A stretch of 64,000 nt of DNA, from assembly GCF_008107685.1 (NCBI RefSeq), contig NZ_VIRF01000065.1, forward strand, positions 1-64,000, read 5' to 3'. The position numbers and the translations under genes were made by a program. The notes under the pieces are model-generated. The model saw nothing but the letters and a program-made list of their open reading frames with translations. It had not been told where the DNA came from and ran no database searches. This document shows, one piece after another, positions 1 to 64,000 of the stretch; the stretch's first letter is position 1, and the number at the start of each line of letters is the position of its first letter. The stretch comes from Novosphingobium sp. BW1 (GTDB lineage Bacteria; Pseudomonadota; Alphaproteobacteria; Sphingomonadales; Sphingomonadaceae).

Positions 1-345
1 CGCCCGCACCGTCCAATGGGTGGCCTCATGGCTGGGTGGTTCCAGCGTCAGCGCAACGACCTTGTCGACCAAAGCCGCATCGAGAGGCGCGATCCCCGGA
101 GGTCGGGTCTTGTCGCGCAGCAGCCCATCCACGCCTTCGGCCATGTACCGTTCCTGCCAGCGCCACACGCACGGCTTGGATTTGCCAGTCGCCTCCATGA
201 TCGCCTGCGTTCCTAGCCCTTGAGCCGTCAGCAGAATGATCCGCGCCCGCCAAACATGCTTTTGAGGAGAACTACGCGCTGCGACAATCGCTTCGAGCCG
301 CTTGGTGTCCGGTCCTGTAACCTCAATCTGGATGCCCGTTCGCAT
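1..345 (-). CDS. IS630-family transposase, N-terminal part (cut by window edge)
   Basis: Reading leftward from ATG at 343-345, 115 codons stay open to the window edge. The protein starts MRTGIQIEVTGPD and has a helix-turn-helix stretch with ATGKSKPCVWRWQERY (about residues 55-70), then EGVDGLLRDKTRP, which is the N-terminal Tc1/mariner-like DNA-binding region of IS630 transposases. The catalytic DDE domain lies outside the window, so completeness cannot be judged. It marks the edge of an insertion sequence next to the mlaA region. The family call rests on recognisable N-terminal wording rather than on catalytic residues. Confidence 0.85.
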   Translation of the reverse strand, partial: MRTGIQIEVTGPDTKRLEAIVAARSSPQKHVWRARIILLTAQGLGTQAIMEATGKSKPCVWRWQERYMAEGVDGLLRDKTRPPGIAPLDAALVDKVVALTLEPPSHEATHWTVRA

Positions 346-775
346 GCGCCATCTTCGCATGTCCCCCCGTTCAAGGGAATCCCGAAAACGGAATCATCTG
401 TTCCGATCAATCCACTAGGTGTATTTCGTATCGGGAACTGGACTTATGGCATCAATCTGCAATCGGTGCTGCCCCTTAACTGTGTGTGCACTTGAAAAGA
501 TTGCGCGGGGCGAGCGGCAAGACGGGAGGCGCAAGTTACAAGGTTGCCGCGCGCACCTTACTGGGCCATTGGCCTGTGTTGCGTGAAATCGACAGACCGT
601 GCCGGGAACGTCGTCTCACTTGACCCGGGCAATTGACGAAAGGTGTCTTCACGCATAGCCGGGTAGGCACTTCCCCCATGTGTGCTACGCTTCTCCCTAC
701 CTGAAGCCGTAGCCTGATTATCCGGCCCATCGCTTTGCGAATGCGGGCATGTGCCGCCAGACAAGGACAATACCC
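346..775. other. Intergenic: IS630 outer end and mlaA upstream region
   Basis: This stretch of about 430 bases contains no convincing gene. It should include the outer end of the IS630 element, but the other end is outside the window, so the terminal inverted repeat cannot be located. The part nearest mlaA carries an AAGGAC ribosome-binding site at 763-768. Open frames on the minus strand here continue as antisense of mlaA and were rejected. Confidence 0.6.
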
Positions 776-1837
776 ATGAGCCTGACGGCCGCTGCCGCCG
801 CGTTGATGATCGGCTCCGCCATCCCCCAGGCGGTCGCGCAGGGTCCCGAGGACACCGCTGTCCCGGCCGCGCAGGAGGCTTCGCCGCAAGCCGGCCAGAC
901 ACCTCTCACCACGCCCGAGACGGTGGGAGTCGAAACTCCCGCAGATGATGTCGAAACGGCCGATCAGAGCCTGCAGGGGTCGGAAATCATCGTGACCCGC
1001 CGGCCCGGAGCGCCTCCGGGCGATCCGCTCGAGGCGATCAACGAAACCTCGTTCGAGGTCGTGCAGTCGGTCGACAAGGCGGTCGTCGAGCCGGTCGCCA
1101 AGGCCTACAACAAGGGCATCCCGCATCCGGTGCGCGAAGGCCTGCGCAATGTCTTCTCCAACCTCCAGGAGCCGGTGGTCTTCGCGGCCTACATGCTCCA
1201 GCTCAAGCCGGGCAAGGCGCTGGAGACGGCCGGGCGCTTCCTCATCAATTCGACGCTGGGCCTCGCAGGGATCATCGACGTGGCCAAGGGCAAGCCCTTC
1301 AACCTGCCTTACCGGCCCAATGGGGTTGCCAACGTGCTGGGCTACTATGGCGTGGGGCCGGGGCCCTACATGTACCTGCCGATCATCGGCCCGACGACAG
1401 TGCGCGACCTCATCGGCGATTCAATCGACCGGCTGGCCTCGCCCGCGATGCTGGGCAAGCCCTTCACCAAGCCCGAAGTGGCGATCCCGATGATCACGCT
1501 GGCGCAGCTGGGCGAACGCGCCGCCTTTGACGACGAGATCAACCGCATCCGCGACACCGACAACCCCTATGCGACCTACCGCGAGCTTTACCTGCGCCAG
1601 CGCGAGGCCGAGATCGAGGCGTTGCACGGGCGGATCACGCCCGATGTCGTGCCGGTCTACGGCCGCATGATGCCGACTGCCGGGAGCGAGCCCCAGGACA
1701 CCCCCGAACTGATCCAGACCCCCGAGGTGCCCGAGCCTGCCGCGCCCGCGGCCATTGCAGCGCCCGAGGAGCCGACGATCCGCTATGTCTCGGAGCCGGT
1801 CGTGCAGCCGCTGCCTGAAGGGGCCGGTGCAAGGTAA
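776..1837 (+). CDS. mlaA: MlaA (VacJ) family outer-membrane lipid-asymmetry protein
   Basis: MlaA removes mislocalised phospholipid from the outer leaflet of the outer membrane and hands it to the MlaC/MlaFEDB system. The 353-residue protein shows the family core: DPLEAINE, the FLINSTLGLAGIIDVA segment, YYGVGPGPYMYLPIIGPTTVRD and a proline-rich C-terminal tail. An earlier ATG at 749 is in frame, but the start at 776 has AAGGAC seven bases upstream and begins a clean signal peptide (MSLTAAAAALMIG...AVAQ). No lipobox cysteine follows the signal peptide, unlike the E. coli lipoprotein. A TonB-box-like SEIIVTRR precedes the core. It stands alone and appears to be a housekeeping gene beside the catabolic region. 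Confidence 0.88.
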   Translation: MSLTAAAAALMIGSAIPQAVAQGPEDTAVPAAQEASPQAGQTPLTTPETVGVETPADDVETADQSLQGSEIIVTRRPGAPPGDPLEAINETSFEVVQSVDKAVVEPVAKAYNKGIPHPVREGLRNVFSNLQEPVVFAAYMLQLKPGKALETAGRFLINSTLGLAGIIDVAKGKPFNLPYRPNGVANVLGYYGVGPGPYMYLPIIGPTTVRDLIGDSIDRLASPAMLGKPFTKPEVAIPMITLAQLGERAAFDDEINRIRDTDNPYATYRELYLRQREAEIEALHGRITPDVVPVYGRMMPTAGSEPQDTPELIQTPEVPEPAAPAAIAAPEEPTIRYVSEPVVQPLPEGAGAR

Positions 1838-2281
1838 AAGGCTATACCTAAGGGCGATGGCCCCTTGTATCCTCACTTCATCCCCTGGGCGTCCTCGGCG
1901 ACGGCCCATGTCGCCCAGCTAGAGCGTGGCGCGCAAACAGGTCATTCTCTGCATTATCAACTTTTCCGCGCTATTTAAGGAGGTAGCGTCGGAGCGGTGT
2001 GGCAGGCAGGGGGGATGACCGTTTCGGGCCACTTGTGTGATCGGCGCGCGCATCGATGTCCTGAATTGGACAAAATAACGTCGTGGGTCTGTCGTGGAGT
2101 TCGCTTCGCAATTTCGGGCTTATGGGCGGCATTGGCGACACGGCCGTGCCTGAATGCGGTTCGCGGCGCCTTCTCAGGATCAGGGGCCGCGCTGGTGGCG
2201 AAAAAGTTCCCACTCGGGCCGGAGAGTAATCTGCATTTTGTGTAGCGCAAACTGCGCGCAGGAGGTGCGGAGCTTTGCCCT
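1838..2281. other. Intergenic region between converging mlaA and LLM genes
   Basis: These 444 bases hold no gene I can support. Just after mlaA lies a short hairpin, AAGGG-CGATGGC-CCCTT (1850-1866). Further on there is an inverted repeat, TGTCC-TGAATT-GGACA (2057-2072), of unknown role. An open frame from ATG 2015 to 2245 has a G-rich run right before its start but no recognisable protein, and was not called. Confidence 0.5.
1850..1866. terminator. Short hairpin after mlaA
   Basis: AAGGG pairs with CCCTT around a seven-base loop, 12 bases after the mlaA stop. The loop CGATGGC resembles the hairpins of the dispersed repeat found at other converging gene ends in this window. There is no strong T-run, so termination is only likely. 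Confidence 0.4.
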
Positions 2282-3634
2282 CTAGAAGATCTCCGGCGCC
2301 ATGCGGCTGTGCGGATCGCGCGTGAAGCTGTTCTCCGGTACGGCCAGCCCCAGGTTCTCGCGCAAGCTCGATCCCTCGTAGGCCTGGCGGAAGTGTCCGC
2401 GCTCCTGGAGGATGGGCACGACCTCGTCGACGAAGTCGCTGAGCCCTGTGGGAAGGACCGGGGGGGATATGACGAAGCCGTCGGCCGCGCCCTCGCGCTC
2501 CCAGGCAATCAGGGTCTCGGCAATGTCACAGGCGGTGCCCACGACGCTGTGGCTGGTGCGTCCCCCGGCCACGCGGCGAGCCAGTTCACGCAAGGAGAGC
2601 GGCTCGCGCGCGGCGAGCTCGAGGACCCGGTCGCGGGTGGAGTTCTGCCCGGCAAGCGCGGCCTCGGGGAGTGGGGGAAGCGGGCCATCGGGATCGTGGC
2701 CGGACAGATCGATGTTGCCGAGCAGGGCCTCCAGCTTGGAGAGCGCCACCTGCGTCGGGATGAGCGTGTCGAGCTCGCGCTGGAGGTCCAGCGCTTCGGC
2801 GCGGCTGGCGCCCAGGATCGGGGTGATCGCGGGCATGACCTTGAGGCTTTCGGCGCTGCGTCCGAATTCGGCGAGCTGCGCGTGCATAGCGCAGCGGAAG
2901 GCCTTGGCAGTGGCGATGGTGGGGTGCGAGGTGAAGATCACCTCGGCATGCCCGGCGGCGAAGCGCTGTCCGGTCGCCGAGGCGCCGGCCTGGACCAGCA
3001 CGGGATGGCCCTGGGGGCTGCGCGGCACGGTCAGCGGGCCAGCCACGCGGAAGTGTTCGCCTGCGTGGTTCACCGCCGAAATGCGGGCCGGGTCGGTGCA
3101 ACGCCCGCTGTCCTTGTCGGCAAGGTAGGCGCCCTCCTCCCAGCTGTCCCATAACCGGCGGGCAACCGCGACGAATTCCTCGGCCCGCGCATAGCGTTCG
3201 GAATGGCCCATATGTGCTTCGCGGCCGTAGTTGTGCGCCTCGTTTTCCATGGTGGAGGTGACAATGTTCCAGCCTGCGCGCCCTTTGGACAAGTGGTCGA
3301 GCGAGGCGAAACGGCGCGCCAGGTCATAGGGCTGGCTATAGGTGGTCGAGGCCGTGCCGATGAGGCCGATCGTGTCCGTCGCCGCCGCGATGGTCGAGAG
3401 GACGGCAAGCGGATCGAGCTTGGGGCTTTCCGTGCCCGCGAAGATCTCCGCGCTCTTGACCGGGTGATAGCCCACGTAATCGGCAAGGAATACGCCATCG
3501 AACAGGCCGCGCTCGGCGGTCTGTCCCAGTTCACGGAAATAGTCGATGTCGCACAGTGCCCGCTCGGCCGCACGGGGATGGCGCCAGCCAGCGATATGTC
3601 CGCCGGTCTGCATCAGGAAGGCGAGCAGTTTCAT
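2282..3634 (-). CDS. NtaA/SnaA/DszA-type FMN-dependent monooxygenase (first copy)
   Basis: This is a luciferase-like flavin monooxygenase of the nitrilotriacetate/dibenzothiophene-sulfone monooxygenase group, which uses FMNH2 supplied by a separate reductase. The 450-residue protein begins MKLLAFLMQTGGHIAGWRHP. It has the family hallmarks FDGVFLADYVGYH, GLIGTASTTYSQPYDLARRF, SLDHLSKGRAGWNIVTS and a C-terminal DGFVISPP...LPTGLSDFVDEVVPILQERG. The frame is open further upstream, but the family always starts near this methionine. It is transcribed away from the M24 gene at 3865, and a conserved promoter-like element lies between them. The actual substrate is unknown, and no flavin reductase gene is visible in the window. 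Confidence 0.9.
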   Translation of the reverse strand: MKLLAFLMQTGGHIAGWRHPRAAERALCDIDYFRELGQTAERGLFDGVFLADYVGYHPVKSAEIFAGTESPKLDPLAVLSTIAAATDTIGLIGTASTTYSQPYDLARRFASLDHLSKGRAGWNIVTSTMENEAHNYGREAHMGHSERYARAEEFVAVARRLWDSWEEGAYLADKDSGRCTDPARISAVNHAGEHFRVAGPLTVPRSPQGHPVLVQAGASATGQRFAAGHAEVIFTSHPTIATAKAFRCAMHAQLAEFGRSAESLKVMPAITPILGASRAEALDLQRELDTLIPTQVALSKLEALLGNIDLSGHDPDGPLPPLPEAALAGQNSTRDRVLELAAREPLSLRELARRVAGGRTSHSVVGTACDIAETLIAWEREGAADGFVISPPVLPTGLSDFVDEVVPILQERGHFRQAYEGSSLRENLGLAVPENSFTRDPHSRMAPEIF

Positions 3635-3755
3635 CGTCGAGTATCCCAAAAATCGCGAAAGTGACCGAAAGTGAAAGGGCGCTGCGCGAAAGGGCCGGTC
3701 GAACCTGCGGCAGGGCCTGCGTCGGCATTCCAACAAGCACGGACACGCAAGCGAT

Positions 3756-3784
3756 GCCAATCAGGAATCCATGGAGGCGATAAG
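3756..3784 (-). promoter_or_regulatory. Conserved 29-base promoter element, copy 1
   Basis: Read on the minus strand, CTTATCGCC, five variable bases, then GGATTCCTGATTGGC. The same sequence (26 of 29 positions identical) recurs at 14817-14845, and both copies point toward a gene start about 90-120 bases downstream. Similarity also extends upstream (GAAATCA). It probably marks a shared operator or promoter for the monooxygenase at 3634 and perhaps the divergent M24 operon. Confidence 0.55.
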
Positions 3785-3864
3785 CGTATTTGATTTCGAT
3801 CAATGGCAGGGGCTTGGTACCCCTTGGCTCTCGATTTTCGTGCCTTGTGGAGCCCGACCTGCCG

Positions 3865-5037
3865 ATGTTGATAAACCGCCCCCGCGCCGACACGCTGATG
3901 GACTCTGACGGCATCGACGTGGTTGTGGCGTCCACGCCCATCAACACCTTCTATCTTTCAAGCTGGGCGACCGATGCCAGCTGGGGCTTTGGCGATCTGG
4001 CGCTGGCGATCCTGCCGCGCGACCATGCGCGCGACGCCGCGGTACTGACGGTGGAGGTCGACATGGGGCAGCCCCAGCAGGGGCAGGGCACCTGGATGGC
4101 AGTGCGCGGCTATGCGCGCAAGCCCGGTATTGGCGCGGGCGGCGTGCAAGGGGTGCTGAGCGCCGAAGGACTGCCCCAGAACCACCAGGAGGCGGTCGCG
4201 CAGTACTTGCGCGAGATGGGTCTCGACCGGGCGCGCGTTGCCTTCGAGGACCGGGGCCTTGGCCTCGACGTCCAGGCGCTGCTGGGCGGTACGATCGAGG
4301 TTTGCCCGGCGCGCGATCTCCTGCGGGACATGCGCATGGTCAAGACCCCGGCCGAGATGGCCCGCATGCGCGCGGCGGCTCGCAAGACCGAGCTGGCGCT
4401 GGAAGTCGCCGCGGAGGCGGTGGCCGCAGGGGCCTCGTGCGCGGAAGCGGAACGCGTCTTCTGGTCGGCTGCCGCGCTGGCCGGAGGGCGCCCGGTGTTT
4501 CTTCTCATCACCCCCTACCGCCCCGCCTTCGGGCGCTTGCCCAAGAACGCGCCGCTGTTGCCGGGCGACATGGTGACCTTCGATGCCACCGCCGAGTTCG
4601 ACCACTACACCAGCGACATCGGGCGCACAGCGGTGATCGGTGAACCCAATCCCGAACAGCTCAAGCGCTACAATGCGACCCGGCTGGGCTGGCGTGCGTC
4701 GCTGCCCCATTTTCGCCCCGGCGCGCTTTCGACCGACGTCGAGAAGGCGGTCGTCGAATGCATCAAGGACCATGGCAATTCCGACTTCAAGGCAGCGGGG
4801 CTCCATTCAGTGGGCCTGGAACACACCGACCACCCGCATCCGGGAGGGGGCATGCACGCCTTCGAACTGGTCGACAACATGGTGCTGAGCTGTGACCTGC
4901 CCTGGATCGGGCCGGGGATCGGCAAGTTCCATTTCGAGGACATCATCTACCTCGACGGCGAGCGGGTCGAGATCCTGAACGATGCCGACGGGCGCCTGCT
5001 GGCCTGCATCGACGGGCGGACCGTGCGTGTCGACTGA
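3865..5037 (+). CDS. M24-family peptidase-fold protein (creatinase/Xaa-Pro aminopeptidase-like)
   Basis: The 390-residue protein has the two-domain M24 layout: an N-terminal creatinase-type domain (to about residue 140) and a C-terminal pita-bread fold. Metal-ligand positions visible are D and D in FDATAEFDHYTSDIGRT, H in LHSVGLEHTDHPH and the final E in FHFEDIIYLDGE. The usual first glutamate (EPG motif) is replaced by aspartate in VLSCDLPWI. ATG at 3865 was chosen because it begins the typical start (MLINRPRADTLMDSDGIDVVV) and follows TGGAGC; the open frame reaches back to 3790. It heads a plus-strand operon with an MFS carrier, monooxygenase and hydrolase. It may act as a dipeptidase, amide hydrolase or C-N hydrolase; the substrate is unknown. 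Confidence 0.82.
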   Translation: MLINRPRADTLMDSDGIDVVVASTPINTFYLSSWATDASWGFGDLALAILPRDHARDAAVLTVEVDMGQPQQGQGTWMAVRGYARKPGIGAGGVQGVLSAEGLPQNHQEAVAQYLREMGLDRARVAFEDRGLGLDVQALLGGTIEVCPARDLLRDMRMVKTPAEMARMRAAARKTELALEVAAEAVAAGASCAEAERVFWSAAALAGGRPVFLLITPYRPAFGRLPKNAPLLPGDMVTFDATAEFDHYTSDIGRTAVIGEPNPEQLKRYNATRLGWRASLPHFRPGALSTDVEKAVVECIKDHGNSDFKAAGLHSVGLEHTDHPHPGGGMHAFELVDNMVLSCDLPWIGPGIGKFHFEDIIYLDGERVEILNDADGRLLACIDGRTVRVD

Positions 5038-6376
5038 GGCCTTCCCAACGGTGCCGGAAAGCGCCTATCCGCCGCTGCGGCGCAGCCTTTTTCCGATGCT
5101 GCTCCTGTTCCTGGCTGCCAACTTCTACAGTATCGACAAGGCGATCGTCGGCGTGCTGGCCGAGCCGATCAAGGCGGACCTGGGTATCGACGATATCCAG
5201 ATGGGTCTCCTCATGGGGCTGGCCTATTCGCTGCTGAGCGGGATCTGCGGCCTGTGGCTGGGCTCGCTGATCGACGCCAGGGTGCGCAAGAACGTGCTGG
5301 GCTGGGCGATAATCGTCTGGAGTGTCTCTACAGCGCTGGGCGGGCTTGCTCCCAACTTCGAGGCCTTCTTCGTCCTGCGCGCCCTCGTCGGCCTGGGCGA
5401 AGCGGCGGTCGCGCCCGCCGCGCTTTCTCTCATTGCCGATATGTTTCCCCCGGCCCGACGCGGTCGTGCGATCAGCGCCTACCTCATCGGCGCGACCATC
5501 GGCACGGCGTTGTCCTCGGTTATTCCTGGCTACATTGTCGCGGCGGATCTGCACGTGTCCGTGCCTGGGTTTGGGGAACTGGTCCCCTGGCGCACGGCTT
5601 TTCTCCTGTGCGGGTTGGTCGGCCCGGTGGTGGGCCTGCTCTTCTTCGCGGTGCATGAGCCGGCACGCCGGGGCCACGCCGTCGTTTCGGCCAAGCCTTC
5701 GCGCGCCGCTGAGAAACTGGCCTATCTGTGGCGCCAGCGCGCTGTCGTCGTACCCCTCTTTTCGGGGTTCTGCCTTTACTATGTCGCCTTCGTGGGCGTG
5801 AGCGCGTGGACCGCGCCGCTGCTCATGCGCACGTTTGCGCTCACCCTCCCTGAGATCGCGAACTTGCTGGGCCTGGGCATGCTCATCGCCGGACTGGGCG
5901 GCTATTTCCTGGGTGGGCTCATTGCGGATTCGCGTCTCGGCGCTGGCAAAGGCGGGCGCATCCTGGTCATGGCCGCGCTTCCTGTCCTTGCGCTGCCTGC
6001 GGGCGTTGCCGGACTGGCGTCGGGGCTTGTCCCGGCCATCGTGTGTCTCGCCGCCATCAGCCTTGCGACGCCCATGCTCAATGTCGCAATGAACGCCACC
6101 GTGCAGGAGATCGCGCCCAACGACATGCGCGGTTTTTCCTATGCACTGCTCAGTGTCGTTGCCGCGCTTCCGGCAGGCGCAGGCGGGCCGTTTCTGATCG
6201 CCTTCGTCTCGCAGAGCGTGCTGGGCGATGAGGCGCGCATTGCGGCCTCCTTTGCCATCGTCGTTCTGCCCGCGCTTGCGCTGGCGAGCCTGTGCTTCCT
6301 GCTTGCCTGGCGCGCCTACGCCCGGGCTGAACCCGACAGCGAACTGGCGCGCGTCATCCGCGCCAGCCACGCCTGA
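5027..6376 (+). CDS. MFS transporter (Spinster-like)
   Basis: A 449-residue inner-membrane carrier with about 12 hydrophobic segments. The start reads NFYSIDKAIVGVLAEPIKAD, then LGSLIDARVRKN (the loop 2-3 motif) and VGLGEAAVAPAALSLIADMF, all typical of Spinster-like MFS carriers common in sphingomonads. The start is taken as GTG at 5027, overlapping the end of the M24 gene by 11 bases; the first internal ATG would fall inside the first membrane segment. Its position between the M24 gene and a monooxygenase suggests uptake of their substrate or export of a product. Confidence 0.85.
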   Translation: MSTEAFPTVPESAYPPLRRSLFPMLLLFLAANFYSIDKAIVGVLAEPIKADLGIDDIQMGLLMGLAYSLLSGICGLWLGSLIDARVRKNVLGWAIIVWSVSTALGGLAPNFEAFFVLRALVGLGEAAVAPAALSLIADMFPPARRGRAISAYLIGATIGTALSSVIPGYIVAADLHVSVPGFGELVPWRTAFLLCGLVGPVVGLLFFAVHEPARRGHAVVSAKPSRAAEKLAYLWRQRAVVVPLFSGFCLYYVAFVGVSAWTAPLLMRTFALTLPEIANLLGLGMLIAGLGGYFLGGLIADSRLGAGKGGRILVMAALPVLALPAGVAGLASGLVPAIVCLAAISLATPMLNVAMNATVQEIAPNDMRGFSYALLSVVAALPAGAGGPFLIAFVSQSVLGDEARIAASFAIVVLPALALASLCFLLAWRAYARAEPDSELARVIRASHA

Positions 6377-6396
6377 CCGATCCGGAGAACCTGCTC

Positions 6397-7767
6397 ATGT
6401 CCGAAACACAGCGCCAGATGATCCTGGCGACCTTCATCCACAACAGCGGCGCGCATCCAGGCGGCTGGCGCTGGCCGGGCGCGCCTGCGGTCGACCAGCA
6501 CGACTTTGCACATTACGCGCACCTCGCCCAGACCGCCGAGCGCGGCAAGATGCACTGCTATTTTTCGGGCGACAGTGTCGGTTTTCCCTCGATCTCGGGT
6601 AAGGAGGCCTTTGCCGCGACGGACTATGCGGGCAAGCTGGAGCCGACCACGCTCTTGGGCGCGCTGGCGGTGGTGACGCAGAACATCGGCCTCATTGCGA
6701 CGGCCTCAACCACCTACAACGAGCCCTACAACATCGCACGCCGCTACGCCTCGCTCGATCACCTGTCGAAGGGGCGCGCGGGCTGGAACGTGGTGACCTC
6801 GGCCAGCGATGGCGAGGCGCGCAATTTTGGGCGCGATGCGAACATGGATCATGCCGGGCGCTATGCGCGCGCGGAGGAATTCGTCGATGTCGTGAAGAAC
6901 CTGTGGGACAGCTGGGAAGACGGCGCGCTGCTGCGCGACCGGGCAAATGCGCGCTACTTCGATCCCGACAAGGTCCACGAACTCGCGCACGAGGGCGAGT
7001 TCTTCAAGGTGGCCGGGCCTCTCAACGTCGCGCGTCCGCCGCAGGGGCACCCGATCATCGTCCAGGCAGGCGGATCGGAGGCGGGCCGTGCGCTCGCTGC
7101 GCGCACCGCCGATCTCATCTTCACCGCCGCCCGTTCGCTCGAGGTGGCGCGTGAATTCTACACCGACATGAAACGGCGGGCCGCCCTCTTCGGGCGCAAC
7201 CCCGATCACGTAAAGGTGATCCCGTCTGTCCAGTTCCTCGTACGCTCCACCGAAGAAGAGGCGCGCCGCGCAGAGGCCGAGCTGCTCGACCTCGTGCCCG
7301 AGGCGCTGGCGCTGCGCACGCTCTCGCTCCAGCTGGGCGTCGACCTTTCGCATCTCTCGCCTGATGATTGCCTGCCCGAGATCCCGGAGACAAACGGGGG
7401 CAAGTGGGTGCAGGAATCGATCATGCGTATGGCTCGCGAGGAGGACCTGCCGATCGGCGTGCTGGCACGCCGCGTGGTGGTCTCGCGCGCGAGCTTCTCG
7501 TTTGCGGGCACACCGGAGCAGGTGGCGGACCTGTGCGAGGACTGGTTCCACAAGAGGGGCGCGGACGGCTTTTCGCTTTCGCCCAACTACCTGCCGGGCG
7601 GGCTGGAAGACTTCGTTGACGAGGTCATTCCGATCCTGCAGCGCCGGGGGCTGTTCCGCACCGAGTACGAAGGCGGGACCTTGCGGGAGAACCTGGGGCT
7701 GCCGGTGCCGGAAAACGCCTTCGTGGCCGATCCTGCGCTGGGCCGAGAGCCACGCATGTGGGCCTGA
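6397..7767 (+). CDS. NtaA/SnaA/DszA-type FMN-dependent monooxygenase (second copy)
   Basis: A 456-residue paralogue of the protein at 2282-3634. Shared blocks include GLIATASTTYNEPYNIARRY, SLDHLSKGRAGWNVVTS, YARAEEFVDVVKNLWDSWED and the C-terminal GADGFSLSPNYLPGGLEDF and GTLRENLGLPVPENAF. GGAGAA lies seven bases before the ATG. It sits 20 bases after the MFS gene in the same operon. It uses reduced FMN from an unlinked reductase. Two monooxygenases of the same subfamily in one locus suggest either successive oxygenations of one molecule or two related substrates. Confidence 0.9.
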   Translation: MSETQRQMILATFIHNSGAHPGGWRWPGAPAVDQHDFAHYAHLAQTAERGKMHCYFSGDSVGFPSISGKEAFAATDYAGKLEPTTLLGALAVVTQNIGLIATASTTYNEPYNIARRYASLDHLSKGRAGWNVVTSASDGEARNFGRDANMDHAGRYARAEEFVDVVKNLWDSWEDGALLRDRANARYFDPDKVHELAHEGEFFKVAGPLNVARPPQGHPIIVQAGGSEAGRALAARTADLIFTAARSLEVAREFYTDMKRRAALFGRNPDHVKVIPSVQFLVRSTEEEARRAEAELLDLVPEALALRTLSLQLGVDLSHLSPDDCLPEIPETNGGKWVQESIMRMAREEDLPIGVLARRVVVSRASFSFAGTPEQVADLCEDWFHKRGADGFSLSPNYLPGGLEDFVDEVIPILQRRGLFRTEYEGGTLRENLGLPVPENAFVADPALGREPRMWA

Positions 7768-7809
7768 TGGCCCTTCGAAGGATGCATTTCAAAGGGGAGT
7801 GAAGCAGCC

Positions 7810-8766
7810 ATGATCAGCCGTCGAAACTTGGGCCGGGGCGCAGGCCTTCTGGCCGCCGTATCTGCGCTTGCCGGAACCCGCGCCGTGTCCGCCGCGACGG
7901 GCGCGGCCGCCGCGCGGGCAACACCAGACCTGCCGTTCCCGGGGGAGTGGACGCGCACGGGCACCTTGCGCCGCGCTGGCGGCGTCCTGCATTACGCGGT
8001 GTTGGGCGAGGCCGTGCCGGGTGTTCCGCCGGTGGTCCTGCTGCACAAGCTGGGCGGCTGGCTGTCGGACTGGCGCCATGTCGCCCCGCTGCTCGCCAAA
8101 GGCCGCCAGGTCATCGCCTTCGACCTTCCCGGCCATGGCGGCTCGCGCTGGGACGGCGCGCCGCCCTATATCCAGACGTTGGGTGAGACCGCCGCGCTTC
8201 TCGTGGGGGCGTTCGACGAGATGGGTTTCGACACGGTCGACCTCATCGGCACGTCGCTGGGTGGGTGCCTGGCCGTGCCGCTCGCCGCGTTCTGGCCCGA
8301 GCGGGTGCGCTCGCTCGCGCTGGTTTCCTGCGCGCTGGGCTCCAAGCGCTCGCTCGAGCAGATCCACGCCATTGTCGATGAAGGTCAGAAGGACCTCTTC
8401 GATGCCAACGGCGACCCGGTGCCCACGCCGCCCGAACTGCTGACGCAGATCTTCGGAATTGTGAACACAGGGTCGATCAACCGCGAAGGCATCCTCAGCC
8501 GCAAGGCCGCCGGGCACTGGATCCAGCCGAGCGAACGCGGCGTTGCGATCACCGACATCGAGGGCACCATACCGCGTATCCCGGTGCCCACGCTCATGGT
8601 CTACGGCGAATTCGACAAGGCCTACATCAAGTTCCGCGCCACGGCCGAGGCCGCGCTGCAGGATGGGCGGACCGAGGTGGTCGAGAAGGCCGGCGCGTTC
8701 GTCATGCAGGACAACCCGGAAGGAACCGCGCGGGTGCTGGAGGGCTTCCTGTCCACGTTCCGCTAG
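7810..8766 (+). CDS. Exported alpha/beta-hydrolase-fold protein lacking the catalytic histidine
   Basis: This 318-residue protein begins with SRRNLG followed by a hydrophobic alanine-rich stretch (about residues 9-35), a likely Tat-type export signal. The hydrolase fold is clear: LLHKLGGW, FDLPGHGGS, the nucleophile elbow GTSLGG (Ser149) and the acid strand VYGEFD (Asp269). At the position of the catalytic histidine, the usual GHF is GAF (Ala296), and no histidine occurs after Asp269. It may be a non-hydrolytic binding protein or use another base. It is last in the M24-MFS-monooxygenase operon and is followed by a hairpin-rich repeat that looks like the transcription end. Confidence 0.8.
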   Translation: MISRRNLGRGAGLLAAVSALAGTRAVSAATGAAAARATPDLPFPGEWTRTGTLRRAGGVLHYAVLGEAVPGVPPVVLLHKLGGWLSDWRHVAPLLAKGRQVIAFDLPGHGGSRWDGAPPYIQTLGETAALLVGAFDEMGFDTVDLIGTSLGGCLAVPLAAFWPERVRSLALVSCALGSKRSLEQIHAIVDEGQKDLFDANGDPVPTPPELLTQIFGIVNTGSINREGILSRKAAGHWIQPSERGVAITDIEGTIPRIPVPTLMVYGEFDKAYIKFRATAEAALQDGRTEVVEKAGAFVMQDNPEGTARVLEGFLSTFR

Positions 8767-8776
8767 GAAGGATTTT

Positions 8777-8904
8777 TCAAGGGGCCACATCGCCCCTTGA
8801 CCCCGGAATTGGCGACCTCAGGGCTCTCGCGCTACCGTGGCCGAGAATGGTGAGGTCGCCGGTTTGGGGAGCCCGAGAGCGTTAGCCCTCGGATATCTCT
8901 TTTT
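8777..8904. repeat. Dispersed hairpin-rich intergenic repeat, copy A
   Basis: The element has three parts. First is TCAAGGGG/CCCCTTGA (8777-8784 with 8793-8800). Second is GGCGACCTCA paired with TGAGGTCGCC (8811-8820 with 8851-8860) around exactly 30 bases. Third is GGTTTGGGGAGCCC running into a last hairpin at 8873-8892. The same order is seen at 31057 and, degenerate, at 34900. It lies between converging genes. Confidence 0.7.
8873..8904 (+). terminator. Hairpin with T-run
   Basis: CCGAGAGC and GCCCTCGG pair with one mismatch around GTTA, followed by ATATCTCTTTTTTCC. This is a plausible intrinsic terminator for the operon ending at 8766, and it forms the last part of repeat copy A. Confidence 0.6.
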
Positions 8905-8906
8905 TC

Positions 8907-9800
8907 CTAACCCTCGCAGGACCGGCGGATCACGGCCTTGAGCTGGCGCACCATACGGGTTTCGTAGCGGTCCTTCAGGGTTACGAAGCCGAAGGCGGGG
9001 GCGGGAATAGCCGATCCGCCCACCCTGCGCAGCGCGCCGTCTTCCAGTTCGCTTTCCACCGCGTCGCAGCCGATCATCCCCAGCATCCCGCCATCGAGGA
9101 TCAGTGAGCGGTGCAGGGCTGCGGAGGAGACGCGCACCGTGCGGCAATCCGGATGGTAGCCGAAGCGGACCATGGCGTCGGCAAATTCGCTCGTCTCGAA
9201 GGGGTCGAGCGTGTCGTATGCGCTCAGTTGCGACCACACGAAGCTGCGCGGATCGGCACCGCTTGCCTCATCGAAGACGGGATGGTCGGCGCGTGCGACG
9301 ATGGCGTAGTCTCGGCGGAACAGCGGTTCGAAGTCGAAGGCCTTGTCCTCAAAATCGGGGGGGAGGCCGCAGAAGGCGAAATCCAGATCGCCTGCCGAGA
9401 GGCGTTCGAGGAGCTGCGTGGTGTAGCCATCGCGCACGCGCAGGTCGACCGGCACGCTCTGTTCGATGAAGGCGCGCAGCGTCTGGGTCAGCCATTCCGA
9501 GACGAGGATCGGATGCAGGCCCATGGCGATGCGGGGATGACGGTGGGCCTCGGTCAACTCGGCGACGATGCGGCGCTCCTCGGCCAGCATCAGGCGCGCG
9601 CGGCGCACCAGCTTCTCGCACATGTCGGTGGGGCGCACGCCCGAGGGGCCGCGCTCGAAGAGGGTGGTGTTGAATTCCTCCTCAAGCTGCTTGATCGAAA
9701 GAGTGAGGGCGGGCTGCGTGATCCCGATCTCCTTGGATGCCTTGCGCAGGCTGCCGCTTTCGTAGATCGCGATCATGCGCTTGAGCTGGATCAGGTTCAC
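8907..9800 (-). CDS. LysR-family transcriptional regulator
   Basis: A 297-residue regulator. The winged helix-turn-helix occupies about residues 1-60 (MNLIQLKRMIAIYESGSLRK, then ITQPALTLSIKQLEEEFNTT) and an effector-binding domain follows. It lies 30 bases after the hydrolase gene at 9831, so it is probably the last gene of the minus-strand MFS-hydrolase-LysR operon. It is a natural candidate to control block A, perhaps through the promoter element repeated at 3756 and 14817; this link is inference. Confidence 0.9.
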   Translation of the reverse strand: MNLIQLKRMIAIYESGSLRKASKEIGITQPALTLSIKQLEEEFNTTLFERGPSGVRPTDMCEKLVRRARLMLAEERRIVAELTEAHRHPRIAMGLHPILVSEWLTQTLRAFIEQSVPVDLRVRDGYTTQLLERLSAGDLDFAFCGLPPDFEDKAFDFEPLFRRDYAIVARADHPVFDEASGADPRSFVWSQLSAYDTLDPFETSEFADAMVRFGYHPDCRTVRVSSAALHRSLILDGGMLGMIGCDAVESELEDGALRRVGGSAIPAPAFGFVTLKDRYETRMVRQLKAVIRRSCEG

Positions 9801-9830
9801 GCGTTCGGGGCCCTTTCGGTCAGGTGAGCA

Positions 9831-10667
9831 TCAGGGATCGAGGAAGCCGGTGATCGTTTCCACAACGCGTGTCGTTTCCAGCTTGAGCACTCCATGGGCG
9901 ACGCCGGGTATATCAACGCGCTGGCCGTTCGCAAAGAGAGGCGACGTGCGCCGGGTGATTTCCCACAGGTCGTCCTCGGGGTTCATCACCAAGACCGGCT
10001 GGCTGACCTTGGCCATCGCGCCCAGGAAGTCGTAGCGGTAGACCGCGATGTAGCCCCAGGGCATGCGCGATCCCAGTCGCAGGCATTCGGCCATGCTGAC
10101 GTGGCGGTCCTCCCAGGTGATGCGTGGGTCCGAGAGGGTGCCGATGATGGACCAGAGCTTCTCGACATGGGCAAGGTCTGCGCCGGGCTCGGGAAAGGCC
10201 CCGCGCAGGTTCGCGAGCTTGGTCTGGCGGATATCCTCGGGGTAGGCGGCCAGGCCGAAGACGACCACCCGGCGCACGCGCTCGGGGCGGCTTTGTGCGA
10301 GTTCGGTGGCGACGAGCGATCCGGTGTGAAAGCCCATGACATCGTAGCTCTGCGTATCGGCGGGCAGCACGCCGTCCTGGGCCAGCCGGGCCATGAAGGC
10401 ATCGGCGGTGGCCGCGTAGTCCTCGATCGTGGAGGGGGCATCGGGTCCGTCGCTCATGCCGTAGCCGGGCGTGTCGAGCGCGATGACGGTGCGGCCCTTT
10501 GCCAGCGGCGCCATGATCGGAAGCCAGTCGGCCGAGTGCGAGGGGGTCTGGTGCAGGCACAGGAGCGGCGGGCCGCTTTCCTCTGTGTCCGGACCGCCAT
10601 AAGGGGCGATGCGGTAGTGCAGCTGGCCGAAAGGGCCAGGCGCGTAGGCACGCGTGATCGTGCTCAT
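9831..10667 (-). CDS. Alpha/beta-hydrolase-fold protein with histidine at the nucleophile position
   Basis: A 278-residue soluble alpha/beta-hydrolase-fold protein with LLCLHQTPSHSADW (oxyanion region), ALDTPGYGMSDGP, an acid site in NPEDDLWE and a catalytic-type histidine in GVAHGV (His258). The nucleophile elbow, normally G-x-S-x-G, reads GFHTG, placing His114 where the serine should be. I recall related proteins with GYHTG in this position, so this may be a family trait rather than a mutation. Its ATG overlaps the stop of the upstream MFS gene as ATGA, which implies translational coupling. The catalysed reaction is unknown. Confidence 0.8.
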   Translation of the reverse strand: MSTITRAYAPGPFGQLHYRIAPYGGPDTEESGPPLLCLHQTPSHSADWLPIMAPLAKGRTVIALDTPGYGMSDGPDAPSTIEDYAATADAFMARLAQDGVLPADTQSYDVMGFHTGSLVATELAQSRPERVRRVVVFGLAAYPEDIRQTKLANLRGAFPEPGADLAHVEKLWSIIGTLSDPRITWEDRHVSMAECLRLGSRMPWGYIAVYRYDFLGAMAKVSQPVLVMNPEDDLWEITRRTSPLFANGQRVDIPGVAHGVLKLETTRVVETITGFLDP

Positions 10668-11995
10668 GCGAGGGTCTCCTGTTCGCGGGCAATGGCGGAA
10701 GCAGCCGTGAAGGCAAGGAGTGCCGAGAGGCCGAGAGCCACGGTACCTACGATGGCCATTGACCAGCCCACCTGGGAAGGGTCGGCAAAGACATTCTCGG
10801 TCAGTCCGGCCACGGCAATGGGGCCGAGTGAGGCGCCGATCAGCGTCATCACGAAGGCATAGAGCGCGACCGCGAAGCCGCGCAGCGAGGGTGGGGCGAT
10901 TTCGGAGAGGATGGCGAGCATGGCCGTGCCGTAGATCGCCATGACGCCCATGATCGCGCCCAGCAGCAGCGTCGCCAGCGTGACGTTTCCGGCAAGAACG
11001 GGAAGCGCGGAAGGGATGGCGAGCAGGGTCAGCGTTGCAGCGAGGCGCATACGCAGCGCGGCCCCGCCACGCGCGCCTACCTTGTCGACTACGATGCCCG
11101 CAAGCGCAGCGCCACAGACCGCCCAGACGATCTGCCCGGTGCCAAGGCTTTGCCCGGCCGTGGCGATGTCTAGGCCGTACTGGCGTGTGAGGAACACCGC
11201 GCCCCACATCGTCGACACCGATCCGCCGACCGCGAAGAGGGCGACAGCACCATAGTAGCACACGAAGATACGCGCGCGGCCCGCCATCGCGCGAAGCCCC
11301 TCGGCAAAGGAAAGCGTGCCCACTTTTCCCTGGCCCACAGGTGTGTCGGAGCGCCGGGGCGGCTCGCGCAACGCGAGCAGAAGCAGCAGGATGACCGCGC
11401 CGCTCGCCCCGACCAGTATGAAGGTGAGGCGCCAGGGGGCAAGCTCTCCGATGAGGGGCAGGCCCGCAAAGGCCCCGCGCGGCGCAGCCTCGAGGATGAG
11501 CCCGCTGATCAGCGAGCCCAGGCCATAGGCGATCATGCTGCCAAAGACGTAGAGCGCCATGGGGCGTCCGCGCCGCTCAGGGGGGAAGATATCGCCGATC
11601 ATGGTGACCGCACAAGGGCCGAGGACCGCTTCGCCCACGCCGATGAACAGGCGCGAGGCGAACATCGCGCCGAAGCCTTCGGCAAGGCCGCCCGCGATGG
11701 TGGCCAGGCTCCATACGACGATGCCGGCGATAAGCAGCTTGCGGCGGTTGACCCTGTCGGCGACGGCGCCGAGCGGCAGGCCCACGGTCACGTAGAAGAT
11801 CGAGAAGGCAAAGCCCTGGAGAAGCGCGATCTGCATCTCGGAAATGCCGAGATCGGCGCGGACGGGGTCGACGACGAGCGCGAGCATGCCGCGGTCGATG
11901 GTCGAAATGACCTGGGCCAGGAACAGCGTGGCAACGGTGATCCAGGCCAGAAGCGGGCCGGTGGGCGCAGTTCCCTCCCGGTCGGGCATGTGCAT
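10664..11995 (-). CDS. MFS transporter (Spinster-like), second copy
   Basis: A 443-residue carrier with about 12 membrane segments. Family motifs are VISTIDRGMLALVVDPVRAD, GLPLGAVADRVNRRK and IGVGEAVLGPCAVTMIGDIF. ATG at 11995 was chosen because AGGGGA lies about eight bases upstream; the frame is open to 12133 without good signals. It leads the minus-strand operon with the hydrolase and LysR genes and is separated from the TonB receptor gene upstream by a strong terminator. The pairing with an outer-membrane receptor suggests uptake across both membranes. Confidence 0.87.
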   Translation of the reverse strand: MHMPDREGTAPTGPLLAWITVATLFLAQVISTIDRGMLALVVDPVRADLGISEMQIALLQGFAFSIFYVTVGLPLGAVADRVNRRKLLIAGIVVWSLATIAGGLAEGFGAMFASRLFIGVGEAVLGPCAVTMIGDIFPPERRGRPMALYVFGSMIAYGLGSLISGLILEAAPRGAFAGLPLIGELAPWRLTFILVGASGAVILLLLLALREPPRRSDTPVGQGKVGTLSFAEGLRAMAGRARIFVCYYGAVALFAVGGSVSTMWGAVFLTRQYGLDIATAGQSLGTGQIVWAVCGAALAGIVVDKVGARGGAALRMRLAATLTLLAIPSALPVLAGNVTLATLLLGAIMGVMAIYGTAMLAILSEIAPPSLRGFAVALYAFVMTLIGASLGPIAVAGLTENVFADPSQVGWSMAIVGTVALGLSALLAFTAASAIAREQETLA

Positions 11996-12108
11996 GGCGA
12001 TTTCCCCTTGGGGCGCGAGTATAGGCGGGCGGGTCGCGGGGCCTTCGGGCGCGGGCCGGTTATCCGGGGAACGGTCACGCGGCCGGGGGCAAACCGCTTG
12101 AAAATGGC

Positions 12109-12150
12109 AAAAAAGCCGTGGCGGGCGGCCCATTGGAGACGCCCGCCACG
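12109..12150 (-). terminator. Intrinsic terminator after the TonB receptor gene
   Basis: On the minus strand, eight bases after the receptor stop, CGTGGCGGGCG and its perfect complement form an 11-base stem (12117-12127 with 12140-12150) around 12 bases. It is followed by GC and a run of six T. This is a textbook rho-independent terminator and shows the receptor is a separate transcript from the MFS operon. Confidence 0.85.
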
Positions 12151-12157
12151 TGAGGGG

Positions 12158-14611
12158 TCAGAAGTTGACCGTGCTGCGCAGGCCGAAGGTGCGCAGTTCG
12201 CGAAGGGCCACCGCGACACCGGCGTTGGTCGACAGGTACTGGAACGTGCTGTCCAGCAGCGCGAAGTCGATCGCGTTGGGATAGGCCTTGTTGTTGAACA
12301 GGTTGGTCACGAAGCCTTCGAGACGGAAGCTGTCGTTGCCAAAGCCCAGACGCACGTTGACCTGGGTCATGTCGGGCGTCTTGGTCAGGTTCGAGGCGTT
12401 GGTGTAGATGCCCGACTTGTAGGTGAAGTCGGCGCGCGCGAAGGCTTCCACGTCCTCGCCCACGGGGCGGCGGTAATCGACCGAGGCCGAGGCCGAGTAG
12501 CGTGAGGCGAGCGGGTTGTGCTTGCCGCTGAAGTCGGTGATGCCGGTGAGGCCGGTTACCGTCGGCGCGGTCAGCTCCTGGATGTCGCTGTCGTTGTACG
12601 AGCCGTTCGCGCCCAGCGTCAGGTGCTCATCAAGGGCGAACGAGAGTTCGGCCTCAAGCCCGTACATCTTGACCTTGCCGGTGTTGAGCTGGGCCTGCAG
12701 GTTGTAGACCTGATTGTTGGCCGGGTCGATCAGATTGATGACGTTGGCGTTGAGCTGATTGTCCCAGATACCGTACCACGCCGCGAGCGAATAGCGCAGG
12801 CGGTTGCCGAAAAGGCGGCCCTTTGCACCGATCTCGAAGTTGTCGAGGGTCTCGGGCTCGACCGCCACGCGCAGGCCCGCATCGGCGGCAAGCTGCTGCG
12901 CCTGCGCGCTGAGGTTGGACAGGAAGACGGTGTTGAAGGCCGCCGGGTTCACGCCGCGCGAGTAGGAGGCATAGACCATCATCTCGGGCGTGACGTCGTA
13001 GTTGACGATCACGCGCGGCGTGAAGTTGCGGTAGGTCTCCTTGGCGAGCAGCGAACCGCCCTCGTAGAAGCCTTCGGGGGCAAAGGCGTCGGACGCGATA
13101 GTGATGCCGGTCGGCTGGGCGTAGGCGTACATCGTGTCGATCTGGTAGCGCCCGTCGAAGTTGATCGAAAGCTCGGGCGTGATCTCGTAGCCCAAGCCGA
13201 AGAAGGCGCCGAAGGTGCGGTTGCGGGTCTTGCCGCTCACGATCGAGAAGCGCGTGGTGCCAAGCCCGCCTGGGCTGCCGCCGCCCGCGCCGTGGTAGGT
13301 CGCGTTGAGGTAGCTGCCGCCGACAGTCGCGGTGAACGGGCCACCGTCATCGTAGCTGGCGCGCAGTTCCTGCGAGAAGTCCTTCAGCACGGCTTCAACG
13401 AGGTAGGGGTAGTCGTAGAAATCACGCGCGCCCGGATCGTTCGACGAATTGGGGATCGTGGTGTTGTAGTAAAGGTCGAGGTCGGAAAGCTGGCTGCGGC
13501 GCTCGTTGTTGTAGCCCGTCAGCGAGGAGAGCGTGATGCCGCTGCCCACGTCCCAGTCGAGCGCCATATGCAGGTGGTAGAAGCGCGCCAGGAGGCCGTA
13601 GCCGTCCGGGCCGTTCTTGGGATCGATCACGCGCCCTTGCGGATTGGCAAGGAAGTCCTGAATGTAGGGCGTGTCGACGGTGTTGGTCGAGGGCGTACCT
13701 GCCGGAAGGCCGGGCAGGGTGCCGCAGAAGTAGCGGTTCGTGCCAATGGCGCAGTTCGAGCTGTCGGGCACGATCACCGCGCCGCTGGGATCGCGCAGTT
13801 CGTAGGCCGAGAGGAAGCCGGTCGCGTTGGGGCCATCGTCGTTCTCGGAGATGAGGCCGAAGACCTTGGCGGTGAAGTTGGGGGCGGGCGTGAATTCAAC
13901 GGCGAGCGTGCCTGCACGGGTGCGCTGGTCGCCCAGCATCTGGCCCGGAACGCCCTGGTTCTCCCACGAGCCGCCGCGCGCGGTTTCCTGGACGCTTGCG
14001 CGGAAGCCGACGAGGCCCTCGATCAGCGGACCGCCGATGGAGGCCTTGAGCTCGTGGTTGTCGCGTGTGCCGATCATGCCGGTGACGCTGGCTTCGAGGT
14101 AATCGGGCGCGGTCTTGGTGACGACGTTGACGGCGCCGGCAAAGGTCTGGCGGCCGAAGTAGGCGCTCTGCGGACCCTTAAGGACTTCGATGCGCTCGGG
14201 GCTGGCGATGGTCTGCAGGCCCGTGGAGCTGGAGATCGGCACGCCGTCGATGAACATCGAGGTGGTCTGGATGAGCGAACTGGACGGCGTGAAGCCGCGC
14301 ACGATGATCTGCTGGAACGAGCGGTCGTTACGGCCCGACGAGCTGGTCACGATCTTGAGGCTGGGGGTGTAGTCGGAGAGGTCGTTGATTGACTGAATGC
14401 CGCGCGCTTCGATCGCTTCAGAGGTGAGCGCGGTGACCGAGATCGGGGTCTTGAGGATGTCTTCGCCGCGCTTGCGGGCGGTCACCAGGATCTCATCGCT
14501 TGGAGCGCTGGCTGCGCTCTGGGCCTGGGCTGTGCCCGAGGCGAGCGCGAGATAGACGAAAGGCACAGAAGACAGAAGGAGTGCCCGGCGGGCCCCCAGA
14601 ATGCTGGTCAT
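12158..14611 (-). CDS. TonB-dependent outer-membrane receptor
   Basis: An 817-residue receptor with a signal peptide (MTSILGARRALLLSSVPFVY, cleaved near AQA-QS) and the TonB box DEILVTARKR. The plug domain runs to about residue 180, with VRGFTPSS, SMFIDGVPI and RIEVLKGPQSAYFGRQTFAG. The C-terminal barrel ends FGLRSTVNF, with the terminal phenylalanine typical of barrel proteins. It likely imports the hydrophobic or bulky substrate of block A using TonB-ExbBD energy. It is transcribed divergently from the M24 gene at 14938, with a 326-base regulatory region between. Confidence 0.93.
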   Translation of the reverse strand: MTSILGARRALLLSSVPFVYLALASGTAQAQSAASAPSDEILVTARKRGEDILKTPISVTALTSEAIEARGIQSINDLSDYTPSLKIVTSSSGRNDRSFQQIIVRGFTPSSSLIQTTSMFIDGVPISSSTGLQTIASPERIEVLKGPQSAYFGRQTFAGAVNVVTKTAPDYLEASVTGMIGTRDNHELKASIGGPLIEGLVGFRASVQETARGGSWENQGVPGQMLGDQRTRAGTLAVEFTPAPNFTAKVFGLISENDDGPNATGFLSAYELRDPSGAVIVPDSSNCAIGTNRYFCGTLPGLPAGTPSTNTVDTPYIQDFLANPQGRVIDPKNGPDGYGLLARFYHLHMALDWDVGSGITLSSLTGYNNERRSQLSDLDLYYNTTIPNSSNDPGARDFYDYPYLVEAVLKDFSQELRASYDDGGPFTATVGGSYLNATYHGAGGGSPGGLGTTRFSIVSGKTRNRTFGAFFGLGYEITPELSINFDGRYQIDTMYAYAQPTGITIASDAFAPEGFYEGGSLLAKETYRNFTPRVIVNYDVTPEMMVYASYSRGVNPAAFNTVFLSNLSAQAQQLAADAGLRVAVEPETLDNFEIGAKGRLFGNRLRYSLAAWYGIWDNQLNANVINLIDPANNQVYNLQAQLNTGKVKMYGLEAELSFALDEHLTLGANGSYNDSDIQELTAPTVTGLTGITDFSGKHNPLASRYSASASVDYRRPVGEDVEAFARADFTYKSGIYTNASNLTKTPDMTQVNVRLGFGNDSFRLEGFVTNLFNNKAYPNAIDFALLDSTFQYLSTNAGVAVALRELRTFGLRSTVNF

Positions 14612-14816
14612 GCTTGATTCCCCATTTTCGCCGTGTCGGTACGTGTACGCCTGCCCCTCGGGCGGGCGGCCGCTCCGGCACGATCCCTGTTATTCGGCGA
14701 TGACGGCCCGTTTCTGTGTTTTTGTTGTCTTCCCTCGTGGCGGGTTGCCGTCACCTGGTGTCCACCCGTTGCGGCGACTGGTATCACCGCGCCGGGAAGG
14801 GCAGAAATCAGAACCC

Positions 14817-14845
14817 CTTATCGCCATCAAGGATTCCTGATTGGC
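14817..14845 (+). promoter_or_regulatory. Conserved 29-base promoter element, copy 2
   Basis: CTTATCGCC, ATCAA, GGATTCCTGATTGGC. It matches the minus-strand sequence at 3756-3784 at 26 of 29 positions and lies 92 bases before the M24 start at 14938. Matching orientation and distance to the downstream gene in both copies support a regulatory role. Confidence 0.55.
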
Positions 14846-14877
14846 GCGATTGGCCTGTGGCATGCTCCTGTGCTTGC

Positions 14878-14919
14878 TGAACGTCAGATACAGACATCTG
14901 AACGTCAGAACAGACATTT
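14878..14919 (+). promoter_or_regulatory. Tandem direct repeat before the second M24 gene
   Basis: TGAACGTCAGATACAGACAT is followed at once by TGAACGTCAGAACAGACAT, two nearly identical units. The junction also makes an inverted repeat, TCAGAT-ACAGAC-ATCTGA. Lying 19-60 bases before the ATG, it could be a two-turn operator for an activator or repressor. Confidence 0.5.
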
Positions 14920-14937
14920 CGGGAAAAGCAGGCCGCC

Positions 14938-16161
14938 ATGACATTACAGCCCCTCCTCAACCGCGACGTCGCGCAAGGCTGCCTGGAGGCCGCCGATGTC
15001 GCCGCGCTGGTGCTGAGCGATCCGACCAACATCTACCAGGCCACGGGCTTCTGGCCGCAGACCGTGGCGATGGGACAGGCGGGCGCTGCCTTTGCCATCG
15101 TGCCGGCCGACACGCACGCCTGCGTCACCCTCATCACCAGCCAGTTCATCCACTATCTGCACGATGTGGAGGCGCCGGTGGACGGGGGCGCGCTCGACAT
15201 CCGCCTGTTCACGGCGCCCGATGGGCTGGAGGGCGATGCCGCGCCGCCGATCTTTCTCTCCGCGCCTCCGGGTGGCAGTCCCGACACGCTCGATGCACTG
15301 AGCCAGGAGACGACGCGCGCGACCTTGCAGCGCCACCGGCCCTATCCCGACGCGGCGAGCGCGCTGCGCGACGTACTGGCCGGAACGCACGGAACCATCG
15401 CCACCGATTCCCCGATGATCGATGCGATCCTGGGCGAGCGCCTGTCGTATCGTTCGGCGGCACCGTTCCTGCGCCGCATCCGCATGATCAAATCCCCGCG
15501 CGAGATCGAGCTCATGCGTCATGCCGCGCAGAATAACGCCGATGCGGCACGCGCGGCGATCCAGCAGATGGGGGCGGGCAGCACGTATGAAGACATGCGC
15601 CTCGCCTTCTTCGCCGAGACCGGAAAGCGTGGCGGGATCCCGCTGTTCATCTCGACTGACAGCATGACCATGCGCAAGCGCGACGGGGTGCTGCGCGAGG
15701 GGCGCAGTTTCCAGATCGATGCGGTCAGCCATTATGCGGGCTATCATGGCGACTATGGCCGCACCGTCTTCGTGGGTGAGCCTGATCCTGTGGTGATGCA
15801 CATGGTCGAGGCCGCGCAGTGCGCCAACGAGGCCATCGCCGACGCCCTGAAGCCGGGCCTTCGCTATTCCGATATACGCCGGATTGGCCAGGAAGCGGTC
15901 GCGCGCGCGGGCTACGAGATCGCGATTCCCTGCGCCGCGCACAGTGTGGGCCTGTTCCACACGGACGAGGCCTATGCCGACGACAGCCTGCACTTTCGCA
16001 AGGACGACCACCTGATCGAGGCGAACATGGTGCTCAGCGTCGATTGCCCGGTGCTACACCTCGATGCGACCGGCAATGTCCACCTCGAGGACCTCTGGCT
16101 GGTCACGCAGAATGGCTGCGAGCCGCTCAACCGCCGCGACGAGCCTTTTATCCGAATCTAG
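14938..16161 (+). CDS. M24-family peptidase-fold protein, second copy
   Basis: A 407-residue paralogue of the protein at 3865, with an N-terminal creatinase-type domain and a C-terminal pita-bread domain. Metal-ligand positions are D and D in IDAVSHYAGYHGDYGRT, H in AAHSVGLFHTDE and E in NVHLEDLWLV. As in the first copy, the EPG glutamate is aspartate (VLSVDCPVLH). The ribosome-binding site is weak (GCAGG). It ends converging on the Rieske ferredoxin gene, with the two stop codons overlapping. Its exact reaction is unknown; peptidase, amidohydrolase or lyase are all possible in this fold. Confidence 0.82.
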   Translation: MTLQPLLNRDVAQGCLEAADVAALVLSDPTNIYQATGFWPQTVAMGQAGAAFAIVPADTHACVTLITSQFIHYLHDVEAPVDGGALDIRLFTAPDGLEGDAAPPIFLSAPPGGSPDTLDALSQETTRATLQRHRPYPDAASALRDVLAGTHGTIATDSPMIDAILGERLSYRSAAPFLRRIRMIKSPREIELMRHAAQNNADAARAAIQQMGAGSTYEDMRLAFFAETGKRGGIPLFISTDSMTMRKRDGVLREGRSFQIDAVSHYAGYHGDYGRTVFVGEPDPVVMHMVEAAQCANEAIADALKPGLRYSDIRRIGQEAVARAGYEIAIPCAAHSVGLFHTDEAYADDSLHFRKDDHLIEANMVLSVDCPVLHLDATGNVHLEDLWLVTQNGCEPLNRRDEPFIRI

Positions 16162-16481
16162 AGCTCGACGAAGACCGTGCCGCCCTCAACCTCCACCGGG
16201 TAGGTGGCAAGCGGGACACTGGCCGGAGGATTGAGCGGTTCGCCGCTGGCAAGGTCAAACCGCGCGCCGTGCGCGGGGCAGGCGATCCAGCCCTCGCGCA
16301 CGAGGCCGCAGGCAAGCTCCTGTTCGGCGTGGCTGCACCAAGGCGAGATCGCGTGGATCTGTCCGCCCGAACGGCACAGCAGGACGGGGCGCGCCGGTTC
16401 GCCGATCCGCACCAGCCGCGTGCCGCCTTCGGGGACATCCCCGACCTTTCCGGCGGGCCAGAAGCGCTTGGACGAGGTCAT
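16158..16481 (-). CDS. Rieske [2Fe-2S] ferredoxin
   Basis: A 107-residue single-domain Rieske protein. Cluster ligands are Cys49 and His51 in WCSH, and Cys68 and His71 in CPAH, with normal spacing. It would carry electrons to a Rieske oxygenase such as the alpha subunit encoded at 24703, or act as a ferredoxin for another oxygenase. ATG at 16481 overlaps the stop of the upstream gene as ATGA; an earlier in-frame ATG at 16505 lies inside that gene and is less likely. No ferredoxin reductase gene is seen in the window. Confidence 0.88.
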   Translation of the reverse strand: MTSSKRFWPAGKVGDVPEGGTRLVRIGEPARPVLLCRSGGQIHAISPWCSHAEQELACGLVREGWIACPAHGARFDLASGEPLNPPASVPLATYPVEVEGGTVFVEL

Positions 16482-17527
16482 TTGAGCGCAGTTCCCCGGC
16501 GCCACGCCCCGACCGGCGCGGTCACGAGGCCCACGTCCTCGAGTCCGAGGATACCCGGGCGCGCGGCGACGAGATGGGGCAGCGCATTGACGGCGGGCAG
16601 CGCGGTCAGGAAGCTCCAGTCGCTCCCCTGCCAGTCCGGGGCCACGAAGCGCACGCGCATCTCGAGATCGGGCTCACCGCGCACCGCGACGTGGTAGTGG
16701 TCGGCATCGAAAGTCCACCCTTCCTCCAGCGCCTGCGTCAGATACCAGGCAATTTCGATGCGCACCGTCTCCGCGCCGCCGATCCGCCCGCTCCAGGCGG
16801 AACGTAGCGCGCCGAAGGTGCCCTTGGGGATCTGCATGAAGCCCAGGTCCACGTTCCTTGCGGCGCGGGCGTGCGCGATCTCGAACTCCAGCGCATGGAG
16901 CGCGAGGCCGAGTGCGCCTGCCAACCGCGTGGCCGCATCGCGAAAGGACACCATGGCCCCCTGCGCGGCTTGCAGAACCGAGGCATCGGCCTCGGCGCGG
17001 CCGATGCCCAGCGCATTCCAGGTCTCCTTCGAGGCGTAGTTCGAGACATCGCTCGATTCCGAGATGGTGACGCTGTCGACGCGGCGGCACACGGCGGTGA
17101 GCCCGGCGGCGACCTGATTGATCCAGCCCGGGTTGACCCCGCTGATGAGCAGAGAGCTTCCCCCTTCGCGGCAGGCGGCCTCCAGTCGCTCCTCCACCGC
17201 GCCGGCCAGCCCGCCGCAGTTGAGGAGCAGGTTGGTGCTCACGACATTGATCCCGGCGCGCAACAGGCGCTCCAGGTGATCGAGATCGGCGAGGAAGGGC
17301 GTGTAGACGACCGCATCGGGCGCACGCGCGATGAGCGCGGCGACATCGTCTGTCGCGGCGATCCCGCAAGGCGGGAGCTGGCACAGCGCGCCCGCATCCT
17401 CGCCGACCTTGCCGGGCGAATGGGCGTAGAGCCCGACGAGTTCGAGGCGTGGATCGTCGAAAACCGCGCGCAGGGCGCAGGTGCCGACCTTGCCCGTGGT
17501 CCATTGCACCACCTTGAGGGGGGCCAT
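16478..17527 (-). CDS. Dihydrodipicolinate-reductase-like NAD(P)-binding protein
   Basis: A 349-residue protein that begins MAPLKVVQWTTGKVG, an N-terminal Rossmann GxxGxxG-type start. It continues with FDDPRLELVGLYAHSPGKVG, DAVVYTP and VVSTNLLL, as in the family related to dihydrodipicolinate reductase and 2,4-diaminopentanoate dehydrogenase that is abundant in sphingomonads and mycobacteria. GGAGA lies eight bases before the ATG. It is coupled to the Rieske ferredoxin. The substrate is unknown; a role in reducing a carbonyl or imine, or as an electron donor partner, is inference only. Confidence 0.7.
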   Translation of the reverse strand: MAPLKVVQWTTGKVGTCALRAVFDDPRLELVGLYAHSPGKVGEDAGALCQLPPCGIAATDDVAALIARAPDAVVYTPFLADLDHLERLLRAGINVVSTNLLLNCGGLAGAVEERLEAACREGGSSLLISGVNPGWINQVAAGLTAVCRRVDSVTISESSDVSNYASKETWNALGIGRAEADASVLQAAQGAMVSFRDAATRLAGALGLALHALEFEIAHARAARNVDLGFMQIPKGTFGALRSAWSGRIGGAETVRIEIAWYLTQALEEGWTFDADHYHVAVRGEPDLEMRVRFVAPDWQGSDWSFLTALPAVNALPHLVAARPGILGLEDVGLVTAPVGAWRRGTALK

Positions 17528-17690
17528 CGTGATCGTCTCCCGGTTCGCCGCGGGTGCTGTGGGCTTCCGCGTGTCGTGTGGGCGCGATCCTGACGGCGGC
17601 GCGGCGGGAGACGAAACGCCGTGGCGATGCTTGGGCCAGGGAGGAGCGGACGCCTTTTCAAGAGCGGCGTGCCAGGCCCATCCTTGTGGC

Positions 17691-19202
17691 ATGACCATGG
17701 CCCGCACCGCTACGTACACCGAAGACCTCGCCGCGCTGTGCCGCCATACGCTTGCACAGGACGGCCCGGCCGTGCGCTTCGAAGGGCAGTGGACTAGCAA
17801 GGCGCAGATACGTGCCGTCGCCTCGGGGGTGGAGGCCGCGCTGGATGCGGCTGGTGTGCCACCCGGGGCTCCGGTCGCCTTCGCGCCGCGCAATTCGCCC
17901 GCATCGCTGGCCGCGTTCCTGCCACTTCTGGCGCAGCAACGGCGCGTCCGCATGCTCTATCCTTTCCAGTCGCCCGAGGCATTGGCGGCGCGGATGGCCG
18001 AGTGCGATGTGGCTGCGCTGGTGATGGAGCGGCATGACTTTGCACCTGCCGTACTGCGCGCGCTCAGCACGGCGGGGATCGCGGGCATTGCGCTCGATCC
18101 CGGCGGGGCGGCGATGGTGGGGACAAGGGGCCAGGCGCGGTCCGCTTTGTCGTGCGTGGCGAGCGCGCCCGCACTCGAGATTCTGACCAGCGGCACGACC
18201 GGCCCGCCCAAGCCCTTCGCCATCGGCTACGATGTCGTGCTAGGCTATGTCCGCCAGGCCGAGGCGCTGGCCGGCACACGAACCGGACCGACTGCGCCCC
18301 CGCTCCTGTGCTTTCCGCTCAGCAACATTTCGGGGCTCTACTCGCTCGCCATGTCGTTCCTGTGCGGCGAGCGTGTGATCTTGCTCGAACGCTTTTCGGT
18401 CGCTGCCTGGCGCGACTACGTGGCCGAGTTCCGGCCCCCGGCAGGTGGTGGTCCCCCGGCGGCGCTGGCGATGATCCTGGAGGCGCAGATCCCGCGCGAG
18501 GACCTCGCCTCGCTACGCAGCTTCTCGACCGGCGCCGCGCCAGTCGATCCCGCCGTGCGCGCACGCTTCGAGTCGACCTACGGCATCCCGGTGCTGCAGA
18601 CTTATGGCGCGACCGAGTTCGGCGGCCCGGTGACGGCGCTCTCGCTCGACCTCCTGCGCACTTACGGCGCGGACAAGGCGGCAAGCGTCGGGCGCCCTTT
18701 CGGTCGGGCCGAAATCCGCATCCGGCGCGAGGAGGATGGCGCTCTCGCCGCCGCGGGCGAAGTGGGCCGGGTCGAGGTGATTTCGCCGCGGATGGGACCG
18801 GAGTGGATCGTGACTTCGGATCTGGGTTCGCTTGACGCGGACGGCTTTCTCACCCTTTTCGGGCGGGCCGACGGGGCGATCCAGCGTGGCGGCTTCAAGA
18901 TCGTGCCCGAGCGGGTCGAGCAGGTGCTTCTTGCCCATCCCGAGGTTGCCGAGGTCGCCGTGGTCGGCGTGCCCGAGCCGCGCCTCCACGAAGTCCCAGG
19001 TGCCCTTGTCGTACCACGCGATCCAGATCGTCCTCCCGAGGCGCGGGTGCTGAATGCTCATGTGCGTGCGCATCTTCCGGCAACGCACGTGCCCGTGCAC
19101 TGGCGTTTCGCAGGAGCACTTCCGCGTACGGTCTCGTTCAAGACCGACCGGGGCGCGGTGCGCGCGCTGCTGGCCGGGGCTGCGGTATCGCCGGACCGAT
19201 AA
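17691..19202 (+). CDS. AMP-binding acyl-CoA ligase-like protein
   Basis: A 503-residue member of the ANL adenylating family. It shows the phosphate loop ILTSGTTGPPKPF, the YGATEFGG acid-binding region, the TSDLGSLDADGFL hinge aspartate region and a C-terminal subdomain with SFKTDR at the place of the catalytic lysine. ATG 17691 and ATG 17697 are both possible starts, with no strong ribosome-binding site. It is divergent from the reductase-like gene and starts the long plus-strand block B, so it probably activates a carboxylic acid intermediate as its CoA thioester. Confidence 0.82.
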   Translation: MTMARTATYTEDLAALCRHTLAQDGPAVRFEGQWTSKAQIRAVASGVEAALDAAGVPPGAPVAFAPRNSPASLAAFLPLLAQQRRVRMLYPFQSPEALAARMAECDVAALVMERHDFAPAVLRALSTAGIAGIALDPGGAAMVGTRGQARSALSCVASAPALEILTSGTTGPPKPFAIGYDVVLGYVRQAEALAGTRTGPTAPPLLCFPLSNISGLYSLAMSFLCGERVILLERFSVAAWRDYVAEFRPPAGGGPPAALAMILEAQIPREDLASLRSFSTGAAPVDPAVRARFESTYGIPVLQTYGATEFGGPVTALSLDLLRTYGADKAASVGRPFGRAEIRIRREEDGALAAAGEVGRVEVISPRMGPEWIVTSDLGSLDADGFLTLFGRADGAIQRGGFKIVPERVEQVLLAHPEVAEVAVVGVPEPRLHEVPGALVVPRDPDRPPEARVLNAHVRAHLPATHVPVHWRFAGALPRTVSFKTDRGAVRALLAGAAVSPDR

Positions 19203-19271
19203 GGGAGAAGGCGCACTTGCCCTTGCGCGCCCGATCGCGACCATCCCAGCCAAAGAGATGGGAGCAGGCGC

Positions 19272-20453
19272 TTGGCTACGCAGACGTTCGACACCAGCGA
19301 TATCGACCAGTACCTCGGGCAACCGATCGAGAGTTCGCAGCTGCGCGAACCGATCGCGGCAAACGACATCCGCCGCTGGGTACATGCGATGCACTACCCC
19401 AACCGCCTGCACTACGATCCCGACTTTGCGGGTGAGGGGCGCTGGGGTGGGCTGATCGCGCCGCAGAGCTTTGCCATCGCCTGCGACGATGGTCACGGTG
19501 CAGCGCCCGCCTGTGTTGGACGTATCCCGGAATCGCACCTCCTGTTCGGGGGCGATGAATGGTTCTTCAATGACGTGCAGATCCGCCCGGGAGATCGCAT
19601 CTCGGTGCTACGCGTGCCTTATGACTATACCGTCAAGGACACCGGCTTTGCCGGGCCGACCTGCTTCCAGCGCGGGGACAACATCTACACCAACCAGCAC
19701 GGCGAGGAGATCGCCAAGCAGCGCTCGACCGCGATCCGCTACAGCGCGGCGGCGGGCGGGGCGAGCACGGATACGGGCAATGCGCAGGATCCGCAATGGA
19801 CCCCGGCCGAGCTGGAGGCACTGGAAGATCGCAAGTTCAGCTGGATCCAGGGCCTCCACGATCTGGGTCACAAACCGAGGTACTGGGACGAGGTGAAAGT
19901 GGGCGATGTGCTGCCCGAGCGCGTCTTCGGCCCGCATTCGCTGGCGAGCTTCGCCACCGAATGGCGTGCCTTCTACATGTCGATATGGGGCGCCTTCAAG
20001 TTTCGCAAGCAGGACCTCGAAGCGATGGGCTTCACCCGCGAGATGGCGGGCTACGAGAACGATCCCGACATGGTCCTCGTCAATCCCGAGCTGACCGATG
20101 GTGCCTATATCGGTCCCTCGCGCGGGCACCTCAATCCCGAGTGGGCGCGCCGCATCGGCATGCCGCGCGGCTATGGGTACGGCGCCTCGATGGGCTCGTG
20201 GATCACCGACTACCTTGCGGGCTGGACGGGCGAGCATGGTCGCGTCGTCCACTCCATCGCCAACTACCGCGGCCCGGCGCTGACCGGCGATATCACGATC
20301 CAGACCGCCGAAGTGACCGAGAAGTCGGTCACGGAGGACGGCACGCACCTTGTCCATGTGAAGCACCGCATGGAAAACCAGCTCGGCACGGTCATGGCGA
20401 CCGGCACCGCCGAGATCGCGCTGCCGGCAAGGCCGGACGGCCCTGCGCAATGA
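19272..20453 (+). CDS. Double-hotdog (FAS1-like/MaoC) dehydratase
   Basis: A 393-residue protein with two hotdog-type halves. The N-terminal FAS1-like domain (about 1-160) has REPIAANDIRRWVHAMHY, and the C-terminal MaoC-like half starts near YWDEVKVGDVLP. Such proteins hydrate or dehydrate enoyl- or hydroxyacyl-CoA. TTG at 19272 is taken as start because GGGAG lies seven bases upstream and the protein then begins MATQ, as does its paralogue at 33659. Its stop overlaps the next ATG as ATGA. Confidence 0.8.
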   Translation: MATQTFDTSDIDQYLGQPIESSQLREPIAANDIRRWVHAMHYPNRLHYDPDFAGEGRWGGLIAPQSFAIACDDGHGAAPACVGRIPESHLLFGGDEWFFNDVQIRPGDRISVLRVPYDYTVKDTGFAGPTCFQRGDNIYTNQHGEEIAKQRSTAIRYSAAAGGASTDTGNAQDPQWTPAELEALEDRKFSWIQGLHDLGHKPRYWDEVKVGDVLPERVFGPHSLASFATEWRAFYMSIWGAFKFRKQDLEAMGFTREMAGYENDPDMVLVNPELTDGAYIGPSRGHLNPEWARRIGMPRGYGYGASMGSWITDYLAGWTGEHGRVVHSIANYRGPALTGDITIQTAEVTEKSVTEDGTHLVHVKHRMENQLGTVMATGTAEIALPARPDGPAQ

Positions 20454-22186
20454 GCGCGCCCGATTTCGACGAGACCTACGACTGGGTCGTCGTGGGCAGT
20501 GGGGCGGGGGCTTTCGTTTCGGGTCTGGTGATGCGCGCCGCAGGGCACTCGGCACTGGTCCTGGAAAAGACCGCTTATGCCGGGGGCACCACTGCCAAGT
20601 CGGGCGGGGTCATGTGGATCCCGGCCAACCCCTTCATGCTGGCCGACGGCGAGACGGACACGATCGAGCAGGCCGAAACCTATCTTGATGCGCTGCAGAA
20701 CCTCGATGGCGGGGTGGCACCCGGAACCTCGCGGGGGAAGCGCCGGGCTTATCTGGAAAATGGCCCCAGGGCCATCGACTTCCTGCTGAGCGAGGGCGTG
20801 CGCCTGCGGCGCGGGGCGCAGTTCTGGCCCGACTACTACGACGAGCTTCCCGGGGGTTGCAAGACGAGCCGGACCGTGGTTGCCGAACCTTTCGATACCA
20901 AGCAGCTGGGGCCGATGCGCAGGCGTCTGCGCAAGGGCTTTGCCGAGTTCAACGTACTCCTGGCCGATGCGGCCAAGGTCGGCCACGCGCGCACCAACCC
21001 CGATGCCAAGAAGATGCTGGCGCGCATTGCGCTGCGCACCGTGCGGGACAAGCTGCTCGGGCGCGCCTACACCACTGCGGGCGCCGCTTTGCAGGGGCGT
21101 CTGTTCAAGGCCGGGGTGGAAGCCGGGGTGGAGATCCGTTTCGACAGCGCGGTGACGGCGCTGATCTGCGACGAAGGACGCGTGTCAGGTGTCGAGATCG
21201 CCGGTGCCCCCTCACCGCGCCGCATCGGCGCGCGCCTGGGGGTGCTGGTGAACGCAGGGGGCTTCGGCAAGAACCAGGAGATGCGCGAGCGCTACATGCC
21301 CGGAACGCGCGCGGAATGGAGCCTCGTGCCCGAGGGCGATACAGGGGACCTGCACCGCGCGATGGAGGACATCGGCGCCCAGCTGGCGCAGATGGACCAG
21401 ATGGTCGGCTTCCAGGCGACGATCCCGCCAGGCACCGAGAACGCCTATGTCCTGCCCGGTGCGCAGAGCCTGACCGGCAAGCCCCACGCCATCCTTGTCG
21501 ACCAGACCGGCCAGCGTTACATGAACGAGGGGGGCTCCTACGAGCTCTACTGCGAGACCATGCTGCGCCGGAACCGCGAAGTCCCTGCGGTGCCCAGCTG
21601 GGCCATCTTCGATGCGCAGTTCACCGCCAAGTACAAGGTCGCCGACACCTTCATCGACCGCAAGATCCCGCCCGGCTGGCTGGAGACGGGCTACCTCCAC
21701 AAGGCCGACACCATTGCCGAACTCGCCACCAGCATCGGCGTCTATGCCGGGGCGCTTTCGGCCACGGTCGACCGCTGGAACGGCTTTGTACGGCAGGGCC
21801 GGGACGAGGACTTTGCGCGCGGCGAGCGCGCCTACGATGGCTGCCACTTCGTGGGCGATCCCTATTCCGAGGAACCCTCGCGCGGGACGATCGCCCAGGC
21901 GCCGTTCTACGCGGTGCCGGTCGTGCCGGGCGATGTCAGCACCTACGGGGGGGCGGTCACCGACGAATACGCACGCGTGCTGCGGGCCGATGGTTCGGTG
22001 ATCGAGGGGCTCTATGCGACGGGGACCTCCACGGCGTCCGTCATGGGCAACGTCTATGCAGGGGCGGGCGCGAGCATCGGGCCCTCGCTCACCTTCGGCT
22101 TCATCGCCGCGCGCCATGCCGCGAGGCTGAACACCACGACCGCCGCTCCCCCGCCGCAGGGCGCCGTGGTCGAATCTGCGGCCTGA
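20450..22186 (+). CDS. FAD-dependent dehydrogenase, 3-ketosteroid delta-1-dehydrogenase-like
   Basis: A 578-residue flavoprotein of the fumarate-reductase/KstD superfamily. It has VVVGSGAGAF (residues 13-22) for FAD binding, GTTAKSGGVMWIP, and the C-terminal block TGTSTASVMGNVYAGAGASI then GPSLTFGFIAARHA. This block closely mirrors the KstD region that contains the active-site Tyr and Gly. The enzyme would introduce a C=C bond next to a ring ketone. Whether the substrate is a steroid or another cyclic ketone is open. It is translationally coupled to the dehydratase gene and followed by a SnoaL-fold gene. Confidence 0.85.
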   Translation: MSAPDFDETYDWVVVGSGAGAFVSGLVMRAAGHSALVLEKTAYAGGTTAKSGGVMWIPANPFMLADGETDTIEQAETYLDALQNLDGGVAPGTSRGKRRAYLENGPRAIDFLLSEGVRLRRGAQFWPDYYDELPGGCKTSRTVVAEPFDTKQLGPMRRRLRKGFAEFNVLLADAAKVGHARTNPDAKKMLARIALRTVRDKLLGRAYTTAGAALQGRLFKAGVEAGVEIRFDSAVTALICDEGRVSGVEIAGAPSPRRIGARLGVLVNAGGFGKNQEMRERYMPGTRAEWSLVPEGDTGDLHRAMEDIGAQLAQMDQMVGFQATIPPGTENAYVLPGAQSLTGKPHAILVDQTGQRYMNEGGSYELYCETMLRRNREVPAVPSWAIFDAQFTAKYKVADTFIDRKIPPGWLETGYLHKADTIAELATSIGVYAGALSATVDRWNGFVRQGRDEDFARGERAYDGCHFVGDPYSEEPSRGTIAQAPFYAVPVVPGDVSTYGGAVTDEYARVLRADGSVIEGLYATGTSTASVMGNVYAGAGASIGPSLTFGFIAARHAARLNTTTAAPPPQGAVVESAA

Positions 22187-22204
22187 GTGGGAAGGAAGAA
22201 CACC

Positions 22205-22699
22205 ATGGCTCTCGACATGATCGCCGCCGATTTCGGCATTCGCCAGCTGCACGCCCGCTTTGCCGATGCGGTCTGGCGCCAGGATGCAGAGAGCTTTGCG
22301 GCCTGCTGGAGCAGCGCGGGTACCTGGAAGATCGCAGGGCTCGACATGCAGGGGCGTGAGGCTATCCAGACCGGCTGTGGGCAGCTGCTGGGGCGCTGCA
22401 CGCGCATCCACCTCGTGATCGGACAGCCGATTCTGATCGAGGAGGGCGCGTGTGTACGCGGGCGTCTGGGGGTGACGGAATTCGCCTGGATGCCCGACGG
22501 CACGCAGTTCATCACCTTCGGGCAATATCACGATCGCTACGTCGAGGAAGCGGGCGCCTGGCGCTTTGCCGAGCGGTTCTGGAGCTTCAAGTACCGCGGT
22601 CCCATCGATCTGTCCGCCCCGCTTGTTCCCACGCCCGACTACGGTGCCTTTCCAGGTGCGCCGGGACCGGATGAGGAAACCTATGTGCGCAAGGCCTGA
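22205..22699 (+). CDS. SnoaL/NTF2-fold protein
   Basis: A 164-residue small alpha+beta barrel protein starting MALDMIAADFGIRQLHARFADAVWR, with the conserved helix then WRFAERFW near the C-terminus. Members include ketosteroid isomerase, polyketide cyclases and dehydratase-like enzymes. ATG 22205 was chosen over an in-frame GTG at 22187 because GGAAGGAAG precedes it. Its place beside a KstD-like enzyme and a Baeyer-Villiger monooxygenase suggests isomerase or hydratase work on a cyclic intermediate. Confidence 0.75.
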   Translation: MALDMIAADFGIRQLHARFADAVWRQDAESFAACWSSAGTWKIAGLDMQGREAIQTGCGQLLGRCTRIHLVIGQPILIEEGACVRGRLGVTEFAWMPDGTQFITFGQYHDRYVEEAGAWRFAERFWSFKYRGPIDLSAPLVPTPDYGAFPGAPGPDEETYVRKA

Positions 22700-22713
22700 G
22701 CGGTCAGGCCGCC

Positions 22714-22735
22714 TATCGCCCATGCGATAAAGCCC
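22714..22735 (+). promoter_or_regulatory. Operator-like palindrome, copy 1
   Basis: TATCGC-CCAT-GCGATA is a perfect 6-4-6 inverted repeat, followed by AAGCCC. A near copy (TAACGC-CCCT-GCGATA then AAGCCC) lies at 44301 before the second TonB receptor. This one lies about 105 bases before the Baeyer-Villiger monooxygenase start, so that gene may have its own promoter. Confidence 0.5.
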
Positions 22736-22840
22736 TTCGTGGGCAAGGCATCGCGCACTTGGGCCTGGAGGAGCGGTAGAAGGCAACAGGAGGCGAAGCA
22801 CTCACGGCATGCTGCCGGGGGGGCGCCAAGGGAAATCCGT

Positions 22841-24706
22841 ATGGCACTGACCAAGAGCAACGTACCGCCGATTGCGGACATCGATGTCGCCGCGATGAAC
22901 GCGCGCTACGCGAAAGAGCGCGAGAGGCGGCTGCGCAAGGGTGGGCAGAAAGATTATGTACCGCCCAAAGGTGCGCTTCCCGACGTGGCGAAGGATCCCG
23001 ACGTCGAGATCGTCCCGCGCCCGCCGATCACGGGGCGCACCGATGTCGTCGTACTGGGCTGCGGTTTTGGAGGTACATTGGCTGGCGTGCAGTTGGCCCG
23101 GCAGGGCGTGTCCGACTTTCTGATGCTCGACACTGCCGGAGACTTCGGCGGCGTCTGGTACTGGAACCGCTACCCCGGCATCCAGTGCGACAACGATGCC
23201 TATTGCTACCTTCCTCTGCTGGAGGAAACCGGCTTCGTTCCATCCAAGAAATTCGCCGACGGCTGGGAGATCCAGGGCTATATCCGCCAGATCGCCGAGC
23301 AATTCGGCTTTGCCGACAAGGCCGTGTTCCAGACCCAGGTGACCTCGCTGATCTGGGACGAGGGTGCTGCGCGCTGGCAGGTGGGCACCAACCGGGGCGA
23401 TCAGATCGAGGCGCGCTTCGTGATCATGGCGAACGGCGTTCTCAACATGCCAAAACTTCCCGCACTCGAGGGGATCGACGCCTTCAAGGGCAAGCTCTTC
23501 CACACCGCGCGCTGGGACTATCGCTATACCGGAGGCGAGCCCGGCCGGCCCGAACTGGACCGCCTGGCCGACAAGACCGTCGCCATTGTCGGCACCGGGG
23601 CCACCGCGATCCAGGCGGTGCCGATCCTCGCACAGTACGCAAAGAAGCTCTACGTTATCCAGCGCACACCTGCGACGGTGGATGCGCGTCCCAATCCCCC
23701 CACAGATCGCACCTGGTTCGAGAACCAGCCTCCGGGCTGGCAGGCGGCGCGCCAGGCCAATTTCCAGCGCGGCGCGATGGAAAGCTTCGGCCCCGGCGAC
23801 GAGGACCTTGTCAGCGACTTCTGGACCGAGATCAGCCGCAATATCGCCGCTGAACTCGCCGAGGAGGGCTGGCCCGAGATCGGCAGCGAGGAGTACTTGG
23901 CCCGCCGCGCCGAAATGGATCACCGCGTCATGGAACGCTTCCGCCGCCGTGTCGATGCCCTGGTCGAGGACGGCACCATCGGCGAGGCGCTCAAGCCCTA
24001 CTACTACTTCATGTGCAAGCGGCCACTGTCGAGCGACACCTACTACCCGGCCTTCAACCGTTCCAACGTGGAGCTGGTCGATGTCTCGGAAACACGCGGC
24101 ATCCAAAAGCTGACCGAGAACGGCTTCGTCGCCAACGGAACCGAATACCCGTGCGACTGCGTCATCTTTGCCAGCGGCTTCGAGGTGACCAGCGACCTGG
24201 AGCGGCGTTGGGGCATCGCGAAGATCGAGGGCACCGAAGGGCGCTCGCTTTACGATCATTGGCGCGAGGGCCCGCTAACCCTCCACGGCACGATGACCCA
24301 CGGCTTCCCCAACCAGTTCTACATCGGTTACATCCAGGGCGGGCTCAATGCGTCCGTTACTGAGCAGTTCGGTCGCCAGGGCGAACACATCGCCTGGATC
24401 ATCGGCAAGGCCCTGCGGCGCGGCGCCGAACGGGTCGAGCCCACGAAGCAGGCCATGGAGGACTACGTCGCGCACTTCGAAGCGACGACCATCGACCAGT
24501 CCGACTTCCTCAATTCCTGCCCGCCCAGTTACTTCAACAACGAAGGCGCCAAGGAGCACAAGTGGGGCCTGTTCCGCCCATGGGGCGCGGGCTGGGACGA
24601 TTTCCTGCGCTTCCTTGGCGATTGGCGCGAGGCGGGCGACATGGAGGGGCTGGACCTGCGCATTTCGCACGAGGCGCAATTGGAAGGCGGAAGGGAAGAG
24701 GCATGA
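22841..24706 (+). CDS. Baeyer-Villiger flavin monooxygenase (type I)
   Basis: A 621-residue FAD/NADPH monooxygenase that inserts oxygen next to a ketone to give an ester or lactone. It has the FAD motif GCGFGG (73-78), the Baeyer-Villiger fingerprint FKGKLFHTARWD (215-226) and the NADPH motif GTGATA (251-256). The N-terminal extension of about 65 residues is typical of long cyclic-ketone monooxygenases of the cyclopentadecanone/steroid group. AAGGGA precedes the ATG. Its stop overlaps the start of the Rieske oxygenase gene as ATGA. It likely opens a ring ketone generated upstream. Confidence 0.92.
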   Translation: MALTKSNVPPIADIDVAAMNARYAKERERRLRKGGQKDYVPPKGALPDVAKDPDVEIVPRPPITGRTDVVVLGCGFGGTLAGVQLARQGVSDFLMLDTAGDFGGVWYWNRYPGIQCDNDAYCYLPLLEETGFVPSKKFADGWEIQGYIRQIAEQFGFADKAVFQTQVTSLIWDEGAARWQVGTNRGDQIEARFVIMANGVLNMPKLPALEGIDAFKGKLFHTARWDYRYTGGEPGRPELDRLADKTVAIVGTGATAIQAVPILAQYAKKLYVIQRTPATVDARPNPPTDRTWFENQPPGWQAARQANFQRGAMESFGPGDEDLVSDFWTEISRNIAAELAEEGWPEIGSEEYLARRAEMDHRVMERFRRRVDALVEDGTIGEALKPYYYFMCKRPLSSDTYYPAFNRSNVELVDVSETRGIQKLTENGFVANGTEYPCDCVIFASGFEVTSDLERRWGIAKIEGTEGRSLYDHWREGPLTLHGTMTHGFPNQFYIGYIQGGLNASVTEQFGRQGEHIAWIIGKALRRGAERVEPTKQAMEDYVAHFEATTIDQSDFLNSCPPSYFNNEGAKEHKWGLFRPWGAGWDDFLRFLGDWREAGDMEGLDLRISHEAQLEGGREEA

Positions 24707-26127
24707 GTCAGGACAGCGCAGCCGAGCGGTTTGCGACCGGCAACATCACGCCCGAGGACATGGACGCGGAGCGCCGGGTGACCTACCCGACCGAGGCGTT
24801 TTTCTCGCGCAGCTATCTTGAGGACGAGAAGAAGCACCTCTGGCCAAAAGTCTGGCAGATGGTCGAGTGCGAGAGCGATCTGCCCAATCCCGGTGACTGG
24901 CTCACCTATAACGTTGCCGACGAATCCGTGATCGTCCTGCGCAAGGGCGACGGGTCGCTCAAAGCCTTCCACAACGTCTGCCCCCACCGGGGGCGCCAGC
25001 TCGTCTCGGTGCCCGACATGCTGCCGGACCGAGTCCACGACGTGCGCGGATCGGACCGGCGCAGCTTCACCTGCGGCTTCCACGGCTGGAGCTTCGATAC
25101 CGATGGCGCGAACACTTTCATCCTCGATCCCCAGGACTGGCATCACGAACTGACGCCCGAGATGACCTGTCTCTCCGAGGTCCGCGTCGACACCTGGGGC
25201 GGCTACATCTACATCAACATGGACCCGGACTGCGTCCCCCTGAAGGAGTGGATGGGCCGCGCGGGCGAGATCCTTGACCACTTCGAACTTGCGAAGATGC
25301 GCTACAAGTGGCGGCAGTGGGCGATCTACGACTGCAACTGGAAGGTCGCGATCGAGGCCTTCCTCGAACCCTACCACGTGGCCGGGACGCATACCCAGCT
25401 GCTGCGCTATGGCGATTATTACGCCTACTCAAAGCAGTTCGGGCTGCACTCGGTCTCGGGCTACGACACGCGCGAGGCCGATTACCGGATGAGCGAAAGC
25501 TCAGGGACGACGCGTTCGGGCAAGGCGGGGATGGACCCGCGTGTCTCGACATACGAACTCATCCGCGAGAACTACGAAACGGTGAACTACTCGGCCTCCA
25601 CCGAGACGCTGGTCAAGGCGGCAAGCCGTTTGAAGGACGAACTGCCTGAGACCGCGACGCCTCAGGAGGTGATTGCGCACTGGATGAAATCGGCCAGGGC
25701 CGACGATGCCGCGCGCGGTGTCACCTGGCCCCAGATTCCGAGCGAAATCATGGCCGAGGCCGGACTCGCCTGGGGGCTCTTTCCCAATCAGAACATCCTT
25801 CACGGGGTGACCTTCGCGCTGTGCTACCGGGTTCGCCCCTACGGTGATGATCCCGACAAGTGCATCTTCGAGAGCTATGCGCTCGAACGCTTCCCCGAGG
25901 GCGAGGAGCCCGAAACGGAGTGGGTCTATGCCGAGCCCACCGGGGAGAACTGGGGCGCGGTTCTGGCGCAGGATTTCGCTAACATGGAGTTCGTCCACAA
26001 GGGCATGAAGTCCAGCGGCTTTCGAGGGCCTCTGCCCAACCCGCACCAGGAGCAGAAGGTCATCAACCTGCACCGTAATCTTGCCCGCTTCATCGGGCGC
26101 GGGGCGCCGCGACTCCTCGAGGACTAA
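24703..26127 (+). CDS. Rieske non-heme iron oxygenase, alpha subunit
   Basis: A 474-residue catalytic subunit of a ring-hydroxylating oxygenase. The Rieske cluster has Cys93 and His95 (CPHRG) and Cys124 and His127 (CGFH). The mononuclear iron site has His225 and His230 in EPYHVAGTH, with a later aspartate in AQDFANMEF. The loop between the two Rieske pairs is about ten residues longer than usual (PDRVHDVRGSDRR). No beta subunit gene follows, so it is probably a homotrimeric enzyme. Electrons could come from the Rieske ferredoxin at 16158. It is coupled to the Baeyer-Villiger gene. Confidence 0.9.
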   Translation: MSQDSAAERFATGNITPEDMDAERRVTYPTEAFFSRSYLEDEKKHLWPKVWQMVECESDLPNPGDWLTYNVADESVIVLRKGDGSLKAFHNVCPHRGRQLVSVPDMLPDRVHDVRGSDRRSFTCGFHGWSFDTDGANTFILDPQDWHHELTPEMTCLSEVRVDTWGGYIYINMDPDCVPLKEWMGRAGEILDHFELAKMRYKWRQWAIYDCNWKVAIEAFLEPYHVAGTHTQLLRYGDYYAYSKQFGLHSVSGYDTREADYRMSESSGTTRSGKAGMDPRVSTYELIRENYETVNYSASTETLVKAASRLKDELPETATPQEVIAHWMKSARADDAARGVTWPQIPSEIMAEAGLAWGLFPNQNILHGVTFALCYRVRPYGDDPDKCIFESYALERFPEGEEPETEWVYAEPTGENWGAVLAQDFANMEFVHKGMKSSGFRGPLPNPHQEQKVINLHRNLARFIGRGAPRLLED

Positions 26128-26275
26128 GACACGGGTAATCGCCATGGCGGGACGCAATTCGCCCGCGCGGAAGGCTTCATCGTCGCTGCGGTTTTGCCCC
26201 GCCGCTGCTTGTCGAGGCAAGGGCTCTCGCCCACTCGGGCAGGGGTAAAGACATTCGGGAAAGAGGGAAACGACA

Positions 26276-28006
26276 ATGGGAACGCCGGTCTACAAGCGCA
26301 TTCTGGACCTGTTCGAGGCCGAGGGCGTCAACACGCTCTTTGGCATCCCCGACCCCAATTTCGTGCATCTCTTCCTCGAAGCGGAAAAGCGCGGCTGGAC
26401 GGTCGTGGCCCCGCATCATGAGGCCGCCGCCGGGTTCATGGCCGAGGCCGCGAGCCGAATGACAGGCAAGCCAGGGCTGTGCATCGGCACGCTGGGGCCG
26501 GGCATGGCGAACATGATGCCCGCGGTCCAGTGCGCACGGGTGGAGAACTCGCCTGTCATCTTCCTGGGAGGTCAGCGTGCCCGCGTGACCGAGCGGCGGG
26601 TGCGGCGCGGGCGTATCCAGTTCGTCCGGCAGGAGCCGATGATCGAAGATTCGGTGAAGTATTCGGGCTCGATCGAATACGCCGACCAGACCGACGAAAT
26701 CGTGCGCGAAGCGATCCGCCAGGCGCTTTCGGGCCGTCCGGGCCCTTCCTACATCGAGTACCCGGCCCACGTTATCCTGGAAGAGCTCGACCTGCCCGAG
26801 GTCGCTCCGCCTGCCAGCTACCGTCTCGTCAATCAGGGCGCGGACATCGACAGGGTGCGCGAGGCCGCGCGCCTTATCGGCGAGGCGAAGAACCCGATCC
26901 TGCTGCTGGGGCACGCCGTCCACACCACCCGCATGGGCGCGGCGGTGAAGGACCTTGCTCTGCTGATGAACTGCCCGGTCGTCCAGACCTCGGGTGGTAC
27001 GTCCTACATTGAGGGGCTGGAGGACCGCACTTTCCAGTACGTTTTCTCCGATGCCTCGCTCGAAGCGGTCGAGGAATCGGATCTCGTCGTGGCGCTGGGC
27101 ACCGAGATCGGTGAACCGCTGCACTATGGCACCACGCGCTGGTGGGCGAAAAACAACGCCACGCGTAAGTGGATCTACGTCGAGCAGGACCCGACGGCGA
27201 TCGGCGTCAATCGCCCGATCGACGTGCCGCTTGTGGGCGACCTGCGCGGTGTCGTGCCCCAGCTCGTGCGCGAACTTCAGGCCGCTCCGCGTGATCCGGC
27301 ACCGGGGCTTGCGGCGTTCATGAAGGACGGCAAGGCCGAACTCGACGCGCTGGCCAAGGAAACCGAGAGCAAGTCGGGCGGCGGCGAGGTCGGTATTCAC
27401 ACCTCGCGGATGGTGGTCGAAGCCACGAAGGCCTTCCCCAAGGACGGCATCCTCATCCGCGATGGCGGGGCCACGGTGGTCTATCAATGGACCTATTCGC
27501 AGTGCAAACCGCACGACGTGATCTGGAACCAGAACTACGGCCACATCGGCACCGGGCTTCCCTACGCGACCGGCGCGATGCTGGCCGACCGCGCGGCGAC
27601 CGGCGAAAGCCGGCCGGGCATGCTGCTTACTTCGGACAGCTCGTTCCTGTTCCACGTCGCCGAACTGGAAACCGCGGTGCGCTGCAAGCTTCCGCTGGTC
27701 TGCGTGGTCGGGGTCGATTTCCAGTGGGGTCTCGAGGTCGGCGTCTACAAGCGCACCTTCGGACAGGGCACGAGCGAGATCGGCACGCACTGGAGCAACG
27801 AGGTCCGGCTCGACAAGATGGCGCAAGGGTTCGGCTGCCATGGCGAATTCGTGGAGGACATCGCTGACCTTCAGCCTGCCATTGAGCGGGCCTATGCCAG
27901 CGGCAAGTGCGCGGTGATCCACGTCCGCATCGATCCCAAGGCGAACTCCGAGGAGATGCCCAAGTACGAGAAGTTCCGGACCTGGTACGCCGAAGGGTCG
28001 CAGTAA
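26276..28006 (+). CDS. Thiamine diphosphate-dependent enzyme (acetolactate synthase/decarboxylase superfamily)
   Basis: The 576-residue protein has the three-domain layout of this family: an N-terminal pyrimidine-binding domain with catalytic Glu49 in PHHEAAAGF, a central Rossmann-like domain, and a C-terminal pyrophosphate domain. In the metal/ThDP motif the usual GDGSF reads SDSSF, and the usual NN pair is replaced by VDFQWG, so the cofactor site is unusual. It could be a 2-hydroxyacyl-CoA lyase or a 2-oxoacid decarboxylase, releasing an aldehyde for the aldehyde dehydrogenase encoded next. AAGAGGG precedes the ATG. Confidence 0.82.
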   Translation: MGTPVYKRILDLFEAEGVNTLFGIPDPNFVHLFLEAEKRGWTVVAPHHEAAAGFMAEAASRMTGKPGLCIGTLGPGMANMMPAVQCARVENSPVIFLGGQRARVTERRVRRGRIQFVRQEPMIEDSVKYSGSIEYADQTDEIVREAIRQALSGRPGPSYIEYPAHVILEELDLPEVAPPASYRLVNQGADIDRVREAARLIGEAKNPILLLGHAVHTTRMGAAVKDLALLMNCPVVQTSGGTSYIEGLEDRTFQYVFSDASLEAVEESDLVVALGTEIGEPLHYGTTRWWAKNNATRKWIYVEQDPTAIGVNRPIDVPLVGDLRGVVPQLVRELQAAPRDPAPGLAAFMKDGKAELDALAKETESKSGGGEVGIHTSRMVVEATKAFPKDGILIRDGGATVVYQWTYSQCKPHDVIWNQNYGHIGTGLPYATGAMLADRAATGESRPGMLLTSDSSFLFHVAELETAVRCKLPLVCVVGVDFQWGLEVGVYKRTFGQGTSEIGTHWSNEVRLDKMAQGFGCHGEFVEDIADLQPAIERAYASGKCAVIHVRIDPKANSEEMPKYEKFRTWYAEGSQ

Positions 28007-28038
28007 GGATCGCGAAACGCGAAGCCGGGGAGAGGCAG

Positions 28039-29454
28039 ATGCGCGACTACCGCATGTTCTATATCGATGGTGCCTGGGTCGAACCCGAAGGCACCGAGAC
28101 GCAGGATCTCGTCAATCCGGCGAGTGAAGAGATCTCGGGCCGGATTGCGTTGGGCCGCGCGGGCGATGTCGACAAGGCCGTCGCGGCCGCACGGCGCGCC
28201 TTTCTCGCCTGGTCGCATTCGACGCGCGCGGAGCGCCTCGCACTGCTGCGCCGGATCAAGGCCGAGTTCGAGGCGCGGCAGGGCGATCTTGCTGCCGCGA
28301 TTACTGAGGAGATGGGCGCGCCGGCAAGCCTGGCGGGCGGCTTCCATACGTTCCTGGGCCTTGGCCATCTCGACGCTGCGATCGCTGCGCTGGAATCCTA
28401 CGAATTCGAGGAGAAGCTGGGCGATACGCTGGTGGTGAAGGAGCCCATCGGTGTGTGCGGCCTTATCACGCCGTGGAACTGGCCGATCAACCAGGTCACG
28501 GTGAAGGTGTTTCCTGCCCTTGCCACGGGCTGCACCGTGGTTCTGAAACCGCCGCAGCTCGCCGCTTATTCCGCGCAGATTCTGGCCGAGATCCTCGATG
28601 CAGCGGGCGTTCCGGCAGGTGTCTTCAACATGGTGCAGGGAAAGGGCTCGGTTATCGGCACCGCGCTTTCGACCCATCCCGACGTCGACATGATCAGCTT
28701 TACAGGGTCCGAGAGCGTGGGCGTCCAGATTCAGAAGGACGCGGCCGATACGGTGAAGCGCGTGTGCCTCGAACTGGGCGGCAAGAGCCCGTACATCGTG
28801 CTTGACGATGCCTCGACGATGGAGCGCGTGGCGAGCGCGGTTGCCTCGATGATGATGAACTCCGGGCAGACCTGCAGCGCGGGCTCGCGTCTCCTTGTTC
28901 CCGCCGCTCGGTTCGAGGAGGCGAAAGCGCTTGCCGCCAGGACCGCCGGGTCCCTCGCAGTGGGTGATCCTGTGGGCAATGTCGCGATGGGGCCGGTCGT
29001 CTCGAAGGAGCAGTTTGACACCGTTCAGAACTACATCGCGCAAGGCATCGCGGAAGGTGCCGAGCTGATCGCCGGAGGGCCGGGCCGCCCTGAGGGGTTG
29101 GAGGTGGGCTTCTACGTAAAGCCGACCGTGTTCGTCAGCGACAATTCCACGCTAGTTGCGCGTGAGGAGATTTTCGGGCCGGTCCTAGTGATGATCCCCT
29201 ATGAGGGGATCGAGGACGCCATCGCCATCGCCAATGACACGGACTTCGGCTTGGCCGCCTATGTCGATGGCGAAGACATCGCGGCCTGCCGGGGCATTGC
29301 GCGGCGCATCCGGGCCGGAGCGATCTATCTCAACGGCGGGTTCGACTTCGCCGCACCCTTCGGAGGCTACAAGCGCAGCGGAAATGGCCGCGAATGGGGC
29401 GCGCACGGCTTTGCCGAGTACCTGGAGACCAAGTCGATCATGGGGCACGGCTGA
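28039..29454 (+). CDS. Aldehyde dehydrogenase (NAD(P)+)
   Basis: A 471-residue enzyme with catalytic Cys279 (SGQTCSAGS), general base Glu245 (CLELGGKSP), the cofactor segment ITPWNWP and the closing GYKRSGNGRE. It oxidises an aldehyde to an acid in the cytoplasm. The start has GGGGAGAGG shortly before the ATG. It lies 32 bases after the ThDP enzyme gene, which fits a lyase/decarboxylase-then-oxidation step. Its stop overlaps the next gene's start (TGATG). Confidence 0.93.
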   Translation: MRDYRMFYIDGAWVEPEGTETQDLVNPASEEISGRIALGRAGDVDKAVAAARRAFLAWSHSTRAERLALLRRIKAEFEARQGDLAAAITEEMGAPASLAGGFHTFLGLGHLDAAIAALESYEFEEKLGDTLVVKEPIGVCGLITPWNWPINQVTVKVFPALATGCTVVLKPPQLAAYSAQILAEILDAAGVPAGVFNMVQGKGSVIGTALSTHPDVDMISFTGSESVGVQIQKDAADTVKRVCLELGGKSPYIVLDDASTMERVASAVASMMMNSGQTCSAGSRLLVPAARFEEAKALAARTAGSLAVGDPVGNVAMGPVVSKEQFDTVQNYIAQGIAEGAELIAGGPGRPEGLEVGFYVKPTVFVSDNSTLVAREEIFGPVLVMIPYEGIEDAIAIANDTDFGLAAYVDGEDIAACRGIARRIRAGAIYLNGGFDFAAPFGGYKRSGNGREWGAHGFAEYLETKSIMGHG

Positions 29455-31055
29455 TGGCCCCGGGCAGTCGCTACTCTGGGCCGGACGGTGCACGCTCTGC
29501 GCAGGACTGGACGCTGGAGCGGATCACGCGGTCCAGCCGCCTGTTCGGTGCCAATGGTCTGCGCACCGGGGCGGACGGGCGTATCTACGTCGCTCAGGTT
29601 GCAGGCAGCGCGGTGACCGCGCTCGATCCCGATACCGGAGAGGCCAGCCCCGTGAGCGCCATTGACGGGCCGATTACCGCGCCCGACGACATTGCCTTTG
29701 ACAGCGCAGGCAATCTTTATGCCACCGAGATCACGCTGGGGCGCGTCTCGATGCTGGCGCCGGACGGGAGCTACCGCGTGATCCATGGCGATATGCCGGT
29801 GGCGAACCCGATCACGGTTCATCACGACCGCCTCTTCGCAGGTGAATGCCGCATGGGCGGGCGTGTATTCGAGCTCGATGCGGTGGGCGGATCACATCGC
29901 CAGATCCTGGCCGATGTGCCCATGCCCAATGCCTTCTCCATCGGGCCCGATGGCCTTCTTTACATGCCGATCATGGCGACCAACGAGATCTGGCGGGTCG
30001 ATCCGGCCGGCGGCGCACCCGAAGTCGTCGTGGGGGACCTTGGCGTGCCGGACTCGGTCAAGTTCGATGCCAAGGGCCGGATCATCTCGACCCAGGTGGC
30101 GAGCGGGCAGGTGCTTCGAATCGACCCGCAAACGGGCGCGCGCGAGGTGCTGGCCCAGCTTGCGCCGGGCCTCGACAACTGTACGTTCGTGGGCGAGCGG
30201 CTGTTCGTCTCCTCGATCCCCGGCGAGGTGACCGAAATCCGCGCCGATGGCTCTGTCCGCCCGTTGGTGGAGCGCGGTCTGCAATGGCCGATGGGCCTGG
30301 CCCTTGCCGAGGATGGCAGCCTGTTTGTCGCCGACGGCGGGTTTACCTACACCCTTGCACCGGGCGGAGAGCCGCAACTTGCCGGCTGCCTGTTTTCGCC
30401 TGGCTTTCCCGGCTTCGTGCGCGGCGTGGTCGCGGCCGGAGAGGGTGTCTGGGTGACGACCAACTCGATGGGCGCGGTCATGCGCTGGAACACGGGCGAA
30501 GGCACGAGTACCCCGCTCAGCACGGGGCATGAGATCCTTTACGGCCTTGCCATGCGCGATACCGAAACAGTCGTGTTCGCCGATGGCGGGGCGGGGCGCG
30601 TGCTGCTTGCGGGGCCGGGAGGCCTCGAGGAACTGGCGCGCGACCTGGCGCGGCCCATGGGCGTTGCCCTGACCGCAGGGGGAGATGTTTTGGTCAGCGA
30701 AAGTGCCGGTGGCCGGGTGGTGCGCTGTGTGGGCGGCCGTCAGAAAACCGTACTCGATGGACTGGGCGAGCCGCAAGGCATTGCGGTCGTTGATGAGACG
30801 CTGTTCGTGGTCGATGTGGAACGCCAGGAAGTGATCGCGTGCGATCTTGCCACGGGCCGGCGCGAAACGCTTGCAACCGGTCTGCCGGTCAAGGCGCCTC
30901 CCGGCGTGGTCCCCAAGCTCCTGGGCGGAGTGGGCGACATGTCCGGCCCGATGGTACCCTTCTGCGGACTGGCCGCGCGCGATGCGAACACGGTTTACGT
31001 ATCAGGCGACGCGGAGGGCAGCGTGCTGCGCCTGACTTTTGAAGGAAGAAGGTGA
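29454..31055 (+). CDS. SMP-30/NHL-type beta-propeller protein
   Basis: This 533-residue protein is built of repeated blades, each with a G-NGL/DDIAFDSAGNLYA/PMGLALAEDGSLFVADGG pattern, like gluconolactonase/SMP-30 or NHL proteins. It is longer than the usual 300-residue six-bladed form, so it may hold two propellers or extra blades. No signal peptide is evident. Being the last gene of the block B operon, it could be a lactonase opening the lactone made by the Baeyer-Villiger enzyme; this is inferred from context. A hairpin-rich repeat follows it. Confidence 0.75.
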   Translation: MAPGSRYSGPDGARSAQDWTLERITRSSRLFGANGLRTGADGRIYVAQVAGSAVTALDPDTGEASPVSAIDGPITAPDDIAFDSAGNLYATEITLGRVSMLAPDGSYRVIHGDMPVANPITVHHDRLFAGECRMGGRVFELDAVGGSHRQILADVPMPNAFSIGPDGLLYMPIMATNEIWRVDPAGGAPEVVVGDLGVPDSVKFDAKGRIISTQVASGQVLRIDPQTGAREVLAQLAPGLDNCTFVGERLFVSSIPGEVTEIRADGSVRPLVERGLQWPMGLALAEDGSLFVADGGFTYTLAPGGEPQLAGCLFSPGFPGFVRGVVAAGEGVWVTTNSMGAVMRWNTGEGTSTPLSTGHEILYGLAMRDTETVVFADGGAGRVLLAGPGGLEELARDLARPMGVALTAGGDVLVSESAGGRVVRCVGGRQKTVLDGLGEPQGIAVVDETLFVVDVERQEVIACDLATGRRETLATGLPVKAPPGVVPKLLGGVGDMSGPMVPFCGLAARDANTVYVSGDAEGSVLRLTFEGRR

Positions 31056-31056
31056 T

Positions 31057-31170
31057 TCAAGGGGCCATCGTCCCTTGATCCCATACTGGACGACCTCACC
31101 TTTCTTAGCCAGCGTGGCGGGCGGGACCTGAGGTCGCCAGTTTGGGGAGCCAGAGGGCAATGGCCCTCGG
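31057..31170. repeat. Dispersed hairpin-rich intergenic repeat, copy B
   Basis: Parts are TCAAGGG/CCCTTGA (31057-31063 with 31072-31078), CGACCTCA/TGAGGTCG (31091-31098 with 31129-31136) around exactly 30 bases, then AGTTTGGGGAGCC and GAGGGC-AATG-GCCCTC (31153-31168) followed by a T-rich stretch. It matches copy A part for part and again lies between converging genes. Confidence 0.72.
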
Positions 31171-31179
31171 GTATTTTCT

Positions 31180-31962
31180 TCACATGTCCCCCAACTGCCT
31201 TGTCACTGTCTGTGCGCCCCCGACAAGAGCCTTGCCGAGCCGAAGCCGAGCTTTCTCGTCGAGCGTGCGCGACAGCGCCAGTGCGACAAGAGCGTGCGAG
31301 GGAGTTTCGGAGGTACGGTAGACGGGCGCGGCCATTACCGTGACCCCGGCGATGTAGTGTCCCACATCGGCTGCGTAGCCTTGCGCGCGAGTCTCGAGGA
31401 CCTGCTCGCTCCACAGTGCGAAGTCGGGCGGGTTGTCCCAGCGCAGCTTCTCGAAGCGGGGGCGCAGGCGTTCCATATCGTGTCCACCGAAGGCCGCGAT
31501 GCAGCGGCCCGTGGCGCTCAGCAGTGCGGGAAAGCGGCTGCCGACTTCGGTCGAGAGGCGGAAATTGCCGGCGCCCTCGGCCACGGCCACGGCGGTGATC
31601 CGATCCAGCCCGGAAATTTCGACGCCGATACAGGTCACCGCGAAGCGTGTGGCAAGGTCGTTGAGGACCGGCTGGGCGAGGCTGGCGAAGGGATCGCGGT
31701 GCAACCAGTGGCGCGCGAGCGAAAGGACGCCGGGCCCCAGCGAATAGCGCTTCGTTGCCGTATCGAGGCTGACGAGTTCCTCCTCCAGCAGGGCGCGCAG
31801 GACGTAAAGGCAGGTGCTGGGGACGAGGCCGAGTTCGCGCGCGATCGGTTGCAGGCCCTTCGGCACTTCGCTGCGTCCGAGCAGGCGCAGAATGGCGGCC
31901 GCCCTGGCGATGGCGGGTGCCTTGCTGTCCTTCACGGCGGTATCGAGAGAGCGATCTTTCAT
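31180..31962 (-). CDS. IclR-family transcriptional regulator
   Basis: A 260-residue regulator with an N-terminal winged helix (ARAAAILRLLGRSEVPKGL, then LVPSTCLYVLRALLEEELV) and a C-terminal effector domain. It is divergent from the CoA ligase at 32063, and a perfect palindrome lies 12 bases before its start, so self-regulation and control of the divergent operon are likely. Its 3' end converges with block B across repeat copy B. Confidence 0.9.
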   Translation of the reverse strand: MKDRSLDTAVKDSKAPAIARAAAILRLLGRSEVPKGLQPIARELGLVPSTCLYVLRALLEEELVSLDTATKRYSLGPGVLSLARHWLHRDPFASLAQPVLNDLATRFAVTCIGVEISGLDRITAVAVAEGAGNFRLSTEVGSRFPALLSATGRCIAAFGGHDMERLRPRFEKLRWDNPPDFALWSEQVLETRAQGYAADVGHYIAGVTVMAAPVYRTSETPSHALVALALSRTLDEKARLRLGKALVGGAQTVTRQLGDM

Positions 31963-31973
31963 TCGATATAGTG

Positions 31974-31989
31974 AATACTATTCAGTATT
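31974..31989. promoter_or_regulatory. IclR operator-like palindrome
   Basis: AATACT-ATTC-AGTATT is a perfect 16-base inverted repeat in an AT-rich patch, 12 bases upstream of the IclR start and about 75 bases before the CoA ligase start. Length and placement fit an IclR-type operator shared by divergent genes. Confidence 0.65.
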
Positions 31990-32062
31990 TGAAACAGCAA
32001 GCATATTTCTGTGTACAAGGGGGCAGACCACAGGGCGAGACTCGCCCGGAAGAGGAATGGCC

Positions 32063-33625
32063 ATGGCCTTGTTGAGCGACTTCACCAGCTTTGCCGATGC
32101 GCAGCAGCACGCCACATCTGCGCGGCTGTGGGACCTGTTTGAGGGAACGCGCGAACATTTCAATATCGCGAACGAGGCGATCTTGCGCCATGCCGACGGC
32201 TCAGGCCGGGCGGCGGTGCGCGTCGCCCACGCCGATGGCACGAACGAGATCCTGAGCTTCGATGTGGTGGCTAGCGGTGCGGCGCGCTTTGCGCATTGGC
32301 TTGATGCCAACGGGGTGACGAAGGGGGACCGGATCGCCTTCATGCTCGAACCTTCGCTGCCCTTCTACGTCTGCCTGTTCGGCGCGATGCTGCATGGCGC
32401 GATCTCGGTGCCGCTGTTCACGCTGTTCGGGCCCGACGCGCTGCGCCTGCGGGTGGAAGACTGTACTCCGGCGATTCTTCTCACCAACGCCGAGAAGGCG
32501 CCGATGGCCCGCACCATCGCGGGGCCACGCGTGGTCGTGGCGGACGAGGCGCTGCTGGAAACACTTGCGGGGTATCCCGATGTCTACACGCCACAGACGT
32601 CGGGCGAGGACCTCGCCTGCTTCCAGTACACCAGCGGGACCACACGCGAGCTGCCCGAGGCGGTTCGCCATACGCATCGCTCGCTTGTCACGCTGATGTT
32701 CGCGGCGCTCTATGGCACCGGCATCCGCCCCGGCGATGAGTTCTTCTGCCCCTCCTCGCCCGCTTGGGGGCACGGCTTGTGGCACGGTACGCTGGCCCCG
32801 CTGGGCCTGGGCATCACCACGGGGACGATGGGGCGCGGCAAGTTCGATGCAGTGCGCCTTATGGAGGCGCTGCAGGAGTTCGGGATCACCAACATGTCGG
32901 CCGCCGCGACCCACTACCGCATGATGAAGAATACCGGCCGGTCAGGCGATTTCGCGTTCGTGATCCGCAAATTGTCCTATACCGGCGAGCCGATCGATCC
33001 GGCGACGCTTGCCTGGATCGACGCGACGTTCGGCGTCGATGCCTGCTCGATGTACGGCACGACCGAGATCGGGGTGGTCCTGGTGAACTATCCGGGGGCC
33101 AAGGACTTCACGGTCAAGCCGGGTTCGCTGGGCAAACCCGTGCCGGGTCTTGAACTGCAGGTGCAGCGTCCCGATGGAACCCCCGTGGAGCCGGGCGAGG
33201 TGGGGGAACTCATGCTGAGCCGCAAGTCGGGCTGGCTCTCGACCAAGGACCGGGCGAAGATCGATGCGGACGGGTATTTCTACCACTGCGGCCGCGCCGA
33301 CGACGTCATCATCTCGGCGGGCTGGACGATGAGCGCGGTGGAGATCGAGAACACCCTGCTCAAGCACGAGGATGTGCGCGAATGCGCGGTTATCGGCGCG
33401 CCCGACGAGAAGCGCGGCCAGGTAGTGAAAGCCTTCGTGATCTCGCCCCGCACACCGGGCGAGAGCTTCGTGAAGGAACTTCAGGATTTCACCCGTACGC
33501 GGCTCGCCCAGCATGAATTCCCGCGCATCGTCGAGTTCGTCGACGAACTGCCCAAGACCCCGGCGGGCAAGGTCAACCGCAAGATCCTGCGCGACCGCGA
33601 AGCGGCGGCGATTACCCCCGCCTGA
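32063..33625 (+). CDS. AMP-dependent acyl-CoA synthetase
   Basis: A 520-residue ANL-family ligase with FQYTSGTTREL (phosphate loop), CSMYGTTEIG, the hinge region FYHCGRADDVIISAG and the catalytic lysine in TPAGKVNRK. ATG 32063 follows GGAAGAGG at seven bases; an ATG six bases earlier is too close to it. It heads the short operon with the second double-hotdog dehydratase and is divergent from the IclR gene. The shape resembles medium-chain or aromatic acid ligases; the substrate is unknown. Confidence 0.9.
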   Translation: MALLSDFTSFADAQQHATSARLWDLFEGTREHFNIANEAILRHADGSGRAAVRVAHADGTNEILSFDVVASGAARFAHWLDANGVTKGDRIAFMLEPSLPFYVCLFGAMLHGAISVPLFTLFGPDALRLRVEDCTPAILLTNAEKAPMARTIAGPRVVVADEALLETLAGYPDVYTPQTSGEDLACFQYTSGTTRELPEAVRHTHRSLVTLMFAALYGTGIRPGDEFFCPSSPAWGHGLWHGTLAPLGLGITTGTMGRGKFDAVRLMEALQEFGITNMSAAATHYRMMKNTGRSGDFAFVIRKLSYTGEPIDPATLAWIDATFGVDACSMYGTTEIGVVLVNYPGAKDFTVKPGSLGKPVPGLELQVQRPDGTPVEPGEVGELMLSRKSGWLSTKDRAKIDADGYFYHCGRADDVIISAGWTMSAVEIENTLLKHEDVRECAVIGAPDEKRGQVVKAFVISPRTPGESFVKELQDFTRTRLAQHEFPRIVEFVDELPKTPAGKVNRKILRDREAAAITPA

Positions 33626-33658
33626 CACAAGACAACAGCTATTCGAAGGAGAGGACCC

Positions 33659-34798
33659 ATGGCAACCCAAGCTCAGGAAAAGAAGTTTCCCAAGATCACC
33701 GAGGAAGGGCTCGAGGATCTGCGCGCGCGCATCGGCGTACCCATCGAGAACACGGTTGAGCCGTGGAATTATGAGGCGACGCGCGACGCCATTCGTCACT
33801 ACGCCCACGGCATCGGCGATGATAACCCGCTGTGGTGCGATCCGGCCTACGCGGAGACGACCAGCTACGGCAGCATTGTTGCGCTGCCGAGCTTCCTCTT
33901 CACCACCAGCCGCATAGTCTCGGGCTATTGCGGTGGCCTGCCCGGTGTCCACGCGATGTGGGCGGGGGCGGACTGGACCTGGCACAAGCCGGTCCTGCGC
34001 GGTGACACGATCCGCACCGAGGCGCAGCTCAAGGACTTGATCGAGCACCAGACCCGCTTTGCCGGGCGCGCCTATCAGCAGATCTACCACGTCGATTTCT
34101 ACAACCAGCACGGCGACCACGTGGCCGAGTGCGATAGTTATGTATTCCGCACCGACCGCGACGAAGCGCGCGAGCGGGGCAGTAAGTACGACAGCGTGAA
34201 GGGCAAGGTGGAGACCATTGATCCGGCCCAGCTGGAGGAATGGTTCGACCTCTATCGTAACGAGGAAGTGCGCGGTTCGGCACCGCGCTATTGGGAAGAC
34301 GTGTCCGTGGGCGACAAGCTGCCCAAGATGATGAAGGGCCCGATGACGGTGACCGGATTCATCGGCTATGCGCAAGGCTGGGGCGGGCTCTATATCCGCA
34401 CCAACAAGCTGCACTTCCAGCTCATCGACGCGCATCCAGGGCTGGGCATTCCCAACAAGTTCGGGATCAAGGACGTGCCCGAGCGTGTTCACTGGGATGA
34501 TGACTTCGCACGCGAAGTCGGAACGCCCGGTGCCTATGACTACGGGCCGGAGCGCTGCAGCTGGTTGACCCACCACATGACCAACTGGGTCGGCGACGAC
34601 GGCTTCCTGACGCGGCACACCTGCCAGATCCGGCGTCACAATCCCGACGGCGACGTGATCTTCATCACCGGCGAAGTGGTCCGCAAGTTCGAGGAGGGCG
34701 GCAAGAAGTTCGTCGAGGTGCAGCAGCGTGCCGAAACCCACCGCGGCGAGATGAGCGCGATCGGAACCGCCATCGCGCAGCTGCCGAGCAAGGGCTGA
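33659..34798 (+). CDS. Double-hotdog (FAS1-like/MaoC) dehydratase, second copy
   Basis: A 379-residue paralogue of the protein at 19272. It begins MATQ, has a FAS1-like dehydratase half (TRDAIRHYAHGIGDDNPLW, then LPSFLFTT) and a C-terminal MaoC-like half from about YWEDVSVGDKLPKM. It likely acts on an enoyl-CoA or hydroxyacyl-CoA made after the ligase encoded upstream. AAGGAGAGG is placed well before the ATG. A hairpin with T-rich tail follows. Confidence 0.82.
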   Translation: MATQAQEKKFPKITEEGLEDLRARIGVPIENTVEPWNYEATRDAIRHYAHGIGDDNPLWCDPAYAETTSYGSIVALPSFLFTTSRIVSGYCGGLPGVHAMWAGADWTWHKPVLRGDTIRTEAQLKDLIEHQTRFAGRAYQQIYHVDFYNQHGDHVAECDSYVFRTDRDEARERGSKYDSVKGKVETIDPAQLEEWFDLYRNEEVRGSAPRYWEDVSVGDKLPKMMKGPMTVTGFIGYAQGWGGLYIRTNKLHFQLIDAHPGLGIPNKFGIKDVPERVHWDDDFAREVGTPGAYDYGPERCSWLTHHMTNWVGDDGFLTRHTCQIRRHNPDGDVIFITGEVVRKFEEGGKKFVEVQQRAETHRGEMSAIGTAIAQLPSKG

Positions 34799-34812
34799 GG
34801 GCACTGTTCAGA

Positions 34813-34855
34813 GGCCTTCGCGATGCCAAGGGGATCGCGGGGCCCTTTGTGTTTG
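34813..34855 (+). terminator. Hairpin after the second dehydratase gene
   Basis: GGCCTTCGCGAT (34813-34824) pairs with ATCGCGGGGCCC (34834-34845) with two wobbles and one mismatch, then TTTGTGTTTGG. It is a plausible intrinsic terminator. The next 40 bases are unusually AT-rich for this genome. Confidence 0.55.
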
Positions 34856-34899
34856 GGGTGCTGAAAAGTACAAATAAAAACAGTTTGATAGATATATAT

Positions 34900-35063
34900 C
34901 CGAGGGCAGCTGCCCTCGGGATCCCCATACCGTCGAGCTTGCTTGGCGCGCGCCATGGCAGGTGAGATTTCACACATACCTGATGACCTCGCGTTACTCG
35001 GCCAGCAAGGCGGGATAACCCCAAGGTAGACAACTTTGGGAGCCCGAAGGCGGGGGCCCCGCG
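34900..35063. repeat. Dispersed hairpin-rich intergenic repeat, copy C (degenerate)
   Basis: It starts with a perfect 20-base palindrome made of CCGAGGGCAG and its complement (34900-34919). Then follow GATGACCTCG, GGCCAGCAAGGCGGG and AACTTTGGGAGCCCGAAGG (34982-35050), which match the middle and last parts of copies A and B. The long stem is decayed. It again separates converging genes. Confidence 0.6.
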
Positions 35064-35081
35064 CAAATCATTCTTGTTCTG

Positions 35082-35918
35082 CTATTTTCCGGCCAGCTTT
35101 TCCTCGCATGCGGCCATTTCCGACTTCAACCACATCGTTTCGGACAGGTTAGAGCCACTGGATGCGGAGAGCAGAAGGTGCAGCGCTTCGCGCTTGGCAC
35201 CCAGCGCTTCGGTATTATCCGGGTGAACGTGCAGGACGATGTCGCACAGGTGGATCGCCTCGAGCGGTTCGCTCTTTGCAGCATGGTCCCGGGCGCGCGA
35301 AGCGAGGGCATTGGCCCCGGCCAGTTCGACGAGGTCGGCATGGACGGTGTCTTGGGGCACGCCGTAAAGCTCGGTCGTGCTCTCATAGCGGAACCACCCG
35401 GTGTACTCGTGCCAAATGGCTTTGACTGTCCAGCTGGTCTTGCCGTGCATCTGCGCGATGGCGATGTATTCCGGTATCTCGACGGTGCGCATCAGTTCGG
35501 GCAGCGATTTTCCCGCATTCATGCCCTCCAGCGTGGCGTGGAGGACATGCGAGACAGCGGCCTTGACGCGGTCGAGGTCGGCGCGGATGCACTGGGCACC
35601 GACAATGGGATCGCCGTGCCCGGTCACGAGGATTTCTGCAGCCAGTGCCCGCACACGTTCCAGCAAGGCCAGGAAGGTGCGCACCGAGCGCGGCCGGTCG
35701 CCGCGCAGGGTGTTGAAGTTGGGCATCGAAAGCCAGACCGGCCCGAACAGGTTGCCGGTGAAGGTGATGCGCTCTTCGGGCAGCCAGACACTCAGCGCAT
35801 CGGTAGTCTCGCCCTCGGGCGTGTGGAGCAGTTCGAAGCGGCGGTGGCCACGCGTGAAGGCATGTCCGTCCACGCTCTCCCTCGTGTTGCCGCCGTGGTC
35901 CGGCGCGTTGGGCGCAGA
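35082..35918 (-). pseudogene. 5'-truncated MBL-fold alkylsulfatase-like gene
   Basis: The frame encodes the C-terminal part of a metallo-beta-lactamase-fold hydrolase with an alkylsulfatase dimerisation domain: FELLHTPEGETTDALSVWLP, FTGNLFGPVW, VTGHGDPI, SWTVKAIWHEYTGWF and TTELYGVP. The N-terminal half with the HxHxDH metal motif is missing. Upstream the frame reaches a stop at 35919-35921, and a GTG at 35871-35873 is the only plausible restart. The lost part would have lain where the sulfotransferase gene now begins, so a rearrangement is likely. Without the main zinc ligands the product should not be active. Confidence 0.75.
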
Positions 35919-36048
35919 TCATGACGCGGCGAGGGGGCGTTCCAGCGCCGCATGGTGACAATCGTGCAAGCGATATGGCCCCTGCCGCGATTGTCCACGC
36001 CCTGCCTGCAGGGTCAATCCTGCGGCAAACAGGAGGGAGAGGGATTCC

Positions 36049-37197
36049 ATGTCGGGGTTCAACGTCGACCAGCTGATCGAGACGGCCTGCTTTCGCACCG
36101 GGCGCGAGGATTTCGGCCGCGACAGCTTTCGCGAAGGACTGGAGATCCTGGTCGCGGACATCAACGCAGAAGACCGGCCTGCGCCCTTGGTCGAGCGTTT
36201 CCGGGGCGATCTTGTCCAGAATCTGGCGCTGCGCCTCAAGACGATCGACTACCACAAGGCGCATCCCGAGATCCGCGAGCGGGCTATCGCAAAGCCGGTC
36301 TTCGTCTTCGGCATCCCGCGCACGGGCACCACGCTCCTCTCCAATCTCCTCAATGCCGATCCGGCGCGTCGCTCGGCGCTGACATGGGAGATCGAGGACC
36401 CGTTTCCGCCGGTGGCCGAAGGGGCTCTCACCAGCGACATGCGCGCGGTGAAGAAGCTGGAGGAGGAGACGATGCGGCTCGAAGCGATGCCCGAGATGGG
36501 CAAGTACTACCGCAACTCGGCGACCTATCCCAACGAGTGCATCTTCTTCATGGCGCACGATTTCAAGGCTTTGAGCCTAGAATCGCGCGGCAAGCTGCCC
36601 AACTACCGCGACTGGTACTTCCAGTGCGACATGACCAGTGCCTATACCTACCACAAGCAGTTCCTGCAGGTGCTTCAGCACCACCAGGGCGGGATCTGGA
36701 ACCTCAAGATGCCCAGCCACGCGCTCTGGCTCGACACGTTGAAGACGGTCTATCCCGATGCACGGCTGGTCTGGACGCACCGCGATCCGCTGACCGCGAT
36801 GGGCAGTTTCTGCTCGATCATCAGTCTGGCGCACAAGGGCTATGCCGGGCGGGTCGACAGCGAATGGGTCGCGCAGAATTGCACCTTCCAGGCGTTGGAA
36901 CATGCCAACCGGATCATGGACTATCGCGAAGCCTGCGGTGAGGAGAGTATCGTCGATGTCCACTACGCTGTGCTCAGGGATGATCCGCTGGGGCAGATGA
37001 AGGCGCTCTATGCCGCGCTCGGCGATGAATGGACCCCCGAGGCGGAAGAAGGCATGACCCGCTGGCTGGCCGCAAACCCGCAGGACAAGTTCGGCCAGCA
37101 CGAATACAAGCTGGCGCAGTTTGGCCTCGACGAGGCGCAGTTGCGGCCAGAATTTGATCGCTATCTGGCGCGCTATGACGTAGCGCGTGAGGGATGA
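36049..37197 (+). CDS. PAPS-dependent sulfotransferase
   Basis: This 382-residue sulfotransferase-fold protein would transfer sulfate from PAPS to a hydroxyl group. The PAPS phosphate loop is FGIPRTGTTLLSNL (residues 87-100), and the 3'-phosphate region appears as LVWTHRDPLTAMGS. GGAGGGAGAGGG precedes the ATG. It overlaps the next gene (TetR) as ATGA. Its closeness to a broken alkylsulfatase-like gene and, 5 kb on, a secreted arylsulfatase hints at sulfate-ester chemistry in this region. Confidence 0.85.
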   Translation: MSGFNVDQLIETACFRTGREDFGRDSFREGLEILVADINAEDRPAPLVERFRGDLVQNLALRLKTIDYHKAHPEIRERAIAKPVFVFGIPRTGTTLLSNLLNADPARRSALTWEIEDPFPPVAEGALTSDMRAVKKLEEETMRLEAMPEMGKYYRNSATYPNECIFFMAHDFKALSLESRGKLPNYRDWYFQCDMTSAYTYHKQFLQVLQHHQGGIWNLKMPSHALWLDTLKTVYPDARLVWTHRDPLTAMGSFCSIISLAHKGYAGRVDSEWVAQNCTFQALEHANRIMDYREACGEESIVDVHYAVLRDDPLGQMKALYAALGDEWTPEAEEGMTRWLAANPQDKFGQHEYKLAQFGLDEAQLRPEFDRYLARYDVAREG

Positions 37198-37904
37198 GCG
37201 AGCCCGTCCCCCCGCTGGCCCCTGCGCGTACCAAGCGCGTGCGCAACCCTGCCGAGACCCGACGCACGATCCTCGAGGCCGCGACCCGGCTGATCGCCCA
37301 GCAGGGCAGCGATGCGGTCAGCGTCTCGGCTGTGGCGCATCTTGCCAAGGTCAACCGCGGGACGGCCTACCAGCACTTCCAGTCGCGCGACGAACTGGTG
37401 GCGGCGGCCATGGAATGGGTGTCGGACCGTCTGATGCGCGCGGTATTCGGGGCGCCCGAGGAGGTGGTCGAGCGGCAGGTCGAAGATGTCGACATTCCCG
37501 AGACGATGTACCGCCTTGTGCGCTTTGCGACCGAGAACGCGGATGTCTGCCGCAGCTGGCTCTTGCAGATCCTGGCTTCGCCCAACCCGACCGCTGACCC
37601 CTTCTGGCGCGAATTTCAGGGCTCGCTCGAACGTTTCACGCAGACCGAACTGGCGCAAGAGCATGTCGATGCCGAGGCGATGTCTGTGCTGGTCCTTTCG
37701 GGCATTTTCCTGTGGCCGGTCTGGGTGCGCGCGCACGCCGCTGACGAGGGCGACCGGGCCAAGCTTGCCTTGCGCATGAGCCGGGAAATCCTGCGCCTTT
37801 CGATGTTCGGCTCGATGAAACCCGAGATGTTTCCCGAGGTGGTCGCGCGCCTGCGGACCCCGATCAGCCCCGACGACGAGGTCGATATAGCGGGCGGGCG
37901 ATGA
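37194..37904 (+). CDS. TetR-family transcriptional regulator
   Basis: A 236-residue repressor. Residues 20-70 form the DNA-binding helix-turn-helix (AETRRTILEAATRLIAQQGS, then VSVSAVAHLAKVNRGTAYQH, then FQSRDELVAA), and a helical ligand-binding domain follows. It is coupled to the sulfotransferase gene and probably controls it and the operon at 38021. Confidence 0.88.
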   Translation: MSEPVPPLAPARTKRVRNPAETRRTILEAATRLIAQQGSDAVSVSAVAHLAKVNRGTAYQHFQSRDELVAAAMEWVSDRLMRAVFGAPEEVVERQVEDVDIPETMYRLVRFATENADVCRSWLLQILASPNPTADPFWREFQGSLERFTQTELAQEHVDAEAMSVLVLSGIFLWPVWVRAHAADEGDRAKLALRMSREILRLSMFGSMKPEMFPEVVARLRTPISPDDEVDIAGGR

Positions 37905-38020
37905 ATCGCCTGCGCGCCGGTTTCGCTGCTGAAATTGCCGCGCGCCTTTGCAAGAGTGCTTCTCACACATAGCGGCCCGGGCGGGCCGGTTCACGCACAG
38001 CGGATTGAGGAAGAGCGTCC

Positions 38021-39004
38021 ATGTTCAAGGCCATCCAGATCGAGAAGACCGACGAGGGACAGCAAGTCTCGCTGACCCAGTTGGAGGAAAGCGCGCTGCC
38101 CGAAGGCGATGTCACGATCGACGTCGCCTATTCGACTCTCAACTTCAAGGACGGCCTTGCGATCACCGGCTCGAGTCCCGTGGTGCGCATCTGGCCGATC
38201 GTGCCGGGCATCGACCTTGCAGGAACCGTGCGCGAAAGTTCGCACCCCGACTATGCAGCAGGCGACAAGGTCGTCCTTAACGGCTGGGGCGTGGGGGAAA
38301 CGCATTGGGGGGGGCTTTCACAGGTCGCCCGCCTCAAGGGCGACTGGCTGGTGCCGCTGCCCCAGGCCTTCAGCGAGAAGCAGGCCATGGCCATAGGCAC
38401 GGCGGGCTACACCTCGGCGTTGTGCGTTGAAGCGCTGGTCGAGGCGGGCGTCACCCCTGAACAGGGCCCGGTGCTGGTCACCGGCGCGACCGGCGGGGTG
38501 GGTTCGGTGGCGATCGCGCTGCTCAAGGCCGCGGGCTTCACCGTCCACGCGCTGACCGGCAAGATGGCCGAGGCCGACTATCTCAAGGGCCTGGGCGCCG
38601 ACGAGGTCGTTGATCGCGCAACGATGAGCGAGAAGGGCAAGCCGCTCCAGAAGGAACTGTGGGCGGGCGTCGTTGATACGGCAGGCAGCTTCACGCTTGC
38701 CAACGCCTGTGCGCAGACCAAGTACGGCGGCGCGGTCGCGGCCTGCGGCTTGGCGCAAGGCTTCGATCTGCCCGCAACCGTCATGCCCTTCATCCTGCGC
38801 GGTGTGCGCTTGCTGGGCGTGGACAGCGTGATGGCGCCAAAGGCCAATCGCCTTAAAGCCTGGGAGCGCCTCGCGCGGGATCTCGATCCGGCCAAACTTG
38901 AGGCCATCGGCCAGGAGATCGGTCTTGGCGAGGCCATCGATGCGGCGGCGCGGTTCATGTCGGGCGAGGTGAAGGGCCGCTACATCGTCGACGTCAACGC
39001 CTGA
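38021..39004 (+). CDS. acuI: AcuI/YhdH-type NADPH acryloyl-CoA reductase
   Basis: A 327-residue zinc-free medium-chain dehydrogenase. Signature blocks are STLNFKDGLAITGSSPVVR, PIVPGIDLAGTV, VLNGWGVGETHWGG and the NADPH loop VTGATGGVGSVA. AcuI reduces acryloyl-CoA to propionyl-CoA. In this setting it may reduce another short enoyl-CoA released by beta-oxidation. It begins an operon with a CoA ligase, a SnoaL-like protein, a sulfatase and an SDR. Confidence 0.82.
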   Translation: MFKAIQIEKTDEGQQVSLTQLEESALPEGDVTIDVAYSTLNFKDGLAITGSSPVVRIWPIVPGIDLAGTVRESSHPDYAAGDKVVLNGWGVGETHWGGLSQVARLKGDWLVPLPQAFSEKQAMAIGTAGYTSALCVEALVEAGVTPEQGPVLVTGATGGVGSVAIALLKAAGFTVHALTGKMAEADYLKGLGADEVVDRATMSEKGKPLQKELWAGVVDTAGSFTLANACAQTKYGGAVAACGLAQGFDLPATVMPFILRGVRLLGVDSVMAPKANRLKAWERLARDLDPAKLEAIGQEIGLGEAIDAAARFMSGEVKGRYIVDVNA

Positions 39005-39017
39005 GCGGGGGCAGGCC

Positions 39018-40697
39018 ATGGCAACGCCGCTCTCTGTCATCCAAGGTCCCCCTCTGGCCGATGAGGAGGGACTGGGCGCCCTGACCCTGCCGGGCTGGCT
39101 TCACGAGGTCTGCGAAGCGGGCGGGACGAACGAGGCGCTGGTCTTTCATGAAGGCGGCGTGCGCGTCGCCTGGACCTACGCCGACCTTTTGGAACAGGCA
39201 CACAAGGTGGCGCGCGCTCTGCTCGCCTGTGGGACGGGCAAGGGCACGCGGGTGGGCGTCCTGATGACCAACCGGCCCGAGTTCCTGGCGGCCGTCTGGG
39301 GCACCGCGCTGGCCGGCGGTGTGGCGACTACGCTCAACACCTTCTCGACGCAGGCCGAACTGGCGCATCTTCTCAAGGTTTCGGGTGTTTCGGTGCTGCT
39401 GATGGAACGGCAGGTCCTGAAGAAGGACTTTGCCGCGATGCTGGCGGGAATCGAACCGGCCGTGGCCGGCGCGCGCGGCGGGGCGATCCATGCCCCGGGC
39501 CTACCCTTCCTGCGCCATGTAGCAGCCGTGGGAGCCGCGCCCGACGGAATCGAGGACTGGGATATGTTTCTCGCGCGTGGAGAGGCCATCGCTCCCGCGC
39601 TGGTCGAGGCGAGCGCGGCCACGGTCACACCGGCCGATCCGGGCGTCCTCTTCTTTTCCTCGGGCTCGACCGCGATGCCCAAGGGTATCCTATCCTCGCA
39701 CCGCGCGGTCACTCTGCAGCTGTGGCGCTGGCGACGCTTCTACCAGACGAAGGCCGACGCGCGCACCTGGTCGGCTAACGGCTTCTTCTTCTCGGGCAAT
39801 TTCGGGATGGCTATAGGCGGGACGTTGTCGGCGGGTGGCGCGCTGGTCCTGCAAGCGACCTTCCAGGCCGAAGAGGCGCTCGATCTGATGGCGCGCGAAG
39901 GCGCGAGCATGGCGATTGCATGGCCTCACCAGTGGGCGCAGCTTGCAGCCGCGCCCAATTTCGCCGACGTCGACCTGTCCGCGATGAAATACGTTTCGGC
40001 TCGCCACGCCTTTGGCCAGCATCCCACGATCACGACCAACTGGGACGAGCCGATGGCGGCCTATGGAAATACCGAGACTTTCACGATCAGCGCGATCTAT
40101 CCGTCCGGTACGCCCGAGGCCGAAAAAGCGGGTTCAAGCGGGGTGCCGCAGCCAGGCATGACTTTCAAGATCGTCGACCCGCTGAGCGGAGAGACAGTGC
40201 CTGTGGGCGAACGCGGCGAGATCGCGGTCAAGGGCCCGACGCTGATGATGGGATACCTGGGTATCCCGCTCGACGAGACGCTCGATGCTGAGGGCTTCTT
40301 CTGTACTGGCGATGGCGGGCGCGTCGATGCGGCCGGGCGCCTGTTCTGGGAGGGGCGGCTCAACGACATCATCAAGACCGGCGGGGCCAATGTCTCGCCT
40401 CTGGAGATCGATGCGGTGATCCGCCAGTGTCCGGGCGTCCGGCTCAACCAGACAGTGGGGGTACCGCATGATCTCCTGGGCGAGATCGTTGTCACCGCCG
40501 TCGTCCTGCAGGACGGCGCGGCACTGGACGAGGAACACGTGCGCGCCTTCGCTAAGCGCACGCTTGCCAGCTACAAGGTGCCGCGCCGCGTGCTGTTCTT
40601 TGCCGAAGAGGATCTCAAGACCACCGGATCGGCCAAGATCAAGACGGCGGACCTGCGCGAAATGGCCGCGCGGCGGCTGGAGGGAGAGCTGGCATGA
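39018..40697 (+). CDS. AMP-dependent acyl-CoA synthetase
   Basis: A 559-residue ANL-family ligase with FFSSGSTAMPKGIL (phosphate loop), AYGNTET, CTGDGGRVDAAGRLFWEGR and a C-terminal lysine in GSAKIKT. It lies 13 bases after acuI and overlaps the next gene as ATGA. It is the third CoA ligase in the window. The substrate is not predictable. Confidence 0.9.
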   Translation: MATPLSVIQGPPLADEEGLGALTLPGWLHEVCEAGGTNEALVFHEGGVRVAWTYADLLEQAHKVARALLACGTGKGTRVGVLMTNRPEFLAAVWGTALAGGVATTLNTFSTQAELAHLLKVSGVSVLLMERQVLKKDFAAMLAGIEPAVAGARGGAIHAPGLPFLRHVAAVGAAPDGIEDWDMFLARGEAIAPALVEASAATVTPADPGVLFFSSGSTAMPKGILSSHRAVTLQLWRWRRFYQTKADARTWSANGFFFSGNFGMAIGGTLSAGGALVLQATFQAEEALDLMAREGASMAIAWPHQWAQLAAAPNFADVDLSAMKYVSARHAFGQHPTITTNWDEPMAAYGNTETFTISAIYPSGTPEAEKAGSSGVPQPGMTFKIVDPLSGETVPVGERGEIAVKGPTLMMGYLGIPLDETLDAEGFFCTGDGGRVDAAGRLFWEGRLNDIIKTGGANVSPLEIDAVIRQCPGVRLNQTVGVPHDLLGEIVVTAVVLQDGAALDEEHVRAFAKRTLASYKVPRRVLFFAEEDLKTTGSAKIKTADLREMAARRLEGELA

Positions 40698-41059
40698 CCG
40701 ACTTCGGGGAGATCCAGAAACTCAAGGACCGCTATTGCCAGGCCGCCGATTCCTTCACGCAGGACCGTGAGGCCGCCATTGTGCGGCTGATGACGCTGTT
40801 CACCCCGGATGTTACCGCCGACTACGGTTTTGGCGAAATGGACGAGGCGCTCGCTATCTGCACGCTGCTCACCGACAGGATCGGTGGGGGCAGCGAATGG
40901 ATGGTCCACAATCTGCATTTGCCGTGCATCACGGTAGAGGGTAACACGGCCAGCGCGGATTGCACGGTGAACGTGCGCATGAAACGGCGAGGCAGCGGCC
41001 AGGTCGACTTCGTCTTTGGCCGTTACCGCGGTGAATTCCGGCACGCCGAAGGCGTCTGA
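40694..41059 (+). CDS. SnoaL/NTF2-fold protein (second)
   Basis: A 121-residue small protein starting MTDFGEIQKLKDRYCQAADS, with the predicted curved sheet in the second half (ASADCTVNVRMKRRGSGQ). It resembles SnoaL-like cyclases and isomerases but is short at the C-terminus. It is translationally coupled to the CoA ligase. Whether it is an enzyme or a binding protein is unknown. Confidence 0.65.
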   Translation: MTDFGEIQKLKDRYCQAADSFTQDREAAIVRLMTLFTPDVTADYGFGEMDEALAICTLLTDRIGGGSEWMVHNLHLPCITVEGNTASADCTVNVRMKRRGSGQVDFVFGRYRGEFRHAEGV

Positions 41060-41121
41060 AGAAGACGCTGGGTGGCGTTCGACCGCTGCAAATAAGAGGC
41101 GAACGAAGCGAAGAGGGATCG

Positions 41122-43440
41122 ATGTACGGGAAGAGGATCGCGCTTGTTGGCGCCGCGGCGCTGGCGTTGTGCGCGCATGCCCACGCGCAGACGGGTGGCG
41201 GACCATCGCGCGGCGTGCTGCCGATCGCAGCGTCTGCCTTTAATGGGGCCATTGCGTCGGCGGTGGGAGAATCGCAGCCGGCAACGCCCTTCCGTGTGAC
41301 GGCCCCTGCAAACGCGCTCAATGTTTTCCTGTTCATGAGCGACGATGTCGGGCTTGCGATGGCAAGCACCTTGGGCGGGCCGGTCCCCACGCCCAACCTT
41401 GATCGCATCGCGCAGGCCGGTGTGCGCTTCAATCCGTTCCACACCACGGGCATCTGCCCGCCCAGCCGCGCGGCCCTCCCGACCGGACGTGCCCACCACA
41501 ACGTGGGGTTTGGCCATCTTGCGGACCTTCCTGCAGGCTATCCCGGCTATACTGCGCAGATCCCGCCCGAAACCGCGCCGCTCACCAAGATTCTGAAGCT
41601 GAACGGCTACAACACCGCGATGTTCGGCAAGTCCCACAATGTGCGCCACGCCGATGCAAGCGTAGCCGGGCCTTTCGACCAGTGGCCAACCAGGCAGGGC
41701 TTCGAATATTTCTGGGGCATCATCGGGGGCGACAGCAACCAGTACGAGCCCGCGAACCGGGGCGCCACGCGCCTGCCGGACGTGGCCGAAGACGCGCCGA
41801 TGATGGAAGAACGACTGGGGAGCGAGGCCATCGACTGGGTTCACAACCAGCAGGCGGTGGCGCCCGATAAACCCTTCTTCCTCTATTATGCGCCAGGCTC
41901 GACCCATGTCCCGCACCAGGCCCCGGCGGATTGGATCGCGCGCTTTGCGGGCATGAAGGCGCAAGGGATCATTCCCGCGAATACGCAGCTGACCGCGCGT
42001 CCGGCGGAGGTCGTGGCGTGGGACGGCCTGTCGCGGGCGCGCCAGCGCTTCGCCGCGCGCAGCATGGAAGTGGCCGCCGCGATGCTGGCCTATCAGGATG
42101 CGCAGCTGGGCAGTGTGCTTGGCGAACTGGAGCGCACCGGCGAAAAGCGCAATTTGCTTACCATTTTCGTTATTGGCGACAATGGCGCCAGCGCGGAAAG
42201 CGGCAACGGGGGCACGCTCAACGAATTGGGCAAGATCGACGGGCTGACCGAGGACGAAGCCTGGCTGACGGCGAACCTGAATCGCATGGGTGGGCCGATG
42301 ACCTGCCAGGCCTGCCCCGCAGGCTGGGCCTGGGCGATGAACACGCCGCTGCGCTGGACCAAGCAGTACGCCTCGATGCTGGGAGGCATTTGCAACGGCA
42401 TCATCCTGCGCTGGAACGAGCGCGCTGCAGCGCCCGGTTCGGTCTGCGCGCGCTTCGGGCATCTTATTGATATCGCGCCCACGATCATCGAGGCCGCACA
42501 GCTGCCCGTGCCCGTGCCCGTGCCCGTGCCCGTGCCCCTGAGTGTGAACGGTGTGGCGCAGCGCCCAATGGACGGGAAAAGCCTGTTCTCCACGCTCGAT
42601 GCCTGCACGCCGGACCATACCAGCACCCAGTATTTCGAGATGGGGGGCAAGACCGGGCTGTGGCACGACAGCTGGTTCCTTGCCCAGGACGACGGCCGCA
42701 CGCCATGGATGCTGGCGCCGCCCGCCGATGCCCCGCGCGACTGGCAGCTTTACAACTTGCGCAAGGACTATTCGCAGAGCTGCGATGTCGCCGCCGCGAG
42801 CCCGGCGAAAGTGGCTGAGATGGTCACCATGTGGGAGCGCGAGGCCGAGGCGAACCATGTCTATCCACTCGACCGCTGCTTCGGCTCCCTGCGCGTGGCG
42901 GATCATCGTCCGCAGGGGCGCAGCCAGTTCGATTACTGGGCCATGGGCGTCAGTGTTCCGGCTCTGAGCGGGCCGGTGTGCGCTCGCCGCTCGTTCAACC
43001 TGAGCGCCGAAATCGCCCCGGCATCGGCCAATGCCTCTGGCGTCGTCGTGGCCTATGGCAGTCGCTTTGCAGGATGGAGCCTCTATCGCGACAAGGACCG
43101 CCCGGTCATCACCTTTGCCGCTTCGAGCCACCCGGTCGATCCAGTGATGATCTGCGCCAAGGGACGCGGGGATCCGGGCAAGCCACTGGTCCTGCGCTTC
43201 AAGACGCCAGGCCCGCGTCAGGGTGCGACGCCGTCCTTGCGGTCGGGCGCGGACACGCTGGCCAGCGGTTCGGTGCGTTCGACCTTCCTGATGCCCGCCG
43301 GACTGGGTGAGACGTTGGATCTGGGCCGTGACATCGGCGTCGATGTCACCGCCTGTTTGGGCTGCGAGGGCACGTTCGCGGGCGAGATCCCCCACGTGGT
43401 GATTACGCTCGATCCTCCGGCCGCGAGAGGGGAACACTGA
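41122..43440 (+). CDS. Secreted sulfatase (arylsulfatase type, formylglycine)
   Basis: This 772-residue protein has a signal peptide (residues 1 to about 22, ending AHA-Q). The sulfatase active site ICPPSRAALPTGR carries Cys112, which is converted to formylglycine. The metal-binding pair is FMSDDVG (Asp74, Asp75), and GYNTAMFGKSHN is the second signature. It hydrolyses sulfate esters in the periplasm or outside the cell. A perfect (PV)5 tract lies near residue 465. It is followed at once by the SDR gene (TGATG overlap). No formylglycine-generating enzyme gene is visible here. Confidence 0.9.
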   Translation: MYGKRIALVGAAALALCAHAHAQTGGGPSRGVLPIAASAFNGAIASAVGESQPATPFRVTAPANALNVFLFMSDDVGLAMASTLGGPVPTPNLDRIAQAGVRFNPFHTTGICPPSRAALPTGRAHHNVGFGHLADLPAGYPGYTAQIPPETAPLTKILKLNGYNTAMFGKSHNVRHADASVAGPFDQWPTRQGFEYFWGIIGGDSNQYEPANRGATRLPDVAEDAPMMEERLGSEAIDWVHNQQAVAPDKPFFLYYAPGSTHVPHQAPADWIARFAGMKAQGIIPANTQLTARPAEVVAWDGLSRARQRFAARSMEVAAAMLAYQDAQLGSVLGELERTGEKRNLLTIFVIGDNGASAESGNGGTLNELGKIDGLTEDEAWLTANLNRMGGPMTCQACPAGWAWAMNTPLRWTKQYASMLGGICNGIILRWNERAAAPGSVCARFGHLIDIAPTIIEAAQLPVPVPVPVPVPLSVNGVAQRPMDGKSLFSTLDACTPDHTSTQYFEMGGKTGLWHDSWFLAQDDGRTPWMLAPPADAPRDWQLYNLRKDYSQSCDVAAASPAKVAEMVTMWEREAEANHVYPLDRCFGSLRVADHRPQGRSQFDYWAMGVSVPALSGPVCARRSFNLSAEIAPASANASGVVVAYGSRFAGWSLYRDKDRPVITFAASSHPVDPVMICAKGRGDPGKPLVLRFKTPGPRQGATPSLRSGADTLASGSVRSTFLMPAGLGETLDLGRDIGVDVTACLGCEGTFAGEIPHVVITLDPPAARGEH
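42505..42534 (+). repeat. Hexanucleotide microsatellite inside the sulfatase gene
   Basis: Five perfect copies of CCCGTG, then CCCCTG. It encodes (PV)5 followed by PL. Changes in copy number would add or remove two residues without shifting the frame. Confidence 0.95.
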
Positions 43441-44201
43441 TGGCCCGGATGGAGGGAAAGACCGTCCTCGTGACAGGCGCTGCAGGCGGCCTGGGCCTTG
43501 CCATTGCGCGTGCGTTTGCAGGCGAGGGCGCCCATGCCGTACTGGTTGATCGCGACGCGCAGCGCCTGGCCCAAAGCGTCGAGGAACTGCGCGGGACAGG
43601 AGCATCCTGCTCCGCGCAGGTTGCCGATCTGTCCGATGAAGACTCGATTCTGGCCCTGGCCGGTGAGGTCTGCGCGGCGCACGCCAGCCTCGATGTCCTC
43701 GTCAACAACGCCGGGCTTGCCTATGGCGAGATTGCCAGTGGCTTCTTCGGGCTGGGGCTTGCCAAATGGCAGCACTATCTGGCCGTGAACACGCTGGCGC
43801 CGCTGCTTCTGGCCGAACACTTGCGCGTCCCGCTGGCGCGCGCGGGCGGGCTTGTTATCAACCAGTCCTCGATGGCGAGCAACGTGCCGGGAACCGCTTA
43901 CGGGGTGACCAAGGCGGCGCTCAACGCGGTGACGTTCGGACTGGCGAGTCAGCTTGCGGGCGAGGGGGTGCGCTGCGTGGCGATTGCGCCGGGCATGATG
44001 GAGACCGAGGCCAGCAGCGGCGCGCTTGGCGAAGAGACTATGGCGCGTCTGACCGGGATGCAGCTTGCCCCGGCCCGGCCCGGCAGCCCTTCCGATATCG
44101 CCAACGCCTGCCTCTATCTCGCCTCGTGCGAGGGCAGCTTCCTCAACAACCTCGTGCTCCCGATCGACGCGGGAAATCGCCTGCGCGGTTATCGCGGCTG
44201 A
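43440..44201 (+). CDS. Short-chain dehydrogenase/reductase
   Basis: A 253-residue NAD(P) oxidoreductase with TGAAGGLG (cofactor loop), NNAG and the catalytic serine and tyrosine-lysine in NQSSMAS and YGVTK. It interconverts a hydroxyl and a keto group. Its placement after the sulfatase suggests oxidation of the alcohol freed by sulfate removal; this is inference. Confidence 0.9.
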   Translation: MARMEGKTVLVTGAAGGLGLAIARAFAGEGAHAVLVDRDAQRLAQSVEELRGTGASCSAQVADLSDEDSILALAGEVCAAHASLDVLVNNAGLAYGEIASGFFGLGLAKWQHYLAVNTLAPLLLAEHLRVPLARAGGLVINQSSMASNVPGTAYGVTKAALNAVTFGLASQLAGEGVRCVAIAPGMMETEASSGALGEETMARLTGMQLAPARPGSPSDIANACLYLASCEGSFLNNLVLPIDAGNRLRGYRG

Positions 44202-44502
44202 GCGGAGCCGCCGGAGCTTTGCGCAAGCCCTTGATTTGCGAAATTGATTCTACGCTACGGATCATTTGACTGAGGCGGAAATCGGCGGTTTTCCCAGGCA
44301 TAACGCCCCTGCGATAAAGCCCGCCTCGCCATTCCAACGATACAGAGCCTCTCGTACCAGTACGGGCGGCGACGATACTCCGATACTTCTGACCAGATGC
44401 GCGGGGAGCACCTGCCGACGGAGGAAGATCGGCCCGAGATAGAACGATAACAGGAACAGATGCGGCGCGAAGTGTCCGGTCTGACGAAAACGGGAGATGG
44501 TG
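44202..44502. other. Upstream regulatory region of the second TonB receptor
   Basis: No gene is supported. It contains the second operator-like palindrome (44301-44316) about 190 bases before the receptor start and a GGGAG ribosome-binding site at 44492-44496. Confidence 0.6.
44301..44322 (+). promoter_or_regulatory. Operator-like palindrome, copy 2
   Basis: TAACGC-CCCT-GCGATA, a 6-4-6 inverted repeat with one mismatch, followed by AAGCCC. Over 22 bases it differs at only two positions from the site at 22714, which lies before the Baeyer-Villiger gene. Confidence 0.5.
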
Positions 44503-47025
44503 ATGGGTAATCTGGCGAAGTTTCTTGCCGCTTCTGCGATCTGCGCCCTGGCGCAGCCATCTGTGGTGCAGGCGCAGGAAACGGGATCCGGGGACGCGCA
44601 GGACAGCGATGCGCGCATGCGCGCCGAGCCCGTCCTCGATGCCATCGTCGTAACCGCGCGCCGCCGCTCCGAGGATGTTCAGGACGTGCCTCTGGTGGTG
44701 AACACCGTGACCGCCGAGGAATTCGCCGAACTCAACATACGCGACTTCACGGATGTGCAGCAACTTGTGCCGGGCCTGCAACTGGGCACCAGCTCCAACT
44801 CCTTCGGCGCCAATGCGCAAATCCGCGGTGTCAACATGGAGGTCGCCGCCAGCGGCTTCAACAACACCATTGAGTTCTATCAGAACGACGCGCCGATCCT
44901 GCCGCAGGTTGTGCTGCAGCAAACCTTCGATATTGCGCAGGTCGAAGTGCTGCGTGGCCCCCAGGGCGCACTGCGAGGCCGCGCTTCGCCGTCGGGCTCG
45001 ATGATCGTGACGACCCACAAGCCCGACCTCTACGAGATCGGCGGTTACGTCGCGAGCACGGCCAACGACATCGGCACCATCAACGTGAACGGCGCGCTCG
45101 GCATCCCGGTCATCGAGGGCGTTGCTGCCGTTCGAGTCGCCGGGATTTTCGCCGAGGACGAGATCGACCGGGTTACCACCATCTACCCGACTTTTGAGGG
45201 CCGTGATCCCTTCGCGCGGAGCAAGGGCGGACGCATCACAGCGGTTGTCCAGCCCACTGACTGGCTGCGCCTGGAAGGTGGCTACCAACGATTGGACCGC
45301 AAGCGCCGCAACTACGATCAGGCCGAATCCTTCAGCCAGGTGAGCGACCTGCTGGGCGACAGCCCGGTTCTGGTCACAGCCGGAGATCGCAACGCAATTG
45401 CCGAGGACGCGCGTAGCAGCACAGAGACGTATGAGATCTTCAACTGGCAAGGCCAGGCCAGCTTTGCCGGGCAGAGCCTGATCTACGTCGGCTCGCGTCT
45501 GGATCAGGACATCGCCAGCACCGAATCGCTCGACCACGGCGGTTTCTTCCGGGGCTTTGAGTATTACCAGAATACGGCCGGCGGGGCGGTTGCCACCAGC
45601 CATGAAATCCGCCTCCAGAACGAGGAAATGGTCGCGGGCATGTTCGACTACGTGGTCGGCGCTTTCTTCCGCACCACCGATTCGAACAACAGGGTCTTTC
45701 GCGACGGCCCGATCACGTTGCCCGCAGCGTTTGGTGGCGGGATCGCGGCTCTGACGCAGCAGGACATTTTTTCGGCGTCGAAGACCGACGAAAAATCGTT
45801 CTTCGGCAACGTGACCGTGCATATCGGGGATGCAACCCAGATCTCGGGCGGCGCGCGCTACATCAAGTTCAAGTCCACCAACGAAATTACGCTGAACGCG
45901 GTGAACCAGCTCGATCCTGCTGACCGCAGCCTGCTGGCCTCAACGCCTCTGGGCATCGGTCTCAACGAGTCCGATATCGACACCGACAAGCTGATCTATC
46001 AGGTCAGTGCCCAGCACAACTTTACGCCTGATGTCATGCTCTACGCCAGCGTAGGCAGTTCGTTCCGGCCGGGCCTGTTCGCGGTGGGCGATTTCAGCGT
46101 CAACCAGTCGCCGCTCGAACGCTCGTTCCAGCAGACCGACGATGAGACTTCCACTTCTTACGAGCTGGGCCTCAAGACCACGCTGATGGGCGGTCGCATG
46201 CGCCTTAACGTCGCGGGTTATTTCCAGGAATTCAATAATTACCCCTACCGCGTACCTGGCGCCAGCGGGATCGGCGGCGTCTACTTTGTCGATTATTCGT
46301 TCGACCAGCAGAGCCAGACAATCAATCCGCGCGTCAACCGCTTCAACTTTGTTTCGGGCGTTCCGGTCGAAGTCTGGGGCATGGAAGGCGAACTGAGCCT
46401 GGAGGCCACGCCCGATCTCAACATCAGCCTGGTGGCCTCCTACGCGGACGGCAAGATCAAGGACGGGGTCATTCCCTGCAACGACTTCCTGAACCCGGAT
46501 GGGGTGCCGGATTCGCCCGCGAGCGCGCCGAGCCTTGGCGAGCTGATGGGCGTGGTCGGCGCCGACAACGTTTCCGCCTGCACGGTCAACCAGGCGGCCT
46601 CGAACCAGCCCCGGTTCTCGGCCACGGCTATGGCGGAATACTCGCGCCCGATCTCGAACCGGGTCGATGCCTTCGTGCGCGGGCTCTACAGCTTCTACGG
46701 CAAGAGTGGGGGCGATCCCACCAACGCCTGGGACAGCGTCAAGCAGTATGGCCTGTTCAATGTATTCACCGGCATCCGCGATCCGCAAGGGGCCTGGGAA
46801 GTCACGCTGTTCGCCAAGAACCTGTTTGAGATGGAACGCGTGACCGAGCGCTCGCTGCCGCTCAGCAGCCAGTATCAGACCTTGCCGCTGCAGGGCTTCG
46901 GGCCGACCGGACCGATCTTCGGATCGCCGCAGAACGCCTCGTTCACCAGCACCTACACCAACATCCGGATGACCCCGCCGCGTGAGTTCGGGATCAACAT
47001 CCGCTTTACCTTCGGCGCGCGCTGA
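44503..47025 (+). CDS. TonB-dependent outer-membrane receptor (second)
   Basis: An 840-residue receptor with a signal peptide (MGNLAKFLAASAICALAQ, cleaved near VQA-QE) and the TonB box DAIVVTARRRSED. The plug has IRGVNMEVAASGFNNTIEFY and VEVLRGPQGALRGRASPSG, followed by a C-terminal beta-barrel ending INIRFTFGAR. ATG 44503 was preferred to 44497 because GGGAG lies six bases before it. It opens an operon with an EthD-like protein, an SDR and an aldehyde dehydrogenase, so it probably imports their substrate. A hairpin follows the gene. Confidence 0.93.
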   Translation: MGNLAKFLAASAICALAQPSVVQAQETGSGDAQDSDARMRAEPVLDAIVVTARRRSEDVQDVPLVVNTVTAEEFAELNIRDFTDVQQLVPGLQLGTSSNSFGANAQIRGVNMEVAASGFNNTIEFYQNDAPILPQVVLQQTFDIAQVEVLRGPQGALRGRASPSGSMIVTTHKPDLYEIGGYVASTANDIGTINVNGALGIPVIEGVAAVRVAGIFAEDEIDRVTTIYPTFEGRDPFARSKGGRITAVVQPTDWLRLEGGYQRLDRKRRNYDQAESFSQVSDLLGDSPVLVTAGDRNAIAEDARSSTETYEIFNWQGQASFAGQSLIYVGSRLDQDIASTESLDHGGFFRGFEYYQNTAGGAVATSHEIRLQNEEMVAGMFDYVVGAFFRTTDSNNRVFRDGPITLPAAFGGGIAALTQQDIFSASKTDEKSFFGNVTVHIGDATQISGGARYIKFKSTNEITLNAVNQLDPADRSLLASTPLGIGLNESDIDTDKLIYQVSAQHNFTPDVMLYASVGSSFRPGLFAVGDFSVNQSPLERSFQQTDDETSTSYELGLKTTLMGGRMRLNVAGYFQEFNNYPYRVPGASGIGGVYFVDYSFDQQSQTINPRVNRFNFVSGVPVEVWGMEGELSLEATPDLNISLVASYADGKIKDGVIPCNDFLNPDGVPDSPASAPSLGELMGVVGADNVSACTVNQAASNQPRFSATAMAEYSRPISNRVDAFVRGLYSFYGKSGGDPTNAWDSVKQYGLFNVFTGIRDPQGAWEVTLFAKNLFEMERVTERSLPLSSQYQTLPLQGFGPTGPIFGSPQNASFTSTYTNIRMTPPREFGINIRFTFGAR

Positions 47026-47036
47026 CAGGCGGGGGT

Positions 47037-47063
47037 GGGCCATGCCGGGATCCGGCGTGGCCC
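47037..47063 (+). terminator. Hairpin after the second TonB receptor gene
   Basis: GGGCCATGCC pairs with GGCGTGGCCC (one wobble) around seven bases, 11 bases past the stop. It has no T-run, so it may only attenuate transcription or stabilise the receptor mRNA end before the next gene at 47143. Confidence 0.45.
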
Positions 47064-47142
47064 AGCGTGGCAGCGATGGTTGGGCGTGCCCGTTGCTCGA
47101 GCTGGCCCGGCCGCTAGATTAGAGCACGGAAGAGGAGGCTTC

Positions 47143-47931
47143 ATGGCCCGTTACGTGACCTTGCACCTGCACAACATCGCGGCGGGGCGCGAGGCGGACT
47201 ACGCCGCGTGGTTCGACGAGGAGCACCGCTCCCGACTTGCCGGGTTGGAAGGCTTCCTTTCGGCCGATCGCTTCGAGATCGCCGACGTTCAGATCATGCC
47301 CGACATCGACCAGCCCTGGCGGTTCCTCAGCTTCTACGAGTTCGATTATCAGGTGCCCGACCGGGACATTCCCAAGCTCGGTCGCCTGCTTGAAGGGCCG
47401 CGCTGCGCCGGGCTCATTGACGATGGGAACGAGAGCGAGCGGCTCTACACCTACAATATGTATTCCGACTGGCACGTCGGCCCCAACTGGCAGCAGGGCA
47501 AACCGCTCTCGGGGTTGTTCATCATCCCGGCCAACCTCGTGCAGGGGCGCGAGGAGGACTACCATCGCTGGTACGACGAGGTGCACATCCCCGAAGTCAG
47601 CCGCGTGCCCGGCTTTGTGGGCATGAAGCGCGGGCGGCTCGCGGGCACCCAGTGCAACCCACGACGCTACTGCCCGGGAGGAGAGCTGGTGGTCTGCGCG
47701 CACCAGACCGACAACCTGCTTTTCAGCGTCAAGGATTTCTCGGCGCGCGCGCGCGGCATCTCGCCCAGCGGTGTGGCGATGGAGCCGCGCTCTACGGCAG
47801 GCTCGTTCGCGCGCACGGTCCACTTCTTCACGAAGATCAGCGGTGAGATCTGGGACGGGGGCATCGCCTACGCAGGCGATTTTTCGGCCTATCCGGAAAA
47901 CTGGGAACGCCAGCCAAGACAGGAGGCCTGA
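47143..47931 (+). CDS. Two-domain EthD-like (dimeric alpha-beta barrel) protein
   Basis: The 262-residue protein has two similar halves. The first contains LHNIAAGREADYAAWFDEEH, then LAGLEGFLSADRF. The second contains NLVQGREEDYHRWYDEVHIP, then RVPGFVGMKRGRL. Each half looks like a dimeric alpha-beta barrel domain of the EthD/monooxygenase type, so one chain may fold like a dimer. Such proteins often support oxygenases or act as small cofactor-free enzymes. GGAAGAGGAGG precedes the ATG. The function is unknown. Confidence 0.7.
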   Translation: MARYVTLHLHNIAAGREADYAAWFDEEHRSRLAGLEGFLSADRFEIADVQIMPDIDQPWRFLSFYEFDYQVPDRDIPKLGRLLEGPRCAGLIDDGNESERLYTYNMYSDWHVGPNWQQGKPLSGLFIIPANLVQGREEDYHRWYDEVHIPEVSRVPGFVGMKRGRLAGTQCNPRRYCPGGELVVCAHQTDNLLFSVKDFSARARGISPSGVAMEPRSTAGSFARTVHFFTKISGEIWDGGIAYAGDFSAYPENWERQPRQEA

Positions 47932-48672
47932 GTGGCAAAGACGATCGTGATCACGGGCGCGGGCGAGGGGCTGGGCAAGGCGCTCTCGCGCCGCTTCTGC
48001 GAAGACGGCGACAAGGTGGTGATGCTAGGCCGCACGCTGGCCAAGCTGGAGACCGCTGCCGCCGAATTCGGCCCCAACTGCATGGCGGCGCACTGCGATA
48101 TTGGCGATCCGGATTCGGTGCGCGAAGCCTTTGCCACAATCGCCAAGGTGCATGCGGGCATCGATGTTCTCATCAACAACGCGGCCGTCTATGTGCCTTT
48201 CACGCTGGAGGACGCCGAGGACGCCGATATCCTCGCGCAGATCACCACCAATGTCGCAGGCCCCGTCTTTACCGCGCGCGAGGCGGTCAAGTCGATGCCT
48301 TCGGGCGGGCACATCATCAACGTCACCAGCGAGAGCGTCGACCTCGCGATCCCGATGCTGTGGTTCTACGCGGCGACCAAGGGTGCGGTCGAGCGCTTCG
48401 GCAAAGGCTGGCGCGAGGAGCTGGCGGGCAAGGGCATCCGCGTGACGACGGTGCGCGCGGGCAAGATGTTCGGTGAGGGCAAGACCGGCAGCGGGTGGTC
48501 GATGGAGACCACGATGCGGTTTGCCAAAGCCTGTGCCGACGCGGGCATGCCCATGCAGGAGCAGCCGATCACCGACTTCGCTTCGCTTCTGCCGACATTC
48601 CGCACGATCGTGGATTCGCCCGAGGACCTCAATCTCGATCTCGTGACCCTGGGCGCGCGCCGCCCGGTCTGA
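47932..48672 (+). CDS. Short-chain dehydrogenase/reductase
   Basis: A 246-residue enzyme with TGAGEGLG, LINNAAVY and the catalytic set in NVTSES and YAATK. The start is GTG at 47932, with AGGAGG six bases upstream. It lies directly after the EthD-like gene. It probably oxidises a secondary alcohol or reduces a ketone in the pathway fed by the second TonB receptor. Confidence 0.9.
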   Translation: MAKTIVITGAGEGLGKALSRRFCEDGDKVVMLGRTLAKLETAAAEFGPNCMAAHCDIGDPDSVREAFATIAKVHAGIDVLINNAAVYVPFTLEDAEDADILAQITTNVAGPVFTAREAVKSMPSGGHIINVTSESVDLAIPMLWFYAATKGAVERFGKGWREELAGKGIRVTTVRAGKMFGEGKTGSGWSMETTMRFAKACADAGMPMQEQPITDFASLLPTFRTIVDSPEDLNLDLVTLGARRPV

Positions 48673-48695
48673 CCTTGCTGAAGACAGGACACCCT

Positions 48696-50174
48696 ATGAC
48701 GCTTCTTCCCCCGGCCCGCCTCTATATCGACGGCGAACTGCGCGATGCGCAAGGCGGCGAGACTTTCGAGGTCATCAACCCCTGGACGAGCGAGGTGGCT
48801 GGCGTGGCCGCCGATGCCACCTGTGCGGACGTCGACGCCGCGATCGCCGCGGCCCGCCGCGCCTTCGACGAGACCGACTGGGGGGATCCTACCAACCGGG
48901 GCAATCGTGTCGCGCTGCTAAAGAAGCTGCGCGTGCTGTTCGAGGAGAACAGGGACCGGCTTGCCGCGCTGGCCCGGTTCGAGGCGGGTGCGGCTCTTGG
49001 TGCGGTGGGCATGGCACATGTCGATACCGCCAATCAGGGTTGGGACGATTACCTAGCTGTCTTCGACCAGGTGACCTGGGAAGAGGACCTGGGCAATCGT
49101 GATTTCCGCGGCTTCCCCTCGCACCGCAAGGTTGTGTACGAGCCGGTTGGCGTGGTGGCGGCTATCACGCCCTGGAACGTGCCGCACTACGTCAACGTGG
49201 GCAAGGTCGTCGCCGCGCTGCTGGCGGGCTGCACCGTCATCCTGAAGCCAGCCCCCGATACGCCGGGCATGGGCGCGATCTGGGGCGAGCTCGCCGCAAA
49301 AGCGGGCTTTCCTGCCGGCGTCCTCAACGTCGTCTTCGGCAAGGACCCGGCCGCGGCGGGCGAGCAACTCGTCCAGGACCCGCGCGTCGACCTTGTGAGC
49401 TTCACGGGTTCCACCGGAGTGGGCAAGCGAATCATGGCGGCGGGCGCGGCGACCTTGAAGCGCGTCTTCCTCGAACTGGGCGGCAAGAGCGCCAAGATCG
49501 TGCTTGACGATGCGCCCGACTTCGCGCGCGAATGCGCGCAGTCGATGCTGGTCTTCCACGCCGGGCAGGGCTGCGCGGTCCAGTCGCGCCTGCTCGTTCC
49601 GCGCAGTCGCTACGAAGAAGCCAAGGCGGGCCTTGCGATGGCCTATCAGGGCTTCGGCGACAACTGGGGCGGCATGGACGAGCCAACCCACATCATGGGC
49701 CCCGTCGTCAGCGCCCGGCAGATGGAACGGGTGCTGGGCTACATCGAACTGGGCCAGCAGGAAGGTGCGACGTTGCTGGCTGGAGGCAAGGCCCGTCCGG
49801 ACAAGGGTGGGGGCTATTTCATTGAACCTACGTGCTTTGTCGATGTGGACAATTCCATGCGCATCGCGCAGGAGGAAATCTTCGGCCCGGTCCTGGTGGT
49901 GATCCCCTACGAGGATGACGAAGACGCCATCCGCATTGCGAACGAAAGCCAGTACGGTCTTTCGGGCGGGGTGGTTTCCGCAGATCAACTCCGGGCCGAA
50001 CGCGTGGCCCGCCGGATACGGACGGGATCGATCAGCGTTAACGGTGGGATGTGCATTGCCGGGGACCTGCCTTTCGGCGGGTTCAAGGGTAGCGGAATGG
50101 GGCGTGAGTGGGGCCTTGCGGGCATCGAGGAGTTCCTCGACAGCAAGGTCATCGCGACGCGCCTGGCGTCCTGA
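48696..50174 (+). CDS. Aldehyde dehydrogenase (second)
   Basis: A 492-residue enzyme with Glu260 (FLELGGKSA) and Cys293 (AGQGCAVQSR) and the cofactor segment ITPWNVPH. It lies 23 bases after the SDR gene, fitting an alcohol to aldehyde to acid sequence. The protein has the usual length for the family. Confidence 0.92.
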   Translation: MTLLPPARLYIDGELRDAQGGETFEVINPWTSEVAGVAADATCADVDAAIAAARRAFDETDWGDPTNRGNRVALLKKLRVLFEENRDRLAALARFEAGAALGAVGMAHVDTANQGWDDYLAVFDQVTWEEDLGNRDFRGFPSHRKVVYEPVGVVAAITPWNVPHYVNVGKVVAALLAGCTVILKPAPDTPGMGAIWGELAAKAGFPAGVLNVVFGKDPAAAGEQLVQDPRVDLVSFTGSTGVGKRIMAAGAATLKRVFLELGGKSAKIVLDDAPDFARECAQSMLVFHAGQGCAVQSRLLVPRSRYEEAKAGLAMAYQGFGDNWGGMDEPTHIMGPVVSARQMERVLGYIELGQQEGATLLAGGKARPDKGGGYFIEPTCFVDVDNSMRIAQEEIFGPVLVVIPYEDDEDAIRIANESQYGLSGGVVSADQLRAERVARRIRTGSISVNGGMCIAGDLPFGGFKGSGMGREWGLAGIEEFLDSKVIATRLAS

Positions 50175-50240
50175 AGTAGGCGCCTTGTGGTATGGGGCCT
50201 TCTGACACAGGTCAGGACGCAGTGATGGATTGAAGGTAAC

Positions 50241-50903
50241 GTGAGCGAAGGCCTGAAAGATACCAACCAGCAGGGGCAGAAGCTGGGCAAGAAGGGCAAA
50301 ATCACCCGCGAGCGCATCCTGGCGGCCTCGCGGGAGCTGATCGACGATCCGGCCTGTGAGTTTTCCCTGAGCGCGGTGGCTCGGCACACCGGCCTGCGCA
50401 TGTCCTCGATCTACACTTACTTCGCCGATCTGCCCGACCTGTTCCTGGCCGTGCTCGATCCCGTCGCGCGCGAGGCCGAGGAGGCTTACCTTACCTTTCT
50501 GCGCACGCGCTGGGCGGACGGGGAGATCGATGCCCGCGCAGCCGAACTGGTCCAGGCTTTCTACGCTTACTGGGAGCGGCACAGTCGGCTCCTGCACCTG
50601 CGCAACCGGCTGGCTGACCAGCACGAGCGCTCCGTTCTGCTCCAGCGCATTGCCATGGCGCGCACGGTCGTTCGCCTGCTCGGCTGGCAGATGGGCGGCG
50701 ATCCGGACGAGGTAACCGGGGATCCCTATGACCTTGCCAGCGTGCTCTACACCGGGCTCGAGCGTGTGGTGACTATTGCCACCGATACTGAGCTGAAAGC
50801 CTGCTATCCGGCCGATATCAAGCCTCGCTTTGAAGGCGCCACGCTGCGCCAGCAGTCGCGCCTTCTGGCGCTGGCCATCAAGGATCAGCGCGCGGCTGCG
50901 TGA
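50241..50903 (+). CDS. TetR-family transcriptional regulator (second)
   Basis: A 220-residue regulator with the helix-turn-helix at about residues 20-65 (TRERILAASRELIDDPACEF, then SLSAVARHTGLRMSSIYTYF). The start is GTG at 50241 after GAAGG. It is last in the receptor operon and may repress it. It converges on the enoyl-CoA hydratase gene. Confidence 0.87.
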   Translation: MSEGLKDTNQQGQKLGKKGKITRERILAASRELIDDPACEFSLSAVARHTGLRMSSIYTYFADLPDLFLAVLDPVAREAEEAYLTFLRTRWADGEIDARAAELVQAFYAYWERHSRLLHLRNRLADQHERSVLLQRIAMARTVVRLLGWQMGGDPDEVTGDPYDLASVLYTGLERVVTIATDTELKACYPADIKPRFEGATLRQQSRLLALAIKDQRAAA

Positions 50904-50929
50904 GGTGGCGAGATATTAGGAAGACGATT

Positions 50930-50949
50930 CCGAGGGCGATGGCCCGTGG
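50930..50949. repeat. Hairpin remnant of the dispersed repeat
   Basis: CCGAGGGCGATGGCCCGTGG repeats the last hairpin of copies A and B with mismatches, 26 bases after the TetR stop and before the converging enoyl-CoA hydratase gene. T-rich sequence follows. Confidence 0.5.
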
Positions 50950-50964
50950 ATCTGGCCTTCTTCT

Positions 50965-51771
50965 TCAGTCCGCCTTCTTGCCACCCAGCTTGGCGAGATA
51001 GGCCTCGATCCGGGCGAGGTAGTCCGGGTTCAGCATGAGCGCGCTGTTGGTCAAGCGCTCCACTTGGCGGGCGGTGTCGCGTCCCACTTCGGCAGCCATC
51101 TCGATCGCGATCTTGGCGGCACCCATCTGCTCGGCGCTGTTCTTGGTCAGGTGACGGCAGAAGTCGAGGGCCGCGTCCTCGAACCCCTCGTCGGGCAGCA
51201 CGTCGTGGACGAGACCCATGACGTGGGCCTTGTCGGCATCGGCCTTGCGATTGGCCATGACCAGCCAGCGCGCCCAGTGGGGGCCGCAGATCCGGGTCAG
51301 GCGGCTGACCCCGTTGGAGGCAGGCAGGACGCCGAAGATGCCTTCGGGGAAGGCGAACTCGGCGCTCTGGGCGGCCAGCCGAAAGTCACAGGAAAGCGCC
51401 ATCTCCAGGCCACCACCGACGCAAGGTGCGTGGATGGCGCAGACGATCGGCTTCTCGATGTGCTCCATCTCGTCGTAGATGCGCTGCATGCCGAACAGGC
51501 CGGTGCGGTGGTTTTCACGAATGGCGCCGGCACTACGGGGCTGGGCCGAGGGTGCCCCACTGCGCAGGTCCGCGCCCGAGCAGAAATAGCGCCCGCGCGC
51601 GCGGATTAGCAGGACCCGCAGGTTCGGATCGTCGCGCAGGCGGGCCACGGCCTCGTCGAACAGCGCCAAGGTCTGGGCCGACAGGGCGTTGAGCTTTTCG
51701 GGCCGGTTCAGGGTCACGACGAGAACGCCGTCGATGACCTCGCTCAGGAGGTGGGGGGCATCCTCGCTCAT
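50965..51771 (-). CDS. Enoyl-CoA hydratase/isomerase (crotonase family)
   Basis: A 268-residue protein with LNRPEKLNALSAQ, the oxyanion region CSGADL, and the catalytic glutamates in GGGLEMAL and FPEGIFGVLP. It adds water to an enoyl-CoA or isomerises it. ATG at 51771 matches the usual family start. It is the last gene of the minus-strand operon with the fused acyl-CoA dehydrogenase, an SDR and a ferredoxin. Confidence 0.9.
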   Translation of the reverse strand: MSEDAPHLLSEVIDGVLVVTLNRPEKLNALSAQTLALFDEAVARLRDDPNLRVLLIRARGRYFCSGADLRSGAPSAQPRSAGAIRENHRTGLFGMQRIYDEMEHIEKPIVCAIHAPCVGGGLEMALSCDFRLAAQSAEFAFPEGIFGVLPASNGVSRLTRICGPHWARWLVMANRKADADKAHVMGLVHDVLPDEGFEDAALDFCRHLTKNSAEQMGAAKIAIEMAAEVGRDTARQVERLTNSALMLNPDYLARIEAYLAKLGGKKAD

Positions 51772-51799
51772 GGGGCGCTCTTTCGTTTCGGGCCGGGCA

Positions 51800-54004
51800 T
51801 CACGCGCGGGTCCGGGGCATGCCCAGTGCACGCTCGGCGATCATCGAGCGGTGGACCTGGCTGGTGCCGCCGTAGATGCGCGTGCCGTGGGCATGGCGGT
51901 AGCTTTGGTTGATGAGCTGCGCGGCACCCTCGCGCTTGGTGAGCGAGAGCGGGGCGGTCAGGTCAAGGAGGTCGCGCGCATCATCCATGAAGCGCTCGGA
52001 GGAGAACATCTTCGCCATCGGGCCATAGGCAAGGTTCGGCTTCTTCTCGACCGATGCCCAGCCTGCGCGGTGCTCGAACAGTTCCGAGACGAGCACGGCG
52101 GCCAGCGCGCGGGCGAGGCGGGCGCGGACCTGCGGTTTCTCGATCAAGCGCCCGTTGCCGTTGGGAATGGCACGGCACAGCTCCTCGGCGGCTTCAAGGT
52201 TGGCGTACATCGCGTTGGCAAAGCCGCCGCCGTGCTCCAGCTCGAGGGCCAGGCTCATCGTGCGCACGCCCCCGTCGACTTCGCCTAGGCGCCAGCTGTC
52301 GGGGACGTAGACGTTGTCATAGAAGGTGATGTTGGTGCGCTCGTCCTGAAAGGTGTGCACGGGCTGGATCGTGATGCCCGGCGCCTTCAGGGGCACGATG
52401 AACATCGTCAGGCCCTTGTGCTTGGCGACTTCGGTGTTGGTGCGCGTGAGCATGAGCACGTAGTCGGCGAGGTTGGCGCCACTGGTGAACATCTTGGTGC
52501 CCTCGATCCGCCAGCCCTCGCCATCGCGCGTGGCGCGGGTCTGGGCGGCGAAGACGTCCGAGCCGGAACCGGGTTCGGAGTAGCCCAGGCTGGCGATGGC
52601 CTCGCCCGCGACGATGCGGGTGAGCACTTCGTCCTTCAGCTCTTTCGAACCAGCGCGGGAAATCATCAGGCCGACCATTTCGGCGACGCCCGCTGCCGGG
52701 TTGGAATAGCCGTGCTTTTCCAGTGCTCGGCGCGAGGCTGCGCGCGCATAGGGCCCAACACCGCGCCCGCCCAGCTCCGGGCTGGAGAGGAAGAGCAGGC
52801 CGGCCTCGGCCATCTTCTTGTGGAGTTCGGGGACCCAGCCTTCCCAGCTGTAGTGGAACTTGGCTCGCATCTCGGGCGTGACGCTGGCGTCCATAAAGGC
52901 ATCGATCTCGGCGATCATGGCGCGTGCCTCCTCGCCGATGTCGAACTCGATGGGCAGGTCGCCGACGTCAGGTAGCGGCGGGGGCACCTCGCCATAGAGA
53001 CGTTCGCCCGCCTCGATCAGAAGCTGCGCGGGATCGCCCAGCACCAGCGGCCAGGACTTGGCGCGCAGGGCGTAGAGGTAAATGTCGTATTCGGTGGTCA
53101 GGCCGTATCCACCGAAGGTCTGGATTGCCTGGCTGACCGCGCTGGCGGCTGCATCCGCGCCCCACCACAGCGCCAGCGAGACCAGCGCGGCCGCGTTTGG
53201 TGCGCCATCGGCCAGCGCGCGGATCGCGCGCCAGGTGAGCAGGCGTGTGCCATCGACCTCACACAGGTTGTCGGCAAGCGGGTGGCTGATGGCCTGGAAC
53301 TGGCCGATGGGTTGGCCGAACTGCTTGCGCTCGCAGGCGTAGTCGGCCGCCATCTGCACCGCCTTGCGGCCGAGCCCGGCGAGCGTGGCGGCGGTGAGCA
53401 GCTTCCACTCCTCAAGCGTTGCCGCAAAGAGGGCAAGAGCCTCCTCACCTTCGCCAAGAACGCGTGGACTGGCTTGCGCGAAATCGACCTCGCACAGGCC
53501 ATCGCTGGCAAGGTTCGCCTCGCCCTTGCGGGCCGTCGCGGGGACCTCGTATAGCACGATGGTATCGTTGCTGCGGGCGATCACCATTTCGGCGTGCTCA
53601 CCGCAAGGGATGAACTGCCGCGGCGCCGTGCTCACATCGCGTAATGCGAGCGAGGCGACACGTTCGCCTGCCACCACGGCGGCAAGAGTGTCATCGAAGG
53701 CGCTATCTCCCAGCATTGCGATGAGGCGTGCGGCGAGCAGGGTCTCGGCGATGGGGCCGGAGGGAAGAGTACGGCCCACTTCCTCCATCAGCACTGCGGC
53801 ATCGAACGTGCCCAGGCCCAGCCCGTCGCGCGCTTCGGGAACGCGTAGCAGGAAGGCGCCAAGCTGGGCCATTTCGGCCCACAGCGTGGCATCGAAACCG
53901 ACCTGTTCGCTGGCGCGTAGACGTTCGGGTGTCAGGTGGTCATCGAACAGGCGCGCGAAACTCTCGCGCATCATCTCCTGTTCGGCGGTGATCTCGAAGT
54001 TCAT
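51800..54004 (-). CDS. Fused two-domain acyl-CoA dehydrogenase (FadE34-like)
   Basis: The 734-residue protein is two acyl-CoA dehydrogenase units in one chain, each about 365 residues. The N-terminal unit has RKQFGQPIGQFQAISH and FGGYGLTTEYD, with the catalytic-type Glu305. The C-terminal unit has GYSEPGSGSDVFA, GTKMFTSGAN and YGGTSQVHRSMIAERALG. Single-chain fusions of this size are known for mycobacterial FadE34, which acts on steroid side chains; most bacterial family members are 380 residues. It would desaturate a bulky acyl-CoA before the hydratase encoded next. Confidence 0.88.
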   Translation of the reverse strand: MNFEITAEQEMMRESFARLFDDHLTPERLRASEQVGFDATLWAEMAQLGAFLLRVPEARDGLGLGTFDAAVLMEEVGRTLPSGPIAETLLAARLIAMLGDSAFDDTLAAVVAGERVASLALRDVSTAPRQFIPCGEHAEMVIARSNDTIVLYEVPATARKGEANLASDGLCEVDFAQASPRVLGEGEEALALFAATLEEWKLLTAATLAGLGRKAVQMAADYACERKQFGQPIGQFQAISHPLADNLCEVDGTRLLTWRAIRALADGAPNAAALVSLALWWGADAAASAVSQAIQTFGGYGLTTEYDIYLYALRAKSWPLVLGDPAQLLIEAGERLYGEVPPPLPDVGDLPIEFDIGEEARAMIAEIDAFMDASVTPEMRAKFHYSWEGWVPELHKKMAEAGLLFLSSPELGGRGVGPYARAASRRALEKHGYSNPAAGVAEMVGLMISRAGSKELKDEVLTRIVAGEAIASLGYSEPGSGSDVFAAQTRATRDGEGWRIEGTKMFTSGANLADYVLMLTRTNTEVAKHKGLTMFIVPLKAPGITIQPVHTFQDERTNITFYDNVYVPDSWRLGEVDGGVRTMSLALELEHGGGFANAMYANLEAAEELCRAIPNGNGRLIEKPQVRARLARALAAVLVSELFEHRAGWASVEKKPNLAYGPMAKMFSSERFMDDARDLLDLTAPLSLTKREGAAQLINQSYRHAHGTRIYGGTSQVHRSMIAERALGMPRTRA

Positions 54005-54007
54005 GGC

Positions 54008-54829
54008 CTATCCCTGCCGCTTGCCCATGAGCTTGGACATGTCGATCTGGCCGGTGGCGAGCGCCCCCATGAATCCGCCGTCGACGGGAAGCACCACGCC
54101 GTTGACGATCGAGGCCAGTGCGGAGTTCAGGAGGACCAGCCCGCCCGCCTGCTCCTCGGGGGTGGAATAGCGCCCCATCGGTTCGGCGGCGGCATCCACC
54201 ACGTCCTTGCCCGAGGCTTCGTGAAAGGTTTTCATCATCGGGGTCTGCGTCGGACTGGGCAGGGTGCAGTTGATACGGATGCCCTGCTTGATGAGTTGGG
54301 CGCCCATGAACTGTGTCCACACGATGACGTTCTCCTTGGAAAAGGCATAGCCTTCCGCAACCGTTGCGGCGTTGGCCTCGCACCATGTGAGCGCGTCGTC
54401 CCAGCCCTTTGTCGTCACGAAGCCCATGTTCTCGGGAATGCGCCGGCTCCAGCCCAGGCCCCCGGTCGAGGCAATGTTGGCAATGGCGCTGCCCGCCTGC
54501 ATTTTGGACAGGAGCTGTTCGGTGAGGTAGCGAAGGCCGATGAAGTTCACCTTCATGATGTCCATCGGCGGGAACGAGGTGGGGAGGCCTGCGCAGTTGA
54601 ACAGCGCGTTGATCGGCCCCTCTATGCTGCTGGCGGCGGCCTCGATCGAGGCGGGATCGCGCAGGTCCACGGTGTGGAAGCTCGCGAGTGGCAGGTCGCA
54701 GGCCTTGAAGTCCAGCCCGTGAACCTCGGCGCCGAGTTCGAGCAGCAGCTTGGCCGTCGCATGCCCCATGCCGGAGAAGCAGCCCGAGACCACCACGCGC
54801 TTGCCCGCATAGCCCAGGAAATCGCTCAT
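54008..54829 (-). CDS. Short-chain dehydrogenase (hydroxysteroid/coniferyl alcohol dehydrogenase-like)
   Basis: A 273-residue enzyme with VVVSGCFSGMGHATA (cofactor loop), FNCAGLP, IASTGGLGW and YAFSK (catalytic Tyr-Lys). The shape resembles SDRs annotated as coniferyl-alcohol or 3-alpha-hydroxysteroid dehydrogenases. It lies three bases upstream of the acyl-CoA dehydrogenase gene, in one operon. Confidence 0.85.
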   Translation of the reverse strand: MSDFLGYAGKRVVVSGCFSGMGHATAKLLLELGAEVHGLDFKACDLPLASFHTVDLRDPASIEAAASSIEGPINALFNCAGLPTSFPPMDIMKVNFIGLRYLTEQLLSKMQAGSAIANIASTGGLGWSRRIPENMGFVTTKGWDDALTWCEANAATVAEGYAFSKENVIVWTQFMGAQLIKQGIRINCTLPSPTQTPMMKTFHEASGKDVVDAAAEPMGRYSTPEEQAGGLVLLNSALASIVNGVVLPVDGGFMGALATGQIDMSKLMGKRQG

Positions 54830-54859
54830 TTTCTCTTTATCCTCTTTTGCGCTGGGGAA

Positions 54860-55105
54860 TCAGGATTTGACCGGGGGCCAGACCTGGCGCTCGGTGCCGT
54901 CGTCGCCCTCGAGAACGAAGATGATGCGTTCAGGGCAGGCCCGTGCACCGTTGAGCGCGGCCTTTTCGTCTTCTGCAGAGACGGCAAAGCCCTTGGTGTC
55001 GATGTAGCCTTCCTCATCGAGCGGGTAGAGCGCCGGAGCGACCGCCTGACAGCGGGCATTCCCGACACATTCGCCCTTCCTGATCCGCACTTTCATGGCA
55101 GCCAT
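54860..55105 (-). CDS. [3Fe-4S]-type ferredoxin (P450 partner)
   Basis: An 81-residue ferredoxin with Cys13, Cys19 and Cys57 (GECVGNARC and RACPE), the three-cysteine pattern of P450-linked 3Fe-4S ferredoxins. GAGGAG precedes the ATG. It is divergent from the P450 gene at 55329 and should pass electrons to it. A ferredoxin reductase gene is not in the window. Confidence 0.88.
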   Translation of the reverse strand: MAAMKVRIRKGECVGNARCQAVAPALYPLDEEGYIDTKGFAVSAEDEKAALNGARACPERIIFVLEGDDGTERQVWPPVKS

Positions 55106-55328
55106 GGTCTCCTCTTCCAGCCTTCAGCTTGACCCTAAGACCCTTGGGCGATCAACGGTACCAGGCGCCTCATCGCTCGCACGATAGGCGCGGGGCTAGG
55201 CGGGCAAGTGGCGATTCCCGCAAGGGCAATCGCGCGGGCGGTATCGAGCTGGCGCGTGCTGAAATTCGCCACAGGCCATGCAACATAACGGGCAAACAAG
55301 TTCACACTGCACTTTGCGGAGAGTTTCG

Positions 55329-56579
55329 ATGGCATCGCATCCGGTCAGCCCAGCTGTCGCCAAACCCGACCATGTCCCCGACGCACTGGTCTACGATTTC
55401 GACTTCCACTACGACCCGGGTCTCCTCAGCGAAGGTCATGCGCGCATTGCCGAAATCGCGCGTGAGGCACCGCCGGTCTTCTGGACCCCGCGGCAGGGCG
55501 GGCACTGGATCGTGGCCAGCCATGCGGCGGTCTACAGCGCGCAGCGCAGCCCCGAGATCTTCAGCAACGGGCCTGTTCCCTACGAGATGATCGCGGCCCA
55601 CAACGCGACGCTTCCCGACGAGAAGAAGTCGTTGATCCCGCTGCCGATCACGGTCGATCCTCCCGTCCATGAGACGTACCGCAAGCCGCTCAACAAGACC
55701 TTCAGTCCCAAGAACATGCTGGCCCTGAAGGACCGCATCCGTGCGCTGGCCGCACAGCTGGTCGCAAAGATCAGGGACAAGGGCCACTGCGAGTTCATGG
55801 CCGAGGTCGGGGAGCCGCTGCCGACCACGATCTTCCTCGATATTTTCGGCCTGCCCCAGGACAAGCAGCGCGAATACCGCGACTTGGTCTCGCAGCACCT
55901 GCACGCCACCGACATGAACCCGGCTGCGGTGCAGCAGCGCCTGCGCGAAGTGGCCGATGTCATGCGCGAGACGATTCTGGCGCGCCGCGATGCGCCGCAG
56001 GGCGACGTGCTCTCAATGCTCTGGCAGTCCGAGTTCGACGGGCGTCCGGCCACGCTCCACGACATCGAGAACTACGCCGTCATGCTCTTCGTCGCCGGGC
56101 TCGATACGGTGATGAACGGGATGGGGCTGGGCGTGCGCCACCTCGCCATGAACCCTGATCTCCAGGCCCGTCTGCGCGCCGACGTGGCGCTGGTGCCCGA
56201 GGCCGCCGACGAGATTCTGCGGCGCTACACCTTCACGGTGCCCCCGCGCTTCGTCCACCAGGACGCTGAGTTCGAGGGTATCGCGATGAAGAAGGGGGAG
56301 ATGGTGCTGATGTTCCTGCCCTCGGCCGATCTCGATCCCAAGGAGTTCCCCTCGCCCGAGGCGTACGATCTGGCGCGCGAGAACAAGGCGCACATCGCCT
56401 TTGGCACCGGGCCGCACCGGTGCCTGGGCTCGCACCTCGCGCGCATCGAACTTCAGGTCCTCTACGAGGAAATGCTGAAGGCGCTGCCCGAATTCCGGAT
56501 CGATCCGGCAAAGCCCGTGACCTTCCACGGCGGCAACGTAATCGGCCCCGACCAGCTCCACCTCGTCTGGGACGCATGA
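55329..56579 (+). CDS. Cytochrome P450
   Basis: A 416-residue soluble bacterial P450. The I-helix reads AGLDT (256-260), the ExxR motif EILRR, and the heme loop FGTGPHRCLG has Cys365. It hydroxylates a hydrophobic substrate using O2 and electrons from the divergent ferredoxin. ATG 55329 follows GGAGAG; an earlier in-frame ATG at 55278 lacks a good signal. Its stop overlaps the DUF35 gene as ATGA. Confidence 0.94.
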   Translation: MASHPVSPAVAKPDHVPDALVYDFDFHYDPGLLSEGHARIAEIAREAPPVFWTPRQGGHWIVASHAAVYSAQRSPEIFSNGPVPYEMIAAHNATLPDEKKSLIPLPITVDPPVHETYRKPLNKTFSPKNMLALKDRIRALAAQLVAKIRDKGHCEFMAEVGEPLPTTIFLDIFGLPQDKQREYRDLVSQHLHATDMNPAAVQQRLREVADVMRETILARRDAPQGDVLSMLWQSEFDGRPATLHDIENYAVMLFVAGLDTVMNGMGLGVRHLAMNPDLQARLRADVALVPEAADEILRRYTFTVPPRFVHQDAEFEGIAMKKGEMVLMFLPSADLDPKEFPSPEAYDLARENKAHIAFGTGPHRCLGSHLARIELQVLYEEMLKALPEFRIDPAKPVTFHGGNVIGPDQLHLVWDA

Positions 56580-56986
56580 GCCTGGGCGTTCCCCGGCCCC
56601 GCCCGCGTCTTGACCGCGACAATCGCGCGTTCTGGACCGGCGGGGGCGAAGGCAAGTTGATGATCTGCCGCTGCGGCGATTGCGGTCAGTGGCTCCATCC
56701 CCCGCAGCCGGTGTGCCGGGCCTGCTGGAGTGAAAACGTGGCACCGCAACCCGTCTCGGGGCGCGGCACTATCGACAGCTTCACGGTCAACCACCAGCCC
56801 TGGATGCCGGGCTTGGCAGTGCCCTTCGTGATTGCCCGTGTGGCGCTGGAAGAGGCGCCCGCGATCTATCTCACCACCAATATCGTGGGCTGCCCAGTCG
56901 AGGACGTCGCCGTGGGCGATGCGGTACATGTCGCGTTCGAGGAAGAGGACGGCATCTTCTTCCCGCTGTTCGAGAAGGACACCTGA
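56576..56986 (+). CDS. DUF35 OB-fold/zinc-ribbon protein
   Basis: A 136-residue protein. The zinc ribbon uses Cys33/Cys36 (CGDC) and Cys47/Cys50 (CRAC), and an OB-fold follows (GRGTIDSFTVNHQPW, PFVIARVAL). DUF35 proteins pair with thiolase-like enzymes, as ChsH2 does with the Ltp2 aldolase in steroid side-chain breakdown. The next gene encodes just such a thiolase-like protein, so they should form a complex. Confidence 0.87.
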   Translation: MSLGVPRPRPRLDRDNRAFWTGGGEGKLMICRCGDCGQWLHPPQPVCRACWSENVAPQPVSGRGTIDSFTVNHQPWMPGLAVPFVIARVALEEAPAIYLTTNIVGCPVEDVAVGDAVHVAFEEEDGIFFPLFEKDT

Positions 56987-58149
56987 TGGCGCGCGGCGAA
57001 GCCTATATTACCGGGATCGGCATGTCCGAGGTCGGCGTCCGGCTCGATCGCCACCCGCTGCTGCTGACGCTCGATGCGGTGCGCGAGGCGCTGGCGGATG
57101 CCGGTCTGAAGCCGGAACAGATCGACGGGGTCGCTACATATCCGGGCAAGATGCCAAGCTTCCTCGGTTTCTCACCGGTCTCCTCGGACGACGTGATCGA
57201 GGCGCTGGGCCTTTCCACCCGCTGGCACCTGGGCGGGGCCGAGATGACCGCGCAACTGGGCGCGATCTCGGCGGCCGCCATGGCGGTCAAGGCGGGACGC
57301 GCACGGCATGTGCTGTGCTTCCGCACCGTCTACGAGGCCGCCGCAATGGCCAATCCGACAGACTATCCCCCGCCGCGCCGGACCGAGCTGACCGGCGCTT
57401 CGCAGTGGACGGCTCCGTTCTTTGCGATCTCGGCGGCGACCTGGGTGGCGCAGTACGCGACGCGCCACATGGCCCGCTATGGCATGACGCGCGAGCAGCT
57501 GAGTGAGATCGCTCTCAACGCCCACCGCAACGCCGCGCGCAACCCGCGTGCGCTGGTCAAGGAGCCGCTGAGCGCGGAGAAGTATTTCTTCGCACGCATG
57601 ATCTCCTCGCCGTTCTGCCTCTATGACTGCGACCGTTTCACCGACGCCTCGACGGTGGTCATCGTCTCGGCGGGCGAAGCGCTGGACGAAGTCACGGCCC
57701 CTCCGATCCGGATTGCGGCGACGGCCGGTTCGGTCGAGCGCTACAGCTGGGACCAGGCCGAGTGGCCGGGTTCCTATCCCACGGGCAAGGCCCTGTGGGA
57801 GCGCTGCGACTATGGCCCCGACGATATCGACGTCGCGCAGTTCTACGATGGTTTCGCGTTCCATCCGATCACCTGGCTCGAAGGTCTGGGCGTGTGCGGG
57901 ATCGGGGAGGGACACCGCTTCATCGAAGGCGGCACGCGCATTGCGCTTGATGGCGAACTGCCGCTCAACACGGGCGGCGGCCAGCTGGGGGCGGGGCGCC
58001 TCCACGGCTTCGGGTTCGCGCATGAGAGCGTGGTACAGCTGCGCGGTGAAGGCGGCGCGCGCCAGGTACCGGGCAGCCCACGCGTGGCCGTGGCGACGAG
58101 CGGGGGCGGGCCGATGGCCGCTGCTCTCCTCCTGACGCGCGAGAGTTGA
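56986..58149 (+). CDS. Thiolase-like lipid-transfer protein (Ltp2-type aldolase candidate)
   Basis: A 387-residue thiolase-fold protein. The nucleophilic cysteine region is GGAEMTAQLGAI, without a cysteine. The later blocks AQFYDGFAFHPITWLEGLG and LNTGGGQLGAGRLHGFGF, then ESVVQLRGEGGARQV, match Ltp2-type retro-aldolases rather than thiolases. It probably cleaves a beta-hydroxyacyl-CoA side chain with its DUF35 partner. The two genes overlap (TGATG). Confidence 0.82.
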   Translation: MARGEAYITGIGMSEVGVRLDRHPLLLTLDAVREALADAGLKPEQIDGVATYPGKMPSFLGFSPVSSDDVIEALGLSTRWHLGGAEMTAQLGAISAAAMAVKAGRARHVLCFRTVYEAAAMANPTDYPPPRRTELTGASQWTAPFFAISAATWVAQYATRHMARYGMTREQLSEIALNAHRNAARNPRALVKEPLSAEKYFFARMISSPFCLYDCDRFTDASTVVIVSAGEALDEVTAPPIRIAATAGSVERYSWDQAEWPGSYPTGKALWERCDYGPDDIDVAQFYDGFAFHPITWLEGLGVCGIGEGHRFIEGGTRIALDGELPLNTGGGQLGAGRLHGFGFAHESVVQLRGEGGARQVPGSPRVAVATSGGGPMAAALLLTRES

Positions 58150-58151
58150 AG

Positions 58152-58844
58152 GTGCGTCCGGCCTTCCACCGCGCCATCGTGATCCGGCCCGAGCGGGGGC
58201 AGGTCACTGCGCTGGTCGAGGACGACCTGCACCATATGAAGGTTACTCTCGACCACGATGGGGATGTCATCACCTGCGTCGAGGGCGAGATGATCCGTGC
58301 GCCCTGGTCGACCTGTCCGGGAGCGACCCTAGCGCTGGCCGAAACCTTCACCGGCGCCGCGCTTGACGCTGCGGCGGGTGTCGGCGCGAAGAAGCAGAAC
58401 TGCACCCACCTTTTCGATATCGCTGTGTTGGCGGCGGCCCATGCCCGCGACGGGCCGCCCACCCGATATGACCTGCGCGTCGAGGACCCGGTTGAGGGCA
58501 TGCGTTCTATGAACATTGCCCGAAACGGCGAAAAGCGGATGACCTGGACCGAAAAGGACAAGCGCTTCCTGGCACCTGCCGCCATAGCCGGGCTGGGCTA
58601 CAAGGAGATGGGCCCTTGGATCGCTTCACTTTCTCCTGCGGACGCGGAAATGGCACGGCTCCTGCGCGGCGTCGCGGTGATCTCGCATGGACGGCAGATC
58701 CCGATGGAAAAGCAGTCGGATGCCACGCGCATCCCGCCCAATTGCCACACCTTTCAACCCGGACAGCGCGAACAGGCGGTGCGCGTCAGCGGGATCCACG
58801 ATTTCACCACCGCGATCCATGGGCCGCTCGATGGGCTTCCCTGA
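58152..58844 (+). CDS. DUF2889 protein
   Basis: A 230-residue protein of unknown function with the DUF2889 features NCTHLFDIAVLAAAHA and MRSMNI. DUF2889 genes tend to lie among aromatic and steroid degradation genes. The start may be GTG 58152, which has GAGAG in place, or TTG 58146, which overlaps the stop of the thiolase-like gene. Confidence 0.72.
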   Translation: MRPAFHRAIVIRPERGQVTALVEDDLHHMKVTLDHDGDVITCVEGEMIRAPWSTCPGATLALAETFTGAALDAAAGVGAKKQNCTHLFDIAVLAAAHARDGPPTRYDLRVEDPVEGMRSMNIARNGEKRMTWTEKDKRFLAPAAIAGLGYKEMGPWIASLSPADAEMARLLRGVAVISHGRQIPMEKQSDATRIPPNCHTFQPGQREQAVRVSGIHDFTTAIHGPLDGLP

Positions 58845-58896
58845 GAGCGCGCGCTAGACTGCGACGAAACCATAAATACGTGCTGGAGAGATGGTC

Positions 58897-60219
58897 ATGG
58901 AAATGAACGACATGGTGCTGATCAGCGTCGACGATCACATCAGCGAACCACCCGACATGTTCAAGAATCACCTGTCGGCAAAGGATTTGGAGGACGCGCC
59001 GCGCTTCGTGACCGATGTGAACGGCAAGGCGGCGTGGGAGTACCAGGGGATGTACCTTCCCTCGGTAGGGCTCAACGCCGTGGTCGGGCGTCCGATGAAC
59101 GAATACGGGATGGAGCCGACCGCGCTGGAGCAGCTGCGCGAAGGGGTCTACGATGTGCACGCGCGCGTTGGTGACATGGACGTCAACGGCATCGCGGCCT
59201 CGGTCAATTTCGGCAGCGTGTTCGACTTTGCGGGCGGGCGCCTCCACCGCGCCAAGGACAAGGACCGCGCGCTGGTGCATCTGCGCGCCTACAATGACTG
59301 GCACAAGGACGAGTGGTGCGACGCCTACCCGGCCCGCTTCATTCCCTGCGGCATCCTGCCTACCTGGAACATGGACGCCTGCGTCGAGGAGATCCATCGC
59401 CTCGCGAAAAAGGGCTTCAAGGCGGTTTCGGTCAGCGATGCGCCCACCGTCCAGGGCTTGCCCAGCATCCACAATGAATACTGGGAGCCGTTCTGGAAGG
59501 CGATCGTCGACACCGACCTCACCATCTGCTGCCATATCGGTGCGGGCAACCCGGCGCCCCACGCTTCGGAGGAAACCCCGATCGAGGCTTGGATCACGAC
59601 CATGCCCATGTCGATTGCCTATGGCGCGGCGGACTGGCTCCAGCTCGAGGCTCTCCACAAGTACCCGAGCCTGCGCATCGCGCTGTCCGAGGGAGGCATC
59701 GGCTGGGTGCCCTACTTCCTGGAGCGGTCCGACTTCTCCAACTGGCGGCACAAGGCCTGGACCAATTCGGTGTTCCAGGACCTGAAGCCCAGCGAGATGT
59801 TCAAGCGCCATTTCCTCAACTGCTTCATCGACGACCAGTTTGGCCTGCAGAACATCGAATACATTGGCGAGGACAACATCGCCTACGAGACCGATTACCC
59901 ACATTCCGACACGCTCTGGCCCGAGGTGCCAGAGCATCTCTACAAGTCATTGCGTCACCTGACCGATGCGCAGATCAACAAGATCACGCACCAGAACGCG
60001 ATGCGCTGGTTCAACTTCCCGCTCTTCGACCTGGGCCGCAAGGAGGACCTCACCGTAGGTGCGCTGCGCCAGCGGGCCGAGGACGCTGGCGTCGATACCG
60101 CGCCCAAGAGCTCGGGCGGCGATCGTCCGGTGGAAGAGGGCACCACCCGTCCGATTACCTCGGGCGATCTCATGCGCATGTTCTCGCAGCATGACCGCCG
60201 CAAGAAGGAGAGCGTCTAA
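58897..60219 (+). CDS. Amidohydrolase-2 family metal-dependent hydrolase/decarboxylase
   Basis: The 440-residue TIM-barrel protein begins VDDHISEPPDMF, a variant of the DxHxxP start. It has further metal-site candidates in CCHIGAG and in YETDYPHSD (Asp), like ACMSD/OMA-decarboxylase relatives. ATG 58897 was chosen because GGAGAG lies about seven bases upstream. It could hydrolyse a C-C bond or decarboxylate a ring-cleavage acid. A long hairpin follows. Confidence 0.85.
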   Translation: MEMNDMVLISVDDHISEPPDMFKNHLSAKDLEDAPRFVTDVNGKAAWEYQGMYLPSVGLNAVVGRPMNEYGMEPTALEQLREGVYDVHARVGDMDVNGIAASVNFGSVFDFAGGRLHRAKDKDRALVHLRAYNDWHKDEWCDAYPARFIPCGILPTWNMDACVEEIHRLAKKGFKAVSVSDAPTVQGLPSIHNEYWEPFWKAIVDTDLTICCHIGAGNPAPHASEETPIEAWITTMPMSIAYGAADWLQLEALHKYPSLRIALSEGGIGWVPYFLERSDFSNWRHKAWTNSVFQDLKPSEMFKRHFLNCFIDDQFGLQNIEYIGEDNIAYETDYPHSDTLWPEVPEHLYKSLRHLTDAQINKITHQNAMRWFNFPLFDLGRKEDLTVGALRQRAEDAGVDTAPKSSGGDRPVEEGTTRPITSGDLMRMFSQHDRRKKESV

Positions 60220-60256
60220 GGGCGCCTCCTCTCTCTCCGGCTGCACAGGCCATGAA

Positions 60257-60288
60257 GAAGGGGCCGGGTCTTGCGACCCGGCCCCTTC
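60257..60288. terminator. Long hairpin between converging genes
   Basis: GAAGGGGCCGGGTC pairs perfectly with its complement (14 base pairs, 60257-60270 with 60275-60288) around TTGC. It separates the amidohydrolase and IclR genes and probably ends transcription from both sides. T-runs are weak on both strands. Confidence 0.75.
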
Positions 60289-60314
60289 TCGTTGGGACTG
60301 TTGAAATGGAGGGA

Positions 60315-61112
60315 TCAGGCCGCCGCGACCAGCGGAGTGACCGAATGGTTGTCCTCGCGCTCCACCGCCTGGTTGATCGCGTCCTTGAGCATGCCGCCCA
60401 GCGCATCCACGTCGATATTGGCCGAGGGGCGGTAGACGAAACCGATGGCCATCGGCTGGTCCACCGCGTAGGCTGGAAGCAGAGCGGCGCAGATCTCGGC
60501 CTCGATGCCAAAGCCCGCTTCGCCAACGACCATACCCTTGCGCTCGTACTGGTCGAGCAGGGTGAGCATCTCGGCATAGGGGATATGCTGACCTTGCGCT
60601 TCGGCGTTGAGGCGGCGCACGATGCCCTCGCGGCGCGGACGCGACAGGGTAGAGAGAAGCAGGCGGCCCACGGCGCTGTCGGTCAGGCGCTCGGTCTGGC
60701 CGCCGTTGAAGCTTTCGCAGAACATGCCGACGCGGCGGTTGCCGGCCGAGCGGCAGTTGAAAACCTGTGCCTCCACACCGACGAGGCCGAACAGCGCTAC
60801 GGTCAGGCCCGACTGCGCCTGCAGGCGGTCGAGCAGCAAGGTGAGACGGCCATCGCGGATGATCGGGGCCTGCGTCGAACCGCCCAGCATCGCGGCGCGC
60901 GGCGTCGGGCGGTACGAGCGGTTCTGCCCGTCCTTGTAGAGAATGCCCAGTTCGACGAGGCTCGAAAGCAGTTCCGAGGTACTCGACTGCGGCCGGTCAT
61001 AGCGCCGCACGATATCCATCACGGTCGCGTGCGGATGGGCCTCGTCGAAGAACTGCAGGACCTCGACAACACGACGCGCGATTTTCGCCTTATTCGATGA
61101 TTGTGCCAGCAT
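60315..61112 (-). CDS. IclR-family transcriptional regulator (second)
   Basis: A 265-residue regulator with an N-terminal helix-turn-helix (ARRVVEVLQFFDEAHPHATV, then SSTSELLSSLVELGIL) and a C-terminal effector domain. ATG 61112 follows GAGGAGAG. It is divergent from the crotonase gene at 61230, with a perfect 8-base inverted repeat between, probably its operator. Confidence 0.87.
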   Translation of the reverse strand: MLAQSSNKAKIARRVVEVLQFFDEAHPHATVMDIVRRYDRPQSSTSELLSSLVELGILYKDGQNRSYRPTPRAAMLGGSTQAPIIRDGRLTLLLDRLQAQSGLTVALFGLVGVEAQVFNCRSAGNRRVGMFCESFNGGQTERLTDSAVGRLLLSTLSRPRREGIVRRLNAEAQGQHIPYAEMLTLLDQYERKGMVVGEAGFGIEAEICAALLPAYAVDQPMAIGFVYRPSANIDVDALGGMLKDAINQAVEREDNHSVTPLVAAA

Positions 61113-61146
61113 ATCTCTCTCCTCAAGTCTCTTATTGAACAGCAGT

Positions 61147-61173
61147 GTTGACTTGCTGGCAGGGGAAGTCAAC
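61147..61173. promoter_or_regulatory. Inverted repeat in the IclR-crotonase divergent region
   Basis: GTTGACTT and AAGTCAAC form a perfect 8-base inverted repeat around 11 bases. The left arm contains TTGACT, which resembles a -35 box on either strand. It lies 35 bases before the IclR start and 57 before the crotonase start. Confidence 0.6.
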
Positions 61174-61229
61174 AAAAATGACACCATATCGTTTTTCTGG
61201 CAGGGCGTGATTGTGAGAGTGGATTGAAA

Positions 61230-62219
61230 ATGGCGGAAGAGCTAGGGTTCAGCGTGGCTCACAGGGACTGCAATTTTGACGTCGCCGTGCTTGGCGAAGA
61301 GGCTGGGGAGGTTCAACGTCCCCTCGTTGTGCTCGATCTTGATCGGATCGACCCTCTCGATCCGGCGTGTAAACGACTGTCATTGCCGCCGTGTCCGGTG
61401 ATTGGGCTGGGTGATTCGCGCCATCCACTCGCCGCGCAGCTCGATTGCCTCGTTGAACCGCCGATACGCCTGGAGGGGCTCATGGCCGCGATTTGTGCGC
61501 GGCCGCTGGCGGCGAGTGTCCTTGTCCAGCTTCTGCGCCTGATCGAGGGCATGGACCCGGCTCGTGCGCTGGTCGCGGAATCTTTGGCCTACGCGACCTT
61601 GCAGGGCGGCGATGAGCATGCCCAGTGGTTGGCCGCACGACGCGCCGCGCCAAGAGATCTTCCGGCAGGACGGCTCCACGTAACGCGCGTGCAAGATGTG
61701 TTGCACCTGGAAATGGACCGGCCCGGCACGCACAACGCCATCGATGCCCCGCTGCGCGATGCCCTTCGCGAGGCGCTGGACCTGGCGGTTTTCGATCCCA
61801 CCATTGGCCGCGTGGAACTGCGCGGCGCGGGACGCACATTCGGGGTAGGGGCGGAGCTGGCCGAGTTCGGGACCACGCGCGATCCGGCCCGGGCTCACGC
61901 CATCCGGATGCAGACATTGCCCGCCCTTGCGGCGGTACGCTGCGGCGAGCGGCTGGTCAGCACGGTGCAGGGGCTGTGCGTTGGCGCTTCGCTGGAACTT
62001 GCTGCCTTCGGGCGCATCGAGGCGCGCAGGGACGCGATCTTTCACTTGCCGGAACTGGCGATGGGGCTGGTGCCGGGCGCGGGCGGGTGCGTGTCGCTGT
62101 CGCGCCGCATTGGCCGTCAGCGCACCGCGCTCATGGTCCTATCCGGCCGCCGCATCAGCGTGGAGACAGCGCTGGCCTGGGGCCTTGCCGACTCGTGTGT
62201 CGACGCGCTCGTGGACTAG
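61230..62219 (+). CDS. Enoyl-CoA hydratase/isomerase with N-terminal extension
   Basis: A 329-residue protein. The crotonase domain starts near residue 150 (DRPGTHNAIDAPLRDALREA) and includes VQGLCVGASLEL and LPELAMGLVPGAGG. The first 140 residues form an extra domain with IGLGDSRHPLAA and VEPPIRLEGLMAAI, seen in a subset of sphingomonad crotonases. ATG 61230 was chosen over TTG 61224. The gene end overlaps the converging amidohydrolase by 81 bases. Confidence 0.8.
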   Translation: MAEELGFSVAHRDCNFDVAVLGEEAGEVQRPLVVLDLDRIDPLDPACKRLSLPPCPVIGLGDSRHPLAAQLDCLVEPPIRLEGLMAAICARPLAASVLVQLLRLIEGMDPARALVAESLAYATLQGGDEHAQWLAARRAAPRDLPAGRLHVTRVQDVLHLEMDRPGTHNAIDAPLRDALREALDLAVFDPTIGRVELRGAGRTFGVGAELAEFGTTRDPARAHAIRMQTLPALAAVRCGERLVSTVQGLCVGASLELAAFGRIEARRDAIFHLPELAMGLVPGAGGCVSLSRRIGRQRTALMVLSGRRISVETALAWGLADSCVDALVD

Positions 62220-63590
62220 CCGACCTCCGATCAGGGTGGCCCGCACCATGGCGGCATCCAGAACCTTGCGGGCTGCTGGCCAGGGGCGATCAAGCAGGCA
62301 CAGGTCGGCCGGCGCGCCTACGGTGATGCGACGCCTGCGCGCAAGATTGGCGGAATCGGCCAGGAACAGGTCAAGCGCCTCTTCGGGAGAGAGGCATTCG
62401 TCCGGGCCGAGGATCTTGCCGGCCCGGGTTTGCCGGGTGCAGGCCGCGCGCATGGCGGCCCAGGGATCGAGCGTGCCGTAGGGGGCATCGCTTCCCGTCG
62501 CCAGCGTGACGCCTGCCTCGCGGAAGGCGCGCAATCGGTAGAGATGTGACCAGTCGGACGCGGGAACGTCGGCGCGGTAGCGGTCACCCCGCTCGGCAAT
62601 GAAAGCGGGCTGACTCACCACCTGCAGGCCCAGCTCGGCCATCTGCGCGATGAGCGGATCGGGCGCGATCCCGGCGTGCTCAATGCGGTCACCGGGGCGC
62701 GGGCCGGCGCTGCGCAGGAGGGCGAGTGCGAAAACCAGTTCGACTTCGGTGGTGCAGTGGATCGCGACCGCCCGGCCGCGCGCGTGGGCGGCCCTTGCCG
62801 TATCCGTCACCGCATCCAGATCGGGCAGGGCGCTTTCGTGGAGGTGGAGCTTGACCGGGCCCAGGGTCAGTCCGGGAAGGAGGGGGACATCGCTCAGTTC
62901 CGGCGTTCCCGCGACCATGATCGCAGGGCTGAACCCGGCCGTGCGTGCGGCGTGCAGCCAGGCCACGGTGTCGCGCGCGTTGGCGGGCGACATGTCGGTT
63001 ACGCCGGTGATGCCCCCCGCCGTCAGACGCGCGCCCAGCGCGGTTAGGTCGGGAGGGCTGGCGGCAAGGGTGGAGCGAAGCCAGGAGTCTTCGTCGAAGA
63101 GGCGCCCCGTCCAGTCGCCTTCGATGCGCTCCAGACCCGGGGGCGGGTCGGCGCGCTCCAGGAGTTGGGCAAGGGCGGCGCTGTTGAGGAACCACATGCG
63201 CCCCGTCCGGTGCTGGATACGTACCGGACGGGTTGGTAGCCATGCGTCCAGCTGGCGGCGCGAGAGCATTCCCGCAATCGCCTCGTGGTATCCGGTGCCG
63301 CGTAGCCAGTCGGAGCCCGGCGCGGCGCAAAGGGCGTGTCGCAGGGTTGTGGTGTCATCCACTTCGGGAGGGCCGCAAGCGACCGAGTGAACGGCGGCGG
63401 CACTTGCGGCAAGATGGATGTGATGGTCATGCAGGCCGGGCAGGAGCGCGCCGCCCTTCGCCTCGAGGATGGTCTCGCCCGTCCGGGGAGAAAGGGCGCC
63501 GATGGCCGTGATCCGGCCTTTCGCGATACGTACATCGGCGCGCGGGCCATCGATCGGGCCCGAGGCGATTCGCGCATCCCGGATCAGCAT
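62139..63590 (-). CDS. Amidohydrolase-3 (YtcJ-like) family protein
   Basis: A 483-residue metal-dependent hydrolase with the HDHHIHL metal motif, then VKLHLHES, AIHCTTE, IEHAG and GSDAPYG, the order expected for this TIM-barrel family. The C-terminal tail after LIGGRLVHER adds about 20 residues that lie over the end of the converging crotonase gene. ATG 63590 overlaps the end of the upstream CoA-transferase gene. The substrate is unknown; members act on amides, lactams and enol lactones. Confidence 0.82.
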   Translation of the reverse strand: MLIRDARIASGPIDGPRADVRIAKGRITAIGALSPRTGETILEAKGGALLPGLHDHHIHLAASAAAVHSVACGPPEVDDTTTLRHALCAAPGSDWLRGTGYHEAIAGMLSRRQLDAWLPTRPVRIQHRTGRMWFLNSAALAQLLERADPPPGLERIEGDWTGRLFDEDSWLRSTLAASPPDLTALGARLTAGGITGVTDMSPANARDTVAWLHAARTAGFSPAIMVAGTPELSDVPLLPGLTLGPVKLHLHESALPDLDAVTDTARAAHARGRAVAIHCTTEVELVFALALLRSAGPRPGDRIEHAGIAPDPLIAQMAELGLQVVSQPAFIAERGDRYRADVPASDWSHLYRLRAFREAGVTLATGSDAPYGTLDPWAAMRAACTRQTRAGKILGPDECLSPEEALDLFLADSANLARRRRITVGAPADLCLLDRPWPAARKVLDAAMVRATLIGGRLVHERVDTRVGKAPGQRCLHADAAAG

Positions 63591-64000
63591 GGGATGGCCT
63601 CCGGCGCAAGAATCGGTTGGCCGCGCCGCGCATTCCAAACCGTAAGATCTTGAGAAAGGTGCGGGTCGCGGGCCACGGCCTCGCCGACAAGGCCACTCAT
63701 GGCAACGATCAAGCGGGCGCCGTGTCCGGTGCGATAGTGTTCGAGCGCCGCGCGGGCGGCGAAGATGCCGGTGAGCGGATCGGCAATGGCATCGCCGACG
63801 AAGCCGATCTGGCCGGTTTGCGCATGCAGCCGGGCCGAGAGGCCCCCGGCGACGCTGGTGTCGTCACCAAAGCCTACCCAATTGGCCGCCTCGCCCGCAA
63901 CGCCGTGCCCGGTAATGGTCAGCCAGACGAGCCCGGGCTGCGCACGCACGCACGCGTCGGCGTCGACGCCGAGCTGGCGCAGTGCGCGCGGGCGAGCGGC
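63584..64000 (-). CDS. CaiB/BaiF-type CoA-transferase, C-terminal part (cut by window edge)
   Basis: The frame is open from the window edge. RPRALRQLGVDA, LVWLTITGHGVAGEAANWVG, FVGDAIADPLTG and AARAALEHYRTG are typical of class III CoA-transferases. The visible part has 138 residues; the catalytic aspartate region is beyond the edge. It overlaps the amidohydrolase start by seven bases, forming an operon on the minus strand. Confidence 0.82.
   Translation of the reverse strand, partial: AARPRALRQLGVDADACVRAQPGLVWLTITGHGVAGEAANWVGFGDDTSVAGGLSARLHAQTGQIGFVGDAIADPLTGIFAARAALEHYRTGHGARLIVAMSGLVGEAVARDPHLSQDLTVWNARRGQPILAPEAIPC

Follow-up and report, generated by a model that had tools for sequence, protein, structure and literature searches.

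Do the nine genes at positions 17691-31055 of a Novosphingobium sp. BW1 contig (NZ_VIRF01000065.1) belong to one catabolic route, and, if so, what kind of substrate does it serve? We addressed this question starting from a window of 64,000 nucleotides (positions 1 to 64,000 of the contig), to which the coordinates below refer, and extended the analysis to the remainder of the genome and to related genomes.

Gene content and packing of the string

All nine genes lie on the plus strand and are packed in an operon-like manner, the gaps being, in order, 69, -4, 18, 141, -4, 148, 32 and -1 bp (Table 1). Families were called with Pfam and NCBIfam; gene starts were picked by start codon and overlap, a TTG start being assumed for MaoC1. 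The KstD-like dehydrogenase, Baeyer-Villiger monooxygenase (BVMO), Rieske oxygenase (RO), ThDP-dependent enzyme and aldehyde dehydrogenase (ALDH), which a first-pass annotation had placed in one gene string, were all found there, together with a CoA ligase and a MaoC-like protein at its start that were missing from that list.

The IclR-type gene following the string is likely the regulator of the block, and the Rieske ferredoxin-type protein preceding it is a possible electron donor. For LIG2 only the ORF limits are given; by the length of a 521-aa RAC03 homolog, its true start is probably about 250 bases inside the ORF. In eight other genomes examined, the KstD-like gene is found in a separate block of its own, which contains homologs of LIG3 (51-53%) in seven genomes and of the Rieske ferredoxin-type protein (45-51%) in three. 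Beyond the window, the same contig carries at least 12 more genes with homologs close to ThDP or KstD genes elsewhere; partners at 80-109 kb comprise CaiB, a CitE-like lyase, a CoA-transferase, ACADs, ECHs, E1 alpha/beta, TauD, a further RO, an MMSDH-like ALDH and SDRs.

Table 1. Genes of the string and its flanks, with the number of the 80 fetched ThDP loci in which a homolog was found.
Feature	Position	Strand	Family evidence	ThDP loci (of 80)
Rieske ferredoxin-type protein	16158-16505	-	PF00355 3.6e-15	
AMP-binding CoA ligase LIG1, first gene of the string	17691-19202	+	PF00501 3e-41, PF13193	2
MaoC-like / FAS1_DH_region protein MaoC1	19272-20453	+	PF13452 8e-29	4
KstD-like FAD dehydrogenase	20450-22186	+	PF00890, NF009478 below cut-off	
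SnoaL-like protein	22205-22699	+	PF13577 4e-16	9
Type I BVMO	22841-24706	+	nearest PtlE and PDB 5mq6	53
RO alpha subunit	24703-26127	+	PF00355, PF00848	44
ThDP-dependent C-C lyase/carboligase	26276-28006	+	PF02776, PF00205, PF02775	
ALDH	28039-29454	+	PF00171 3e-144	66
Beta-propeller, SMP-30/NHL/ScyE-like, candidate lactonase	29454-31055	+	PF08450 1.5e-16, NF033206	33
IclR-type regulator	31180-31962	-	PF01614, PF09339	15
AMP-binding CoA ligase LIG2	31814-33625 (ORF limits)	+	PF00501 6e-56	17
MaoC-like hydratase MaoC2	33659-34798	+	PF13452, PF01575	17
Alkyl-sulfatase dimerisation-domain protein	35082-35873	-	PF14863 1e-12	7
Sulfotransferase	36049-37197	+	PF13469 1.5e-40	5 (at >=40%)
AMP-binding CoA ligase LIG3	39018-40697	+	PF00501 2e-59	

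Family membership of the encoded enzymes

The KstD-like protein has the FAD_binding_2 fold (PF00890, 1e-58), matches PDB 7p18 (3e-77) and is identical to 4c3x in four active-site columns of the alignment, which we take to be the KSTD tetrad Tyr119/Tyr318/Tyr487/Gly491 (R. erythropolis KSTD1 numbering; +20 in chain 4c3x). None of the 25 matched NCBIfam models passed its cut-off, and because the protein falls below that of the curated KstD equivalog (NF009478, 549 vs 789 bits), it is classed as KstD-like only.

Type I BVMOs were recognized by two Rossmann motifs GxGxx(G/A) and the fingerprint FxGxxxHxxxW(P/D), and the window protein has all three (GCGFGG, GTGATA and FKGKLFHTARWD). The strict fingerprint is present in 51 of 79 cluster members; 19 of the other 28 carry it with the F, the last letter or both altered (for example, YKGKIFHTARWD and FKGKMFHTSRWE), and nine, fragments among them, have neither form. 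The nearest solved relative is PDB 5mq6 (9e-104), presumably the polycyclic ketone monooxygenase. This genome gave one BVMO match, and several other carriers gave two or three.

Rieske oxygenases were defined by a CxH...CxxH cluster, a YHxxxxH iron site and a bridging acid, found in the window protein as CPH...CGFH, YHVAGTH and a Glu that replaces the bridging Asp (motif NWKVAIEAFLEPYHVAGTH). The Glu motif was observed in 47 of 49 cluster members and Asp in none, two members giving no match; a scan for the halves of the Rieske cluster at a fixed spacing of 15-19 retrieved 0 of 49 because the spacing is longer in these ROs. The protein is not a KshA, since it matched Ring_hydroxyl_A and not KshA_C (PF19298).

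Three Pfam models cover the N, M and C domains of the ThDP enzyme, placing it in the superfamily, and E49, D454 and D481, to which we assign the roles of the catalytic Glu and the two metal-binding Asp, are conserved without exception in the 32 orthologs aligned. The best 25 of its 50 NCBIfam matches are all below cut-off. Among 65 pattern matches on viral contigs, none was a relative of this protein. The ALDH, which adjoins the ThDP gene in 57 of the 63 loci with both, has the Aldedh domain with the GQxC and LELGGK motifs of its superfamily (conserved in 70 and 45 of 72 cluster members, respectively). A propeller ends the string, as had been noted, but its proposed lactonase activity is a candidate role only: the protein matches SGL (61 bits, over cut-off) and NHL-like repeats, barely exceeds the cut-off of the ScyD/ScyE family (NF033206, 89.4 vs 80) and is weakly lactonase-like.

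Conservation and co-inheritance

The ThDP gene is the hallmark of the system. Its loci, of which 80 of 331 were sampled (Novosphingobium aromaticivorans is not among the 80), are hosted by Sphingomonadales, Halieaceae bins and Mycobacteriaceae. The ThDP proteins form two deep clades, one from Actinomycetota and the other mostly from Proteobacteria, and BVMO, RO and ALDH genes are neighbours in both, the gene order varying between lineages. The neighbour counts (Table 1) are lowered because some loci stop at contig ends. Twenty seven of the 80 loci had no BVMO (>=40%) nearby; in the 20 genomes of this group that were checked, seven loci on short contigs having been left out, both a BVMO (>=53%) and an RO (>=53%) were present elsewhere in 20 of 20.

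We then analyzed 195 genomes of the genus, in which the ThDP, BVMO, RO and KstD-like genes had 59, 58, 57 and 68 carriers, respectively, at cut-offs that differ by E-value between proteins and that for ThDP, BVMO and RO were chosen after the order-level and 20-genome results. The ThDP and BVMO genes occurred together in 56 genomes, with three having only ThDP, two only BVMO and 134 neither (p=1.4e-42); the Fisher values for co-occurrence overstate the evidence because the genomes are related. For ThDP and RO the numbers were 55 both, four ThDP only, two RO only and 134 neither; for ThDP and the KstD-like gene, 57, two, 11 and 125; and for BVMO and the KstD-like gene, 58, zero, 10 and 127. Thus, the four genes are gained or lost almost as one set throughout the genus. 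At the order level, a ThDP protein at >=72% identity was found in three of 196 genomes, all three of which had a BVMO at >=54%; in both the order and the genus searches at most 6-8 candidates per genome were scored, so that misses are possible. Two nearly or fully complete genomes are exceptions: one (99% complete) has the BVMO, RO and KstD-like genes and no ThDP match, and the other (100% complete) has ThDP, BVMO and KstD-like genes and no RO at the cut-off.

The KstD-like gene was near the ThDP gene in only two of the 80 loci, and on these loci it looked like a local passenger; the genome-wide test, in which it is present in 57 of 59 ThDP genomes, overturned this view. Its presence without ThDP in 11 genomes is an observation that counts against the explanation favoured below, as do its score below the curated KstD cut-off and the two exceptional genomes. 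The association of the genes of the string is more than chance.

A candidate pathway and its alternatives

The genes present, their operon-like packing, their conservation across phyla and their co-inheritance genome-wide are established. We consider, with moderate confidence, that the string forms the core of a conserved catabolic system whose genes are dispersed and whose substrate is polycyclic, alicyclic and 3-oxo, likeliest terpenoid- or triterpenoid-like, without A-ring aromatisation (9,10-seco). What the substrate is, which reactions occur and in what order, and what exactly the ThDP enzyme does are inferred from enzyme families. The KstD-like enzyme would introduce a ring enone beside the 3-ketone, at least one Glu-bridged Rieske monooxygenase would hydroxylate unactivated carbons, and the BVMO would convert a ring ketone to a lactone, to be opened by a hydrolase, perhaps the beta-propeller. 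Once a CoA ligase or CoA-transferase has activated the resulting acid, acyl-CoA dehydrogenases and MaoC/ECH hydratases could process it. Like benzaldehyde lyase and cyclohexane-1,2-dione hydrolase, the ThDP enzyme may act on an alpha-hydroxyketone or a 1,2-dione and break a C-C bond beside the carbonyl; the adjacent ALDH would oxidise the aldehyde so formed, and a CitE-like lyase with a CoA-transferase, acyl-CoA dehydrogenase and crotonase may complete a methyl-branched dicarboxylate. The first-pass annotation had derived the succession desaturation, lactone formation, hydroxylation, cleavage and oxidation from the gene order; it cannot be read from the genes, whose order varies by lineage, with KstD near ThDP in two of 80 loci.

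The same pathway could operate with the ThDP enzyme as a 2-hydroxyacyl-CoA lyase, an alternative that we consider credible and somewhat less probable. In such an alpha-oxidation, a CoA-transferase or ligase would load a 2-hydroxy acid, the lyase would release formyl-CoA from the 2-hydroxyacyl-CoA, leaving an aldehyde shortened by one carbon for the ALDH to oxidise. Consistent with this, a CaiB-type CoA-transferase gene adjoins the ThDP gene in 24 of 38 loci with both, NCBIfam matches of the contig's CaiB copy include formyl-CoA transferase (all below cut-off), and TauD/TfdA dioxygenases, possible alpha-hydroxylators, recur in the loci. In sequence and fold the enzyme is as close to the 2-hydroxyacyl-CoA lyase/oxalyl-CoA decarboxylase branch as to others: the model (pLDDT 78.7), predicted from 29 aligned proteins with all relatives at >=72% identity, is no closer to one than to another of benzaldehyde lyase, acetolactate synthase, oxalyl-CoA decarboxylase and 2-hydroxyacyl-CoA lyase (Z 34.3 to 36.8 over the 50 fold matches listed; Foldseek likewise did not separate the branches). 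Cyclohexane-1,2-dione hydrolase is absent from those 50 matches, which allows no inference either way; PDB 2pgn, which we take to be this enzyme, ranked below many other branches in the sequence comparison (1.8e-28). Against the lyase, the HACS stretches EGANTMD and LNNGG, presumably branch-telling motifs, are DGGATVV and GVDFQWG in the window protein, the latter being closer to the acetolactate synthase stretch WNDGT, presumably of the same kind.

A narrower form of the favoured catabolic reading, which we regard as tentative and rather unlikely, is a bacterial route that cuts open 3-oxygenated triterpenoids or hopanoids (skeletons with a 4,4-dimethyl group, soyasapogenols being an example), with the ThDP lyase removing fragments. 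The gem-dimethyl group would block A-ring aromatisation, and therefore KstD-like desaturation, Rieske hydroxylation and the BVMO would cut the rings. According to the available portions of two reports, soyasaponins enrich Novosphingobium (PMC10653915, PMC8538258), and the former describes the microbial route of sapogenin degradation as not yet uncovered.

Less probable still is an accessory module of the sphingomonad steroid or bile-salt pathway, for example, for BVMO side-chain removal, feeding the 9,10-seco route. The KstD-like gene in the string would fit such a role, and a MAG labelled Novosphingobium sp. Chol11 has a ThDP locus. The KshA_C probe (PF19298), which matches 73 of the 195 genus genomes, had no match in the whole genome of BW1, and neither had BphC_D1 (PF22632, HsaC-type extradiol dioxygenases), a weakly controlled probe that matched one of 14 control genomes and none above cut-off. 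This excludes the ordinary 9,10-seco steroid pathway in this genome, with the same reservation for BphC_D1, and it upholds for these two families the earlier remark that the usual steroid genes are missing. Throughout the genus, ThDP and KshA_C are not associated (both 25, ThDP only 34, KshA_C only 48, neither 88; odds ratio 1.35, p=0.42): 34 of 59 ThDP genomes have no KshA_C and 48 of 73 KshA_C genomes no ThDP. Since 25 of the 59 do have KshA_C, a steroid link in some strains is possible. Side-chain removal by a BVMO has been shown in Caenibius tardaugens, though the pdc cluster, as far as the excerpted account describes it, comes without an RO, ThDP enzyme or ALDH (PMC12239570); a novel side-chain degradation pathway has been suggested as well (PMC8552905, according to a citing reference).

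A biosynthetic tailoring cluster is very improbable. Among NCBIfam models the BVMO indeed comes closest to pentalenolactone D synthase, but the score (NF045818, 574 bits) is about half of the cut-off (1100), the neighbours are CoA ligases, acyl-CoA dehydrogenases, hydratases, a CitE-like lyase, TonB receptors and IclR/TetR regulators, and no terpene synthase or PKS/NRPS was found among the ORFs scanned (part of those of the contig). Chance neighbourhood of enzymes with unrelated substrates, the refutation foreseen in the first-pass annotation, can be dismissed almost entirely: the variable gene order and the rarity of KstD near ThDP would agree with it, but the four proteins co-occur near-perfectly genome-wide and BVMO and RO were recovered elsewhere in all 20 genomes checked. 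The proposal of a single route for an alicyclic ketone or terpenoid gains from the co-inheritance and from the independence of ThDP from KshA_C, but was incomplete, as partners lie beyond the window.

Comparison with known systems

Among the titles and abstracts listed in an open-access search, with subscription literature mostly outside its reach, none described a BVMO, RO, ThDP and ALDH cluster. The system is uncharacterised, is kept together in two phyla and probably degrades cyclic natural ketones, for instance terpenoids, by a route other than the usual steroid one. That the set is shared by two phyla and comes and goes almost in its entirety among 195 genomes of one genus suggests a single, widely distributed metabolic capacity. 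If the substrate is indeed a terpenoid or triterpenoid, the string would offer genes with which to test how abundant ring lipids of plants and bacteria are turned over and how saponins drive rhizosphere recruitment, and alicyclic rings would be a new target for ThDP and Glu-bridged Rieske enzymes.

Cyclohexane-1,2-dione hydrolase, which performs ThDP-dependent cleavage at a ring carbonyl followed by aldehyde oxidation, is a proposed model for the ThDP-ALDH pair, its similarity to the window enzyme being remote. In the actinobacterial 2-hydroxyisobutyrate pathway a 2-hydroxyacyl-CoA lyase reportedly gives a carbonyl product, with CoA activation beside it; this lyase belongs to the same superfamily, but the structural alignment with AcHACL gives 22% identity, and we know of no BVMO or RO partners there. 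The Glu at the bridging position is shared with CntA/GbcA Rieske oxygenases, as seen in the alignment with carnitine monooxygenase 6y9c, whereas the best NCBIfam match of the RO, GbcA, reaches 94.9 bits (cut-off 670) and the context is alicyclic catabolism rather than quaternary amines. With the 9,10-seco pathway (kstD, kshAB, hsaABCD) the string shares a KstD-like enzyme with conserved catalytic residues; it differs in the absence of KshA_C and BphC_D1 matches and in the independence of ThDP from KshA_C in 195 genomes.

The anthraquinone pathway of Sphingobium sp. AntQ-1 is another case of ring opening by a sphingomonad BVMO with lactone hydrolysis; it employs BVMO-hydrolase pairs on an aromatic quinone, and no RO-ThDP-ALDH block is named in the portion of the report available (PMC9836352). 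In the pdc cluster of C. tardaugens, which acts on progesterone and, in the excerpted account, comprises four genes (a BVMO, a luciferase-like monooxygenase and two regulators) leading into the 9,10-seco route with KshAB (PMC12239570), a sphingomonad type I BVMO likewise works alongside KstD on 3-keto polycyclic compounds; here, unlike in pdc as described there, KshA_C is absent from the genome and the partners are an RO, a ThDP enzyme and an ALDH.

The gene string and its proteins

The window comprises bases 1-64000 of a 170,653-base contig in a genome of 4.46 Mb with a stated completeness of 100%; among the best 80 of 331 relatives of the ThDP gene, the closest named one is from Novosphingobium profundi EaN21-2 (98% identity). 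Every enzyme that the first-pass annotation had named in the string was confirmed by frame-composition gene calls and protein-family scans, which also added a CoA ligase (LIG1) and a MaoC protein (MaoC1) at its start. All nine genes run in one direction; three junctions overlap, by 4, 4 and 1 bp, and the largest gap is 148 bp.

The KstD-like protein (KSTD) keeps, in the alignment, 4/4 active-site positions of 3-ketosteroid dehydrogenase, and the Baeyer-Villiger monooxygenase (BVMO) carries the BVMO fingerprint in a motif check. The Rieske oxygenase (RO) has Glu at the position of the bridging acid, which is Asp in most Rieske oxygenases; in printed alignments it shares this Glu with carnitine monooxygenase, whereas the ring-hydroxylating dioxygenase 2ckf has Asp. 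The bridging Glu was found in 47 of 49 RO relatives, the remaining two being without a motif match, and in 6/6 members of a second RO cluster, while another oxygenase of the BW1 genome (26% identity to RO over part of its length) has Asp. Coordinates are collected below.

Features of the window, its contig and a related plasmid locus
Record	Positions	Strand	Feature
Window	2282-8766		two luciferase-like flavin monooxygenases, M24 peptidase-type protein, MFS transporter, alpha/beta hydrolase
Window	16158-17953	-	overlapping pair, divergent from the string: Rieske ferredoxin-type gene, and gene with DAP dehydrogenase / DapB-like domains, whose longest ORF overlaps LIG1
Window	17691-31055	+	string of nine genes
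Window	35082-37197		263-aa ORF with alkyl-sulfatase dimerisation domain as sole domain (AlkSulf), adjoining sulfotransferase
Window	41122-43440		sulfatase
Window	51800-54004	-	734-aa ORF, two tandem acyl-CoA dehydrogenase units
Contig C112 (NZ_VIRF01000065.1)	93457-94893		second Glu-type RO
Contig C112			MMSDH-type ALDH (652 bits, cut-off 448, passed)
L033 (Sphingobium RAC03)	25088-28331		ALDH homolog split into two parts (from 25229 and from 25836); no CDS listed there

Conservation and co-inheritance

A profile from four ThDP orthologs found 331 relatives in GTDB contigs, and the best 80, those of Novosphingobium profundi, N. resinovorum and Sphingobium scionense among them, were taken as loci; neighbours were counted within about 10 kb at an identity of at least 40% to the window protein, loci cut by contig ends being counted in the 80. 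Neighbours in these best 80 of 331 loci were the aldehyde dehydrogenase (ALDH, 66/80), BVMO (53/80), RO (44/80), the beta-propeller (33/80), LIG2 and MaoC2 (17/80 each), IclR (15/80), SnoaL (9/80), AlkSulf (7/80), sulfotransferase (5/80), MaoC1 (4/80), and KSTD and LIG1 (2/80 each). Where both genes were called as ORFs, ThDP directly adjoins ALDH in 57 of 63 loci and BVMO directly adjoins RO in 34 of 37. A midpoint-rooted tree of 81 ThDP proteins splits Actinomycetota from a Proteobacteria clade, which holds one bin labelled Myxococcota, and BVMO, RO and ALDH neighbours are retained on both sides.

Matches to the ThDP protein (E 1e-60) occur in only 4 of 72,556 records of the plasmid collection. 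Three of these (Sphingobium RAC03, Mycobacterium branderi and Rhodococcus USK13) contain the block; in the fourth, Sphingobium V4, search positions alone place the BVMO and ThDP matches on the same strand, 1.5 kb apart. The split RAC03 homolog of ALDH reflects either a frameshift or gaps in the gene table. Outside these four records, the Sphingobium sp. WTD-1 plasmid (L037) combines several Rieske oxygenases and a BVMO from this group with a TauD dioxygenase, an oleate hydratase and a sterol desaturase-family gene.

No BVMO (at least 40% identity) was present in the fetched stretch of 27 of the best 80 loci. Twenty of these 27 genomes were tested, leaving out seven loci, all on short contigs, and 20/20 had both BVMO and RO, each at 53% identity or more, elsewhere in the genome. 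Among the 195 genus genomes searched, 59 carry ThDP, 58 BVMO, 57 RO and 68 the KstD-like gene, and the Fisher p values of the six pairs (2.4e-35 to 2.5e-45) are not true probabilities because the genomes are related.

Co-occurrence of genes in 195 genus genomes
Pair	Both	First only	Second only	Neither
ThDP/BVMO	56	3	2	134
ThDP/RO	55	4	2	134
ThDP/KSTD	57	2	11	125
BVMO/RO	56	2	1	136
BVMO/KSTD	58	0	10	127
RO/KSTD	57	0	11	127
ThDP/KshA_C	25	34	48	88

The three genomes with ThDP and no BVMO are 75-88% complete. Two have BVMO and no ThDP: G387 is 64% complete, and G348, 99% complete, is a real exception to the set, with three BVMOs, RO and the KstD-like gene and no ThDP match. G217 (100% complete) had no RO at the cut-off. 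In the order sample (n=196 genomes), ThDP (identity of at least 72%) and BVMO (at least 54%) share the same three genomes. A second ThDP paralog (48-52% identity) stands beside the main one in 12 genus genomes (G217, G228, G235, G241, G242, G250, G286, G310, G334, G346, G350 and G351).

Partner genes outside the string

The surroundings of the KstD-like gene were read in eight other ThDP-bearing genomes. Its neighbours encode ECH (8/8), a LIG3-like ligase (7/8), E1 alpha and beta subunits of the 2-oxoacid dehydrogenase type (6/8), an acyl-CoA dehydrogenase (66-77%; 4/8) and a Rieske ferredoxin (3/8). The ThDP-ALDH pair is accompanied in many loci of Novosphingobium by a CaiB CoA-transferase, an acyl-CoA dehydrogenase and a crotonase, as well as by proteins related to a CitE-like lyase and to butyryl-CoA:acetate CoA-transferase. 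Homologs of all these partners are present on the contig of the window, the ligase and ferredoxin within the window and the rest at 80-109 kb, along with SDRs, a TauD dioxygenase, the second Glu-type RO and the MMSDH-type ALDH.

The CitE-like lyase scored 155 bits with NF038242 (RipC), below the cut-off of 375. With the CoA-transferase and hydratase it resembles the end of itaconate and methyl-branched dicarboxylate breakdown, and this group would agree with a methyl-branched, isoprenoid-like skeleton as substrate. Several Sphingobium loci also have AlkSulf and sulfotransferase homologs close to the block; therefore, sulfated intermediates or substrates are possible.

Proposed pathway

The members of these families dehydrogenate beside a ring 3-ketone, hydroxylate (Rieske oxygenases), insert oxygen by the Baeyer-Villiger reaction, cleave beside a carbonyl (ThDP enzymes) and oxidize aldehydes. 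The first-pass proposal of a new route for an alicyclic ketone or terpenoid is partly supported. There is strong support, from the co-inheritance of ThDP, BVMO, RO and KSTD, for a single pathway that joins the dehydrogenase, RO, BVMO, ThDP and ALDH families, and the ThDP gene occurs independently of KshA_C; we infer what the substrate is and in which order the steps follow. The KstD-like enzyme would dehydrogenate next to a ring 3-ketone and RO would hydroxylate; BVMO would insert oxygen, opening the ring through a lactone, the ThDP enzyme would cleave a C-C bond of an alpha-hydroxyketone or dione, and ALDH would oxidize the aldehyde.

The ThDP enzyme might instead be a 2-hydroxyacyl-CoA lyase releasing formyl-CoA. 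This reading is plausible, as a CoA-transferase gene adjoins the ThDP gene in other loci; however, the protein keeps neither the EGANTMD stretch nor the LNNGG of HACS chains, and an alpha-hydroxyketone or dione is therefore the favoured putative substrate. The predicted fold scores alike (Z 34.5 to 36.8) with benzaldehyde lyase, oxalyl-CoA decarboxylase, acetolactate synthase and HACL.

It is less likely that the gene set belongs to the 9,10-seco steroid route. KshA_C (PF19298), which marks the 9,10-seco hydroxylase, is found in 73 of the 195 genus genomes, 25 of which also carry the gene set as judged by ThDP (odds ratio 1.35, p=0.42), and has no match in the BW1 genome or in any of 14 general control genomes. 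BphC_D1, the HsaC-type extradiol dioxygenase domain, also has no match in BW1, its probe being weakly controlled (matches in 1/14 control genomes, 0/14 over its cut-off). The usual steroid genes are thus absent by both markers, as had been noted, and the gene set is therefore not an arm of this route in BW1. With BVMO present and KshA_C absent, the ring is more likely to be opened via a lactone than by A-ring aromatisation.

Comparison with known systems

The enzyme families are known, and the assembled system appears undescribed: no description of the BVMO, RO, ThDP and ALDH set was found among the open-access titles and abstracts listed, or in the passages considered of PMC12239570, PMC8399759, PMC12175502, PMC10653915 and PMC8538258. 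According to these passages, Novosphingobium is enriched by soyasaponins (PMC8538258), and Sphingobium RC1 from tomato degrades steroid-type and not oleanane-type saponins, the microbial pathway of sapogenin degradation being described there as not yet discovered (PMC10653915). Sphingomonads use KshA homologs in bile-salt breakdown (PMC8399759, PMC12175502). Type II BVMO activity is possible in luciferase-like enzymes, and the progesterone pdc cluster combines a luciferase-like enzyme with a BVMO and two regulators (PMC12239570). Unlike the gene set of BW1, whose genome lacks KshA_C, the pdc cluster feeds the 9,10-seco route.
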